Source: Rhododendron vialii
Taxonomy: Eukaryota > Streptophyta > Magnoliopsida > Ericales > Ericaceae
NCBI RefSeq assembly: GCF_030253575.1
Contig: NC_080561.1
Location: 6,129,001 to 6,193,000 of the forward strand
Direction: 5' to 3'
DNA length: 64,000 nucleotides
Shown here: positions 1 to 64,000 of the stretch, in pieces
Numbering within the stretch: the stretch's first letter is position 1
How the letters are laid out: each line of letters starts with the position of its first letter
Program-made: the position numbers and the translations under genes
The notes under the pieces: generated by a model
What the model was told of the DNA's origin: nothing
What the model saw: only the letters and a program-made list of their open reading frames with translations
Databases searched by the model: none

Positions 1-744
1 GCTAGTACTGGTATCCTCCTTTTTTCATTTCTTCTCTTGTACTTACATTTTGTTCGGAATGTACGCCTTTGAGCGTCGTTTACTTAATGCAAGTTTCTTT
101 ATTTATTCAGTTGTTTCCCTATTATTCATTTTAACTGGGGTATCTCATCTAGCCCCGGGTTCATGCCCTCGGGGCGCAGGTACTTCCTCCCCGTGACCGA
201 TACGCTAGGTATGGACTTCAATTGTTCGGGCAAAATTCTCATAGTCCTTGGTCATTTCTTCGTTCGGGCGAAATTCTCGTAGCCCTTGGAACATCACTCG
301 TTTGCACGTCCTACGTTCAGCTTTGTTTACCCATTCTACTGCCTTATTGTATTCCCACAGCAATACAATAGGGCAGGGGGCTACTATATGGGTAAACCCG
401 AGTACATGTTATAGTAACTCCTATTCATATTCTTATTAACCGGGCGAAAAGGCTTGGCAAGTATGTGATGTGTTTTCATTCAACAAGCATTGGTTAAGTT
501 AAAGTGTTGACACAGAAAAACACTCATAACTAAGACTTCCACCGAACAAGGAAACATGTAGATTTTTCCATAAAACATAAAAGAACTTCTATCATTCAAC
601 AAGGTATGGCAATGGTAAATCGTTCAGTGCCACCCTCAAAACTGTATCATTACAAACTTCGGTGCGGCCAAAGACTAATTGTTCAAGGCCGACCGTGTCG
701 ATTACAAAGTCAAAAAAAAAAAACGAAACAAACGAAAACAAAGT

Positions 745-3251
745 CTATTGGACTTCGGGAGGCGGTACAGCCGAGGTTGGCTCTGTGTGTTCACTAGGAG
801 ATGCAGCATCCACAGCTTCGGGAGGAGGAGCGATTGGTTGCTCAGCCTCGACTGATGACAAAGGCGGGACCTCGACTAAGGACCTCCTTTCGTCGTCTGG
901 CTCAACCCCTGCATCGTCCAAGCTGCTATTGTACCCAAGCATAAAGCTCGCCTTGTGTTGGGTCTCTTTCATTTCGGCTTGGACTTCTAGGATCTCATCT
1001 GCCATGTCCTCCTCAGCTTGAGCGTAACCTTTGTTATAATGCTCCGTGAACTCCTTCTCCATCTCTTCCTTCATCTCTCTCCTTCCCAACTCCCTTCCTT
1101 CGGCGAGTCCCTCATCATTGCCTTCTCCCCTCGTCCGTTCGGCTGCGTCCATGAGCCCCTTATTTAGGTCAGAGAGGTATGCAACCTGCAGCTCCAAAGA
1201 CTGCCGAACGGACTCCGACTGCTCCAAGCTCTTCTTGTAGTCGGCAGCCACATTTTTGTCGTGCTCCACCGACTGTTTGAGGAGCTTGGATTTCTTGTCA
1301 TGCTCGGTGAGGTACATCTGTGCACTCATTATAGATTGAGTGGCCTGCAATTAAACCAATTTAAAGTTATCCGAAGAAATTATGATGATGAAAACCGGAA
1401 TTTGTCATTAGCATGGAGAATTGGCTTACCCTCCCGGCGTGGTAGTAGTACTCGTTCAGTGCTGTCTTCAACGATGAGGGGCTATGGATGTCCCTCGGAA
1501 GAGCCAGCCCAGAATGTAGGGCGAAGCCCAGCGATGGGTCCTCCTTCAGGCTGTCAGACTTCAAAACTTGTTTTTTGTCCAACGTAATGAAGTCTGGAGT
1601 CCAAGGTGCATCGAGATCCAGGGATAAGCCTTTCCCTGGTCCCTTTTCGTCGGCCTCTTCTCCATTCTTCCCTCTTCCTCCTGCCTCAATCTCCTTCGGT
1701 GTTGTTTTGGCCTTTTTGCTGGTCGGGGCGCCCTTGGGGGATAGGGGTGTAGAAGTGGGCCGCTTTTGTGCACGCTCGGGCGCAGGAGCCCTAGGGCTCG
1801 GACCAGATCCCGAGGCCCCAGGGGCTTCAGCTTTCTTGAGCCCTCTCCCCCTCTCCTTCTCCTCCAATTTTTGTTGGAGGACGGCTTTGAAGCTTCGGGG
1901 CGGCATTTCTTCTTGGAATGGCACTTCTTTGGTTGGTTGGCGGATTGTTCCTCGGAGTGGCCTCTCTTCGCTCGGAACTTGTTCGGGAGGCAAGCTCACT
2001 CTCGTCCGTAACCTTCCCTCGGATTCTTCCCCCGTACGTTGGTTTGTACTTCAAAATGGTTGGGGCGTCTCTCTCCTCTATTGGAATTGTGAGAAGAGAC
2101 GCAGCTAACCCACAGTCTTTTGCTGCCTTCAACAGATCCCTGTTAACCTTGGTGGTATCTGTATGGAGCATTAAACATCAAAAGAAAATGAGTTAGAAAA
2201 GATAATTAGAATCCGGGCGTAAAAACTTTAATAACAAACGAGCTACTAAAGTTGAAAACTTATCCTTACTTGGGGAACCCCTACGCGTCGCAATCCCGAA
2301 CAAACCGTACTCACATTGTGGGAACTCATAGTTACCTCGGACTTCGACATAGTCCGAGGCCCACTTCTCAGAATCGTACATCCCTTCGAAAATGATCTTC
2401 ACCATGTTTCTTCGAGAACACAGGTAATATCTGGAATATCGAACATTCCGAGACATCATGTAGTTCTCAAAGATGTGGCGGGCCTCCAGTCTAAACATCT
2501 TGAGCTTGGCCAACTTGATTATGGAATGGATAATACAGTAAGAGTTCACGCTCAGTTGGCATGGGGTGAGCTCGGACCGGTGGAGGATCTCCCTTAGGAT
2601 CCTGTGCATTGGAAACCGAAGCCCACCTTCGGTAATGGCCATCAGGGGCACAGTGACATGCTCGTCACTGAACGTTATTCGGTTGCCTTGCACCGGTGTT
2701 ATGACGACATCGCCGGGAATGTTGTAGATCTTCCGAAAGGAACCAAGGCTAGCTTGGTCCTTGAAGGAGTCCCAGTATGGGCAAGGGTCCTTTCCCATTC
2801 GGTCGGGGATAAGGTCGAGGTCTATCGGGGTGATCCTCCTCCTTTTCCTTTGAGGCTCATGAGACGATTCTCCCACGACCTCTGGTTCATCCGTTGCTCG
2901 GCCAGAGGAAGCGGAGGGAGTCTCTGGGTTGAACTCCCACCTTTCGGACTCTGCTTCTTCGCCGGTCACCTCTTCTCCCTCCTCGCCCCTTCTTCGTTCA
3001 GATTTTTCTCCTCCTTATCCGAAGGGACGTCCTCAAGATCAATGATATCACTGTCTGGGCCCATCGTTCGGAGGGGAATCACCGACGCAGGGAAATCGAT
3101 CCCTGGGATTCCCTCGGGAGCTCCACCACTTGCTCTCGTTCAGTGACCCCGAGCTTCCTCTCTTATAATCTCGGCAAGTTGGGGGTCAACTCTGTAGAAG
3201 CCCGCCGATTGAGAAGACTCACCAGAAGAGGTGGATCGTGGAGACTCCATA
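745..3251 (-). mobile_element. Antisense coding block of the Tat-like element
   Basis: Long minus-strand coding stretches fill this block, antisense to the LTR at 4164-4983. The upstream part (about 2200-2970) has a Ser/Glu-rich head followed by a conserved-looking globular region that resembles the plant 'putative gypsy-type transposon' family (Pfam Transposase_28); this is from memory of the family, not a search. The downstream part (about 745-2000) is Lys/Glu/Pro-rich and predicted coiled coil. Splice-like signals occur between the stretches. A TATAAAAG on the minus strand at 3824-3831 could drive it. The block is degenerate, with several breaks. It could instead be a captured host gene remnant. 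Confidence 0.5.
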
Positions 3252-3823
3252 CCTAAAATACAAGTGCAAGGGATAAGACCGTTAGCGAATTGCATGGCCG
3301 GAAGTCCTAGGAGTGCCTATGTTCGGTGTATCTATCATTCCGAGTGAACTCTAGCGTTCCCTATCTTTTCCAAGCGCCATTCCCCTGATCAAGTGGAAGG
3401 TCATTAACGTTCGACATCCTAACGTGTCTCAAATGCCTGAAGCCCGGAGTTCACCTTTTTTCATTCGGACTTTGTTCAGGTGTTTTTTGCTAATATTAGC
3501 GTACTGTTCGGAAGAACACGGTTGAAGATGAACATGAGCTGGGAAGAACATATGAACATCTTTAACATTCTCCAGTGTTCAGGCGGCGGGGCAAGTCGAA
3601 ACAAGGGGAAAAAAACCCATTTCTTGGGCAAAGCGTATTCAAAAGTAACCAAAAAGTAGTTAAAAACACAGGAAATCAAGATATACCTGGAAACTAAGAG
3701 AAATTTGTGATCAAATGCGTTGAAATCTTCAGATTTTGGTGGTTTTCTAGCAACGAACCTTGCTCTGCAACTGAAACGGTCGAAGCGTAGGGAGGAAAAA
3801 TGGTTCTCTCTCCACCCCCTCCC

Positions 3824-3831
3824 CTTTTATA
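3824..3831 (-). promoter_or_regulatory. TATA box for the antisense block
   Basis: TATAAAAG on the minus strand lies about 570 bases upstream of the first antisense ATG-like position (3251). An acceptor-like TTTTAG just before that ATG suggests a 5' leader intron. Inference from spacing only. Confidence 0.35.
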
Positions 3832-4163
3832 CCTAGGGCGGAATTCGAAGCGATTCGATGTCCCCAGCAATAGGATTTAAGCGGGAGATTGATGTGATGC
3901 TCGATGATGGACACGTGGCAAGTGACGAAACGTACCACCACCCAATGTAATCGTGACACCTGGCAAAGTTTCAAATCTGTGGTTGCAGAGGCATTAAATG
4001 AAAGCTACAAGCACATGTCAAAAAGTTACAAGCACTTTATCCGTTCAACAACTTCAACGATTCGTCCAGTCATTCGTTCTTCGGATCTGCACTGACATTC
4101 GGCCACTTGTTATTCAACTCCTCCTTCCCTTCCGAGCAAGTAAAGCAGGAGTTGAGGGGCTAT

Positions 4164-4983
4164 TGTAGGGGGCCGAAATATCCAAAGGTTCATAGGGTTC
4201 ACAAGGTCCAATGGGGGGGAACAAGTTCACACGCTATTTAACCCGTCGTCCAGTTGTCTCAGTTCATCTGTAAATAAAGATGAGCTTAGGCGTGATGTAT
4301 CGTTAATCTTCCGAGGGATAGATGGATCCCCGGGTGCTTCACCGAACGCTGTACGTCTATCCGAACGCACATAAACTCGAGTTCGCTCGGTGATCTTATC
4401 TTCTGCCCGGGGACGTCCTCTCGTTAAGCGAAGTTGTTCTTCGGAGAGCACATCAAATGCTCGGAGCAGCTTCGTCCATCAGAAGGGAGTTCCACAGAGT
4501 ACCATCGTTTATGGAACCTTCCAGAAGTCTCTATTGATAAGTAAGCTGTCTTTTCTGATATTCGAAGTGACATCTCTGAGCGATATGACCTTTCTGACAT
4601 CGACCCATGTGACTCTGTAAGATCTGGGGAAGCGGCGCTCATTAAATGGCTCTGCTGCATGACGTTATCCGAGCGTTACTCGACGCGTGGAAAGCAAAGC
4701 CATCTTGCTTAGCACTCCACCCCTTCGCCTATAAATAGAAGGGCACTATCACTAAGAAAAAAAATCGGAACTCCTTCTCAACTGCACTCTCTCCTCTCTA
4801 CTAGCCTATTTCTTACCAAACTTCTTCTTGTCTTCTCCACTTACTGACAAGTTCGTCGGAGCTTCTTCCTGGAGGAACATCCCCCTCCGGTTCTGCAGGT
4901 ACTCCAAGTTCAACGCCGTCTCCCATGGTCCAGCAAACGGAGAAAAGTACATAGGAAAGATCATGACGAAAGCGATCCCCACA
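4164..4983 (+). repeat. 3' LTR of the Tat-like element
   Basis: It starts TGTAGGGGGCC directly after a purine-rich tract (about 4145-4163) and ends CCCCACA, so the ends form a short imperfect inverted repeat (TGTAGGGG / CCCCACA). A plus-strand TATAAATA lies at 4730-4737, with a pyrimidine-rich leader after it, as in an LTR promoter and R region. The partner LTR is outside the window, so the right edge is inferred from the end motif. Confidence 0.55.
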
Positions 4984-5040
4984 GTATATATCTGAGTTGG
5001 GTGTACATAGAATTCTAAAACGCACCAATAATTTGAATTA

Positions 5041-5825
5041 TAAATTTGGAATTATATATGTTTATCTTTTTAAAAAGCATATGTACTCCCAAGTAGCATT
5101 ATTTTGAACGAAAAATAGAAGGAAGATTAATCGTCCATGTTACCATATGATGGAGAGTCAGTTCAAAACACCTTACGGCCCACCTTTGGGAAATTTTTGC
5201 TTTCATGTTCTTAATGTGCTGGCAGGCTCTCTATTTGGGAACACTCAGATTTGGTTTGTATAATACTTACTAGCTAATAGCTATCCTCATTGTATTATTT
5301 GGAAATCTCAGCTTCTAACTTATGCTGATAGATTAGCAAAATAATTCTTTCCTCAAGTCTTCATCTGTCCTTGTTATTCACATGTTGCCTCGATAACATG
5401 AAGAAAACATAAAAGATTCTCAGATCATGTGCAAGGTTCAGTTGAATATTGGGATGGACAGCTAGAGTAGACGTTGTGCTGAAATTTTCATGCCAGAGGA
5501 GACAGCTGGGAATCAACTCCACTCGTGCATCGCATTTTCAATGAACCACATTTTACTATACTACTATATATGTTGCATAATCATTTTGGGGTCAATTTGG
5601 TGGGAGACATTGAGAAATCATTTCCGTGAAAGCGTGTAGATCCAAATCGAAACCATGTTACAGCCAGCTGGTTGTTGGAGAGGATGAGATTCCTTGTCTC
5701 CTTTCAGCCTGGTATATATGTGGAGCCTGATGAAGAGGAAAGGAAACACAACCCACCACAAGTAACTTGACATTGAAAATTTCCCATCCAGTTCTAATTG
5801 TCCTTATTCCCAATTGCAAAGAAAA
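5041..5825 (+). promoter_or_regulatory. Upstream region and proximal promoter of DUF241 gene 1
   Basis: This stretch aligns by eye with the upstream regions of the other DUF241 copies (about 10230-10740, 42380-42832, 44640-45179). The shared proximal part holds a CAATTTGGTGGGAGACAT stretch near 5592, the imperfect palindrome GAGATTCCTTGTCTC at 5686-5700, and TATATAT at 5713-5719. The ATG is about 110 bases downstream of the TATA box. No other gene is seen here. Confidence 0.6.
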
Positions 5826-6641
5826 ATGGCTTCATCTTCTTTGAGATCAAAATCCTTCTACCATTCTCGTTCTGTCAGCCTGCCTTCTACACTTCACCCA
5901 GTCATTCCTCACTTCGATGAGCATTTGGGGCTAAGTGGCCTTGAAAACATGTATGATCGTTTGGATGATTTGCTTCTATTGCCACACACTCAACTATCTT
6001 TTGCTCAACAACGTCATGAGAAATGGGTTGAAGTTGTGCTGGAAAAGTATCTAGGGCTGTTGGATGTGTGTGCTACCATTAAAGATGTATCCTCACAAAC
6101 AAAGCAAGATTTACAAGGCCTTCTTTCAATCCTACGCAGAAGAAGGGAGGAGAATGACTTTTCAGAGTACTTAAATTCAAAAAAGAAGGCAAATAAGGTG
6201 ATCCAAAAGTCCTTAAAGGATTTGAAGAGTATCAAAACCAAGCACACCGACGTAGTTGTTGGCAAAAGCCGGGAAACTTTGGATTCGCTGAATGAGGTTG
6301 AAGCAGCCACTATTGGGGTTTTCGAGACATTGTTGTCCTATATTTCAGGGACAAAGGCAGAGTCAAGATTTTCTTCGGTTTCCAAACTCATGCCGCGAAA
6401 GAACGTTGCATCCAAAGATGAAGAAACAAAGAGTAACGTGTTTGACAAATTTGATGCTGCATTCCACTTGCTCAACAATCTTAAGATGAGCAAATCTGAT
6501 AATACAATGCACGTTGAGAATGTGCAACACCAGTTGGGGAAGATGGAGTCAAGCATTCAAGATATCGAAGAAGGACTTGACTGTTTATTCAGACGGTTAA
6601 TCAAAACGAGAGTTATCCTCCTCAACATTCTCAACCACTAG
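5826..6641 (+). CDS. DUF241 family protein, copy 1
   Basis: Single-exon gene for a 271-residue protein of the plant-specific DUF241 family (PF03087); molecular function unknown. Seen: a basic Ser-rich N-terminus with the family's RSVSLPSTLHP motif, a helical body rich in Lys, Leu and Glu (repeated LRRRRE and KKANKVIQKSLKDLKSIK type helices), and the highly conserved tail ending RLIKTRVILLNILNH. No signal peptide or membrane segment is visible. I chose the ATG at 5826 (MASSSLRSKS) because all copies align from it; the frame is open for only four codons upstream. Its length matches the other intact copies (273-274 residues). A TATA box and shared promoter block lie upstream. Some pipelines call relatives BPS1-like; I see no support for a specific role. 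Confidence 0.85.
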   Translation: MASSSLRSKSFYHSRSVSLPSTLHPVIPHFDEHLGLSGLENMYDRLDDLLLLPHTQLSFAQQRHEKWVEVVLEKYLGLLDVCATIKDVSSQTKQDLQGLLSILRRRREENDFSEYLNSKKKANKVIQKSLKDLKSIKTKHTDVVVGKSRETLDSLNEVEAATIGVFETLLSYISGTKAESRFSSVSKLMPRKNVASKDEETKSNVFDKFDAAFHLLNNLKMSKSDNTMHVENVQHQLGKMESSIQDIEEGLDCLFRRLIKTRVILLNILNH

Positions 6642-7059
6642 CTAGAAAAAACGATAAAAACTGTAGTGCAATATTTTTGGCATCTACAATGTTGCCCAAG
6701 ATTTTTGATTAGCTGTTCATACTTGTATTTGAGGCTTACACTTTATATTTCGTCCATCGATCATAATTGAATATACTTGAGACAATTCTTTTTACAACTT
6801 TAGTTCTCTCCTTATCATTCGATAACACTTTATTTTTTTTTTTATCCGCCATTCGATAACACTTGGAAATGAATGAACCATAAATACCTGGTTAAAGTTT
6901 CTGATGGTAAAGGAAAATATACAGGAAGGGGAAAACTGTGATTCAAAAATCTAAATTGTATGTTTCAACGCCCACATTACAGTTTCACAAAGTTGGAAAA
7001 CATAGGTGTACAAAACTAGAGAAAAACTAATCTAGAGAAAAACTTATAAAAAGTCGGAG
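6642..7059. other. 3' flank of DUF241 copy 1
   Basis: This is the 3' untranslated region, conserved with the other copies (TTAGCTGTTCATACTTGTA near 6710), followed by AT-rich intergenic DNA. No gene is seen. Confidence 0.5.
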
Positions 7060-8640
7060 CTAAAAGTTATTACTGTCCCCATATGGAATAAAATAATGGT
7101 TATGAGTGGTCATTAAAACTAGACAGTCGATGCTTCCAAACAATTGGGATTTTTCCGAAACAATTTGTTCTTCAACCCGTAGAGGGTAAAGTCGTCCAAT
7201 ATATTTTATGGATAAATAATTTTGGAGCCAAACTAAATTGGTTAGGAAATAGGTTAGACAAGTTTTTCAACCGTTCAAACAACATGCAAATCGGAGTTTG
7301 GGAGTGTCCGTGGCATGACTGCAATGTTTGATCGGTTTTGAAATTTCAACAATGTGTGCGCCTGGGGCGCAAGGATTTGCACTTGAGCGCATTAACACTC
7401 AGCAATTAGTCAAAATTTGCGGGTTCGCTCCAGACACTCCCGAATTCTGATTTTTGCAAGGTTTGAACCATTAAAAAGATTGTTGAATATACTTTTTAAC
7501 CCAAGTAGTTTGGATTTAAAATTATTTGTAATAAAATATGATAAATTTACTCTCTGTGAGTTGAAATATAAATCATTCCAATAAAACGCTGGCATCTCCT
7601 TCATTTTAAATCGGATAAAGACCTATAATATATCGGTAAAGAGGACTTTTAAAGTTCTAAAAGATGGTGGTTTGGTAGTCGTTGTGGTCAAGTGACATTT
7701 TTTGTGATATAAACATTGAAATTTGGCTTCGTAAATGTCTAAGCCTTGTATTTCTTAGGAAACTTCCGATGATTATACAAATTTTGTGCGCTTTGATGAA
7801 GTCTGGAATGTCTTATGAACTCTCTCAAACTCTTTAAGAAAGGAATAAATACCGTAGAACTAGAAATGTGAGTACTAAATGGACTTCAGAATGAGTGGAA
7901 GGGTACGAAAATGTGTTTTAGCCTTAGTGGCTCTGACGATCTTAAAATTGGTTTACTTTCAAATATCTTTTTGGAAATCAAAATCTAATTATTTTTATGG
8001 TTTGATCCTACCATCTTTTAGTACTTTGAATACCCTGTTTATCAATATAAAATAGGTTTCTATCCTGCTTAAGGTTAGTTTGATTCAAGGACTTTCCGAA
8101 ACAATTTGTTCTTCAACCCGTCGAGGATAAAGTTGCCTATAATATTTTGATGTATAAATAATTTTTAAGCCTTACTAAATTGGTTAGAAAGTAGGCTAGA
8201 CAAGCTTTTCACGGTTCAAACCACATGCAAATCGGAGTTCGAAAGTGTTGGTGGCAAGACCGCGAAGATTGTTGAAATTTTAACAATGCGCCCAGGGCAC
8301 GATGCAATGTGACTGGGGCGTACAGGCGCCTGAGGCGCATTAGCACTCATCAATTGGTTAAACTTTGCGGTTTCACTCCGAACACTCCCGAGCTCCAATT
8401 TTTGTAAGATTTGAACTATTAAAAAGCATGTTGAGTGTATTTTCTAACTCAAGTAGTTTGGAGTTAAAATTACTCGTACATAAAAGGTTATGACAAATTT
8501 ACTCTGAGTGAGTTGAAATATAAATCATTCCGGTAAAACGCTCGCATCTGCTTCATTTTAAATCCGATAAAGACCTATAATATATCAATAAAGAGGATTT
8601 TTAAAGTTCTAAAAGATGGTTGATTCCAACCATAAAAATA
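7060..8640. repeat. Duplicated non-coding block I with internal direct repeat
   Basis: This ~1.6 kb block has no credible reading frame. It contains an internal direct repeat: about 7140-7660 is repeated at about 8090-8625. Each repeat has a GC-rich core built on GCGCCTGGGGCGCA-like palindromes in an AT-rich surround, then conserved AT-rich sequence with AAATTTGCGGGTTCGCTCC-like text. The whole block recurs at 13165-14590. It could be a degenerate non-autonomous transposon; I see no clear ends. Confidence 0.7.
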
Positions 8641-9392
8641 ACAAAGCTTAGTTTATGAAAAGAGGATAGCAATTAAACCGCTACAATAATTATCTGATCA
8701 CTAGCTACTAGCCCTCCACTATATACCAACACTGTCACCGTATGTAACACTACCTCTACACCACCATCTATTCACCATCTACTCCACCATATATCACTTC
8801 TGGTAGTATTAAAATAATTTTACTTGAGACAATTGGAATCTTCCCAGCCGTTGCATGAATTAACATGCATGAACTCCCAGAAGTGCTGATTAAACTACAA
8901 CATACACGAGTTCCCATTTAGTTATTTTAATCTTTTTGTTTTGTCATTCTTTAATCCTAATTTACTCTATCCTAGGGGACTTGGGGGAGGGAATGGGTGC
9001 TTAGGGAAATCGAACCCTGCCCATATCCATGGGAGTATAAGGGAGGCACCAACTGCACTGCACTCCACTTGCTAGTTATTTTAATCTTTACTAATCTCTT
9101 TCTTAAATATTTTCATTGTACCATATTGAACTTTAACCAGGTAAGTAACTAACTTGACTGACTGGGCATGTTACTATTTTTCATTCATTTCCAAGTGCTA
9201 TGGAAGATGTAGAAGTGTAGAAGAAGAGAACTAAAGTTGTACACAGAATTCTCTAAGTATATTGGTTTATAACACAAGCACAAAATAAAAAGTGTATGGT
9301 CTTATGTACAAGTATGAACATCTAATCAAAAATCTTTGGCGACATTTTCTGATGCCAAAATATTGAACTACGGTTTTTATCTTTGTTGCTAG
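8641..9392. other. Duplicated spacer between block I and the DUF241 pseudogene
   Basis: No gene is seen. The spacer aligns with 14591-14648 joined to 40358-40727, the two sides of the copia insertion. This shows that block I plus the pseudogene, and block II plus the 40728 fragment, came from one duplication. Confidence 0.6.
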
Positions 9393-10221
9393 CTAATGGT
9401 TGAGAATGTTCAGGAGGATAAGTCTCGTTTTGATTTAACCGTCTAAACAAACACTCAAGTCCTTCTTCAATATCTTGAATGCTTGACTCCATCTTTTCCA
9501 TCTGGTGTTGCACATTCTCGATGTGTACTGCATTATTAGATTTGCTCATCTTGTGATTGTTGAGCGAGTGTAATGCAGCATCAAATTTGTCAAAGACGTT
9601 ACTCTTTGTTTCTTCATTTTCAGATGCAACGATCTTTCGATGCACTAGTTTGGAAGCCAAAGAAAATGCACTCAATCTTGAATCTGCTTTTGTTCCTGAA
9701 ATATTGGACAAGAATGACTCCAACACCCCAATAGTGGCTTCTTCAACCTCATTTGTGAATCCAAAAGTTCCTGGCTTTTGCCAAGACCTACGATAGTGTG
9801 CTTGGTTTTGACACTCTTCAAATCTTTTAGATACTTTTGGATCACCTTCTTTGCCTTCTTTCTAGAATTTAAGTAGCTGGAAAAGTCATCCGCCTCCCTT
9901 CTTCTGCGTAGGATTGAAAGAAGGCCTTGTAAACCTTGCTTTGTTTGTGAGGATACATCTTTAGTGGTAGCACACACATATATCCAACAGCCCTAGATAC
10001 TTTTCCAGCACAACTTCAACCCATTTCTCCTGGCTTTGTGGGGGAAAAGATTGCTGAGTATGAGGCAATAGAAGCAAATCATCCAAAGGATCATACATGT
10101 TTTCAAGGCCACTTAGCCTCAAATGCTCATCAACATGAGGAATGATCGGATGAAGTCTAGAAGGCAAGCTGACAGAACGAGCATGGTAGAAGGATTTTGA
10201 TTTCAAAGGAGATAAAGCCAT
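9393..10221 (-). pseudogene. DUF241 pseudogene, copy 2
   Basis: A full-length DUF241 relative on the minus strand, from an ATG at 10221 (MALSPLKSKS) to the family's usual stop at 9393-9395. Compared with copy 1 it carries three frameshifts: a small insertion after the residues matching GLLDVC (near 9975), a one-base loss in the LDSLNEVEA region (near 9765), and an extra base in the RLIKTRV tail (near 9435). All else is close to the intact copies, so inactivation is recent. The promoter block GAGACAAGGAATCTC (10348-10362) and a TATA-like ATATATA (near 10330) are still present. It is head-to-tail with copy 3, its neighbour in the same orientation. Confidence 0.8.
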
Positions 10222-11795
10222 TTTTTCTTTGCAATTGGGAAAAAGGATACTTAGAACTGGATGTGAAATTTTCAATGGCAAGTTAGTTGTGGTGGGTTGT
10301 GTTTCCTTTCCTCTTCATTAGGCTCCAAATATATACCAGGCTGAAAGGAGACAAGGAATCTCATCCTCTTCAAAAATCAGCTGGCTACAACATGGTTTTG
10401 ATTTAGATCTACACGCTTTCGTGGAGATGTTTACAGTATGTCTCTCACCAAATTGACCCCAAAATGATTATGCAATATAGTACAATGATGTTCATAGAAA
10501 ATGCGATGCACGAGTGGAGTTGATGCATGGTTGTCTCCTCTGGCATGAAAATGTCAGCACTCTATAGTCTATTGCTTCTTTCCCCCATATTTAACTGTGC
10601 ACATGATTTGAGCATTTTTTATGTTTTCTTCGTATTAGGCAACATTGCTGAGGTAAGGACAGATTAGACTTGAAGGTAATTTTAACTTCCATATTCATTA
10701 GCATCATTTAAAAGCTGAGATTTCTGAATGACACTGAATCTGAGTGTTCCCAAACATCAGCCACCACATTTTCCCTCTTTTCTAAACCAGACCAAATTCC
10801 TAAACTTGCACACGTCTCATAATTGTTCATTAAATTCCTGACTTGGGACAACTGGAATCTTGACAGCCTTGCATAACCTTGTAATCAGGATCCTCCTATT
10901 TAATATCTTAGTCAAATGTCTCACGATTATCTTTGTGGGTGCAACAAATAACATAGGTGGGTGCTAAAAGTTGAAAATTGTTGCCCTAGGATATGAGTTG
11001 AAGCCAATGAGTTTTCAAAAGAAGTTTATCTAATCAGTGCTTCCAAATGCAGAGGTCCAAACTTTTTCTAACAGAATGACTGTGATGTTTTCTTTCCCCT
11101 TGGATTCTTCCATCAACCCCGTCTCAATGATTTCCTTATCGACCAACATAGGGAAATAACATAAATAATAAATACTTTAGCCAGCATTAACTCGATTTAT
11201 TTCAGTCAAATTAGCTAGGCTGAAGCTAAACTATTGTGGACGAAAAAGCCTGCAAATTGCATATGGCTTTCCCATGTCTTTTCACTATTTACCGACACGG
11301 TGTAAGACTGGTAGTAGATCTGCAACTACCATGAAAACACATTATAAAATGTTAAAAGTGTTCTATGGTGGCTTTTTAGAAAAAGCGGCCAATACTAGTG
11401 TCGAGAAAACTACAATTTTTTTCTAGTGTATATTTTTTAATCAGTCTCTAACATCTTTTTATGGTGTCTGTTATAATACATGCTTGGTTATATGCGATGA
11501 GAAAAATGGAGGGGAAGAAAGAAGCCATACTGATTCACATGACTAACCTCATTTTTTGAACTTTCACAGAAAACTTCTAAAATATTGTCATTCGACAAGT
11601 CACTCCCCATTTCATCTCCATCATCAACTGAGTAATGAATGAACCCAAACTAACAAGGAAAATGAGGTTTGATGGATAAGCAAGAATTTTGCTCAAACTA
11701 TATCGATTTATATGTGGAGGGGAAACTACAGGTATAATGTTTCATTTACAACTACAATACTAAACATCAAAATTTCTGCTCCAAGATTTTCTTGG
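10222..11795. other. Intergenic region between DUF241 copies 2 and 3
   Basis: The left half (to about 10800) is the duplicated upstream region of copy 2. The rest (10800-11795) is AT-rich with no credible gene, ending in the 3' flank of copy 3. Confidence 0.5.
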
Positions 11796-12617
11796 CTAGT
11801 GGTTGAGAATGTTGAGGAGGGAAACTCTAGTTTTGATCAACCGCCTAAACAAGAATTCTAGTCCTTCTTCCAGATCTTCAATGCTAGACCACATCTTCCA
11901 CAACTGATTTTTAACTTCGTCCAGATCATTCTTGCTTGTCTTGGGACTGTTGAGGGAGTGCAATGCCGCATCAAATTTCTCAAAAGCATCTGTTTTTGTT
12001 TCTTCCTCTTCGAGTGCAATGCTCTTCCGATTCATAAGTTTGGAAACCAAGGAAAATCCACTCACCCTTGATTCCACCTTTGCCCCTGCAATATAGGACA
12101 ATGAAGACTCGAACACCCCAATCATGGCTGCTTCAACCTCATTTAACAAGCTAGAAATATCAAAAATCTCATGGGTTTTTTCAAAAGCTGTTGTGGTACT
12201 CTTGCTTTTGATACTCTTCAAATCTTTTAGAGACTTTTGGATCGCCTTCTTTGCCTTTTTTCTGGATGTTAAGTACCCTGCAAAGTCATTTGTATCCCTT
12301 CTTCTCCTCAAGATGGAAAGAAGGTTTTGTACATCTTGCTTTGTTTGGGTGGACACATCTTTTGCTGCGGCACAAATATCCAAGAGCCTGATATACTTTT
12401 CCAAAACCTCTTCAACCAATAACTGGTGTCGCTGTTGGGCAAAGGCTTGTTGAGTGCTTGGCAATAGAAGCATATTGTCCAAACGCTCAAACAATATTCG
12501 CAGTCCGTTAAGCCTCGAATTCTCACCAACATGAGGAATGAGTGGGTGAAGTCTAGAGGGCAAGCTGGCAGAACGAGTGTGGCAGTTGGATTTTGATCTC
12601 AAAGGAGAAGAATCCAT
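11796..12617 (-). CDS. DUF241 family protein, copy 3
   Basis: Single-exon gene for a 273-residue DUF241 protein. It starts at the ATG 12617 (MDSSPLRSKS), the position that aligns with the other copies, and ends with the family tail RLIKTRVSLLNILNH. The N-terminal RSASLPSRLHPLIPHV motif and the charged helical body are present. It is the most diverged intact member: the LLPSTQQAFAQQRHQ segment and the middle (AFEKTHEIFDISSLLNE) differ from copies 1, 4 and 5. No introns, signal peptide or membrane helices are seen. A TATA-like TATATATA (near 12735) and a nearly complete promoter box (12751-12764) lie upstream. Function unknown. Confidence 0.85.
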   Translation of the reverse strand: MDSSPLRSKSNCHTRSASLPSRLHPLIPHVGENSRLNGLRILFERLDNMLLLPSTQQAFAQQRHQLLVEEVLEKYIRLLDICAAAKDVSTQTKQDVQNLLSILRRRRDTNDFAGYLTSRKKAKKAIQKSLKDLKSIKSKSTTTAFEKTHEIFDISSLLNEVEAAMIGVFESSLSYIAGAKVESRVSGFSLVSKLMNRKSIALEEEETKTDAFEKFDAALHSLNSPKTSKNDLDEVKNQLWKMWSSIEDLEEGLEFLFRRLIKTRVSLLNILNH

Positions 12618-13164
12618 TTCTCTTTCCAAATGGAAACAAGGAAAACTATAAGTACTGGATGTGGAATGTGAAATTTCAAAACTTGTGATGAGTTAGTGGA
12701 TTTGTGGTTCTGTCCCTCTTCTTAGTCTCAATATATATAAGAGGGAGAAGGAGACAAGGAATCTAAAACTCTCTTCAATTATCAACCAGCTAAAATGTGA
12801 TTTTGATTTGGATCTACAGCATCTTGCGGAGAGGTTCACGCAATGTCCCCCACCAAATAGGTCCTAGAATGGTTTTATATGCAATATTTTACATGGTTGG
12901 TTTATAACAATTACAATGCACGAGTGGTATCGATACCCGTTTGTCTCCTTTTCCTTCCATTAATATATATCCATTCTACACGATCTGAACATCTTTGTAA
13001 GGACAGCCAAAACATTTTTCATTGTTTCTATACCATCAGAGATCCAGCATTTCCCATGTGATTCTCTTTATTTCCATTAGATCATCACCAAACTATAGAC
13101 AACAGGAATCTTTCCATCTTTATTATCTTCTTTGTGGTGCAACAGAAAACATAATGAACTTATA
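12618..13164. other. Upstream region of DUF241 copy 3
   Basis: The proximal 200 bases hold the conserved family promoter (box at 12751-12764, TATA near 12735 on the minus strand). Beyond about 12950 there is AT-rich intergenic DNA and no gene. Confidence 0.5.
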
Positions 13165-14590
13165 ATAACTCGGAGCTAAAAATTTATTACTGTCCCCATA
13201 TGGAATGAAACTAGACAATCGATGCTTCCAAGTTTGGTCAGTTTTGAAATTTCAACAATGCGCCCAGGGCGCGATGAAATGCGCCTGGGGCGCACGGATT
13301 TGCGCCTGAGGCGCATTAACACTCAGCAATTGGTCAAATTTTGCGGGTTCGCTCCGAACACTCCCGAGCTCCGATATTTGCTAGGTTTGAACCATTAAAA
13401 AGCTTGTTGAGTGTACTTTCTAACCCAAGTAATTTGGATTTAAAATTATTTGTGCATAAAAAGATATGACAAATTTATTCTCAGTGAGTTTGAAATATAA
13501 ATCATTTCGGTAAAACGCTCGCATCTCCTTCATTTTAGATTTGATAGACCTATAACATATCGATAAAGAGGATTTTTAAAGTTCTAAAAGATGGTGGTTT
13601 AGTAGTCATTGTGGTCAAGTGACATTTTCGATGATATAGACATTGAAATTTGGCATCGTAAATGTATAAGGCTCTTTTTGGGTGTATGTCTTAGGAAAAT
13701 TCTGATGATTATGCAGATTTTTTGTGCTTTGATGAAGTCTAGAATGCCTTATAAACTCTCTTAAACTCTTTAAGAAATGAACAAATACCGTAGAACTGGA
13801 AATGCGTGTACTGAATGGAATATAGAATGAGTGGAAGGGTGCGAAAACGTGTTTTAGCCTTAGTGGCTCCAACAATCTTAGAATTGGTTTACTTTCGAAC
13901 AACTTTTTGTAAATCAAAATCTATTATTTTTGTGGTTCAATCCCACCATCTATTAGTACTTTGAATACCATATTTATCGATATAAAATAGGTTTCGATCT
14001 GGTTTAACGTTAGTTTGATTCAAGGATTTTTCCGAAACAATTTGTTGTTCAACCCGTTGAGGATAAAGTTGCCTATATTTTGATGTATAAATAATTTTGG
14101 GACCCAAACTAAATTGGTTAGAAAGTAGGCAAGACAAGCTTTTCAACTGTTCAAACCACATGCAAATCAAAGTTCGGAGTGTCGGTGGCAAAAGTTTGTC
14201 AGTTTTAAAGTTTCAACAATGCGCCCAGGGTGCGATGAAATGTGCCAGGGGCGCAAGGATATGCGCCTGAGGCCCATTAACACTCAGCAATTGGTCAAAA
14301 TTTGCGGGTTTGCTCCGGACACTCCCGAGCTCCAATTTTAGCAAGGTTTAAACCGTTAAAAAGCTTGTTGAGTGTCCTTTCTAACCAAAATAGTTTGGAT
14401 TTAATATTATTCGTACATAAAAAGATCTGACAAATTTACTCTTAGTGAGTTGAAATATAAATCACTCTAGTAAAACGCTCGCATCTCCTTCACTTTAAAT
14501 TGAATAAAGACCTATAATATATCGATAAAGAGACCTTGTAAAGTTCTAAAAGTTGGTTGATTCCAACAACAAATATAATAAAGTTTAGCT
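13165..14590. repeat. Duplicated non-coding block II
   Basis: Second copy of the block at 7060-8640, starting at the same sequence (ATTACTGTCCCCATATGGAA) but lacking about 170 bases near 13235. It keeps the internal direct repeat (about 13235-13600 and 14030-14560) and the GCGC-rich palindromic core (near 13258-13320 and 14220-14280). No coding potential is seen. Confidence 0.7.
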
Positions 14591-14648
14591 TATGAAATGG
14601 GGATAGCAATTAGACCGCTACAAAAATTATCTGAGCACTACTACCCTC

Positions 14649-14889
14649 TATTGGATATGGAAACTTGGATCTCCATTCCCATATTTTCCCTTATTCTCTA
14701 TTGATTGAATCCCTGATCTTCTGTATATTCCCATGATGTATTTCCCTTTTATAGATTCCTTAATTGCTGTAATTTTCCTTGATAAGCAAGATACATTGTA
14801 ACCTTCTGATTATATATATATCAATGAATAAAGGTATCTCCATAGTGTGGAGAAACTATTGGAGTTTTCTTTCCATTCTTTTCTTATTA
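14649..14889 (+). repeat. Copia 5' LTR
   Basis: 241 bases, beginning TATTGGATATGG and ending TTCTTATTA, directly followed by the primer-binding site. A TATATATATA stretch near 14813 is a plausible TATA region. It matches 40117-40357. Confidence 0.9.
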
Positions 14890-14927
14890 TGGTATCAGAG
14901 CAGTGACTGATCCGACTCTTTCAAACC

Positions 14928-15316
14928 ATGGCAGATAAACAAAATGAAAAAGGTTCCGATTCCAATGACGCCTTGGGATCAACCAATGATCCTTTCTTCA
15001 TTCCTCATTCTGATAGTCCCACTGCTGTTTTAGTTACCCCTCTCCTCTCAGGAGATAACTATGGAACGTGGCTTCGCGCCATGACCATGGCACTTCGCGC
15101 TAAAAATAAGTTGGGCTTCGTTGACGGGTCAATCGAAATGCCCAACGATACCAGCAAGTTGCGTCAATGGGAGCGATGCAACGATCTAGTCAGTTCATGG
15201 ATTCTCAACTCCACAGAAATTGAGATCCGTGGAAGTATTCTCTATGCTGAAACTGCTAGAGAAGTGTGGCTCGATCTTCGTGATCGATTCACCCAAACCA
15301 ACGCACCGAAAGTCTA
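14928..15316 (+). mobile_element. Copia gag, N-terminal part
   Basis: The N-terminal gag region of the copia element, with the typical LLSGDNYGTWLRAM motif. It is cut off by the gypsy insertion, whose target duplication GTCTA is at 15312-15316. Gag sequence resumes at 24130. Confidence 0.85.
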
Positions 15317-17099
15317 TGTAGAGACCCGTAAATTCATTTTATAATTTTATTGTTTTATAAATGGAAAAGTGATGGATTAATGAAAATATTAGAGTTGGGG
15401 GTCAAAATGTGAGAAGTTAAAAGCCATGGGTGTTCGTGTGATTAGTGCATGTGTGTGCCGTGTATACCAGGAGAAATCCTTTTCTTTTTTTTTCATTTTC
15501 ATCTCATCACTCTCTCGTCTCTCGATCTCTCTCACTCTCTCACCCAATCACTCAAAGCTCACAACAATCAAGCTTAATTCCATCGTCTACTAGTATATTC
15601 GAGCTTGTATCGTGTTGGACAAAGCTTGGTTCGGCGTATTGTTGCTTGATTTGGACTCCGGAAGCTAGGGTTTGCATAATCTTCTTGATTTCGGTTTGGA
15701 TACTCGAGGTAGGGAATTCTACCTCTCTTTATATGTTAGTTGAGTTCTCCTATGTCTTATTGAGCATTTCCATGCTTTGTTTGAGCTTGTATTGATTGTT
15801 GTTTGGCCTGGATCAAAATCTGTTATCTGATGAAAAATCGCCAAATTCCGGATTCCTACCGGTAGGCCCGTCCTTTCTACCGGTAGAACGTTGTTGCGTT
15901 GTCAAAAAAATTTAGCTTCCTACCGGTATAACTTTTCTCCTACCGGTAGGTTGTCTCAAATTTTCATCGTGCAAAAATGGTGGCCTTTCTGTTTCGTATC
16001 TGTACCGGTAGGACTTGATCCCTACCGGTAGAAGCAAAAAAAATTTCCAAATCTCTACCGGTATCACCCAGTTCCCTACCGGTAGACACCAGTAAAAAGG
16101 CCAAATTTTCCTGTGCCGTTCTGCTTTTATTTTCCCAAGCCTTAAGCCTTTTCCATGAGTTCAAATGATTATTTTATTATATATGATTAAGGCTTGGGGC
16201 AATCATGCATGATGTCAGGATCATTGAGTTATCCAACTTGGATATGTCCGAATTTGTGAAATTTTTGAAATGGTAAATATGGGCCTCTTGCACAATATTT
16301 GTACGAACGATACACTTGAACTTGTGAACGACGCGCAAACATTCAGGGCCCATCGACGGGTGGGTGCCTGGCAGGGGATTTCAGGGTCCCATAATTAGCC
16401 TGGCAGGAGCTTATGCTCATAATAATTTTTCAAGGCCTAACCTTCAAGGTGGGTGCTTGGCAGGGGATATCGGGGTCCCAAAATTAGCCCGGCAGGAGCT
16501 TCGGCTCAGACACATAAATGACACGACATGTTGAGACACGATTTGAACGGATATGATTTATGGGTTGAATAAAAGAAAATTTGGAGATTTTGGGACACTT
16601 GTTCATGAAAGTTGTGCTTCCTCCGTTGTCTTGTGATCTTTTATCATTTGTTCATTCGTCTCGCTCATTTGCATATAGAGTTTGCGTAGACTTTTCTACT
16701 GGGCTAGTGTAGCTCAAGCCTTATATTATTTTCAGGTGCTAACCCGGAACCCTAGCTTGCATTGCTTGGCGTGCTTGGAGTGTGGTCATTATTTTTGAAA
16801 GCTAACCGAAGGAGTTACTTATTCATCGTTGTAAATTTATTTTGAAAGATGTATTCGTAACTTAAATTGTAATTCTTTTGATTTGGAATATTGTAACCCT
16901 TAATCCTCTTTCGACATTTGATACTTATGTTGATTTGGGGCCGTTGAGCCTATATTGTAATATTTTGGAAACTTTGTGAATTTGGAAGCTTAACTAAGGA
17001 AATGAGAACACAGTGATCTTTTGGGTACCGTACGGATATTTGTGAGTATTTTTATTATGTAAATCATTTATAATTATGTTTAAAATCGAGGACGTGACA
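15317..17099 (+). repeat. Gypsy 5' LTR
   Basis: 1783 bases from TGTAGAGACCCG to GAGGACGTGACA. It contains a TATAAA near 15355, a CT-rich leader (15480-15545), a donor-like AGGTAGGG (15707-15714), eight ACCGGT palindromes (15858-16083), two imperfect copies of a GGTGGGTGCYTGGCAGGGGAT repeat (near 16360 and 16450), and an acceptor-like TTTTCAG (ending 16735). Confidence 0.9.
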
Positions 17100-17356
17100 A
17101 CTTGGTATCAGAGCATAGGTTTAGAACACCTAGAAACCGTGGGGAGACGTTTTGTCTCATGGGTTCAAAATGTCGCTCCTTCTAACATAATTTGTGCATG
17201 CTTGTGTGACTAACATTCATGTGATTACTTGGCATTGCATTTTCGTTATCGTAGAGTGTCGTAGAGTTATTAACCCGTGTTAGGAAGTTGAGGGCTTCGA
17301 CCTCATAGTAAAAAATGTTGTGGTTAATGGTTTCTTTTCTTATATCGTGTAGTAAG

Positions 17357-18760
17357 ATGCCTCCGAAGACCCGTGTCAGACGAGTTGGGGCTGGGACCCG
17401 GGGTGGTCGAGGCCGTGGTCGTGGCCGTGGGGTACCTCTTGAGGACGAGGTTAGTCAGCATGGGGAGAACCCAGGTGGGAATTTGGGGGCTGGGATCGGT
17501 CGAGGTGCAGGAGTACCTCAAGCTCAAAATCAGTTTGCTAGGGATCTCGTCGCAGCACTTACAGCTGCAAATCTTCTAAACCAAGCACCTAGAGAGAATG
17601 TCGAGGATCGAGCTATGGTGGCGATGCGGGAGTTTAGCCGTAGAAACCCTCCAGTGTTCGATGGGACTAGTAGCGACCCTTTGGTAGCGGACCATTGGCT
17701 AGCCCAAATCCGTAAACTTTTCAGAGCTCTTAATATCACAGAAGATAACATTAGGGTAGGTATCGTGGCGGTGCAACTAGTTGGGGAGGCCGGTGAATGG
17801 TGGGAATCCGTCCTTGAAAGCAGGAAAGATGCAAGGAGAGCGGCAAGGACCGCGGCTCAAATAGATGAGCCAGACGTTGAGAATTTGACATGGGCTGAAT
17901 TTGAGGCGTTATTTGAGGAGCAGTATTTTCCAGAAACTAGCCGCGAGCAATTGAGGGACCAATTCGAAAAGTTAGAGCAAGGAAGCATGACCGTGTTGGA
18001 GTACGCACAAAAATTCCAATCTTTATCTCGCTTTGCGCCAGAGTTGGTGGCGACGGAAGAGAGGAAATGTAGACGCTTTGAGAAAGGACTGCACAACACC
18101 GTAAGGAGGATGGTAATGGTACAACGCAAGACAAAATACGCCGAGGTAGTTGAGTGTGCGAGGAGCATTGAGATACCGAAAGAGGCGCAACGTAATAGAG
18201 GGGTTTGGGAACCACGACAACCAACCGTGAACACGAGTTCTTCATCGGGGAGCTTTGGAAGCCAAGGGAGGAAAAGGACAAGGGAACCATCTCAGACACC
18301 GCAGGGTAGTTCGTCGAACTTTAGGCCGCCTTCTTCTTTGGGGATCCGGGGTGCTTTGTCTAGACCTTCAACCGTGTGCTATAAGTGTAATCAACCTGGA
18401 CACGTTCGTGCTCAGTGTCCACGCCTCGGGGAAACTTGTTATATTTGTGGTAAAACGGATCATTTCGCAAGGAGTTGTCCTCAAGGGTCGGGAGCGCGCA
18501 GTGAGTCAGGTTCTGTGCAGCAGCCGGGAACGGGGCGTAATGTGGGCCAGCCGTTTAGGGGTACTCAGAGGCAGCAGCAGCCTTACTTTCGTCAGACTAC
18601 GTCAGCTCAGAGTTCCGGGGTTGATAAGGGAGCGAGTTCTTCCGCGCCTGCTCAAGGTTCTGGTCAGAGAGGGGGTTTTATGCAGGGTCAGGGTACCCAG
18701 GGGCGAGTTTTCAACATCACTTCTGCTATCCCACCTACCACTTCTCAGGCTCCGGAAACT
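17357..18760 (+). mobile_element. Gypsy gag region
   Basis: Starts MPPKTRVRR at 17357 after the LTR and leader. An Arg/Gly-rich N-terminus is followed by the retrotransposon gag core (PLVADHWL, EWWESV, FEEQYFPE motifs) and two CCHC zinc knuckles (CYKCNQPGHVRAQC and CYICGKTDHFARSC, near 18379-18480). The core is clearly related to the gag of the non-autonomous element at 30171-38206. Confidence 0.9.
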
Positions 18761-18789
18761 TCTGTTGTGAGGGGTAATTTCTTTTGTTC

Positions 18790-21700
18790 AACTCATTTGC
18801 TAAAGTACTCTTTGATTCTGGAGCATCGCATTCTTTCATTGCTGCATCATTTATGTGTACTTTGGAATTGGAATCGGAAACTATTAGTCCTCTTTTGTTT
18901 GTCGAAACACCTCTAGGGGGTAGAACACCTCTTGACCGTATTTGTCGAGATTGTGAGTTGGTTATCCGTGATTGTCGTTTCATGTTCGACTTCATCGTTT
19001 TAGGAATGTCGGGGTTTGATCTTATCTTGGGAATGGATTGGCTATCCAAATTTCATGCTACCATCGATTGTTTTAAGCGTCGAGTTCGTATTTGTCCACC
19101 CGAAGGTCCTTGTTTTGAATTCTTTGGGGAGCGTCGAGAACCATCGGAACCTTATTTACGTGGGCCTCGTGAGCTAGGGTCGGTTTATTCATTGTTGGCG
19201 AGCTTGACGTTAGATGAGGATGCCTTCATGCGTGGGGAGTTACCCTTAGTGGTTTGCGACTTTCCGGATGTATTCCCGGAAGAGTTACCTGGTTTACCTC
19301 CCGAGCGAGAGATTGAGTTCACCATTGATCTACTTCCCGGTACCGCTCCTATCTCCGTACCTCCATATCGTTTCGCACCCGCCGAATTGAGAGAGCTAAA
19401 GACTCAGTTACAAGAACTGGAGAACCTAGGATTCATTCGTCCAAGTACGTCTCCGTGGGGAGCACCGGCTCTTTTTGCGCAAAAGAAGGATGGTTCACTC
19501 CGTTTGTGTATTGACTACCGTAAGCTAAACCGAGTCACCATTAAGAACAAGTATCCCATGCCTAGAATCGATGATTTGTTCGACCAACTTCGGGGTGCCA
19601 CTTGTTTTTCTAAAATCGACTTGAGGTCCGGTTATCACCAATTGAGGGTTCGTAGAGAGGACATCCCTAAAACCGCTTTCCGCACTCGTTATGGCCATTA
19701 TGAGTTCGTTGTTATGCCTTTCGGACTGACGAACGCTCCAGCTACTTTCATGGACCTAATGAATCGTATTTTCCGTGCTTATCTTGATCGCTTCGTCGTC
19801 GTCTTTGTGGATGATATTTTGATCTATTCGCCTACGGAGGAGGAACACCAAGCCCATCTCACCATTGTTCTTGAACTCTTGAGAGAGCACCAGCTATACG
19901 CTAAACTTAGTAAGTGTGAGTTTTGGTTATCCGAAGTTAAATTCTTAGGCCACGTGGTTTCGAAGGGTGGAGTGTCTGTTGATCCCGGAAAGATAGAGTC
20001 GATTATGAATTGGCAGCGACCAAAGAACGTATTCGAGATTCGAAGCTTCTTGGGTTTGGCTGGGTACTACCGCCGTTTCGTTTTAGACTTCTCTCGTTTA
20101 GCGGCACCAATGACTAGATTGACACGTAAGGGGACCCGATTCGTTTGGAGTGACTCGTGTGAGACAGCCTTTGAAGAGTTAAAGAAGCGATTGACTACCG
20201 CGCCGGTTTTGATTGTGCCCGACCGTGGAGTTGGCTACTCTGTGTATTGTGACGCGTCTAAGGAAGGGTTGGGATGCGTGTTGATGCAGGCGGGACGAGT
20301 GGTAGCGTATGGGTCACGACAGTTGAAAACACATGAGCGGAATTACCCGACACACGATCTAGAACTTGCAGCCGTCGTATTTGCTTTGAAAAGTTGGCGT
20401 CATTACTTGTATGGTGAGAAGTTTGAAGTCTTTTCCGATCATAAAAGTTTGAAATACTTATTCTCTCAAAGGAACTTAACCTTCGTCAACGCCGTTGGAT
20501 GGAGCATTTGGAGGATTATGACTTCGAATTACAATACCACCCGGGGAAAGCGAACGTTGTGGCTGACGCATTGAGTAGAAAACCGACACATCTAGCGAGC
20601 CTAGCGATTCATGAGTGGAAAGCAATGAACGACTTGGGCTCCTACGCCATGCACTTTGAGGAAGTTCGGGAAGGGGTCACGTTATGCAACTTGACGGTGC
20701 AATCGACTTTATCGACGAGAGTGATTGAGGCCCAGCAACATGATGAGGAAGCAGAGGAACTCCGTACTAGATTCCTTAGTGGAAATGCTCAAGAAGGGTG
20801 GATGATTCACGCCGACCGAAGCTTGCGCTATCAAGGAAAGTTGTTCGTACCCATTTCGTGTCGGGAAGAAATCTTACGAGAGTTTCATCATTCTCCGTTA
20901 GCCGTTCACCCGGGAGGAACGAAAATGTATCATGATTTGCGTAGACAATTTTGGTGGTCCGGAATGAAGAGGGACGTTGTGATTTTCGTGTCCAAGTGTC
21001 TCACGTGCCAACAAGTGAAAACCGAACATCAACGACCCGCGGGGGAATTGCAACCATTACCAGTGGCCGAGTGGAAGTGGGAGCATGTGACCATGGATTT
21101 CGTTACGGGTTTACCGAGATCGCCAAGGGGGCATGATGCTATTTGGGTAGTTGTGGACCGTTTGACTAAAACCGCTCATTTCCTACCCATTCAAGTCACC
21201 GATTCCGTTGATGCGCTTAGCCGTTTGTATATTCGAGAGATCATTCGACTTCATGGGATTCCCGTGTCCATCGTGTCCGATCGAGATCCGAGATTTACCG
21301 CACGTTTTTGGCAGAGTTTACAAGCTGCTTTGGGCACTAATCTTCTATTTAGTACCGCGTATCATCCTCAAACCGATGGGCAATCCGAGAGAACGATTCA
21401 TATTTTGGAAGACATGCTTCGGGCTTGTGTGATGGATTTCCGGGGTAGTTGGGAGGACCACTTGCCATTAGTTGAGTTCGCGTACAACAATAGCTATCAA
21501 TCTAGTATCGAAATGGCACCGTATGAGGCTTTGTATGGAAGACCGTGTCGATCGCCTGTGTGTTGGACCGAATTGGGAGAGGCTACGTTTGTAGGACCGG
21601 ACATGATTAAGGAGACCTCCGAGAGCTTGAAAGTAATTCGTCAACGCCTTAAGGAAGCTCAAGAGAGAACGACCGAACAAGTGAAGGTGATTCGCCAAAG

Positions 21701-22190
21701 ATTGTTAACCGCGCAAAGCCGACAAAAGAATTATGCCGATCGTCGTCGTCGCCCGTTGTCATTTGAAGAAGGGGATCATGTATTCCTCAAAGTATCGCCG
21801 CGTAGAGGTTTGTCTCGTTTCGGGAAAAAGGGAAAGCTATCGCCGCGTTATATCGGGCCGTTCGACATCATTGAGAAAATTGGGGAGGTTGCGTATCGTT
21901 TGGCTTTGCCACCAAGGCTATCGGGTGTTCATGATGTGTTTCACGTGTCTATGTTGAGGAAGTACGAACCGGATCCATCGCATGTGTTAGAGTGGTCCGA
22001 ACTCGAGTTAGAGGCCGATGCGTCTTATGGGGAAGAACCGGTCCGTATCCTAGATTCGCGCGATCAAGTGTTGAGGGGTAAGACGATACCATTGGTGCGA
22101 GTCTTATGGAGAAGTCAGGATAGCGAGGATCAAACTTGGGAACGAGAAGATGAGGTTAGAGAAAAGTATCCACATTTATTCCCAGAGTAA
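18790..22190 (+). mobile_element. Gypsy pol region: PR-RT-RH-IN-chromodomain
   Basis: Domains in order: aspartic protease ([11 protein letters not shown], near 18805), reverse transcriptase (SPWGAPALF near 19450; catalytic FVDDILIYS near 19803-19830), RNase H (VYCDAS near 20240), integrase with HHCC zinc finger (HPGGTKMYH to CLTCQQ, near 20908-21012) and DDE core (TMDFVTGLPRS near 21091), and a chromodomain-like end (IPLVRVLWR near 22090). The domain order is the Ty3/gypsy order. Confidence 0.9.
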
Positions 22191-22341
22191 CCCAACGTGA
22201 GTATCCGAGATTGAAGTATTTTAATGTTTAACATGTTGCATAATATTGGTGATTGAGGTTTTGCATGCATAGGTGATATATGTGTTAACTAGTTTTGGCA
22301 TGAAAATTTTCGAGGACGAAATTTCTTTAAGGAGGGTAGGA

Positions 22342-24124
22342 TGTAGAGACCCGTAAATTCATTTTATAATTTTATTGTTTTATAAATGGAAAAGTGATGG
22401 ATTAATGAAAATATTAGAGTTGGGGGTCAAAATGTGAGAAGTTAAAAGCCATGGGTGTTCGTGTGATTAGTGCATGTGTGTGCCGTGTATACCAGGAGAA
22501 ATCCTTTTCTTTTTTTTTCATTTTCATCTCATCACTCTCTCGTCTCTCGATCTCTCTCACTCTCTCACCCAATCACTCAAAGCTCACAACAATCAAGCTT
22601 AATTCCATCGTCTACTAGTATATTCGAGCTTGTATCGTGTTGGACAAAGCTTGGTTCGGCGTATTGTTGCTTGATTTGGACTCCGGAAGCTAGGGTTTGC
22701 ATAATCTTCTTGATTTCGGTTTGGATACTCGAGGTAGGGAATTCTACCTCTCTTTATATGTTAGTTGAGTTCTCCTATGTCTTATTGAGCATTTCCATGC
22801 TTTGTTTGAGCTTGTATTGATTGTTGTTTGGCCTGGATCAAAATCTGTTATCTGATGAAAAATCGCCAAATTCCGGATTCCTACCGGTAGGCCCGTCCTT
22901 TCTACCGGTAGAACGTTGTTGCGTTGTCAAAAAAATTTAGCTTCCTACCGGTATAACTTTTCTCCTACCGGTAGGTTGTCTCAAATTTTCATCGTGCAAA
23001 AATGGTGGCCTTTCTGTTTCGTATCTGTACCGGTAGGACTTGATCCCTACCGGTAGAAGCAAAAAAAATTTCCAAATCTCTACCGGTATCACCCAGTTCC
23101 CTACCGGTAGACACCAGTAAAAAGGCCAAATTTTCCTGTGCCGTTCTGCTTTTATTTTCCCAAGCCTTAAGCCTTTTCCATGAGTTCAAATGATTATTTT
23201 ATTATATATGATTAAGGCTTGGGGCAATCATGCATGATGTCAGGATCATTGAGTTATCCAACTTGGATATGTCCGAATTTGTGAAATTTTTGAAATGGTA
23301 AATATGGGCCTCTTGCACAATATTTGTACGAACGATACACTTGAACTTGTGAACGACGCGCAAACATTCAGGGCCCATCGACGGGTGGGTGCCTGGCAGG
23401 GGATTTCAGGGTCCCATAATTAGCCTGGCAGGAGCTTATGCTCATAATAATTTTTCAAGGCCTAACCTTCAAGGTGGGTGCTTGGCAGGGGATATCGGGG
23501 TCCCAAAATTAGCCCGGCAGGAGCTTCGGCTCAGACACATAAATGACACGACATGTTGAGACACGATTTGAACGGATATGATTTATGGGTTGAATAAAAG
23601 AAAATTTGGAGATTTTGGGACACTTGTTCATGAAAGTTGTGCTTCCTCCGTTGTCTTGTGATCTTTTATCATTTGTTCATTCGTCTCGCTCATTTGCATA
23701 TAGAGTTTGCGTAGACTTTTCTACTGGGCTAGTGTAGCTCAAGCCTTATATTATTTTCAGGTGCTAACCCGGAACCCTAGCTTGCATTGCTTGGCGTGCT
23801 TGGAGTGTGGTCATTATTTTTGAAAGCTAACCGAAGGAGTTACTTATTCATCGTTGTAAATTTATTTTGAAAGATGTATTCGTAACTTAAATTGTAATTC
23901 TTTTGATTTGGAATATTGTAACCCTTAATCCTCTTTCGACATTTGATACTTATGTTGATTTGGGGCCGTTGAGCCTATATTGTAATATTTTGGAAACTTT
24001 GTGAATTTGGAAGCTTAACTAAGGAAATGAGAACACAGTGATCTTTTGGGTACCGTACGGATATTTGTGAGTATTTTTATTATGTAAATCATTTATAATT
24101 ATGTTTAAAATCGAGGACGTGACA
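22342..24124 (+). repeat. Gypsy 3' LTR
   Basis: Second 1783-base LTR, offset exactly 7025 bases from the 5' LTR, with the same eight ACCGGT palindromes (22883-23108). No difference from the 5' LTR was noticed by eye. Confidence 0.9.
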
Positions 24125-24129
24125 GTCTA

Positions 24130-27100
24130 TCAACTGAAGCAAGCCATAGGTAAAACAACACAAGAAGATTCTAGTGTCTCCACATATTTCACGAAGATGA
24201 AAGCACTATGGGATGAACTTAGTTCTGTCTCTACTGTGCAGCCTTGCACTTGTGGCCATGGAAAAGCGAATGCTGCTCTCCACCAACAAGATCGTGCCAT
24301 GGAGTTCCTTCAAGGCCTCCATGAGCGCTATTCTAGTCTGCGAAGTCAGATTCTTTTAATGGAGCCATTTCCAAGTGCCGCCAAGATTTATGCTCTCGTG
24401 CGACAAGAAGAGAAGCAACAGGAAATACACTCTTCAACCCCTTCAGTTACCATGCCCGAAGCTGCTGCACTGACAGCCAACTCAGTTTCTACCAACGGCA
24501 AAGAAAATTGGTCTGCACCCTCTCAGAATCGTGCTAATGTTAGCGCCAATTTTAGGGGTCATCATCCAAACCGATCATCCAATCGGTACGATGTAAATTC
24601 TAATCAACGCAACATTGGTGGAGATCATCGCCAAACCGGGAAACCACGGATGCACTGTGATTACTGTGATCGTGACAACCATAACCGAGATACATGTTAT
24701 AGGTTGCATGGTTATCCCACAGATAAACCAAGGAGTTCTTCAAATAACCGCAGACTTTCAAGTTCCTCTTCTTCAGGAGCTTCCCGACCCAACGACCGAG
24801 CAATGGTCGCTGCTCCATTGATAACTCAGGACCAATACAACAATATTTTGGCCGTACTTTCACCAGGTAGCACCAATTTGAATGCCAACTTAGCAGGTAT
24901 TGCCCTTTCCACCCCATCATTTTCTGCTTGGATCATCGACACAGGTGCTAGTAACCACATGTGTTCTTCCTTGTCTTTTTTCTCATCTTATAGTCCTTGC
25001 ACCAATCCGTCCTTTGTTCAATTACCTGATGGTTCTGATGCACAGATCACTCATATCGGAACTGTGAAGCTTTCTCCAACTTTACAACTTGATCATGTCT
25101 TTTATATTCCATCTTTTAAATTCAATTTGCTATCTGTCAGTCAGATTACAAAGTCTCATCAGTACTCAGTTACTTTTTTTGATGATCGTTGTGTTTTCCA
25201 GGACCTGTTCGCGAAGAAGACGATTGGGATGGGTAGTGTACATGGTAACCTTTACTATCTTCAAGCTCCTGTTGTACTGCTTGTTACCGGGACTCCCGCT
25301 ATTGATATTTGGCATTGGCGGCTTGGACATCCATCTCATCATAGAGTATTAGAAATAGCTAAGAGTGTTTCTTCTATCTCTCATTCGAATAACTATGTCT
25401 GTGACATTTGCCCACAAGCAAAGCAACCTAGACTAAGGTTTCCCAACAGTTCCATTTCTTCTAGTAAACCTTTTCAATTAATCCATGTTGACATTTGGGG
25501 TAGTTTTTCCCAACCTTCTATGAGTGGTGCTCGATTCTTCCTTACTATTGTGGATGATTTCTCACGTTGCACTTGGATATATCTTATGCGTTACAAGTCT
25601 GACACAAAATATCATTTGAAATCCTTTTTTGCTATGGTGAAAACTCAACATCACTGTCAAATCAAACATATATTTTCTGGCAATGGTGATGAATTTTTTC
25701 CAGAAATCCAACAGATCAGGTCAGACAATGGGGCAGAATTTTTATCCAAAGAAATGCAACAATTTTTTTCCGAGAATGGTGTAGTTCATCAACGCAGTTG
25801 CGTGTCTACACCGCAACAAAATGGTGTTGTAGAACGCAAACATAGACACCTTTTAGAGGTTGCTCGATCCTTAAGATTTCAGGCCAACTTACCAATATCC
25901 TTTTGGGGGGAGTGTATTCTCACAACTGCATATTTGATCAACAAGATTCCCACACCCTTACTTCAAAACAAATCGCCTCATGAAGTTTTTTTTTTCAGCC
26001 CCACCTTCATATTCTCATCTTCGTATATTTGGTTGCCTAGTATTTGCTCATAATGCTAACATTAAGCACAAATTTGACCAACGTGCAAAGCCTGGAGTCT
26101 TTGTTGGGTATCCATACGCACAAAAGGGTTACCGAATCTATGATATCCAATCCAAAACCATGTATGTGTCAAGAGATGTTGCATTTCATGAAACCATTTT
26201 TCCTTTTCGAGATATTTCTTCAAATGTAACTCCATCACCAGTAATTCCTTTACCTATTGAGGATCATCCACACTTTGACTACGCACCTACTCACCAAAAA
26301 CCCCCCATTATTCAGACCTACCAACGCCATCGGAAAAACAAAGTTAATAACCAACAAGCAAACATTCAGCCTAGCCCACCATCCTCCCTTGAGGAACCAT
26401 TAACTGAACCTCCCAACACTCTTCTGGGTGATTCCACCAGTATACCACTTGCCATTCATTCCACCCGTGAGCGACGGAAGCCGTCTTACCTTCAGGATTA
26501 CCATTGTTCAGCGGTTGCTAATGCTACACTCCCATCTCCAACGGCTTCTAAACGGACAGGTAGTCTTTACCCCCTTGATCATTATATCACATATAGTCAC
26601 TTCTCAGTTGCACATCGAGCCTTTCTTTCAGCCATTTCCTCCATAGAAGAGCCCAAGTCTTTTTCCCAAGCAGTAAAATGTCCACAATGGCGCCAGGCAA
26701 TGGCTATAGAAATAGCAGCTTTGGAAAAGAATCACACATGGAGTCTTACTAATTTACCTGCCAACAAAAAGCCTATTGGGTGCAAGTGGGTTTACAAAGT
26801 CAAACACAGATCCGATGGTACCATAGATCGTTATAAAGCTCGCTTAGTTGCCAAGGGATTCACACAAGTTCATGGGCTTGACTATCATGATACCTTTGCA
26901 CCTGTAGCCAAACTTGTCACAGTTCGAGCTCTTTTATCTATTGCAACTGTTAAAAATTGGTCCATTCAACAACTTGACGTCAACAACGCATTTCTTCATG
27001 GTGATTTGGATGAAGAAGTGTACATGACTCTTCCACCTGGGTTTGCTCAACAGGGGGAGACTCGAGTGTGCAAGTTACACAAATCCTTATATGGATTGAA

Positions 27101-28184
27101 ACAGGCATCTCGCCAATGGTTTGCCAAATTCTCTCAGATTATTCATCAAGCTGGTTTTTCTCAATCGCGGGCTGATTATTCCTTGTTTACCCGCATTAGC
27201 GGACAATCTTCAACATTTGTTCTGGTTTATGTTGACGATATAATTGTAACAGGAAATGATCCTTCAGCGATTCAGCATCTCAAACAGTTTCTTGAGAAGC
27301 ATTTATTCATCAAGGACCTTGGGCATCTCAAATACTTTCTCGGGATTGAAGTTGCACGATCTCGACAAGGTTTATTTCTATGTCAACGCAAATACACGCT
27401 GGACATTCTCAAAGATGCTGGATTATTGGGTGCCAAACCATCAGCTTTTCCTATGGAACAACATCTTCATTTGACACCTACTGATGGCACCACATTATCA
27501 GATCCTTCTGCTTATCGTCGCCTGGTTGGCCGTCTTATCTATCTCACAGTCACTAGACCCGACATTACTTATTCAGTCCATATTCTCAGTCAATTCATGC
27601 AGGACCCTCGCACTACCCATATGGATGCTGCTAATCGTGTACTTCGCTATCTCAAAGGGTCTCCGGGAAAAGGGATCCTACTCTCTTTGAAAAGCTCGTT
27701 GACTTTAAGTGGTTTTTGTGATTCTGATTGGGCAGGATGTCCCACAACCCGTCGCTCTACCACAGGTTTTTGCATCCTCCTTGGCTCCAATCCAATCTCA
27801 TGGAAAACCAAGAAACAAACCACCATTTCTCGCTCTTCCGCTGAAGCCGAGTATCGTGCCATGGGCACCCTCACATCTGAACTTCAATGGCTTACATATT
27901 TACTAAATGATCTTGGCATTGGTCACACCTCACCTATCAATCTCTATTGTGATAATCAAGCCGCTATCCATATTGCGGAGAATCCCGTCTTTCACGAGCG
28001 TACGAAGCACATTGAACTTGATTGCCATTTTATCCGCGAGAAGATCCAGTCCAAGTTGATATCTCCTTGCTACATACGGTCGTCAAACCAAATTGCGGAT
28101 GTATTCACAAAGCCATTGGGCAAGGATTCCTTTCTGCGTCTCATTAGCAAGCTGGGCGTTACTCACATACACGCTCCACCTTGA
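24130..28184 (+). mobile_element. Copia gag remainder and pol region
   Basis: Gag resumes directly after the gypsy target duplication. Seen in order: gag zinc knuckle CDYCDRDNHNRDTC (near 24650), protease WIIDTGASNHM (near 24930), GAG-pre-integrase WHWRLGHPSHH (near 25310), integrase core (VDIWGSFS; QIRSDNGAEF near 25715), reverse transcriptase (GCKWVYKVK near 26780; FVLVYVDDIIVTG near 27215) and RNase H with SRSSAEAEYRAM (near 27830). The integrase-before-reverse-transcriptase order is diagnostic of Ty1/copia. Confidence 0.9.
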
Positions 28185-30170
28185 GGGGGAGTATTTGTAG
28201 AGACCCGTAATTTCGTCATTTAATTTTTGGTATTTATAATGCAATTGGTCTATATATATATATATATGAATTTAAGTTTTGAACAAATGTTGTTAATGCG
28301 TGAGGGTGTATGAGTTGGGTCAATGTGAGATGACTTGTAAGTCGTGGGAGTTGACGTAACACAATAGAAGTGAAAGGGTGTAAGTGTTATTTGTGCTATA
28401 TAAGTCACAAAAAATGGGGCAGGAAATCACTTTCCCTTTTTCTTTTCCGGCGCCTTTCTCTCGGTCTCCTCTCTCTCACTCCCTCAACCAAATTCTTGCT
28501 ACTCCACCATCAATCCTTGAAAAACCCACGCACATCTCTTCATCCTCGGCCCTCGGATCGCGTGGGAAGAGCTCGGTGGAGGCATATTTCGGATTTGGAG
28601 GCTAGGGTTTGGTTTGAGCTCAAAGCTTGGTCTTGATACTTGAGGTAGGGATCTCCTACCTTTCTTTACATGTTTAAGTGTTAGTTGGATGTACAAGAAT
28701 CAAGTTTGATTATCTATTTTGAGTCTTGAATAAATCTTGAGCATGCTGAAAATTTCGTGGGTTTTGGTAATCTGTCTTTTGGGAGCCCTTCTGCTAGGAA
28801 TCAATTTTTGGTATCTTCATAACAGTTAAAGTGCGTTTCAATACGAAGATTTCGGTACCAAGATCATGCAAAACCGATAATCACACAATTAGTTATGAAT
28901 TTTTGAATGCTGACTGTTTGCTGGATGTACGAATCTGTGCGAGGCTGTCTTCTTTTAAATTTCTGGGCATGATGAACACTTTGGGTGGCTTTGGGTCTTT
29001 TACAGGAGTTGCATATTTAAGTTAAGAAGAGATTGGTGTTGGAATCAAGTAATTTGGTCAAGTATACAATTTTTGGTGAATTTCTAAAGTAGGGTTGGTC
29101 GACTAGGGCGAAAATGGTTGCGAATCTGTATTTCTTTTGATTGTTGGGTTAATCTCCTCTTGTTTCTGAACCTGGGATTTTTACTGAGTGTAGGGCTTGT
29201 AGTGGTGCTACTTTTGGCGTTGGTTTCAATATTTTTGGGTTTAAGTTGGAAGAGTTATGATTTTTCAATCAATTTTACTTATTTCCGCGTAGAATCTGAC
29301 AGCACAGGTAGACTTTGGTAAAATGGCCATAACTCCTAGCTCGGGACTTGAAATGACGCACCGTCTGTTTTGTTAGAAACTAGACACATAGGGTTTTCCA
29401 ACGATACATCCCATGCATCATGGGCATGTCCGAGCGATAACAGATTTGCACCCAAAGTTGACCTAAATTCTGCCTTGCACCAGTTTTTACTGTTATGTTG
29501 AAGCTATAATCGCAAGGCCGTAGTTAGGTTACCCGAACTCTGTTTTTGATGTATGACCTATGGATTCAAAGAAGAAGAAGTCTACTTTTCAATTGTTTAA
29601 GTGTCGCCCTGGAATTCATGTTGTTTAATTGGGATATGAGAACTAGTGAGCATAAGGGTTAAAATACTTGTAAACGATTGGAATAGAAAATGGATTAGAT
29701 GGATGATACGATCGATGATAAATTCAGTTGTAGAATGTTTGACGCGATGTGTAAATTATTCGATGTCTTTCCATGAGATTGAGTCTCTGGGCTTGCAGGA
29801 TACTTGCAGTGAGTTAAACAGGATTTGGTGAATCACTTGGCATGAGTGCATGGTTGTTCAGCATTGATGGGTACTACAAAGATGAGGATCGTTATAAGTA
29901 TTTGCGAATTAGACTCTTAATGGAGATGTCACAAAGGGGGTCTATTAGGTGGTAATATGAGATGTGAAATAAATGGTTGATTTACAATGTGAAGGATGTG
30001 GGTTTTTGTGCTTTCTTTATTGAAATGATGAAGACAAGATTATTTACGTGTAACTGAATCTAAGTATTGGTGTGAAAGATGTGTTTTGCTATGTGTGGGG
30101 ATTAGAGAAACGGTGGATAAAGAGATTGCTTGTTAGTGAGAATATGTGACACTAATTGAACGATAATGAA

Positions 30171-32388
30171 TGTCATGCCCTCGATTTTTAACATAAATAA
30201 AGATAGTTTTTTTGTAAATAAAACTCCTCACGATATCTTACATAATACACCAAAAGATTTCACCATGTCCTAATCATTAAATTACAGATCCAACTCCAAG
30301 AGTTTGAATATATTACATCATAAAAAAAAATAGGTTCCATTACATTCCCAAAAAAATGCATTTTATCAAAATGTCCATAGGTCTCTTTTACCACCTCTTT
30401 CGAGAATATCACTTGAATGCATGCACTTCGCTCTATGTTACTGCTCCGGGTTCATACCTGAAAAATGATAGGTTGAGCTACACTAGCCCAGCAGAGAAAT
30501 CTACACAACCATTATATGCAAATGGGATGACAGGTAGAATGAATAACGGAGACAAGGTAAGGTATCTCAAAGTAGAAACAAAACATGATTAGTGATTGTC
30601 CCAATATCGACGACATAAATGAAGTTCCGTGACTATACATCAAGACTATAGGCTAACCATAACACCCTATTCCGAATACTCTATCCGCTCCTCGACTTCG
30701 CTTTAGTCATAACGTCACATGTTTAAAGAGAAAGACCTGTTGATACATGACTCTATGGTGTTGTCTCAGCAACCAATCACTTCTCTCGTATATTCATCAA
30801 ATAAACCCTTACGTTTACTCATATATATATCACCGTTGCAATCCCACATCACATGGCGTAAACAAGTGCTCCTTCCGGGCTATTCATGGAGTCCCGCTAC
30901 TCCCTACAAATACCTTCCTCACTAAAGGAACTAAATCACATCACGTAGCATAAGTCACCGTACCACAATTCCTCCAACACACCTCACCACTCAACCATTC
31001 ATCTCAATCACATATAATGATTTCACAACGAAGACTTATTCACAAGAGGTAGTAGTTGTAATAGTAATAAGGATAATCCGACTTCATTCAACTCATAATC
31101 ATTACACCATTCATTCTTCATATAAGCATTCACATATCAAAGGATATTCTCTCACAACGATTCATAGATTTTCACCTTGCAACTCGTAAAATCGTATAAG
31201 TTACGCAAGAGGTATACCACATATCAAACACAAAGAAATGTCTCGCGTGTCCACGCCTAGCGTTGTTTAACTCAAAAGAGTGTTCTACGTGTTCGTTTTT
31301 CACATCGTATGTCAACACATATAACCTTCACCCACCTATATTCCTTATATTCTCTAAACCCTCGTTTCGGTGTCATAAGACTCATACGGAACCCAACGAC
31401 CACCATAAAGCCTAGTATACCACTAGCCTCGTCAAACCACTCAATTAAGTACTTAGGAGAACCTAAGAATATCCATGTCTCACCCAAACGATTCTAAGGA
31501 AAAGAATTTTCCAACATCTACGAACATATCTATCTTATTTTGGCTACCAAATCTTATTGATTAAGAATTTGGATGTGAGACCACCACCATTGGAAAGTAG
31601 ACTTCCGGCACATGAATTTCGGTATAAAATTTACCCAAAACGAAGTTCGGATGAAAAAGTTATGCCCTTCCGAAGTTTTGCCAAAATGCTGAATTTTTCA
31701 TTTCCTACCGGTAGGACACATTTTCCTACCGGTAGGAGACCACAATTTCACGAAAAATGACTCTACTGGACAGCGTTTCTACCGGTAGGGCCAAAACTCC
31801 TACCGGTAGGACTTGGGTTTTCAGTGCACGATTTTCAGATTTCACCAGAACAATTCCAACAACAAAACCAATGATCTAGGGTGCGATTCAAACACCAAAT
31901 CAACACATAAACATATAATAGTTGTGAGAAATCCCTACCTCGAAGTCGAAGAACGAAATCCAAGCCCAACCAAGCAAGCCCTAGCTCCGAAAACTCCGAA
32001 TCATCCGAATACTCTTCTCCGAGCTCAAACCCACGAATTTCCAAGCTCTATAACACTTGAATGCGAGAACTTTGCGGCGGATTGAGGTGGGTTCGAGGTA
32101 TTTTGGGGTGTTCGAGTGTGAGAGAGAGAGAGAACGAGAGAAGCCGAGAGAGAGAGAGATCGGGAGGAGAGAAAGAGAGTTGGGGATTTTTTTCCTCTAC
32201 ACCCTCACACACACACATATATATACTAGGACACACACACCAACCACACTTGCACTCCCTCCATTTTTAATCCTATCACATTGACCCCAAATCAAATAAA
32301 TTCAACAAATTTCACATTTACTCGACAGTCTAACATTAATAAACCTTTAAACGATTTTTTTTTTTTGTTGAAAATACGGGTCTCTACA
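30171..32388 (-). repeat. TR-GAG 3' LTR
   Basis: On the plus strand it reads TGTCATGCCCTCG to GGGTCTCTACA, the reverse of the TGTAGAGACC...GTGACA ends of the other gypsy LTRs here. It carries four ACCGGT palindromes (31707-31807), a GA-rich run (near 32120-32180) and a CA-rich run (near 32205-32250). Confidence 0.9.
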
Positions 32389-33984
32389 TCCTACCCTCCT
32401 TAAAGAAATTTCGTCCCGAAATTTGCATAGAATAAATGAAAGCACACCATCAATGGATTTCTTGTCCTAAGGGCCGTGTTCATCACACAACGCTTCGTAT
32501 CCGCCACTTCCGTGTCCAAAATGCAAGAAAAGTAGAAAACTCTATAATGCCACAACTAACTAGCTTAGCTTTTTACTAAACAATTGCCAAGTTCCGATGT
32601 TCATACACGTCAAATCACGAAGTTGTCGTATTCATACAAATCATAGTCATGTTACCATCTAATTCCAGTCTCACAAACCATATCCATTCTCATTACTTCC
32701 GACTAACCAATTCTGGTTCCATGGACCGCGTCCAAACACAAAAGAGAATTTCATAACGTTGTAATTCAACAACCTTGTCAAGCAATACGTAATCGAAAAG
32801 TTCTAAGATTAACTCATCCATCCCAAGATTTACTAGATTCTTCGCGCACGCTTACAGGGAAATCAACTTTCATACATTTCTCCTTTCACCTCATTTCTTT
32901 ACTCCCCGACTTACTCAAATTATTAAGACTCGCACAAGTAGAACTCTAATAGTTCTTAATACTAATTCAAGACAAATTCCCTCAAAAGACAAATGCCGAG
33001 TAGTTGTTAAAGTGTCCAACACGATGAAGTCTAAACTAAACAATGATCATGAATTTCCAACTTATATTTTCCAAAGCCATGGTGAAGTGTTAGTTTTGAT
33101 GAAAATTTTGCCCCCTCCTTGAAAACTCTTGTTCAAGTAGTTGCCAAACCATTGAAACATGCCCATGTGTGACAAAATTCTATAGAATTTGAAAGGAAAT
33201 GTTCATTTCGGAACGACATTATCAACAATTAATTACGAACAGCTCACTTGGTCATTTGAAAATAATGACAATTTTGTCAACATGGAAATGGACTATGATG
33301 TAGCCGACTCCAAGTCTATACCGTTATCATTTTTGAAAATGATCTATACCGTTATAAATTTGGAAAATGAACTATGCAAAGATTCAATTTTCACCAAGCA
33401 TTATCCCTTTCCGAAAATTTTTGAGTTCAAAATATGTACATCCGTAAGTGTAACAACTTTCTAAACCAAGACCCACCACTCCACACATTTCACTATATTT
33501 ACGCGGCGCTCCAAGTAAAGAATTCAATTCATGTTCGGCATATGTCCACAACATCCATGTAGTCTTACTTATTCAATATCTCACGAAGGATTAATTAGGC
33601 TATTGAAAATCTCAATAAGACCATAATCTATAAAGTGAAAGGCATGCAAAAAAAATCATCAAATCATAAGGTATAACAAAATAAGGAGTTAAGATTAGAG
33701 ATTTCAAGCATCACGTAACGTTACATCTAACTACGAGCTTTGGGTCACCCCATTCAAACACTTCCTATCGATCATCTATTTAACACGTAGCAAGTACCTA
33801 TACGCACATCATCATCTATCCAGTATCGTGTTCCAAAAGCAAATTCCACACGCTAAGCTTACATTACAAGTCAAGCATGTAGATTAAAACTAAACAGCAA
33901 CCGATTTCATATACAATTACCATAATAGACTAACCAGTTGCAAACCCACTGTACGAATTAATGGTTTACACATCATCGAACACA

Positions 33985-34350
33985 TCTACGCATCAACGGG
34001 CTCACACAGTACCCAATACGACCACGGGCTCACATAGTGCCCAATACAATGGGTTCACACAGTACCCAATATAGTACGGGCTCACATAGTACCCAACACA
34101 CTACGGGCTCACATAGTGCCCTATATGACAACAGGCTCACATAGTGCCCAAAATACCACAGGCTCACACAGTGCCCAATATAGTACGGGCTCACATAGTA
34201 CCCAGCACACTACGGGCTCACACAGTGCCCTATATGACAACAGGCTCACATAGTGCCCAAAATACCACAGGCTCACACAGTGCCCAATACCATCACGGGT
34301 TCACACAGTACCCAATACAACCACGGGCTCACTTAGTGCCCAAACTTCAT
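33985..34350 (-). repeat. Tandem array in the TR-GAG internal region
   Basis: About 13 imperfect copies of a 26-28 base unit with the core GGCTCACATAGTGCCCAA. Copies alternate between GTGCCC and GTACCC and between ACGGG and ACAGG starts. Located 3' of gag in the element's own orientation, in untranslated sequence. Confidence 0.85.
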
Positions 34351-34569
34351 AACTCGTGGCTCTAAGAAGCCCAATAGTAATTTAGTTCATTTCAATCCCA
34401 CAAGACCTTGCACGATTTCTATTCATTTTATCAATTTTGAGTATTTTCATCCCATTAGTCTAGTTGTCACAACACTTAGATTTTATCAGACAAGTTCATA
34501 GAGACAACTCTGCAATGCTATCCAACACTAGAATAGACCATACACTTCATAATAACAATCATTTGGCAA

Positions 34570-35733
34570 TTAAGCACTTTGTATACGCATAAGTAATCTC
34601 AACATAACATATAAATTCACGTTACCTTGCAACGCGGTATGAGACGCATGACCCGACCCCGTGGGTCTTTGTACGCTCCCTCTGCTTGTCGATTGTGGAC
34701 AATCTACCGCTAAGTGCCCCGGATGACGACATCGATAGCAAACCCGAGGTGGTCTCTGACCATGATATTCCTTCTCCTGAGGACAGTCTACTGCACGATG
34801 GCCCGACTGGCGGCATCGATAACACACAATTGTTGATCCCGACGGAACTCCTGACGTTCTGGAAAGATTAGGTGGTTCTGAACTATGCTGGCCCGAGGTG
34901 GACCAAAATTGATCTCTTTGTCTCTTCCTGCCTTGGCTCCCAGATGTTTCTATAGATATGTTCTTGCTAATGGTTTGTTTCCTCGACTCCCGCACTTTCG
35001 CCTCCTCTGGTATTTCCTCCGTATACTCAATACTTCTAGCACACTCGATAATGTCAGAAAACCTTTCAATTCGTTGACCTACCACAAACTTCTTGATAGA
35101 CAGACATAACCCTTTCTCAAAACGCCTACATTTCCTACCATCGGTTGCAACTAACTCTGGCGCAAAACGGGACAAGTTTTGGAACCTAGTGGCATATTCT
35201 GAAACGGTCATGTCACCTTGATCTAACCTTTCGAATTGGTTTCTAAGCTGTTCGCGATACGACTCTGGAAAATATTGGTTTTCAAAAAGTGTCTCAAATT
35301 TAGCCCATGTCAAACTTTCCTCAACCGGCTCAATTTCCTGATTTGCAACTCCAGCCGCCCTCCTAGCATCTCTCCTTACTCCTAAAACAGATTCCCACCA
35401 CTCGTTCGCCTCACCGATAAGTTGACAAGCTACTATACTCACCCGTAGGTCGTCCTCCGTAATCTTAAGGGCATTGAAGATCTTACGAATTTGTGAAAGC
35501 CAATGGTCGGCCACAAGGGGATCGCTACTCTCCCCATCAAACTGAGGTGGATTTCTACGGCTAAATTCTCTCATGGCTACTATGGCCCGACTGTCCGCGT
35601 TATCCCTAGGAGGTGGTTGCAAAAGATTAGCTGCCGCAAGTGCCGCTACAATATCCCTAGCAAGCTGATTCTGTCCTGCCCCCATTCTCGGATTCCCAAT
35701 CCTACCCCGCCTATTCTCAGGTCTTGGAGGCAT
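34570..35733 (-). mobile_element. TR-GAG gag frame
   Basis: The gag frame starts MPPRPENRRGR at 35733 on the minus strand. The core (MREFSRRNPPQFDG, PLVADHWL, EWWESVLG, FENQYFPE, SRFAPELVAT) follows the gag of the 15317-24124 element residue by residue over long stretches. Two CCHC knuckles are seen: CYRCRQSGHRAVDC and CYRCRHPGHLAVDC. There is no protease motif after it. The frame looks open; no break was noticed. Confidence 0.88.
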
Positions 35734-35988
35734 CTCACTACAAAGAAACAATGAAAAGATCATCAACAAAGGAATACACTGCGAATCTCCAACTCCACCA
35801 ATCCCATCTAACAACTCTACGCCATTATACGGTAACATAAATGCAATGCCACATAGTTGGATACATATCAATCACTCAATAGCACATAAGTCATGTCACA
35901 ATGCAATAATATTTTTTTTTTGAACCCATGAGACTCAAAGTCTCCCCACGGTCTCGAGGTATTCTAAACTTATGCTTTGATACCAAGT

Positions 35989-38206
35989 TGTCATGCCCTC
36001 GATTTTTAACATAAATAAAGATAGTTTTTTTGTAAATAAAACTCCTCACGATATCTTACATAATACACCAAAAGATTTCACCATGTCCTAATCATTAAAT
36101 TACAGATCCAACTCCAAGAGTTTGAATATATTACATCATAAAAAAAAATAGGTTCCATTACATTCCCAAAAAAATGCATTTTATCAAAATGTCCATAGGT
36201 CTCTTTTACCACCTCTTTCGAGAATATCACTTGAATGCATGCACTTCGCTCTATGTTACTGCTCCGGGTTCATACCTGAAAAATGATAGGTTGAGCTACA
36301 CTAGCCCAGCAGAGAAATCTACACAACCATTATATGCAAATGGGATGACAGGTAGAATGAATAACGGAGACAAGGTAAGGTATCTCAAAGTAGAAACAAA
36401 ACATGATTAGTGATTGTCCCAATATCGACGACATAAATGAAGTTCCGTGACTATACATCAAGACTATAGGCTAACCATAACACCCTATTCCGAATACTCT
36501 ATCCGCTCCTCGACTTCGCTTTAGTCATAACGTCACATGTTTAAAGAGAAAGACCTGTTGATACATGACTCTATGGTGTTGTCTCAGCAACCAATCACTT
36601 CTCTCGTATATTCATCAAATAAACCCTTACGTTTACTCATATATATATCACCGTTGCAATCCCACATCACATGGCGTAAACAAGTGCTCCTTCCGGGCTA
36701 TTCATGGAGTCCCGCTACTCCCTACAAATACCTTCCTCACTAAAGGAACTAAATCACATCACGTAGCATAAGTCACCGTACCACAATTCCTCCAACACAC
36801 CTCACCACTCAACCATTCATCTCAATCACATATAATGATTTCACAACGAAGACTTATTCACAAGAGGTAGTAGTTGTAATAGTAATAAGGATAATCCGAC
36901 TTCATTCAACTCATAATCATTACACCATTCATTCTTCATATAAGCATTCACATATCAAAGGATATTCTCTCACAACGATTCATAGATTTTCACCTTGCAA
37001 CTCGTAAAATCGTATAAGTTACGCAAGAGGTATACCACATATCAAACACAAAGAAATGTCTCGCGTGTCCACGCCTAGCGTTGTTTAACTCAAAAGAGTG
37101 TTCTACGTGTTCGTTTTTCACATCGTATGTCAACACATATAACCTTCGCCCACCTATATTCCTTATATTCTCTAAACCCTCGTTTCGGTGTCATAAGACT
37201 CATACGGAACCCAACGACCACCATAAAGCCTAGTATACCACTAGCCTCGTCAAACCACTCAATTAAGTACTTAGGAGAACCTAAGAATATCCATGTCTCA
37301 CCCAAACGATTCTAAGGAAAAGAATTTTCCAACATCTACGAACATATCTATCTTATTTTGGCTACCAAATCTTATTGATTAAGAATTTGGATGTGAGACC
37401 ACCACCATTGGAAAGTAGACTTCCGGCACATGAATTTCGGTATAAAATTTACCCAAAACGAAGTTCGGATGAAAAAGTTATGCCCTTCCGAAGTTTTGCC
37501 AAAATGCTGAATTTTTCATTTCCTACCGGTAGGACACATTTTCCTACCGGTAGGAGACCACAATTTCACGAAAAATGACTCTACTGGACAGCGTTTCTAC
37601 CGGTAGGGCCAAAACTCCTACCGGTAGGACTTGGGTTTTCAGTGCACGATTTTCAGATTTCACCAGAACAATTCCAACAACAAAACCAATGATCTAGGGT
37701 GCGATTCAAACACCAAATCAACACATAAACATATAATAGTTGTGAGAAATCCCTACCTCGAAGTCGAAGAACGAAATCCAAGCCCAACCAAGCAAGCCCT
37801 AGCTCCGAAAACTCCGAATCATCCGAATACTCTTCTCCGAGCTCAAACCCACGAATTTCCAAGCTCTATAACACTTGAATGCGAGAACTTTGCGGCGGAT
37901 TGAGGTGGGTTCGAGGTATTTTGGGGTGTTCGAGTGTGAGAGAGAGAGAGAACGAGAGAAGCCGAGAGAGAGAGAGATCGGGAGGAGAGAAAGAGAGTTG
38001 GGGATTTTTTTCCTCTACACCCTCACACACACACATATATATACTAGGACACACACACCAACCACACTTGCACTCCCTCCATTTTTAATCCTATCACATT
38101 GACCCCAAATCAAATAAATTCAACAAATTTCACATTTACTCGACAGTCTAACATTAATAAACCTTTAAACGATTTTTTTTTTTTGTTGAAAATACGGGTC
38201 TCTACA
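35989..38206 (-). repeat. TR-GAG 5' LTR
   Basis: Same length as the LTR at 30171-32388, offset 5818 bases, with four ACCGGT palindromes (37525-37625). Practically identical sequence shows a very recent insertion. Confidence 0.9.
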
Positions 38207-38245
38207 ATGAAAGCCACGGATCCACCGTAAGGTGTGATGCCGAAC

Positions 38246-38965
38246 ATGGGACGTACGGGGGTCCTAAAAGCCCGGAATTGATTCAAAGGATTTTAGTGGA
38301 CGCACGGGGGTCCTAAAAGCCCGGAATTGATTCAAAAGATTTTAGTGGACGCACGGGGGTCCTAAAAGCCCGGAATTGATTCGAAGGATTTTAGTGGACG
38401 CACGGGGGTCCTAAAAGCCCGGAATTGATTCAAAAGATTTTAGTGGACGCACGGGGGTCCTAAAAGCCCGGAATTGAATCAAAAGGATTTTAGTGGACGC
38501 ACGGGGGTCCTAAAAGCCCGGAATTGAATCAAAAGATTTTAGTGGACGCACGGGGGTCCTAAAAGCCCGGAATTGAATCCAAAGGATTTTAGTGGACGCA
38601 CGGGGGTCCCAAAAGCGCGGAATTGAATGAAAGGATTTTAGTGGACGCACGGGGGTCCTAAAAGCCCGGAATTGAATCCAAAGGATTTTAGTGGACGCAC
38701 GGGGGTCCCAAAAGCGCGGAATTGAATGAAAGGATTTTAGTGGACGCACGGGGGTCCTAAAAGCCCAGAATTGAATCCAAAGGATTTTAGTGGACGCACG
38801 GGGGTCCCAAAAGCCCGGAATTGAATGAAAGGATTTTAGAGGACGCACGGGGGTCCTAAAAGCCCGGAATTGAATCCAAAGGATTTTAGTGGACGCACGG
38901 GGGGGTCCTAAAAGCCCGGAATTGAATCCAAAGGATTTTAGTGGACGCACGGGGGTCCTTAATGC
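38246..38965 (+). repeat. 49-base minisatellite inside the solo LTR
   Basis: About 15 head-to-tail copies of a 49-50 base unit with the core GGACGCACGGGGGTCC followed by TAAAAGCCCGGAATTGA. Units vary by single bases. The run of open frame on the minus strand across it is an artefact of paired 49+50 spacing. Confidence 0.9.
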
Positions 38966-40116
38966 CCGGAAATGAAATCGAAATATGTGACAGTGAAAAC
39001 GGAGAATCTTCATAGTATTTAGCATCATACTAAGATTGAAATGTCAGTTTGAGTTGATAACTTGGATTGTCCAGTATGTCAATACATGTTTTATATTCCT
39101 TCTTTTAGACCTCCAAATCATTGTGGCTTGTTTTCCTGATATGTGGTGGTCAACTTGTTATGTGTGAATGCATATTTGGTACCTTGTGGTGCTATGCATT
39201 GCGAGAGTTTCATAAAAGACATCTTATTGTGACGAGATTTTTACTAGATGTTAAACTTGAGATTTGAAGATTGATTTGGGGTTGACGGGTGAGTTTCCTT
39301 GTTGTTGAGGTGCGGTATTGTTTGACTTGTTATTGCTTACCTTATATTCTAACTCCACATGCCTAGCGTGTATATTTTGGGGTGAGGTTGGCTAGTTGTA
39401 TGAGAAATGAAAGTGAAAACATTTCGTTAAAGAGCTAAGATTAATCTTTAGGTCATTGAAATGGAAATGAAAAAGCAAGGATTGATTTGGATAACGTCGT
39501 AACGGTAAGCTGAGATTTTTAAAAGTATTGGTGTGAGCGGGTGATAGTGTTGGTGTTTGAGAAATGGAGTTAAAACATTTTCCAGCGTGAGTATGACATT
39601 TTGAGCTTCACTTTTGACAAAACAAGTATGCTTTTGAAAAATGTTTTACCTTGTGATCTGTCTTCACTTCTGCATGTAATTTAGGTATGGATATCTCTAC
39701 GAGCTAGTGTAGCTCACCCTATCCTTTCAGGTACTCGCCATGGCACTTAGCTTGGATTGCATGGAGTGCACATTGAGACGTCTCTTGAGAGCTTCATTGG
39801 AATCATTAAGGAGGTGTTTTATCATCTAGTTTAATTCATGTTGTGTACTTTACTCACAATTGAAGGTTGTATCTTTTGGTTAGAACATATGTAAAGCTAG
39901 GTATAAACTCCTCTCTTTGATTATTGTGAAGCCCTTTTAATGGAATACGTTTGGGAGACTTTATGTAAAAAAAAAAAATTAGAGAGAAGAAGAAGAAGAG
40001 ACTTTGATTCTTTGTTTGGATTGGCTTGACATTTAATGGTAAAGATAGTTGAGGAAAAAGACTTTTGTTTGTAGAAAACATATTATTGTTTTAGTTGAAA
40101 ATCGAGGGCGTGACAG

Positions 40117-40357
40117 TATTGGATATGGAAACTTGGATCTCCATTCCCATATTTTCCCTTATTCTCTATTGATTGAATCCCTGATCTTCTGTATATTCCC
40201 ATGATGTATTTCCCTTTTATAGATTCCTTAATTGCTGTAATTTTCCTTGATAAGCAAGATACATTGTAACCTTCTGATTATATATATATCAATGAATAAA
40301 GGTATCTCCATAGTGTGGAGAAACTATTGGAGTTTTCTTTCCATTCTTTTCTTATTA
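40117..40357 (+). repeat. Copia 3' LTR
   Basis: 241 bases matching 14649-14889 without a difference that I can see. Its first four bases (TATT) are part of the target duplicated by the solo-LTR family, so they also occur at 28192-28195. Confidence 0.9.
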
Positions 40358-40727
40358 CCCTCTACTACCAATATTGTCACCGTAACACTATCAATTCACC
40401 ATCTAGTACACTATCACTTCTGGTACCATTAAAAAAATTGGTATCTTCCCAGCTATTGCATGATTTAACTTGCATGAGTTCCCGTTTTACTTGAATGACT
40501 GGGCATGTTACTTTTTTACATTCATTTCCAAGTGCTATAAAAGATGTAGAACTGTAGAAGAAGAGAACTAAAGTTGTGCACAGAATTGTCTGAAGTATAT
40601 TGGATTATACCACAAGGACAAAATAAAAGTGTATGTCTCATGTACAAGTATGAACAGCTAATCAAAAATCTTTGGCAACTTTTCGGATGCCAAAATATCG
40701 AACTACGGTTTTTATCTTTTTCGCTAG

Positions 40728-40830
40728 CTAATGGTTGAGAATGTTGAGGAGGATAACTCTCGTTTTGATTAACCATCTAAACAAACACTCAAGTCCTTCT
40801 TCAATATCTTGGATGCATGACTCCATCTGG
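40728..40830 (-). pseudogene. DUF241 3'-end fragment, copy 4
   Basis: Only the last 30 or so codons of a DUF241 gene remain: the segment matching MESSIQDIEEGLECLFRRLIKTRVILLNILNH and its stop. The rest is replaced at about 40831 by sequence that runs into a minisatellite. The 3' flank (40500-40727) aligns with that of copy 2, so this is the duplicate of copy 2 that lost its body. Confidence 0.75.
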
Positions 40831-40849
40831 TCTTTCACCATAATTGGAT

Positions 40850-41558
40850 CATACAACCAAGTGTAATTATTCGCCTCCAAGAGGCATGTAAAACACAAGA
40901 GAATCGTGAATAGTAATCACGCTTTCAATAAGTTGCGGCCAGATGTAATTCGTTGCAGCCAAGAGTAATTATATGCAGCCAAGTGTAATTCGTGGCGGCC
41001 AAGAGTAAATATATGCGGCCAGGTGTAATTCGTGACGGCCAAGAGTAATTATATGCTGCCAGCTGTAATTCGTTGCGGCTAAAAGTAATTATATGCAGCC
41101 AAGAGTATAATTATATGCGGCCAGGAGTAATGATATGTGGCCAAGTGTTATTCGTAGCGGCCAAGAGTAAATATATGCGGCAAGGTGTAATTCGTGATGG
41201 CCAAGAGTAATTACATGCGGCTAGGTGTAATTCGTTGCGGCCAAGAGTAAATTTATGCGGCCAGATGTAATTATTCACGGCCAAGAGGCATGTAAAACAC
41301 AAGAGAATCGTGAATACTAACCACGCTTTCAATATTTTGCGGCCAGCTATAATTAATTGCGGCCAAAAGTAATTGTATGCAGCCAAGAGTCCTGTAAAAC
41401 ACAAGAGAATCGTGAATAGTAATCACGCTTTCAATACTTTGCGGCCAGATATAATTCCTTGTGGCCAAGAGTAATTTTATGTGGCCAGGTGTAATTCTTC
41501 GCGGCCAAGAGGCATGTACAACACAAGACAATCGTGAATAGTAATCACGCTTTCAATA
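40850..41558. repeat. GCGGCCAAGAGTAAT minisatellite between inverted DUF241 fragments
   Basis: Array of roughly 20-base units built on GCGGCCAAGAGTAATTATAT alternating with GCGGCCAGGTGTAATTCGT, giving a ~40-base higher-order period. Four copies of a ~60-base interspersed segment (containing ACACAAGAGAATCGTGAATA) occur near 40885, 41285, 41387 and 41510. It lies exactly between a minus-strand DUF241 tail (ending 40830) and a plus-strand DUF241 segment (starting 41559). No coding function is supported. Confidence 0.9.
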
Positions 41559-41917
41559 AATGAGGTTGAAGCAGCTACTATTGGGGTGTTTGAGTCACTG
41601 TTGTCCTATATTTCAGGGACAAAGGCAGAGTCAAGATTGAGTGCAGTTTCTTTGGCTTCCAAACTCGTGCACCAAAAGAGCGTTGCGTCCAAAGATGAAG
41701 AAACGAAGAGTATCATGTTTGAGAATTTGATGCTGCATTGCACTCGCTCACCAATCATAAGAAGAGCAAATCTGATAATGCAGTACACGTCAAAAATGTG
41801 CAAACCCAGTTGGGAATGATGGAGTTGAGCATTCAAGATATCGAAGAAGGACTTGAGTGTTTGTTTAGACGGTTAATCAAAACGAGAGTTATCTTCCTCA
41901 ACACTCTCAACCACTAG
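41559..41917 (+). pseudogene. DUF241 C-terminal fragment, copy 5
   Basis: Begins in the middle of the gene at the codons matching NEVEAATIGVFESLLSYISG, immediately after the minisatellite, and runs to the normal stop at 41915-41917. A one-base deletion in the FEKFDAA region (near 41728) shifts the frame. There is no promoter and no N-terminal half. Confidence 0.8.
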
Positions 41918-42832
41918 CTAGCGAAAAAAGACTCTAGTTCAATACTTTTGGCAGCCGAAATGTTGCTAAAGATTTTGATTAGCTGTTCATACTTGTACAT
42001 GAGGCATACACAGTTTTTAATCTGTCCTTTAATTATAAATCGGTATACTTGTGACAAATCTGTTAAGAACTTTACTCATCTCCTTTCACATCTTTGGTCT
42101 GTGACAAAATTTTCAGACATGGCCAGTCATTCAAAACTATTAACCAAGTTAAAAGTTCCATATGGTGAAAGAAAAACATACAAAGAAGGAACCACTAGCT
42201 TAAACTCACCTGATCATTTAGTAAATGAACTATGGACCCCTCTTTTTTTCTCTAGATGACTTTTTTTTTTCAATCATACGAAAGCTGTTAAGATTCTAAA
42301 TGTCTCAACTCAGTGATTTAGTAAACGATTATGAGACGCATGGAAGTTTACAATGTAATCAATTAGGAAGCTAATTTTTCCCTCAAGACTAGATCTGTCC
42401 TTATTACACCAAGGATGCCTAGGCCTCGATGGCATGGACAAAACAAAAAAGATGCTCAGATCATGAGCACGGATGTATATTATAGAAAAATCAGGAGTAA
42501 ATGGTGCTGACATGCCAGAGGAGACAACCATACATCAACTCCACTCGTGCATCGCATTTTCTATGAACCTCATTGTACTGTACTGCATAATCATTTTGGG
42601 GTCAATTTGGTGGGAGACATTGAGAAAACATCTCTGTGAAAGCATGTAGATCCAAATCGAAACCATGTTGTAGCCAGCTGGTTGTCGGAGAGGATGAGAT
42701 TCCTTGTCTCCTTTTCAGCCTGATATATATGTGGAGCCAGATGAAGAGGAAAGGAAACGTAACCCACCACAAGTAACTTGACATTGCCAATTTCACATCC
42801 AGTTCTAAGTTACCTTATCCCCAAGAAGAAAA
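41918..42832 (+). promoter_or_regulatory. Spacer and promoter of DUF241 copy 6
   Basis: 3' flank of copy 5, AT-rich spacer, then the family upstream region from about 42380. The promoter box GAGATTCCTTGTCTC is at 42696-42710 and TATATAT at 42724-42730. No other gene is seen. Confidence 0.55.
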
Positions 42833-43657
42833 ATGGCTTCATCTCCTTTGAGATCAAAATCCAACTACCACATTCGTTCTGTCAGCTTGCCTTCTAGACT
42901 TCACCCGGTCATTACACCAGTCGATGAGCATTTGAGGCTAAGTGGCCTTGAAAAAATGTATGATCGTTTGGGCGATTTGCTTCAATTGCCACTAACTCAG
43001 CAAGCCTTTGCTCAACAACGCCATGAGAAATGGGTTGAAGTGGTTCTTGAAAAGTATCTAAGGTTATTGGATGTGTGTGCTACAGTTAAAGATGTATCCG
43101 CACAAACTCAACAAGATTTGCAAGGCCTTCATTCAATCCTACGCAGAAGAAGGGAGGCGGATGACTTTTCAGAGTACTTGAATTCGAGAAAGCAGGTAAA
43201 GAAGGTGATCCAAAAGTCCCTAAAGGATTTGAAGAGTATAAAAACCAAGCATACTGTCGTAGCTCTTGGAAAAAGCCGGGAATTTTTGGATTTGCTAAAT
43301 GTGGTTGAAGCAACCACTATTTGGGTGGTCGAGTCTTTGTTGTCCTTTATTTCAGGGACTAAGGAAGAGTCAAGATTGAGTGCATTTTCTTTGGCTACCA
43401 AACTGTTGCAACGAAAGAGCATTGCATCCAAAGATGAAGAAACAAAGAGTAACATGTTTGAGAAATTTGATGCTGCATTGCACTCATTCAACAATCATAA
43501 GGCGAGTAAATCTGATAATGCAGTACATGTCGAGAATGTGCAAAACCAGTTGGGGAAGATGGAGTCGAGCATTGAAGATATCGAAGAAGGACTCGAGTGT
43601 TTGTTCAGACGGTTAATCAAAACAAGAGTTATCCTCCTCAACATTCTCAACCACTAG
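42833..43657 (+). CDS. DUF241 family protein, copy 6
   Basis: Intact single-exon gene, 274 residues, starting MASSPLRSKSNYH. It has the family N-terminal motif RSVSLPSRLHPVI, the LRRRRE and KKVIQKSLKDLKSIK helices, and the tail RLIKTRVILLNILNH. It is most like copies 1 and 7. The upstream promoter block is complete and the 3' flank keeps the shared sequence around TTAGCTGTTCATACTTGTA. Tandem with copy 7, same strand, about 1.5 kb apart. Function unknown; plant-specific family, probably soluble. Confidence 0.88.
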   Translation: MASSPLRSKSNYHIRSVSLPSRLHPVITPVDEHLRLSGLEKMYDRLGDLLQLPLTQQAFAQQRHEKWVEVVLEKYLRLLDVCATVKDVSAQTQQDLQGLHSILRRRREADDFSEYLNSRKQVKKVIQKSLKDLKSIKTKHTVVALGKSREFLDLLNVVEATTIWVVESLLSFISGTKEESRLSAFSLATKLLQRKSIASKDEETKSNMFEKFDAALHSFNNHKASKSDNAVHVENVQNQLGKMESSIEDIEEGLECLFRRLIKTRVILLNILNH

Positions 43658-45179
43658 CGAGCAAAAAAAAGACTGTAGTTTAATACTTTTGGCAGCCAAA
43701 ATGTTGCTAAAGATTTTGATTAGCTGTTCATACTTGTACATGAGCCTTGAGGCATACACTGTTTATAGTCTGTCCTTTAATTATAAATCAATATACTTGT
43801 GATAAATCTGTCAACAACTTCACTTATCTCCTTTCACATCTTTTGGCCTATGACAAAATTTTCAGACATCCCCAATCATGGTGAAAGAAAAATATACAAA
43901 GATGGAACAGGAAAATATTTTATTAACGAAAAGAAGGTCCATTTTTAACTCCCTTATTATGTATAGTTGCACAAAGTTGGAAAATGTGTACGCCTAGAGT
44001 TTAATCAAGGAACTTCTTGTAGTTCATTCATGTTAATCATATAAAAGATGGAAAGATTCCAATTGTCTCATGAAAAACTATTTAGAATTGACCAGAAGTT
44101 AACTACTTCGCATAAAAATTGAATCTCACTTTCTGTCTTCAATAAATCCAATAGACAGGGTTACTATTTCTGGTGCTAGGTTATGTGATAAAACTAGTTG
44201 GTGGTCATTTGTAAAAAAGGCCACAGCTTTTGTAGAAGTGCCTGCCGCTGAAGTTTTTAATTTCTGTGGATGCATTGTCCTAACAGATTGATGCGTCTTA
44301 CAGCATAAATCAAGAAAAGTTACGCTGAAATTTGCATATTATCTAAAGCAGACAAGCTGAAATTTGTCTAAAGGACTTATACACACGGAAGCATTGACAA
44401 TTTATTTCAGTCACCACCAGACTCATCCCGGTTTATACCAGAAGATGCGAAGGAACAGCTAGCTTAAACTAACCTGATCATTTAGTAAATGAACTATTGA
44501 CCTCGTTTTTTTCCCTCTAGATGGTTTTTTGTTTAATCTCGCGAAAGCTGTCAAGATTCCAAATGTCTCAAGCCAATGATTTAACAAACAATAATGAGAC
44601 GCGTGGAAGTTTAGAATCTGATCTGGTTTAGAAATGAGGGAAAAAGTGCTGGCTTCCTTTCTGTTTGGGAGCACTCAGATCCGGTTAGCAATATAGTAAC
44701 CATCCTCTTGGTGGAAATCTCAGCTTCTAGATCTGTCCTTATCGGACCAAGTATGCCTTGACCTCGATAACATGAATAGAACATAAAGAAGCTCAGATCA
44801 TGTGCACGGATGCATATTATAGAAAGGAAATCAACAGTAGATGGTGATGACATGTTCACGCCAGAGGAGACAACTATGCATCAACTCCGCTCGTGCATCA
44901 TATTTTCTATCAACCACATTGTACTATATTGCATTACCATTCCAGGTTCAATTTGGTGGGAGACATCGAGAAAACATCTCCGTGAAAGCGTGTAGATCTA
45001 AATCAAAACCACGTTCTAGCCAGCGGATTGTTGTAGAGGATGAGATTCCTTGTCTCTTGTAGCCAGGTATATATATAGAGCCTCTGAAGAGGGAAGGAAG
45101 CACAACCCACCACAAATAGTTTAACATTGCAAATTTCCCATCCTCTTCTAAGTTTCCTTATTCCCCATTCCAAAGCAAA
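43658..45179 (+). promoter_or_regulatory. Spacer and promoter of DUF241 copy 7
   Basis: 3' flank of copy 6 to about 43870, then AT-rich intergenic DNA without a gene. From about 44640 the family upstream region begins; the promoter box is at 45042-45056 and TATATATA at 45068-45075. Confidence 0.55.
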
Positions 45180-46004
45180 ATGACTTCCTCCCCTTTGAGA
45201 TCAAAATCCACGTACCACACTCGTTGTGTCAGCTTGCCTTCTAGACTTCACCCAGTCATTCCTCAAGTCAATGAGCATTTGAGGCTAAGTGGCCTTGAAA
45301 ACATGTATGATCATCTAGACGATTTGCTCCTATTGCCACACGCTCAACAATCCTTTGCTCAACAACGCAACGAGAAATGGGTGGAAGTGGTGCTGGAAAA
45401 GTATCTAAGGCTCTTGGATGTGTGTGCTATTGCTAAAGACATATCCTCACAAACAAAGCAAGATTTACAAGGCCTTCTTTCAATCCTACGCAGGAGAAGG
45501 GACACGAATGACTTTTCAGGGTACTTAAATTCGAGAAAGAATGCAAAGAAGGTGATCCGAAAGTCTCTAAAGGATTTGAATTGTATCAAAAGCAATCACA
45601 CCAGCGTAGCTCTTGGAAAAAGCCGGGAAATTCTGGATTCGCTAAATGAGGTTGAAGCAGCCACTGTTGCGGTGTTCGAGTCGTTGTTGTCCTATATTTC
45701 TGGGACAGAGGCAGAATCAAGTTTGAGTGGATTTTCTTTGGTGTCCAGATTCATGCATCAAAAGAGCGTTGCATCCAAAGATGAAGAAACAAGCACAAAT
45801 GTGTTTAAGAAATTTGATGCTGCATTGCACTCGCACAACCATCATAAGACGAGCAAATCTGATAATGCAGTACACGTCGAGAATTTGCAAAACCAGTTGG
45901 CGAAGATGGAGCCAAGCATTCAAGATATTGAAGAAGGACTGGAGTGTTTGTTCAGACGGTTAATCAAAACAAGAGTTATCCTCCTCAACATTCTCAACCA
46001 CTAG
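45180..46004 (+). CDS. DUF241 family protein, copy 7
   Basis: Intact single-exon gene, 274 residues, starting MTSSPLRSKSTYHTR. Same architecture as copies 1 and 6: basic Ser-rich head with RCVSLPSRLHPVIPQV, helical charged body, invariant tail RLIKTRVILLNILNH. Small differences cluster in the middle (KDLNCIKSNHTSVAL and FSLVSRFMHQKS). Conserved TATA and promoter box upstream. Last member of the cluster in this window. Function unknown. Confidence 0.88.
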   Translation: MTSSPLRSKSTYHTRCVSLPSRLHPVIPQVNEHLRLSGLENMYDHLDDLLLLPHAQQSFAQQRNEKWVEVVLEKYLRLLDVCAIAKDISSQTKQDLQGLLSILRRRRDTNDFSGYLNSRKNAKKVIRKSLKDLNCIKSNHTSVALGKSREILDSLNEVEAATVAVFESLLSYISGTEAESSLSGFSLVSRFMHQKSVASKDEETSTNVFKKFDAALHSHNHHKTSKSDNAVHVENLQNQLAKMEPSIQDIEEGLECLFRRLIKTRVILLNILNH

Positions 46005-46681
46005 CTAGCAAAAAAAAAAGTCTGGCTTAGAGCTTTTGGCATCAAAAAAGTTGTAAAGATTTTTGTTAGATTTTCATACTTGTACATAGGCCATGAGGAA
46101 TACACTGTTTATAATCTGTCCATCAATTGTTAATCGATACACTTGATACAATTCTGGGAACAACTTTACTTCTCTCCTTTCACATCTTTTGTTCTATGAC
46201 ACAGAGATCAAAACAAGGAATTTCAACCATGCCCAGATCGTAGTACAAGTTTGTTACCAAGTTTAAGTTGCATATGGTACAAGGACAATACACAAGATAG
46301 GGAAAATTAAAAGATTCAAATATCGTTACGGTTTCACAAAATTTGAACAAGTTCGTACTATTAGAATAGTTAGATTAGCACGAGGAGTTGAACTTATGAC
46401 CTCCTTGCTCCTAGCACCTTAGTGCACCCCCTGATGTCATTGGGCCAAAGGCCTCTTGTCTTGTCTCAAGGACTTGTTCACGCGGAGGTATTGACAACCT
46501 AGCTACTTCAGTCTCCAGACTCACCACAAGACTCATGCCATGGCTTAAACCAGAAGATGTGAAGGCACCAATAGTATAACCTCACAATGATCATTTAGCA
46601 AATCAAATATGAACCTCATTGTTTCGATTTGTTGAAAACTTGAAATATTGTGACCTATTCAGTTAATTTAAACGACTTCTG
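46005..46681. other. 3' flank of DUF241 copy 7 and intergenic DNA
   Basis: Family 3' flank to about 46200, then AT-rich DNA. On the minus strand at about 46375-46450 there is a tRNA-like box B (GGTCATAAGTTCAACTCC) that could be a degenerate SINE head, but no ends or target duplication were found. No gene. Confidence 0.35.
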
Positions 46682-46699
46682 AGGTTTTCATTCTTTCTC

Positions 46700-47002
46700 C
46701 TCCTCTTGTTTTTTTTGGATCAGTAGTAGGTGGGCTGGGGTGACCAGCCCCCCTTAGGCGTGACCTAGGAGAACCACCCGCCCTGGAATGTCCGAATTTG
46801 AGCTATACCCGACTCAGACAGGGAGGAAATATTTGTTCGTCACCACGTCGCACGACCCGTCACCAGAACTCCACCGAAATGTAAGTGGACCCCTCACAAC
46901 CCAACCATCTAGTATTAAGTCAACTCAAACTCACGATCAGTGAGAGGTGAAAAGTTTTAACCCGACTGCCTCCTCAGCTACTTGAACCATCACCCCGGTG
47001 GT
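46700..47002 (-). mobile_element. SINE with 18-base target duplication
   Basis: Plant SINE of about 300 bases on the minus strand. It starts near 47002 with a tRNA-like head: a box A-like GGTTCAAGTAGCTGAGG and a box B-like GTGAGTTTGAGTTGAC. It ends in an A-rich tail (eight A then CAAGAGGAG) at 46700. It is flanked by a perfect 18-base direct repeat AGGTTTTCATTCTTTCTC at 46682-46699 and 47003-47020, the mark of target-primed insertion. The element looks full length; the family is not named. Confidence 0.85.
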
Positions 47003-47117
47003 AGGTTTTCATTCTTTCTCACTTTTTTTGGAAAAGATGATCCCAGAATCAAATCAAGATAGAAGATAACATCATTGTAGCTATTTTCCTATAGCTTCAA
47101 TTACTATATTAGAGTGT

Positions 47118-47278
47118 TAGGCCCCGTTCAGCTAAGGTTCTTGTTTTTAAAATACCTATTTCTCGTTTTACGAGGCAAATTATTCACTTACAATACATTA
47201 TTTTTAATTCAAAAATAAGTGGTTATTTGAAAAATAAATATATTTATTTTCCCTTAGCCCATAGCGGAACGGGGCCTA
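47118..47278. mobile_element. MITE with GGCCCCGTTC termini
   Basis: Short element with inverted ends TAGGCCCCGTTC and GAACGGGGCCTA. The interior is AT-rich with a hairpin of AAATAAGTGGTTATT and AAAATAAATATATTTATTTT. Flanking TA on both sides could be a 2-base target duplication. No coding. Related ends occur in the remnant at 57238-57473. Confidence 0.65.
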
Positions 47279-47340
47279 GTCAATGATCTTTTTCTAGTAT
47301 TATCATGGCCTAGTCAATGATCTTTTTCTAGTATTATCAT
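47273..47340. repeat. Perfect 34-base tandem duplication at the MITE edge
   Basis: Two identical 34-base copies (47273-47306 and 47307-47340), each starting GGCCTAGTCAATGATC. The first copy begins inside the MITE terminus. Confidence 0.9.
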
Positions 47341-48240
47341 TCTCGAGCATATGCCGAATTCTAGAGTATATGCCAAACTGATCTTATCACAACCAGATAT
47401 TTGTGACTAGACATGTACCTAGTATGGATAATGTGGAAACCTAGGTCCCCGAAACAGAGAGCCAACAGTTCCACTTTTGATTATTTTTTTGGTTACTTTT
47501 TAACCTTTTTTGGGTTTGTAATTATGTAAACCATTATCTAAATAACAAATATTCCTAGTCAAAATCATATTCTAGAGCAATTAAAAATAAAAAATAAAAA
47601 CTTCTCAATCTTGTACTCTGGCCACCAAAGCGACTATAGATACTTTCTACTACACTGAAGCCAACATGTTCGTAGCCCATACCATACACGTTCGATAGGG
47701 CTATGAATTCTTAAAAAGTCATTATGAATGTCAGATTAAGCTAATTTTTTTACAAGAACTCATAAAAAATATATTAACAATAATTTGCAGAGTTATTTTT
47801 TGAGACCCAAATTGGGTCCCACAAAATCATCAATTACATACCCCATTTATTGGGCACCTAACGGGAGACCTAGCCCTTGCACCAAAATTTTGTACTCCTT
47901 CCAGTTTTAATGGGACAACATCCATGCTATCCATTTGGGCCAGCAAGGTCCTGCTTTCGTTCAAATAGATCAAAAGTGATTTCTGTGAAGATATATACAA
48001 TTAGAAGTCATAGCTCCCATCAAGCACAACAGGCTTATAAATCAGTGCAAAATAATTTTTGGACTCCTTTTTTTTTATCCTTCTGCACTCCTTTTTTAAT
48101 ACTTACATATTCAAGTGAAATTACTTAATTGCCCGCCAGATGTGAAAAGTAAATTCACAAGTAAGGATACTTTAGTAATTCCACATGAATTAAGGCAAGC
48201 AAAGGAGGGTTGAAAGATAAAAAGGGGAGTGCAAACACCA
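47341..48240. other. Intergenic DNA
   Basis: AT-rich sequence without a credible gene or repeat; the longest frames here lack any recognisable motif. Confidence 0.4.
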
Positions 48241-48960
48241 TTTTCCTGAATAAATATGAAAAGAGAGAAAAGAAAGAAGAAAAAGGGAAAACGAAAGATA
48301 GGGTATGCTGGAGTCTTGGGAGGTGCCAGTCAACGGAAGATGGCAAGGAAAAAGTTGTGCTATAAGTACCGACCGGCCAGGAGGGATTTCGTACCAACTG
48401 GCCGTGCCGGACAGTCTCCGGCCACCGGACAGCCGATCCGAGCCGTCCAAAAATTCTATAAAAAAAAAACCAAGGGGCCGCTCAAGGGAATCAACGGCAT
48501 CCGAGATGTGTAGGGTGCTTGATCCGAGCACCCCTTTTTGTGTATATACACGTATATGCATATATACACAAAAAAATGGGTGCTCGGATCAAGCACCCTA
48601 CACATCTCGGATGCCATTGATTCTCGCGTAAGGCCCCTCGGTTTTTTTTTTTAGAATTTTTGGATGGCTCGGATCGGCCGTTCGGTGGCCGGAGAGGGCC
48701 CGGCGCGGCCGGTCGGTACGAAATCCCTCCCCGGCCGTCGTTACCTATATCATTTCTGAGGAAAAAATGACAAAAGAATGGATAGGTGCACTATGCTTCT
48801 GAATCACTCTCCTCTCGTTACCTTTTTTTTTTAATGGCAGACAAACATAACACCTCGGAAAAGGACACTTTCACATTCTAATTTAACTGAGACATTTGGG
48901 CATGCAGAAAGATAGGGATAGAATGACTTTTCTAATCGCTCGAAGTGATTAATATATGTC
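48241..48960. repeat. Duplicated intergenic segment, copy A (carries a transposon)
   Basis: 48250-48353 plus 48759-48960 align with 50030-50440. Shared text includes GGAGGTGCCAGTCAAC, CACTATGCTTCTGAATCAC and ACAAACATAACACCTCGGAA. The only large difference is the foldback transposon at 48354-48758. Both copies start next to GA-rich runs. Confidence 0.8.
48354..48758. mobile_element. Foldback (Mutator-like or hAT-like) MITE
   Basis: 405-base element made of two inverted arms of about 190 bases around a short AT loop (near 48537-48575). Arms share GGAGGGATTTCGTACC and GGTGCTTGATCCGAGCACC-type sequence. The target duplication AGGAAAAA is at 48346-48353 and 48759-48766. The duplicate segment at 50222-50236 has the uninterrupted site. 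No coding. Long arms with an 8-9 base duplication suggest a Mutator-like MITE; hAT is the alternative. Confidence 0.85.
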
Positions 48961-49316
48961 TTCAGATAACTATATGTGGGTCAAGCTACAACACACGTTT
49001 TTTATTTGGGTTTATGATATGTCACCCGCCACCCGGTGCATGCCATTCATTAAAAACATATATGCCGGACATTAATCACAAAGATCGGTATAATATTTTA
49101 TTTCAAATAAATGTAACACCTATAAAAAAGCATACAACATGCATCTCTATCTAATCATAAAAAGACATACAGTAACATTCACTAGAACAAGTCGCAACAT
49201 TTTACTTAAGGAGATGTAACATTCACCGAGCATAGGCATGAAACTTCTCAAAAAACAGGGGATGTGTATTTCAGCAGTTTCCAAAGAGGATGAACCGTCG
49301 TTTTGAGGCGGCGTTT

Positions 49317-49435
49317 CTAGGGGCACATCAATTGTGCCACACCCCTCTCACATACAAATGGGGCTCGTTTCAATGGGCCCCACCTGTATGTGAGAGAGAT
49401 GTGACTGAGGTATGGCACAACTAATGTGCCTCTAG
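49317..49435. mobile_element. Small foldback MITE
   Basis: 119 bases, beginning and ending CTAG, with inverted arms of about 45 bases (GGGGCACATCAATTGTGCCA on the left, the partner GAGGCACATTAGTTGTGCCA on the right, read inverted) and CTCTCACATAC near the centre. No coding. Confidence 0.65.
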
Positions 49436-50029
49436 TATTTTTTATGCAATTATATCTTCCTTATATGTCATAAATTAATGAAAGAGGAATGAAATGTGGG
49501 TGACTTTTCATGCATGAGAGACAAGCGATTAATGAGTAACCCAAAGGGTTAGCTCAAGTGCTTGGCATTTGATTCTTCAGGCTAGGAGATGAGCTACTCT
49601 CATTTCGTAGTCCGATGTTGGTGCATGCTTTAACTGGACTGGAGAGATATAATTAGTTGAGATGTAAGTAAGTTGACTAGACACTTCTTATCTATCGCTA
49701 AACTGAGAGAGAGAAAGAGTGAGAGGGTGATGCAGGGAGGCGTGTTGAAAAAGAAAAACGCTCAATAAGAACAATCACGAACAAGTATATATGAACTAGA
49801 AGTACTCCCTCTACGAACACACAATTATGAGAAAACTTTCCAATTTTCATTAATCAAATCATAAACAACTGCCTAAGCCCTAAGGTTCACAACTCAATTG
49901 TAATAACCTAGAAATATTAAAAAGGAAACTTAAAATACTGGAAAACAAAATCTACGTCTTGGAGATGAAGGAACTAATGAAAATAAAAAAATAAAAAAAC
50001 AAACAAATCAATGCAAATTAGGGAACTAA
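49436..50029. other. Intergenic DNA with a possible SINE remnant
   Basis: Around 49545-49700 a box A-like GGGTTAGCTCAAGTGCTTGG begins a SINE-like stretch, but I could not find a convincing box B, tail or target duplication. The rest is AT-rich and empty. Confidence 0.3.
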
Positions 50030-50112
50030 ATATGAAAAGAGAGAAAAGAAAGAAGATGATGGTACTTCTTAATTCTCTAATCACTCGAGAGCCTCTTTTC
50101 CTAAATAAATAT

Positions 50113-50147
<35 letters not shown>

Positions 50148-50440
50148 AAAGAAGGAAAAAAGAAAACGGAAAGATAGGGCATGCTGGAGTCTTTGGGAGG
50201 TGCCAGTCAACAAAAGATGGCAAGGAAAAAATGAAAAGAAGAGATAGGTGCTGCACTATGCTTCTGAATCACTTTCCTCTCATATTTTACTCGTACCTTT
50301 TATTAATGGGATCGAGACAAACATAACACCTCGGAATTGGACAGCACTTTCACATTCTAATTTATGACACAGAAAAACTTGGGCAGAAAGATAGGGGATA
50401 GAATGACTTTTCTAATTGCTCGAAGTGATTAATACACGGG
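50030..50440. repeat. Duplicated intergenic segment, copy B (empty site)
   Basis: Homologous to 48250-48353 joined to 48759-48960 but without the foldback transposon. A (GA)n microsatellite (near 50115-50142) lies at its left edge. Confidence 0.8.
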
Positions 50441-50671
50441 TCAAGCTACGACATGCACGCACACGGTTTTCGTTAATTATTCAAGTACCTTCCACTGGGA
50501 TATTTGAATGTGCCTACTGATCATCAAGATCAATCCACTCCATGATAGCTAGGTTCAAAAGAAAGTTGTGCCGCCTAGACTTCGTATATGAAGGATGCGG
50601 TGAACCGCACTGTATATGCATGGTGGGTTCAGGCTAGGTTTGGTACTGGAACAACCCGTCCCATATCATGA

Positions 50672-50888
50672 ATTTAGGTTGTGTTCTTCTGCTTAAACTT
50701 ATAACTTATTTCGATATTTTTTTATTTTTCGTAACTTTTTGTTTAGCTTTTCGTCGTAATTTTTGGGGTTAATTGTTCGTCTCGACGAAACAGATGATTA
50801 ATCCAAAAAATATAACAAAAATTTAGAAAAAACAAACAAATTACACAAAACGAAGAAGAATAATAAGTTTACAAGAATGGAGCCTAGT
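50672..50888. mobile_element. MITE-like element
   Basis: About 215 bases with loosely inverted ends (TAGGTTGTGTTCTTCTGCTT on the left; the right end, read inverted, TAGGCTCCATTCTTGTAAAC). The AT-rich interior contains GTTCGTCTCGACGAAACAG. Ends are imperfect and no target duplication is clear. Confidence 0.4.
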
Positions 50889-51840
50889 TTACGGAAATTT
50901 AGTCAACTGTCCAAGCTGTTACTAGAGACGTGAATTTCAATACTTCGGTCATATTTATTAAAACTCCAATAAGCACTCACCCAAAAAAATGGTCTACACA
51001 GTTATTTTCTTATTGAACCAGTGGTCAGCATAAATAGGTTGTTAGAAGTGCATTTTGTTCAAAATTTTCATACAAAATGGTGTGTCAATATGTAGTTTTT
51101 TCATTTCCTAAAGGAACCCCTTACTACTTACTACGGTTGGTAATTGTAAAAAATGTCACTGTCGGATCATTGTTGTGATTTTACGTGCATCGAATTAATG
51201 ATCGAACACTTCCAGACCTAATTCTGCCCAAGTTTGTGTTCTAAAGTTGCAGTCGTTGAACAACTCAGGGAATAATTCATGATCCTAGCGTTGAACCAAA
51301 GGAGCATTGATGAATATGCAGCCAACAGCCGCCCCCATTGTCGTCTTCTTCTTCTTCTATTGCCTTGCCCCATTGAACAGCACATCAGGATTATAAAGTT
51401 AAAAAACGAACTCAGCTCCTATCCAGTCCCTGAAAATGAACTGGACTACCCGGTCGGCCTGTTTGTGAGCCCTTCCTGAGCCTACTTGGATGGTCTAAAT
51501 CGTCCAAATTTGAGACCTAGTTGAGAACATTAGTCACATAAACAATCAAATTGATCGGATATCGTTTCATATGATTTCAGAACACATTTGTCTTAAGAAC
51601 ATAACACGTTTACAACACCCATTTAACCCATTTATCTTAAGACAAATGTATTCCGAAACTACATCAACTGGTACCCAATCAACCTGATAATTTTTTTACC
51701 TAACTGATGTTGCCGAGCTTTGAGATGTGAATGCTTTAGATCGTCAAAATGTGCCCGGAAAAGGCCCATAAACAGGCCAACGTGACGGTCCAGTCCTTTT
51801 TATATGAACAGAGGATCCTCTTCCAAAATTAGCCGCCATC
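50889..51840. other. Upstream intergenic DNA of the chitinase gene
   Basis: No other gene. A hairpin-forming inverted repeat is present at about 51545-51690 (ACATTTGTCTTAAG near 51583 and CTTAAGACAAATGT near 51636, with weaker pairing further out), probably a small foldback element. Confidence 0.45.
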
Positions 51841-51906
51841 ATTGATTGTGTCAAAAACAAAAGAAATCAAGAGGACAAAACAAAAACAACAAACTCTACC
51901 CATCCC

Positions 51907-51914
51907 TATATAAA
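51907..51914 (+). promoter_or_regulatory. TATA box of the chitinase gene
   Basis: TATATAAA lies 49 bases before the ATG at 51963, leaving a short leader. This fits a compact plant promoter. Confidence 0.7.
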
Positions 51915-51962
51915 CCCCCCACCGCGTCCCTTACCACAAACAAAAACTTCCCAATCACAAAA

Positions 51963-53467
51963 ATGAGGTTCTCAGCCTTCACAATTCTCTCTCTATTACC
52001 AATTCTCCTGACACTTGCCTCAGCAGAGCAATGCGGGACACAAGCCGGGGGAGCCCTGTGCCCGGGCGGCCTATGCTGCAGCAAATTCGGGTGGTGCGGC
52101 AACGGGGGCGACTACTGTGGCACCGGGTGCCAGAGCCAGTGCGGCGGCTCCACCCCCACCCCCGGCCCGAGCAGTGGCGACATTAGCAGTCTCGTCTCTA
52201 GAGACTTGTTTAACCGGATGCTGTTGCATCGCAACGACGGTGCTTGTCCTGCCAAGAACTTCTACACGTACGATGCCTTTGTGTCGGCCACGAAGGCGTT
52301 TGGCGCCTTTGCTACTACGGGCGACACGGCTACACGGAAGAGGGAGATTGCCGCTTTCTTGGCCCAAACTTCCCATGAAACTACTGGTTAGTTAGTTAGT
52401 CAATTAGACTGCCATTTTGGCATACTAATTTCCATCTTTAGTAACATAACACCACGAAAAAATCAAGCACAAAAAACGGTATTCTTTGCCCCAAAAACAT
52501 TATTCCTGTGTCGAGGCGACTCACACTGTGTGGCATAACAGGCATGTGAATTTGTGGGTCATTGTTACAGTCTCAAAAAAGTTTTTCGGGAAAACTAACC
52601 ATAATAAGTACAGGTTAACCAATGAGACGAAGGGAGAAACATCTTGCGAACAAATCTGGACTAAAATTGAAAAAAGTTACACAATCGGTGAATATTCCAA
52701 GGATATAAGCTGATAATTATGCAGTTTCTTAATAAATTGTTACTTTTGCTGATAAAAAAAAATTTACACGTAGAGCAACTATAAATGTGACATTATAAAT
52801 GTGTATAGGTGGATGGGCTAGTGCACCTGATGGCCCTTACTCATGGGGATACTGCTATCTGAAGGAACAAGGTAACCCCGGTGACTACTGCTCCCCGAGT
52901 GCTCAATGGCCCTGTGCTCCCGGCAGGAAGTATTACGGCCGCGGTCCAATCCAAATTTCCTAGTAAGTGACACTCCACTTTTTTTATAACTCTAGTATTC
53001 GGGTCAGGTTTTCCGCACCTCGACGCATCTCGTGACATGTTTTTATTTATCTGTGTTTGATTTGGTGTTCCAGCAATTACAACTACGGGCAGGCGGGAAG
53101 GGCCATAGGGGTGGACCTCTTGAACAACCCTGATCTGGTAGCAACCGATCCGGTCGTCTCATTCAAGACTGCCTTGTGGTTCTGGATGACCCCACAATCA
53201 CCAAAGCCGTCATGCCATGACGTTATTACCGGAAGGTGGAACCCGTCGGCTGCAGACAGGTCAGCGGGTCGTGTCTCGGGGTTCGGTGCGATCACAAACA
53301 TCATAAACGGTGGGCTCGAATGCGGTCACGGGTCGGATTCGAGGGTCCAAGATCGGATTGGGTTCTTTAGGAGGTACTGTCAAGTACTTGGGATTAGCCC
53401 TGGTGACAATCTCGACTGCGGCAACCAAAGGTCTTTCGGTAATGGACTTTTGGTCGATACAATGTAG
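51963..53467 (+). CDS. Class I chitinase, hevein + GH19, vacuolar
   Basis: Endochitinase (EC 3.2.1.14) that cleaves chitin in fungal walls. Exons 51963-52386, 52809-52962 and 53074-53467 with GT-AG introns give 323 residues, the usual class I length and three-exon layout. Residues 1-21 are a signal peptide; 22-62 a hevein chitin-binding domain with all eight cysteines; then a short Ser/Pro/Thr hinge; then the GH19 catalytic domain. The two catalytic acids are Glu139 (in HETTGG, split by intron 1) and Glu161 (in YCYLKEQ). The C-terminal GLLVDTM matches the known vacuolar sorting tail of tobacco class I chitinase, so the enzyme is probably vacuolar. The start at 51963 is chosen because it gives the signal peptide; an upstream in-frame extension is leader. 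All key residues are intact. Confidence 0.95.
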
Positions 53468-53880
53468 GGTGCCCTACGATGTAATACTCCAGTAGCTAGC
53501 TTAAGTGCCCTGTTCTTATAATGTGCCCAAAATGCACAACCTACTGTTGTACTAAAAATAAGTGCACACTAATAATGACTAAACCTTTTTTTTTCTTCTT
53601 TTTGTGTGCTTGTAATGGTGAGTGGTGACGTTCTGCAAGGAAAATAAATACTAATGGAAATGGAAATTTGCAGCTGTGATGGTGGTTTTGGTTTTAATAT
53701 TTTGAGTAGTGCTCGGGATTGTATTATTTTGTGACTTTGCGATGATTTAAATTGGGTTGCATACCTCGTATAACTATTTCGTTTATCAAAATAATAGCTT
53801 TGGTACTTCTACCATGCATCGGTTGTCTTTCACGTACGATTGCTGATTGCCACTCTATTAGGCAGCACGTGAATGAGCCC
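53468..53880. other. 3' region of the chitinase gene
   Basis: Holds the 3' untranslated region, with AAATAAATAC near 53643 as a possible polyadenylation signal. No further gene. Confidence 0.45.
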
Positions 53881-53889
53881 GGTGGCCGG

Positions 53890-54653
53890 CAGGGATAGAG
53901 CCAGGGAGGGGTCAGTAAGGATGGTCGCCCCTGCAAAAAGTAAAAGAAACACTACTATTATATGAAGAAAAAAAAATTCTATGAAAGTATATAGGCTCGT
54001 CCCTACGTAGAATTTTGAAAAAAAAAATTTAATAGTAACCTTTGAAATACGAGGATACCAACATTAATTATTAAAGGCTAAGGGCTAAAATATAACAAAA
54101 AATTAAAACTATGGAGTTAATATTGTGAATATTCAAGTAATAAACTTTCATCTTTCGTTAGATGGTTTTAGTGTTTTACAGTTTTGTTTCTTTTTGTCCT
54201 AAAATCTTAATGGCACACCAAATCTCCCATCTCTCTCTTGGTACGAACATCCATAATTGTTAAGACTTCAAAGACAATTTCAAGAAAATAGCTACGGAGG
54301 AGAAGAGATTTTGAAAACCCTAAGTAATTTTGGTGAAATTTAAGTTGTAGGTATGTCTTTCCCCAATTGTTGTTCTAGACTTCTACTAATTCTTTATTTT
54401 TTGACTGGTAAAATCAAGTAACATAAAAGCTCATGTACAGAATTCGTCCAGTTGTGGTGAATGAAAAATAAGAAGATGAACAATAAAGAAAAACAAGACA
54501 CATATATCAAGATCAATTTCATTAGTTAAACCGATTTATGTATTTACGTTATTTTGAGTTTTAATGTATTTACATGATTATGCATGTGTATTTATATTTT
54601 TTTTTCGCGTACATAGTTGTCCCTGTGTGATGAAATTCCTGGCTCCGTCCCTG
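53890..54653. mobile_element. hAT-like non-autonomous transposon
   Basis: 764 bases with inverted ends CAGGGATAGAGCCAGG and CCTGGCTCCGTCCCTG. The direct repeat GGTGGCCGG flanks it at 53881-53889 and 54654-54662. Nine bases match, but eight would also fit because a G is shared with the terminus. The CAGGG(A/G)CGGAGCC end is typical of plant hAT elements. No transposase frame is seen, so it is non-autonomous. Confidence 0.85.
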
Positions 54654-54662
54654 GGTGGCCGG

Positions 54663-55187
54663 AACCGAGATTGGTGCCACATGGAACCAATCTACTTGGC
54701 ACCAACGTGGACTCGTCACCGCTGCAGGTCACGTTCTATGATCCGACCCGACGCCTCGTTCCGCCCGTGAAACCACAAAGCTAAACGGCCCATACGGCCA
54801 TTGTGTGTGGGCGTTGGCTGTCGGACTGCTTGGGCCTTCCCCAGATTGAGCCTATTCGGACAGTCCGGGTAGAAGACCCGCCATGGGGCCCACTACATCA
54901 AGAAATAGAGGAAACAGGGAACCAAAGTTGTACAACTTGGCAACCAAAATACTTTTGGGAAAATTACACTAAATGACGTGTTTTGATAATTAATACCCGT
55001 CAAAAATATTTTCAGCATTAGCAAATATTCTCAGTATGTCATTGATGGGTATTAATTATCAAAACACTTCCTGGGCCGTCATTTTCCCTTTCCCAAAGCC
55101 TACTTGTGGGAGCCCAATTAAAATCGGACCAAAACTCTATTTAGACAGACCCCAAAGGAGTTGATAATACGGATTAATACTTGGAAG
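54663..55187. other. Intergenic DNA with an imperfect inverted repeat
   Basis: About 54975-55080 is a foldback: GTGTTTTGATAATTAATACCC and its inverse around a short centre. No gene. Confidence 0.45.
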
Positions 55188-55504
55188 CAAGGCCAGCTCA
55201 TGGGGTAAGCCGGGAAATGGCGGCTTCCGGCCTCCAAATTTTGGTCCAAAATTAAGGGTTTATTGTAATTTACATATTAATATTAGAAAGTTTCTAAATA
55301 AAAACACAATTGTATCTTATTTTCTTCAAAAACTTTTGCAATAATATCTTTTTACATTTATATTATCATAATTATATCCTTTTAGTTTGATTTTTTTGGT
55401 TTTTTTTTTGTACTTTTATCATTTTTTTAAAAAATTCAAGAATATGTAAGGGGCTCAATATAGAAAATTCATTTCAAGCCTCCAAAATATATAAACCGGC
55501 CCTG
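55188..55504. mobile_element. hAT-like MITE
   Basis: 317 bases, ends CAAGGCCAGCTCA and AACCGGCCCTG, which pair as imperfect inverted repeats. The flanking octamers CTTGGAAG (55180-55187) and CTAAGAAG (55505-55512) match at six of eight positions, as for an aged 8-base duplication. AT-rich interior, no coding. Confidence 0.6.
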
Positions 55505-57237
55505 CTAAGAAGGTTTGAAACTTGAAATCTTAATAGGAAGCAAACTCCTAAGTCACAGACCTTGACGAAGTCAATCCGTTGGGATTTGCAACCAAAATAC
55601 AAAAATACTGCTACTGGAATAATTGCTTTCTCTGATACTTGAAGTACATGAAAAGTATACTGCAGCATTTAATCATAGATAGCTATGTTTCAGCGAAAAT
55701 TATAAAGACACTGACCTGCTGTGCAAAGACTCGCACACGGATCTACTCCGGGTCCCATACAGATAATTTGACATTTAAAATGGAAGATCGAATCAAGCCC
55801 CTACACGTATCGGATTGAGCTGATTTTTCAGAAGGCCATTCAAAAAATTATTAAATTATTGAACGTGTCAAATTATTCGTGCAAAATCCGGAGTGGACCC
55901 CGCGTGCCAGTATGTGCACCATCTGGTCGGTTCCCATTGAAGGGTTCTTCTTGAAATTTGCACACGATTTATGTTGTCGAACATATAGTTATCATATGGG
56001 TTGGAAAATGTATGAAGTTCTGATGTCGGGAGATTTTTTTATTTTTTATTTTTTGGAATAGATAGTTTTGACTGCCCATTGAATAGTTCAGTATTTAATT
56101 GCATTCCAAATCTAATTGAACAAACATAACAGTGTATAACTTATTGATACTGAATTTTTTCAAGAGAAAATAACTTTATTACAGAACTTTCTGTGAATAA
56201 ACGTTTACAGAGTCAAATCACGTGCGTTCAAAGTGTATGAGATGGTCAGGATTTTTTTAAAATCTTTTAGCGAATAATTTTTTTAAAATCTAGACCGTCC
56301 AATACCAAAACGGACTGCGGAGATCGTGCAGCTCCGCAAACGATTCATGGCTCCTCCCTCTTTTTTCAAACTCCCAATCGCCCCAAGGAAAATAACTTGG
56401 TGCATGTGATCAATAATCAATTAGTTCTTGACCCCTGTATGTGGGCATTTGTTTTCTCATATTTTGGCAAGTTGTGCACGTTCTAAACAAAGTGAGTCAA
56501 GCACACTTAGTACACCTCATCACATTATGCCATCTTTATTTTTGTTTTTGCCAGGCAATAGGATCTTAAGGGTTACCGGGCTAGTTGTTACTTGTTGTGA
56601 GTGATTACAACGGAGGTCGAGCACCTCTCCTATGAAAACCTCTTCCATGAACACTAACTTAGGACTGTTCCCTTAGAAGGGAGAGTAACGAACCAACTAC
56701 ACCAAAAGTGTGGTGTTCATTATGCCATCCTTCAGAAGAAGTCATTTCAAACATTTTATTGGTCACTAGTTCCCTCATTTGGCACTAGTGAGTAGAAAAT
56801 TGAAGTCATGCAAGTGGCGCATGCGATTTTGATAGCATGAGAGAGAAGCCACGTCAGCGGCTGCAATTGCGATGGCAGAAAATCGAGAAGATAGCTTCTT
56901 TTAATTGACGATTATCGAAAGTTCAGAAAATCATACAAAATCTATATTAATTGCATTCAATATCAGTTCAAGACACAAGGCTCAAGCCATGTTTTGACTC
57001 GTTGATCGATCCGATGATCCATCTCTCCCAATACCCATAGCACATAAACAGGCACTCAAAACAAAAGCATTAGAGGTTTCAGGAAGTAGCCAATTCACAC
57101 AAAGAAGAATGCAGAAAGGTACTAGGAAACATGAACTCAGTTCTACTCCATTAAAATAGATCTAGACTTATTTATTTACCTCGGTCAATAAACCCTTTCA
57201 AGGATTCTGAACAAAGTTATAAGATATCCTCGAAACT
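55505..57237. other. Intergenic DNA
   Basis: No gene or clear repeat in about 1.7 kb of AT-rich sequence. Two direct copies of a short AT-rich stretch (TTTTTTTAAAATCT) lie near 56250 and 56278. Confidence 0.4.
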
Positions 57238-57473
57238 TTCCGTTCCGGAAAGGAAAATAAGTCCTTATTTTTTAAGAAGGCAATTTCAAGCTCAAAAATC
57301 ATGTGCTTACGCAAATTATTTTTCTATCAATATGGATCTTGTTTAATAGATCTCAATGAGATCTTTAATACGGTACAAAAAAAATTAAAAAAATTATTTT
57401 TCATTTACATCACTTTTGAGTTTAAAAATGTGAAATAAGTACTTATTTTTTAAGAAAGTGTTCTGGAACGGGG
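57238..57473. mobile_element. MITE remnant related to 47118-47278
   Basis: The left end CGTTCCGGAAAGG and the right end, read inverted, CCCCGTTCCAGAAC share the GTTCC core of the MITE at 47118. Both sides contain AAATAAGT(C/A)CTTATTTTTT palindromic stretches. Borders are approximate. Confidence 0.5.
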
Positions 57474-57642
57474 CCTGATTCGCCACTTTCACAGGGTCGA
57501 CTTCACAGGTCCTAATTAGGATGTCTTCTAATTTATCTACACTAATGAACACACATAATCTTATGTTGCGCTTATATTGGCCCAAGCACCTGAGTTATCA
57601 GGGGGAAAAAAGAAAAAAAAAAAAAAAAGGCATGATCATATC

Positions 57643-59184
57643 TTAGAAATTAAGTACGTTAGCATAAGGAGGGGTCATCAGAGTGTCAAGCCATGGGCTT
57701 CTTAGCTGTGCCCAAAAGGGATCTTGGGTCCAGTCCATGTTACACTTGGGCACTTGTAGCTCTGTCAACTGCAGAGAAGCAGCAGTATTAATCCCTTTAT
57801 AATTACCCTCCTCTGCTTCTTCATCTTGATAATAGCTTTTCCCTTGATCCTCTACTATGAATTGGTCTGGACTATGATCTTCATACTCTTTCTTGAATGC
57901 CACGTGTTGCGCGGCCATTGGCGGCACGAACTCTTCTTCAACATGTGGACTGTAATTATAGGAGATGGTAGTGTCCATTGGTGGTGTTGGTGGTGGTGGT
58001 GGTGGTGTGAGTGAATGGATTAGTGTAGTCTTCCTTTCATCTTCTTCAATTTGGGCCCTCTGTTCCAACTCTTTCAAGGAGGTTGCCTTTCTGTATATCT
58101 TGCACAGCACTATGTCCTGCATTTGTTTACATCACATGAAGTTTAGAATGTCGTCAATGGGAAACGGAAAATGTTTCGGACACAGGTGTGTTCGCAGCCG
58201 TCCGATGAACAACGTGCTTCTTATGAAGCCCGTGTGCATTGAACGGTTTCGGACACATCTGTGTATGGATCTATATCCGAACATCTGTGTTTGTAGCCGT
58301 GTTCATCCAAATCAGGGCAACTAGGGGGCCAATTTTATACATACTACAAATATACACTTCATTTAATTGGTTTTGAAGGTGGACAAGGGAGCTTGCTCTT
58401 TTATCTCATACCTTCAAGACTCGAAATCACCTTTTTGGCAAAACTTTTCTGGAAATCGAGGAAGTTAAAAGGAAATCGCTTAAAGAAAGGTGTTCTTGCT
58501 TCCTAAAAGCTACTTTTGCACAGAAATAAGGTCTTCATTGTCAACTTCTTTTAATGCTTCAGAAACTGAATTATGATCCTCAAGAAAAGAAAAGAACAGA
58601 ACAGGAAAAAAAAAAAAAAAAACTTTCATCAAACAGAAAGTACCTTTGGTGAGGGGCAATTATCAGGCAAACGATACTCATTCATAACCCAGTCAGTTTT
58701 GCAGCCCCGGGGCGCCCTCCCCTTGTAAAACACCAGGGTCTTTTTCAGTCCCATCATCTTCTTCGGGTCACTTGAGCAGAGTATCTTCCGGTCCGAACCC
58801 GTTGCTTTCCAAAACCCGGTGTCAGTGGTTCGGTTCGGCCTCCCGCCGTTTCCCTGCCTTCTGTCCCTCGGCACAAAGAAGTACCACTCTCTCTCCCCAA
58901 TCTTAGCAAGGCCTGTCACGCATTATGCAAATATAAGTTCATGTAATCGCCTTTTTTTCCTCGAATCATAACGGTATGAAACTAAGTAGCGAAATTTATG
59001 TAAGTAATGCGTTACCGGGCAAGTCCTTGGGATCATGACGGTAGATGTTGAGGAAACCGATTATATCGAAGCTAAATTTCTTCCCGAAAATTGTGTTTCT
59101 AAGGTAGAAGCCTAGGAGCTCTTCTTCGGTCGGGTGGAACCGGAAGCCAGGCAATTGATCAATCTGAAATGTTGATTCCTCCAT
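57643..59184 (-). CDS. NAC-domain transcription factor
   Basis: Three exons on the minus strand (59184-59016, 58912-58644, 58116-57643) with GT-AG introns give 303 residues. The N-terminal NAC domain (about 11-160) has all subdomains: [15 protein letters not shown] near [10 protein letters not shown] with [10 protein letters not shown] and the DNA-contact segment [24 protein letters not shown] and [11 protein letters not shown] with LCKIYRKA. The intron positions are the conserved NAC ones. The C-terminus is acidic with a polyproline run (PPPPPPTPP), typical of an activation region. The variant [20 protein letters not shown] is like the ANAC035/ANAC022 group, an assignment from memory. No membrane segment, so nuclear. 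Confidence 0.93.
58117..58643 (-). other. Second intron of the NAC gene
   Basis: 527-base intron. On the plus strand near 58170-58300 it holds two related stretches around TTTCGGACACAGGTGTGTTCG and TTTCGGACACATCTGTGT, a short imperfect repeat; otherwise AT-rich. Confidence 0.5.
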
Positions 59185-59350
59185 TAATCAGACTAGAATT
59201 GGTTTGCAAAAATATAGTATGTTGTCAAGCTGGTAAGTACTTAATTGGTTTTGCCTTTCGCTCGTGGGTTTTCCAGAATTCTTAAGGAAACTGAAGCGAT
59301 GTGGCTGTAACATTCACAAAAACACAAATATAAAAGCAAACTGGGATGGG

Positions 59351-59358
59351 TTTATATA
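59351..59358 (-). promoter_or_regulatory. TATA box of the NAC gene
   Basis: TATATAAA on the minus strand, about 170 bases upstream of the ATG at 59184. Confidence 0.65.
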
Positions 59359-59430
59359 GGTGGGAGAAGGGTTGGAAATGCTTGTATGGGGCACCACAAA
59401 ATTCTACTACAAGTCTTTGATTTTGTTTTA

Positions 59431-59640
59431 GGGTAAATTTTAGAAATAGTCTCTCTAGTTTGCATAAATTATCATTTTGGTCCCTTTAGTACTGATTGTG
59501 TCAATCTTAACCCTATAGTTTATATTGCGTCTCAATTTTGTCCCTCTCGTTAACGGTAGGCAAAATTGTCATTTCTCTTCATGGAGAGACTAAATTGAGA
59601 TTTCATGCGAATTAGAGGGACTATTTTTTAGATTTTTACC
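59431..59640. mobile_element. MITE with GGGTAAATTTTAGAAATAGT ends, copy 1
   Basis: 210-base element with inverted ends of about 35 bases (GGGTAAATTTTAGAAATAGT on the left; ACTATTTTTTAGATTTTTACC on the right). It contains GTCCCTCT-type purine/pyrimidine blocks. It lies about 75 bases upstream of the NAC TATA box. Confidence 0.7.
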
Positions 59641-60138
59641 TTGTATGCGAATTGAAGGAAATTGATCTTTGGTTGTGCTATGTTTCTATCAGATTATTTC
59701 ATATTATTGTGTAACCTCTGTTATACCGTAATTCTCACTCGAAATGGTTTTGTGCACACACATTCCAGATCATCGCGAGTTAAGTTGACTCTTCCAATGA
59801 TGGTGATTTTGAGCAATTTATTTTACGTGATTCTATCCTGACACTTTAAATGGTTGGGTAGTGACATTAAATGGCTTTGAACAATTTCTTTTATTCGGGT
59901 GACCAATAAAAAGGAGATTTTAAAAAGTAAGATAAAGTCATCAAAAAGGAAAAGATGGTACAAAGACATTTGACTAAGGGGTTGATTTTTTTTTAAGTTT
60001 CTAAAATATTAGTAATTTGTAGAAAATATATGTTTAAAATTCTCTCAACATATTTTGATTACCCAATAAAACACAATTGAGGTGCCAAATATATTACGTG
60101 TGGTGTTTTTTATTTTTATTCGCAAAAAAAGAAAGTAA
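59641..60138. other. Spacer between two MITE copies
   Basis: AT-rich intergenic DNA; no gene seen. Confidence 0.4.
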
Positions 60139-60355
60139 AATGTAAAATTTTAGATAGTCCTTTTAGTTTACATAAAATCCCAATTTCGTCCCTCTATGAG
60201 GTGAAATAACAACTTTGCCCTTCAATACGCCATCAGCGAGAGGGATGAAATTGAGACAAAATGTACACTAAAGAGTTAAAATTGACACTATTAATAGTAG
60301 AGGGACAAAAATAAGAATTCATGCAAATTAGAAGAACTATTTCTAAAATTTACCC
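60139..60355. mobile_element. MITE with GGGTAAATTTTAGAAATAGT ends, copy 2
   Basis: About 217 bases; the right end AACTATTTCTAAAATTTACCC is the inverse of the left end of copy 1, and the interior shares the TTTTAGTTTACATAAA and CGTCCCTCT blocks. The left end is more diverged. Confidence 0.65.
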
Positions 60356-61180
60356 TTTTTGTTTTTACACATCAGAGGTGTCCCCACACCAAATGAGATG
60401 AGACTAATCCATCTAGGACCGGCCATAGAAAATCAACACCCGCGAAAAGCAATTTGAAGCAGCTAGGAGGGAGGACCACTGAACTCGCCCATGAAAGTGT
60501 CCATATGAACTTTCACCTCCCAATCGGTTATTCTATCCTCTAGAATTAAACTCAGAACTCTAAGATGGGAACAAACCCCATGGCTAGTGAAGAAAACCCT
60601 GTTGGGTCAAGTCGTTTGATTTGACGAGCGAGGAATCAGGCCAGGGAAATTGGTGGCTCCACACGGTTTTATTCCGTTCTTATAATTGACAAAAGATTCA
60701 TGATGATGGTGACACAAACATCAACACGTCTTGGGTCTTTTGCTTGACTCTTTTCTTCTTTTTTTTGTAGTTTTTGCTAGACAAGTCATTTTCGTGGGAA
60801 TTTTCTGGGCAAATTTTATCTTTGAAAAATTCCGAGGAGTACCGAAACCTTACAAATAAGGGCTTCAACCATTTTATCACCATTCAATAGTCAAGAAGTT
60901 TGATCAAAATGGAGTCACAAACCACCGTTGAATACTCATCACATCTAGGTTTCAAGACCCTTAATGTGGCAGGACCGTGCGTTTTTTTCCGCCCTCAATA
61001 GCTACTTAAACTAAACGCGTTTGTTAAAGAAAAATTGGCCGTAGCTATTAATATCCGATCAAGTTAGTAATTTACACAAGAGTTACGTTGGCAAGAGCTA
61101 CGAGATGAGTGGTGCAGATCATCATGGTGGACTCGTGATGAGGGCCACAACGGCCCAAAACTGGATCATAAAGACATGTA
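60356..61180. other. Intergenic DNA
   Basis: No gene seen. The minus-strand frame near 60700-60880 lacks any recognisable feature. Confidence 0.4.
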
Positions 61181-61656
61181 TAAGGGTCATCATCGGGCCG
61201 GGCCAGCCCGCCAATGTACTACCAAGCCCGCCCACGGGCCGGGCCGATCGGGCTTTTTCTTTTTTGCGGGCCGGGCAACCTACTATAAATTGAAGCCCAA
61301 GCCTGGCCCGCGGGCTAGCCCAATTGACGGGCTAGCGGGCCAAAAACCGGGCAGGCCACCGGGCGGGCTTAAATTTCCTGGGGAAAGGGAAAAAAGAAAG
61401 GATTTTGTGGGATTTGGGGCTAATGGGCGGGCCTGTGGGCGGGCTTTTAGACGGGTACCACGGGCGGGCTACCGGGCGGGCTCACGGGCCGGGCCTACTG
61501 CCTGGCCGAGTAAAAATTTATAGGCCCGAGCCCGCCCATTACAAACTATGGGTTGGGCCGGCCCGCCCGTTTCACGGGCTCCGGCCGGGTAAAAGCCCGA
61601 TGGGCCGGACTGGCTTAGGGCGGGCTGCGGGCCTTCGGGCCAAATGATGACCCTTA
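61181..61656. mobile_element. GC-rich hAT-like MITE
   Basis: 476 bases beginning TAAGGGTCATCAT and ending ATGATGACCCTTA, a perfect inverted terminal pair. The 8-base target duplication GACATGTA is at 61173-61180 and 61657-61664. The interior is a dense run of GGGCCGGGC and GGGCGGGCT blocks, unlike the AT-rich surroundings. The open frames inside are by-products of the high GC content. Eight-base duplication and TA(A/G)GGGT ends fit hAT. Confidence 0.9.
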
Positions 61657-61844
61657 GACATGTAAGCTGGGTACGAGCCTTGTCCGCTTTTTCCGTCCTT
61701 CTAAATGGCCTAATCTGTTAAGAACATAGTTTTTCTATTGGTCTCAAAACATATTTCCAGGTAATGTGTCAAATGCTAAGACGCGAGTAAAATTTTTCGC
61801 AATGCTAATAATGGTTTTAAGAGGGAAGTATGTTTTTTTACAAG

Positions 61845-62362
61845 AGATGGAACTAATAGTGGGCGTATGAGGCCAAGGCCTCTCCGTGGTTCAAAATTTT
61901 TGAATTTATTTATGTATTTTTTCAAAATATCAAAACTATACATGGTGGCCTCCCACTGAATAAAAAAAAGGCGGCCTAGAAAAGACATTTTCAACTATGA
62001 ATATTGTCAAAATCGCAACAAAATAGATGATGAGTTTCTTTCAAATGTTTTGGTTATATTCATTGAGAAGCAAATTGTTGCGAAAATTTGTACCAACAAA
62101 ATTATTGATGACTTTTGAGATCTAAGGGAGAATCGCATTCCATTTTTATACATGCTTGACATGTACAACATTAAAAAAAACTTTTATTTTTTTGCATGCT
62201 AGTTGTTTTTGATTTGTTAAGAGTATCTCGATATTGTATTTTGTACATGTGTTGGGTATTATTTAATCATTTTAATGTTTCTTGAACTTTGAAATTTCAA
62301 AATCTTGTTATTTATATTGTAGCCGGCCCCCTCGTATATGAAATTCTGGTTCCGTCCCTATT
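61845..62362. mobile_element. Degenerate hAT-like element
   Basis: The left end (GAGATGGAACTAATAG, then GGGCGTATGAGGCC) pairs imperfectly with the right end (GGCCCCCTCGTATATGAAA, then CTGGTTCCGTCCC). The ends resemble those at 53890-54653. No clear target duplication; interior AT-rich. Confidence 0.5.
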
Positions 62363-64000
62363 CTTTACACAATGTTGGGAAAAATCACTCCAAAAACAAA
62401 CATGCAGATGCCATATAGAAGGACTAGTGTTAGCCCGTGCCTACGGCACTACACATTCCGATTGGCAGAGGATGGCAGTTGTGTGATTTAGGTAAAAACC
62501 ATTGGCACTTAATCAGGAAGTGGGAGGATGCACTACAGTCTTTGGATCAAATGAATCTAAGCCGTTCCAACAATTTGTCCCCACACCTTTCTGTTTTATA
62601 ATAGAGATGCCCCAAACTTGTAAGAAAATCCATCCTAATAAACAACAAATCGTTTAAGAAGACTCGCTCAAACAATTTTGAGACAATTATGGTGACTGCT
62701 CGTTTTTTGAGCAAATTTTTGATATTCTAACTTTTCAAAAACTATTTGGAATGTTTATCGAAAATTCTAAATAATAGATTCGCGGAAACTAGGTTTAACG
62801 AAAATTTTTTTTTTTTTTGAACATCAATTTGAAAAGCAAAAAAATGAAAGAAATTTTAAAAATTTCAAAGCTGGGTTTGGATAGCTTCTGGTGCTTTCCA
62901 GTTAAGATTTAGACTTTATCTTTTACACCAAATGATTATTCAGCTTTACCTTAAGATTCAATCTGACATCTGTATTCACACTTATCTCAACTACGCCCAT
63001 AATCGTGGTTCAAAGTGCTTTAGTGCTATGATGATGAATACTCCCAATATTTTATTGATGGCTGAAAGGTACGTATGAATATAGTAAGAACCGAATTCAT
63101 ATGTGCTTTGATGAAATGGATTGCTAAAATATGTACACCCCTTCACTACAAGAAGTTCCTGTGTCCTTTTTTTTTTCCTCAAACAATATATATGAGTGGA
63201 GTTTAGAGGCGAGTTTAGTAAATTAACAAGGGTTCGAAATCTCTAAAAACTCAAACCCCAAACCTTCCTATTAGAAAACAAGGGATACAACTAGATATGC
63301 TAATAGCCACATCTCACCCCACTTTTTGCTCATTGGTTTTTTTGAATTGAATATGGCTTCTCTGTGTTGGACTACAGAGTGCCGTTCAAGTGATTCTAAC
63401 CATCCACAAGTGTTTTTTAACGGTTCAAATTTCAACATAATCTTCCAGGAAAAGAGTTAACTCTCTATGCAAGATTTTTTTTTTAAATATAAATTGTTGA
63501 ATGCAAAAATGAATAACTACGATGAAACGGAAGAGGCTCCTCCGCAATCCAACCGACAGAGAAGCCGGATCCTATTGAATTTGATGATTCAAAAGCATAT
63601 CCGCGTTCTTGGCATTCCTTTTTCCAAATCAGAATCTGATGAAGATTGAAAAAGAGCTGCTATTATATTGGCTTTACCTGACAATTTGACTTGGAAGTCA
63701 AGTCTCCCCAAAAGACTCCAAAAGGTTTGAGTCTTTTGCCATATGTGACGAAATTGATGGCCAGGTTTTCATCCGGTCACTTCTTTGTTAAATTACTTGT
63801 AGGTACCCGTTTTGGGACTAGTTCAACTGCCCGACATAAATGGATGATGTTATAGTGTTTTCGGTCATTTTAGAGACACCATAATTTTTGGCATAATTTT
63901 ACCATTAGAAGCATAACTAAAATCAACTACAAGCATAACAGAATCCAAACAAGGCATAACCAAAAAATATCCAAAAAACCAACAAAGGCGTAACTAAACC
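62363..64000. other. Intergenic DNA at the right edge
   Basis: AT-rich, no gene supported. The frame at 63467-63649 has no recognisable domain. Several GCATAAC-type short repeats occur near 63900-64000. Confidence 0.35.

Follow-up and report, generated by a model that had tools for sequence, protein, structure and literature searches.

The LTRs of Sireviruses carry repeated-motif (RM) boxes, palindromic sequences that are kept amid diverged flanks and have been suggested to be regulatory (Bousios et al., 2010; PMC2829016). That paper describes them as dyads whose core is rich in CG, such as CGGTCGACCG, AGCGGTASTACCGCT and CACCGGACTGTCCGGTG, with a CGG-CCG core in 12 of 13, and as specific to Sireviruses relative to the classic retrotransposons compared there. 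The boxes belong to Ty1/Copia elements and number at least eight copies per element (linker and 3′ LTR counted), and of the copies in LTRs, 92% fall into the upper half, where they precede a TATA box and lie within CpG islands (PMC2829016). TR-GAG elements are defined as LTR elements with gag, or gag and protease, and no other pol domain (PMC6022998), and those of Arabidopsis can transpose though they lack most proteins (PMC8704663). The BARE1 and BARE2 families of barley combine parasite and helper, with a spliced RNA pool kept apart from the packaged one (PMC3735527), while in yeast a short palindrome near the 5′ end is reported to drive dimerisation of Ty3 RNA (PMC11381356). According to a 2025 review, plant elements are generally without introns, and the notable exceptions include Ogre and EVADE (PMC12786077).

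The palindrome array described here is carried by two families within the window (the whole 64 kb stretch of DNA that was analysed): a pol-bearing element, A, and a gag-only element, B. It resembles the RM boxes in being a perfect dyad repeated in the LTR, with TACCGGTA occurring eight times in that of A and four times in that of B. Unlike in the boxes, the core is CCGG, its triplets overlapping in the opposite order to CGG...CCG, and the carriers are Ty3/Gypsy rather than Ty1/Copia elements, as seen from the Ty3_capsid matches of both gags and from the position of A's reverse transcriptase (RT) before its integrase. Where the boxes reach at least eight copies per element, the sites here number eight per A LTR and four per B LTR and are arranged in pairs; they also lie apparently downstream of the transcription start, in an intron-like segment, so that the position probably differs as well. 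Judged against the description in PMC2829016, the array is not a member of the Sirevirus boxes and functions like one at most. Among the matches listed from the open-licence literature, no title or opening of an abstract reported palindrome arrays in LTRs of Ty3/Gypsy chromoviruses, and none of the literature carrying the letters of the extended site, CTACCGGTAG, concerned plants or retrotransposons by the same measure.

Like a TR-GAG element, B has LTRs, a primer site, a polypurine tract and gag only, and it fits the definition given in PMC6022998; the accessible text of that paper and of PMC8704663 makes no mention of an array common to a TR-GAG and a pol-bearing family. The relation of B to A, its presumed helper, recalls that of the BARE families, except that the BARE1 intron, of 104 nt, is situated outside the LTR, where gag meets protease, and that the BARE parasite lacks Gag rather than Pol (PMC3735527). 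Ty3 PAL6 is also short and palindromic and lies close to the 5′ end of the genome RNA of a Ty3-type element, but there a single 6-nt palindrome, at nt 391-396, is the active one, and it is not an LTR array (PMC11381356). If the leader intron proposed below is true, it would enlarge the small set of plant LTR retrotransposons in which splicing is known.

Nested elements and their intron-like leaders

The window, which its elements mark as plant-like DNA, holds a nest of LTR retrotransposons, the features of which are collected in Table 1. Element A, on the plus strand, is bounded by the target site duplication GTCTA. Its Pfam matches follow the order RVP_2, RVT_1, RT_RNaseH, Integrase_H2C2, which is the Ty3/Gypsy order of protease, RT, RNase H and integrase. 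The rve match scored 24.4 bits, below the Pfam cut-off of 32.6, and a Chromo match scored 24.3 bits, slightly below the curated cut-off of 25.1. The gag, RT and integrase ORFs occupy three different frames, though the LTRs of the element are identical; this could reflect mobilisation in trans, recoding or an error in the sequence.

Table 1. Features of the nested elements, with positions in the window; the putative introns are read from sequence only.
Feature	Positions	Strand	Details
A LTR, first	15317..17099	+	1783 bp, identical to its twin
A LTR, second	22342..24124	+	1783 bp, identical to its twin
A gag and pol frames	17315..22190	+	gag 17315-18916; protease-RT-RNase H 18853-20574; integrase side 20499-22190
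A array, first LTR	15856..16085	+	eight TACCGGTA, four pairs; core intervals 21, 43, 20, 62, 20, 33, 21
A array, second LTR	22881..23110	+	same eight-site array
Putative leader intron, A LTR	15709..16735	+	1027 nt; array at intron nt 150-375
Putative leader intron, other A LTR	22734..23760	+	
B LTR	30171..32388	-	2218 bp; begins TGTAGAGACCCG, finishes GGGCATGACA; gag-only element B
Other B LTR	35989..38206	-	2218 bp; 1 mismatch vs 30171..32388
gag ORF of B	34570..35838	-	422 aa; Retrotrans_gag, Ty3_capsid, two zinc-knuckle stretches (zf-CCHC match)
B array	31705..31809	-	four CTACCGGTAG sites, two pairs; core intervals 21, 53, 21
B array, other LTR of same insertion	37523..37627	-	four CTACCGGTAG sites
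Putative leader intron, B LTR	30458..31938	-	GTAGGG...TTTCAG, 1481 nt; array at intron nt 132-232
Putative leader intron, other B LTR	36276..37756	-	
Solo LTR C, third family of same type	28196..40115	+	target site duplication GTATT; interrupted by B insertion 30171-38206

Element B lies on the minus strand between copies of a 5-bp target duplication, ATGAA, and its two LTRs represent a single insertion. It keeps its own gag, and its primer site, polypurine tract and LTR ends are nearly those of A. We take the primer site to be of the initiator-Met type. A tblastn search at E 1e-3 with the RT-RNase H and integrase pieces of A found no match in B. In the non-coding part of B past gag, a tandem repeat of ∼27 bp extends over 33996-34343.

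From the look of the LTR ends, primer site and polypurine tract, A, B and C presumably all belong to the Tekay/Del lineage. LTR C, which measures ∼3.9 kb without the B insertion, apparently lies within a Copia-like element that A also interrupts. Identical 241-bp direct repeats (14649-14889 and 40117-40357) flank the nest and are probably the LTRs of this Copia-like element, with ORFs at 24101-28184, the Copia call having been made by eye. The intron-like part of LTR C contains ∼12 copies of a 49-50 bp tandem repeat (38249-38983), and comparison of the 50-bp unit with the A and B LTRs gave no convincing match. A larger repeat family is represented at 5500-14560 and 40690-46200 by several diverged copies, some of them inverted.

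All three LTR families share splice-like sites, donor-like at GAG/GTAGGG and acceptor-like at CTAGTGTAGCTCA...TTTCAG/GT. With the putative intron removed, and a start assumed at LTR nt 191 (A) and 221 (B), 9 of the 29 ATGs upstream of gag would remain in A and 19 of the 61 in B, which is still a large number. A CT-rich stretch is also common to A, B and C, and looks like the start region; the array lies downstream of it. A scan of the first 300 nt of each LTR found TATA-like sequences at nt 40 (A) and 164 (B), and the arrays begin at nt 541 and 581. The earlier note had put the array just inside the intron-like segment, a fair description given that it begins 150 nt (A) and 132 nt (B) into it. 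Two diverged copies of a GGCAGGGGAT...GGGTCCC...GGCAGGAGCTT block were also seen by eye at 16327-16536, within the intron-like segment of the A LTR.

LTR C has the same ends and splice-like sites as those of A and B and so offers the natural array-free comparison: ACCGGT is absent from it, a search for CTACCGGTAG with two mismatches allowed found nothing there, and none of its 8-nt palindromes is repeated. The array is therefore optional for this type of LTR and a feature of some families only.

Sites, conservation and spacing of the array

Every site is a perfect two-fold palindrome, TACCGGTA, which extends to CTACCGGTAG in nine of 12; the T and A flanking ACCGGT are present at all 12 sites of both families. 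The shorter word was matched 24 times, at eight per A LTR and four per B LTR, with a maximum of one match across 1000 dinucleotide shuffles of each LTR. The extended word has 18 exact matches in the 64 kb, all of them within the four LTRs of A and B (five in each of A, four in each of B), while 100 shuffles gave a mean of 0.00 and a maximum of 0. Allowing two mismatches to CTACCGGTAG revealed no decayed sites in the A and B LTRs and added only the three ACCGGT-bearing A sites per LTR. Other 8-nt palindromes were considered if they had more than two letters and at least two copies within 150 nt, and the sole other one listed at three copies or more has three. The ACCGGT cores of B had been placed by the earlier note at 31707, 31728, 31781 and 31802, and these positions are exact, the full CTACCGGTAG beginning two bases before each. 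In the twin array the cores lie at 37525, 37546, 37599 and 37620, but they belong to the same insertion and so add no independent evidence. Since the two LTRs of one element represent one event, the independent comparison is that of A with B.

Searches outside the window were also carried out. A scan of viral contigs for paired palindromes returned 11 stretches, five of them with one common sequence; none resembled these LTR flanks when 60 bases on either side were inspected by eye, and on that judgement all 11 are taken for unrelated. The LTR-border pattern occurred in 0 stretches of the viral contigs, and a similar pattern in 0 of the bacterial and archaeal genomes. Pattern matches were obtained in three stretches for the RT piece of A and in 41 for the aligned gags, with no confirmed relative among them. 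Within the window, no known RNA family was found at gathering score.

By the Nei-Gojobori method, the synonymous difference between the gag genes of A and B is 0.79, whether the 223 well aligned codons or all 392 are counted, which is beyond correction, and the non-synonymous distance is 0.22 over the 223 codons and 0.38 over all 392. With the gags synonymously saturated, neutral LTR text is expected to be randomised, and most of it is. The surrounding LTR text does differ between the families, as previously claimed, and is mostly unalignable: plus-strand BLAST of the two LTRs at E 0.05 returned islands only, namely the two LTR ends, the CT-rich stretch, the array itself and the two splice-like sites, the acceptor-like one with ∼80 bp around it.

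For a comparison base by base, the A array was split into two four-site units, each of which was aligned to B. Unit 1 and B have the same letter at 39/40 site bases and at 46/101 bases between sites (Fisher 6e-10, bases treated as independent), unit 2 at 38/40 site bases and 32/91 others (Fisher 3e-11, bases again treated as independent). As the sites were picked by ACCGGT, these agreement figures are inflated. Restricting the comparison to the two bases on each side that lie outside the picking rule leaves 15/16 against 22/60 in the flanks for unit 1 (p 4e-5) and 14/16 against 19/60 for unit 2 (p 1e-4). Over the three unit-to-unit comparisons, TACCGGTA is kept at 12/12 and the next base on each side at 10/12, with 1-8 of 12 further out. 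Thus, in the one A-B comparison, the ACCGGT sites are better kept than their neighbours, contrary to the first of the refuting outcomes that the earlier note had named. Recent independent tandem expansion of the arrays, the account that the earlier note had set against its own, does not apply: units 1 and 2 of A are alike at only 32/90 bases outside the sites, which argues that no recent tandem expansion took place. Only the spacing and a GTAT variant common to A sites 3 and 7 suggest that the A array may be a duplicated two-pair unit. Site-by-site descent between A and B was not significant when judged from the flanks, as 5 of 24 possible orders, the true one included, scored as high as the true one or higher.

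It could be argued that the cluster has no function and arose by chance or by mutational processes such as slippage, conversion or recent exchange between the families. Only two independent families were compared here and the descent of individual sites is unproven, both of which leave some room for this explanation. However, the shuffles put the chance expectation of such sites at none, and the contrast between site and between-site agreement in both units fits neither recent exchange nor recent tandem growth, which makes an origin of this kind distinctly unlikely. The earlier proposal that retention of the array suggests function stands in part: the sites have outlasted their neighbours across saturated families, but LTR C, of the same type, does without ACCGGT.

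The in-pair core distances are 20 or 21, or about two helical turns, and those between pairs are 33, 43, 53 and 62, of which three (33, 43 and 53) step by ten. The ten intervals taken together show coherence at a period of 10.5 bp (R 0.89, phase 0.00). Taken alone, the four between-pair distances give p ∼0.02 with periods of 10.0-10.7 allowed, or 0.005 with the mean in-pair distance added, and their best period is 9.75 (R 0.98) against an R of 0.85 at 10.5. The spacing fits the helix repeat, in a test that is weak, post hoc, based on few data and nominally significant only.

Candidate functions of the array

We favour, with a probability of roughly 0.5, the reading of the array as a cluster of DNA binding sites for a dimeric host factor that acts on the LTR promoter from a position inside the putative leader intron. 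One sequence-specific host protein would bind each palindrome as a dimer, and the array, ∼350-580 bp downstream of the guessed transcription start in the first part of the intron-like leader, would serve as a downstream (intronic) enhancer or another control element of the promoter. The conservation of the sites against a saturated background, their spacing, their position downstream of the CT-rich stretch and the precedent of the Sirevirus boxes speak for this reading. Kept from a common ancestor, the array would place gag-only B and pol-bearing A under one regulator and lead to their co-expression, an arrangement fitting for an element in need of another's enzymes. That two long-diverged families keep the same spaced word suggests that one regulator may recognise both, and the shared array likewise suggests possible co-regulation of the gag-only and pol-bearing families. 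Against the binding-site reading, LTR C does without the array, the position appears to be downstream of the start where that of the Sirevirus boxes is upstream, and the same sites also yield a stable predicted RNA fold. Among the matches listed from the Arabidopsis DAP-seq and binding-motif literature, none contained ACCGGT, and no candidate factor emerged. A is a supposed helper of B, and the pol ORFs of the copy seen here are spread over three frames.

A short, sharply bounded site common to both LTRs offers a concrete handle on how a non-autonomous retrotransposon comes to be active at the same time as a family able to mobilise it, as the site can be removed, displaced by half a helical turn or used as protein bait.

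The palindromes can also pair with one another, and the array could act in the transcript instead, through hairpins that affect translation control, export, splicing control or stability. The arrangement of the sites in pairs agrees with this, as do the predicted RNA folds, at -55.9 kcal/mol for the B array against -33.9 (sd 3.7) in shuffles (z -6.0) and -90.5 for the A array against -57.6 (sd 4.5; z -7.3). However, any set of identical palindromes would fold likewise, and the z-scores follow from the repeats. Furthermore, the predicted B fold joins sites 1-4 and 2-3, not the close pairs. Positions 5, 6 and 7 from the centre match in 9, 7 and 5 of 12 in-pair cases, which is no covariation signal, since the values within one site (9, 6 and 5 of 12) and across other sites (9.2, 5.7 and 5.3) are similar. 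The eight core bases are invariant across sites and show no compensated change. Identical letters without compensated change point to recognition of the letters, not of a fold, by a protein on DNA or RNA, and we consider the hairpin explanation unlikely.

The position of the array within an intron-like segment of both families raises another use at the RNA level. Retroviral packaging signals are generally confined to unspliced RNA, and an array in an intron would be carried by unspliced RNA alone, where it could serve as a tag for dimerisation or packaging of genome RNA, with B RNA entering particles as A's does. The LTRs retain the segment, so that the RNA copied into them would presumably have been unspliced, and B has its own gag along with nearly the primer site, polypurine tract and LTR ends of A. 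The Ty3 palindrome (PMC11381356) and the separate spliced and packaged RNA pools of the BARE families with their parasite (PMC3735527) provide precedents. Nevertheless, the intron is a prediction from sequence, and Ty3 is described as using one of six palindromes (PMC11381356), where the arrays here hold four to eight identical ones. Other self-complementary words would do equally well for such a tag, and none was seen in these LTRs; LTR C, moreover, has the intron-like structure with neither ACCGGT nor another repeated 8-nt palindrome. We therefore regard a packaging tag as very unlikely. The fuller version of this proposal, in which this Ty3/Gypsy lineage has a true leader intron, the array marks full-length genome RNA for selection and pairing during packaging, and the gag-only family keeps it in order to be treated like its helper's RNA, is given similarly little credence.

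The sites may be read at the level of chromatin too, as CCGG offers a methylation site in the CG context and another in the CHG context, and the array could be there for methylation or silencing rather than for a transcription factor. The array sites make up 8/12 of the CCGG in the A LTR and 4/7 in the B LTR, and CCGG is found in all sites, the latter being a consequence of the picking rule. For comparison with the CpG islands of the Sirevirus boxes, the LTRs as a whole have a GC content of 0.39 in both A and B, with CpG observed/expected ratios of 0.84 (A) and 0.93 (B). Methylation would require CCGG only, however, and not the outer T and A that are kept at 12/12 sites, making this explanation highly improbable.

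Returning to a DNA-binding host factor, part of the extended site resembles a plant half-site: CCTACC/GGTAGG, which could be read as an AC-element-like MYB site. A MYB precedent exists in Tto1. CCTACC occurs in 9/12 sites and GGTAGG in 6/12, and as the outer T and A of TACCGGTA are present in all 12, the dyad core fits better than a MYB half-site.
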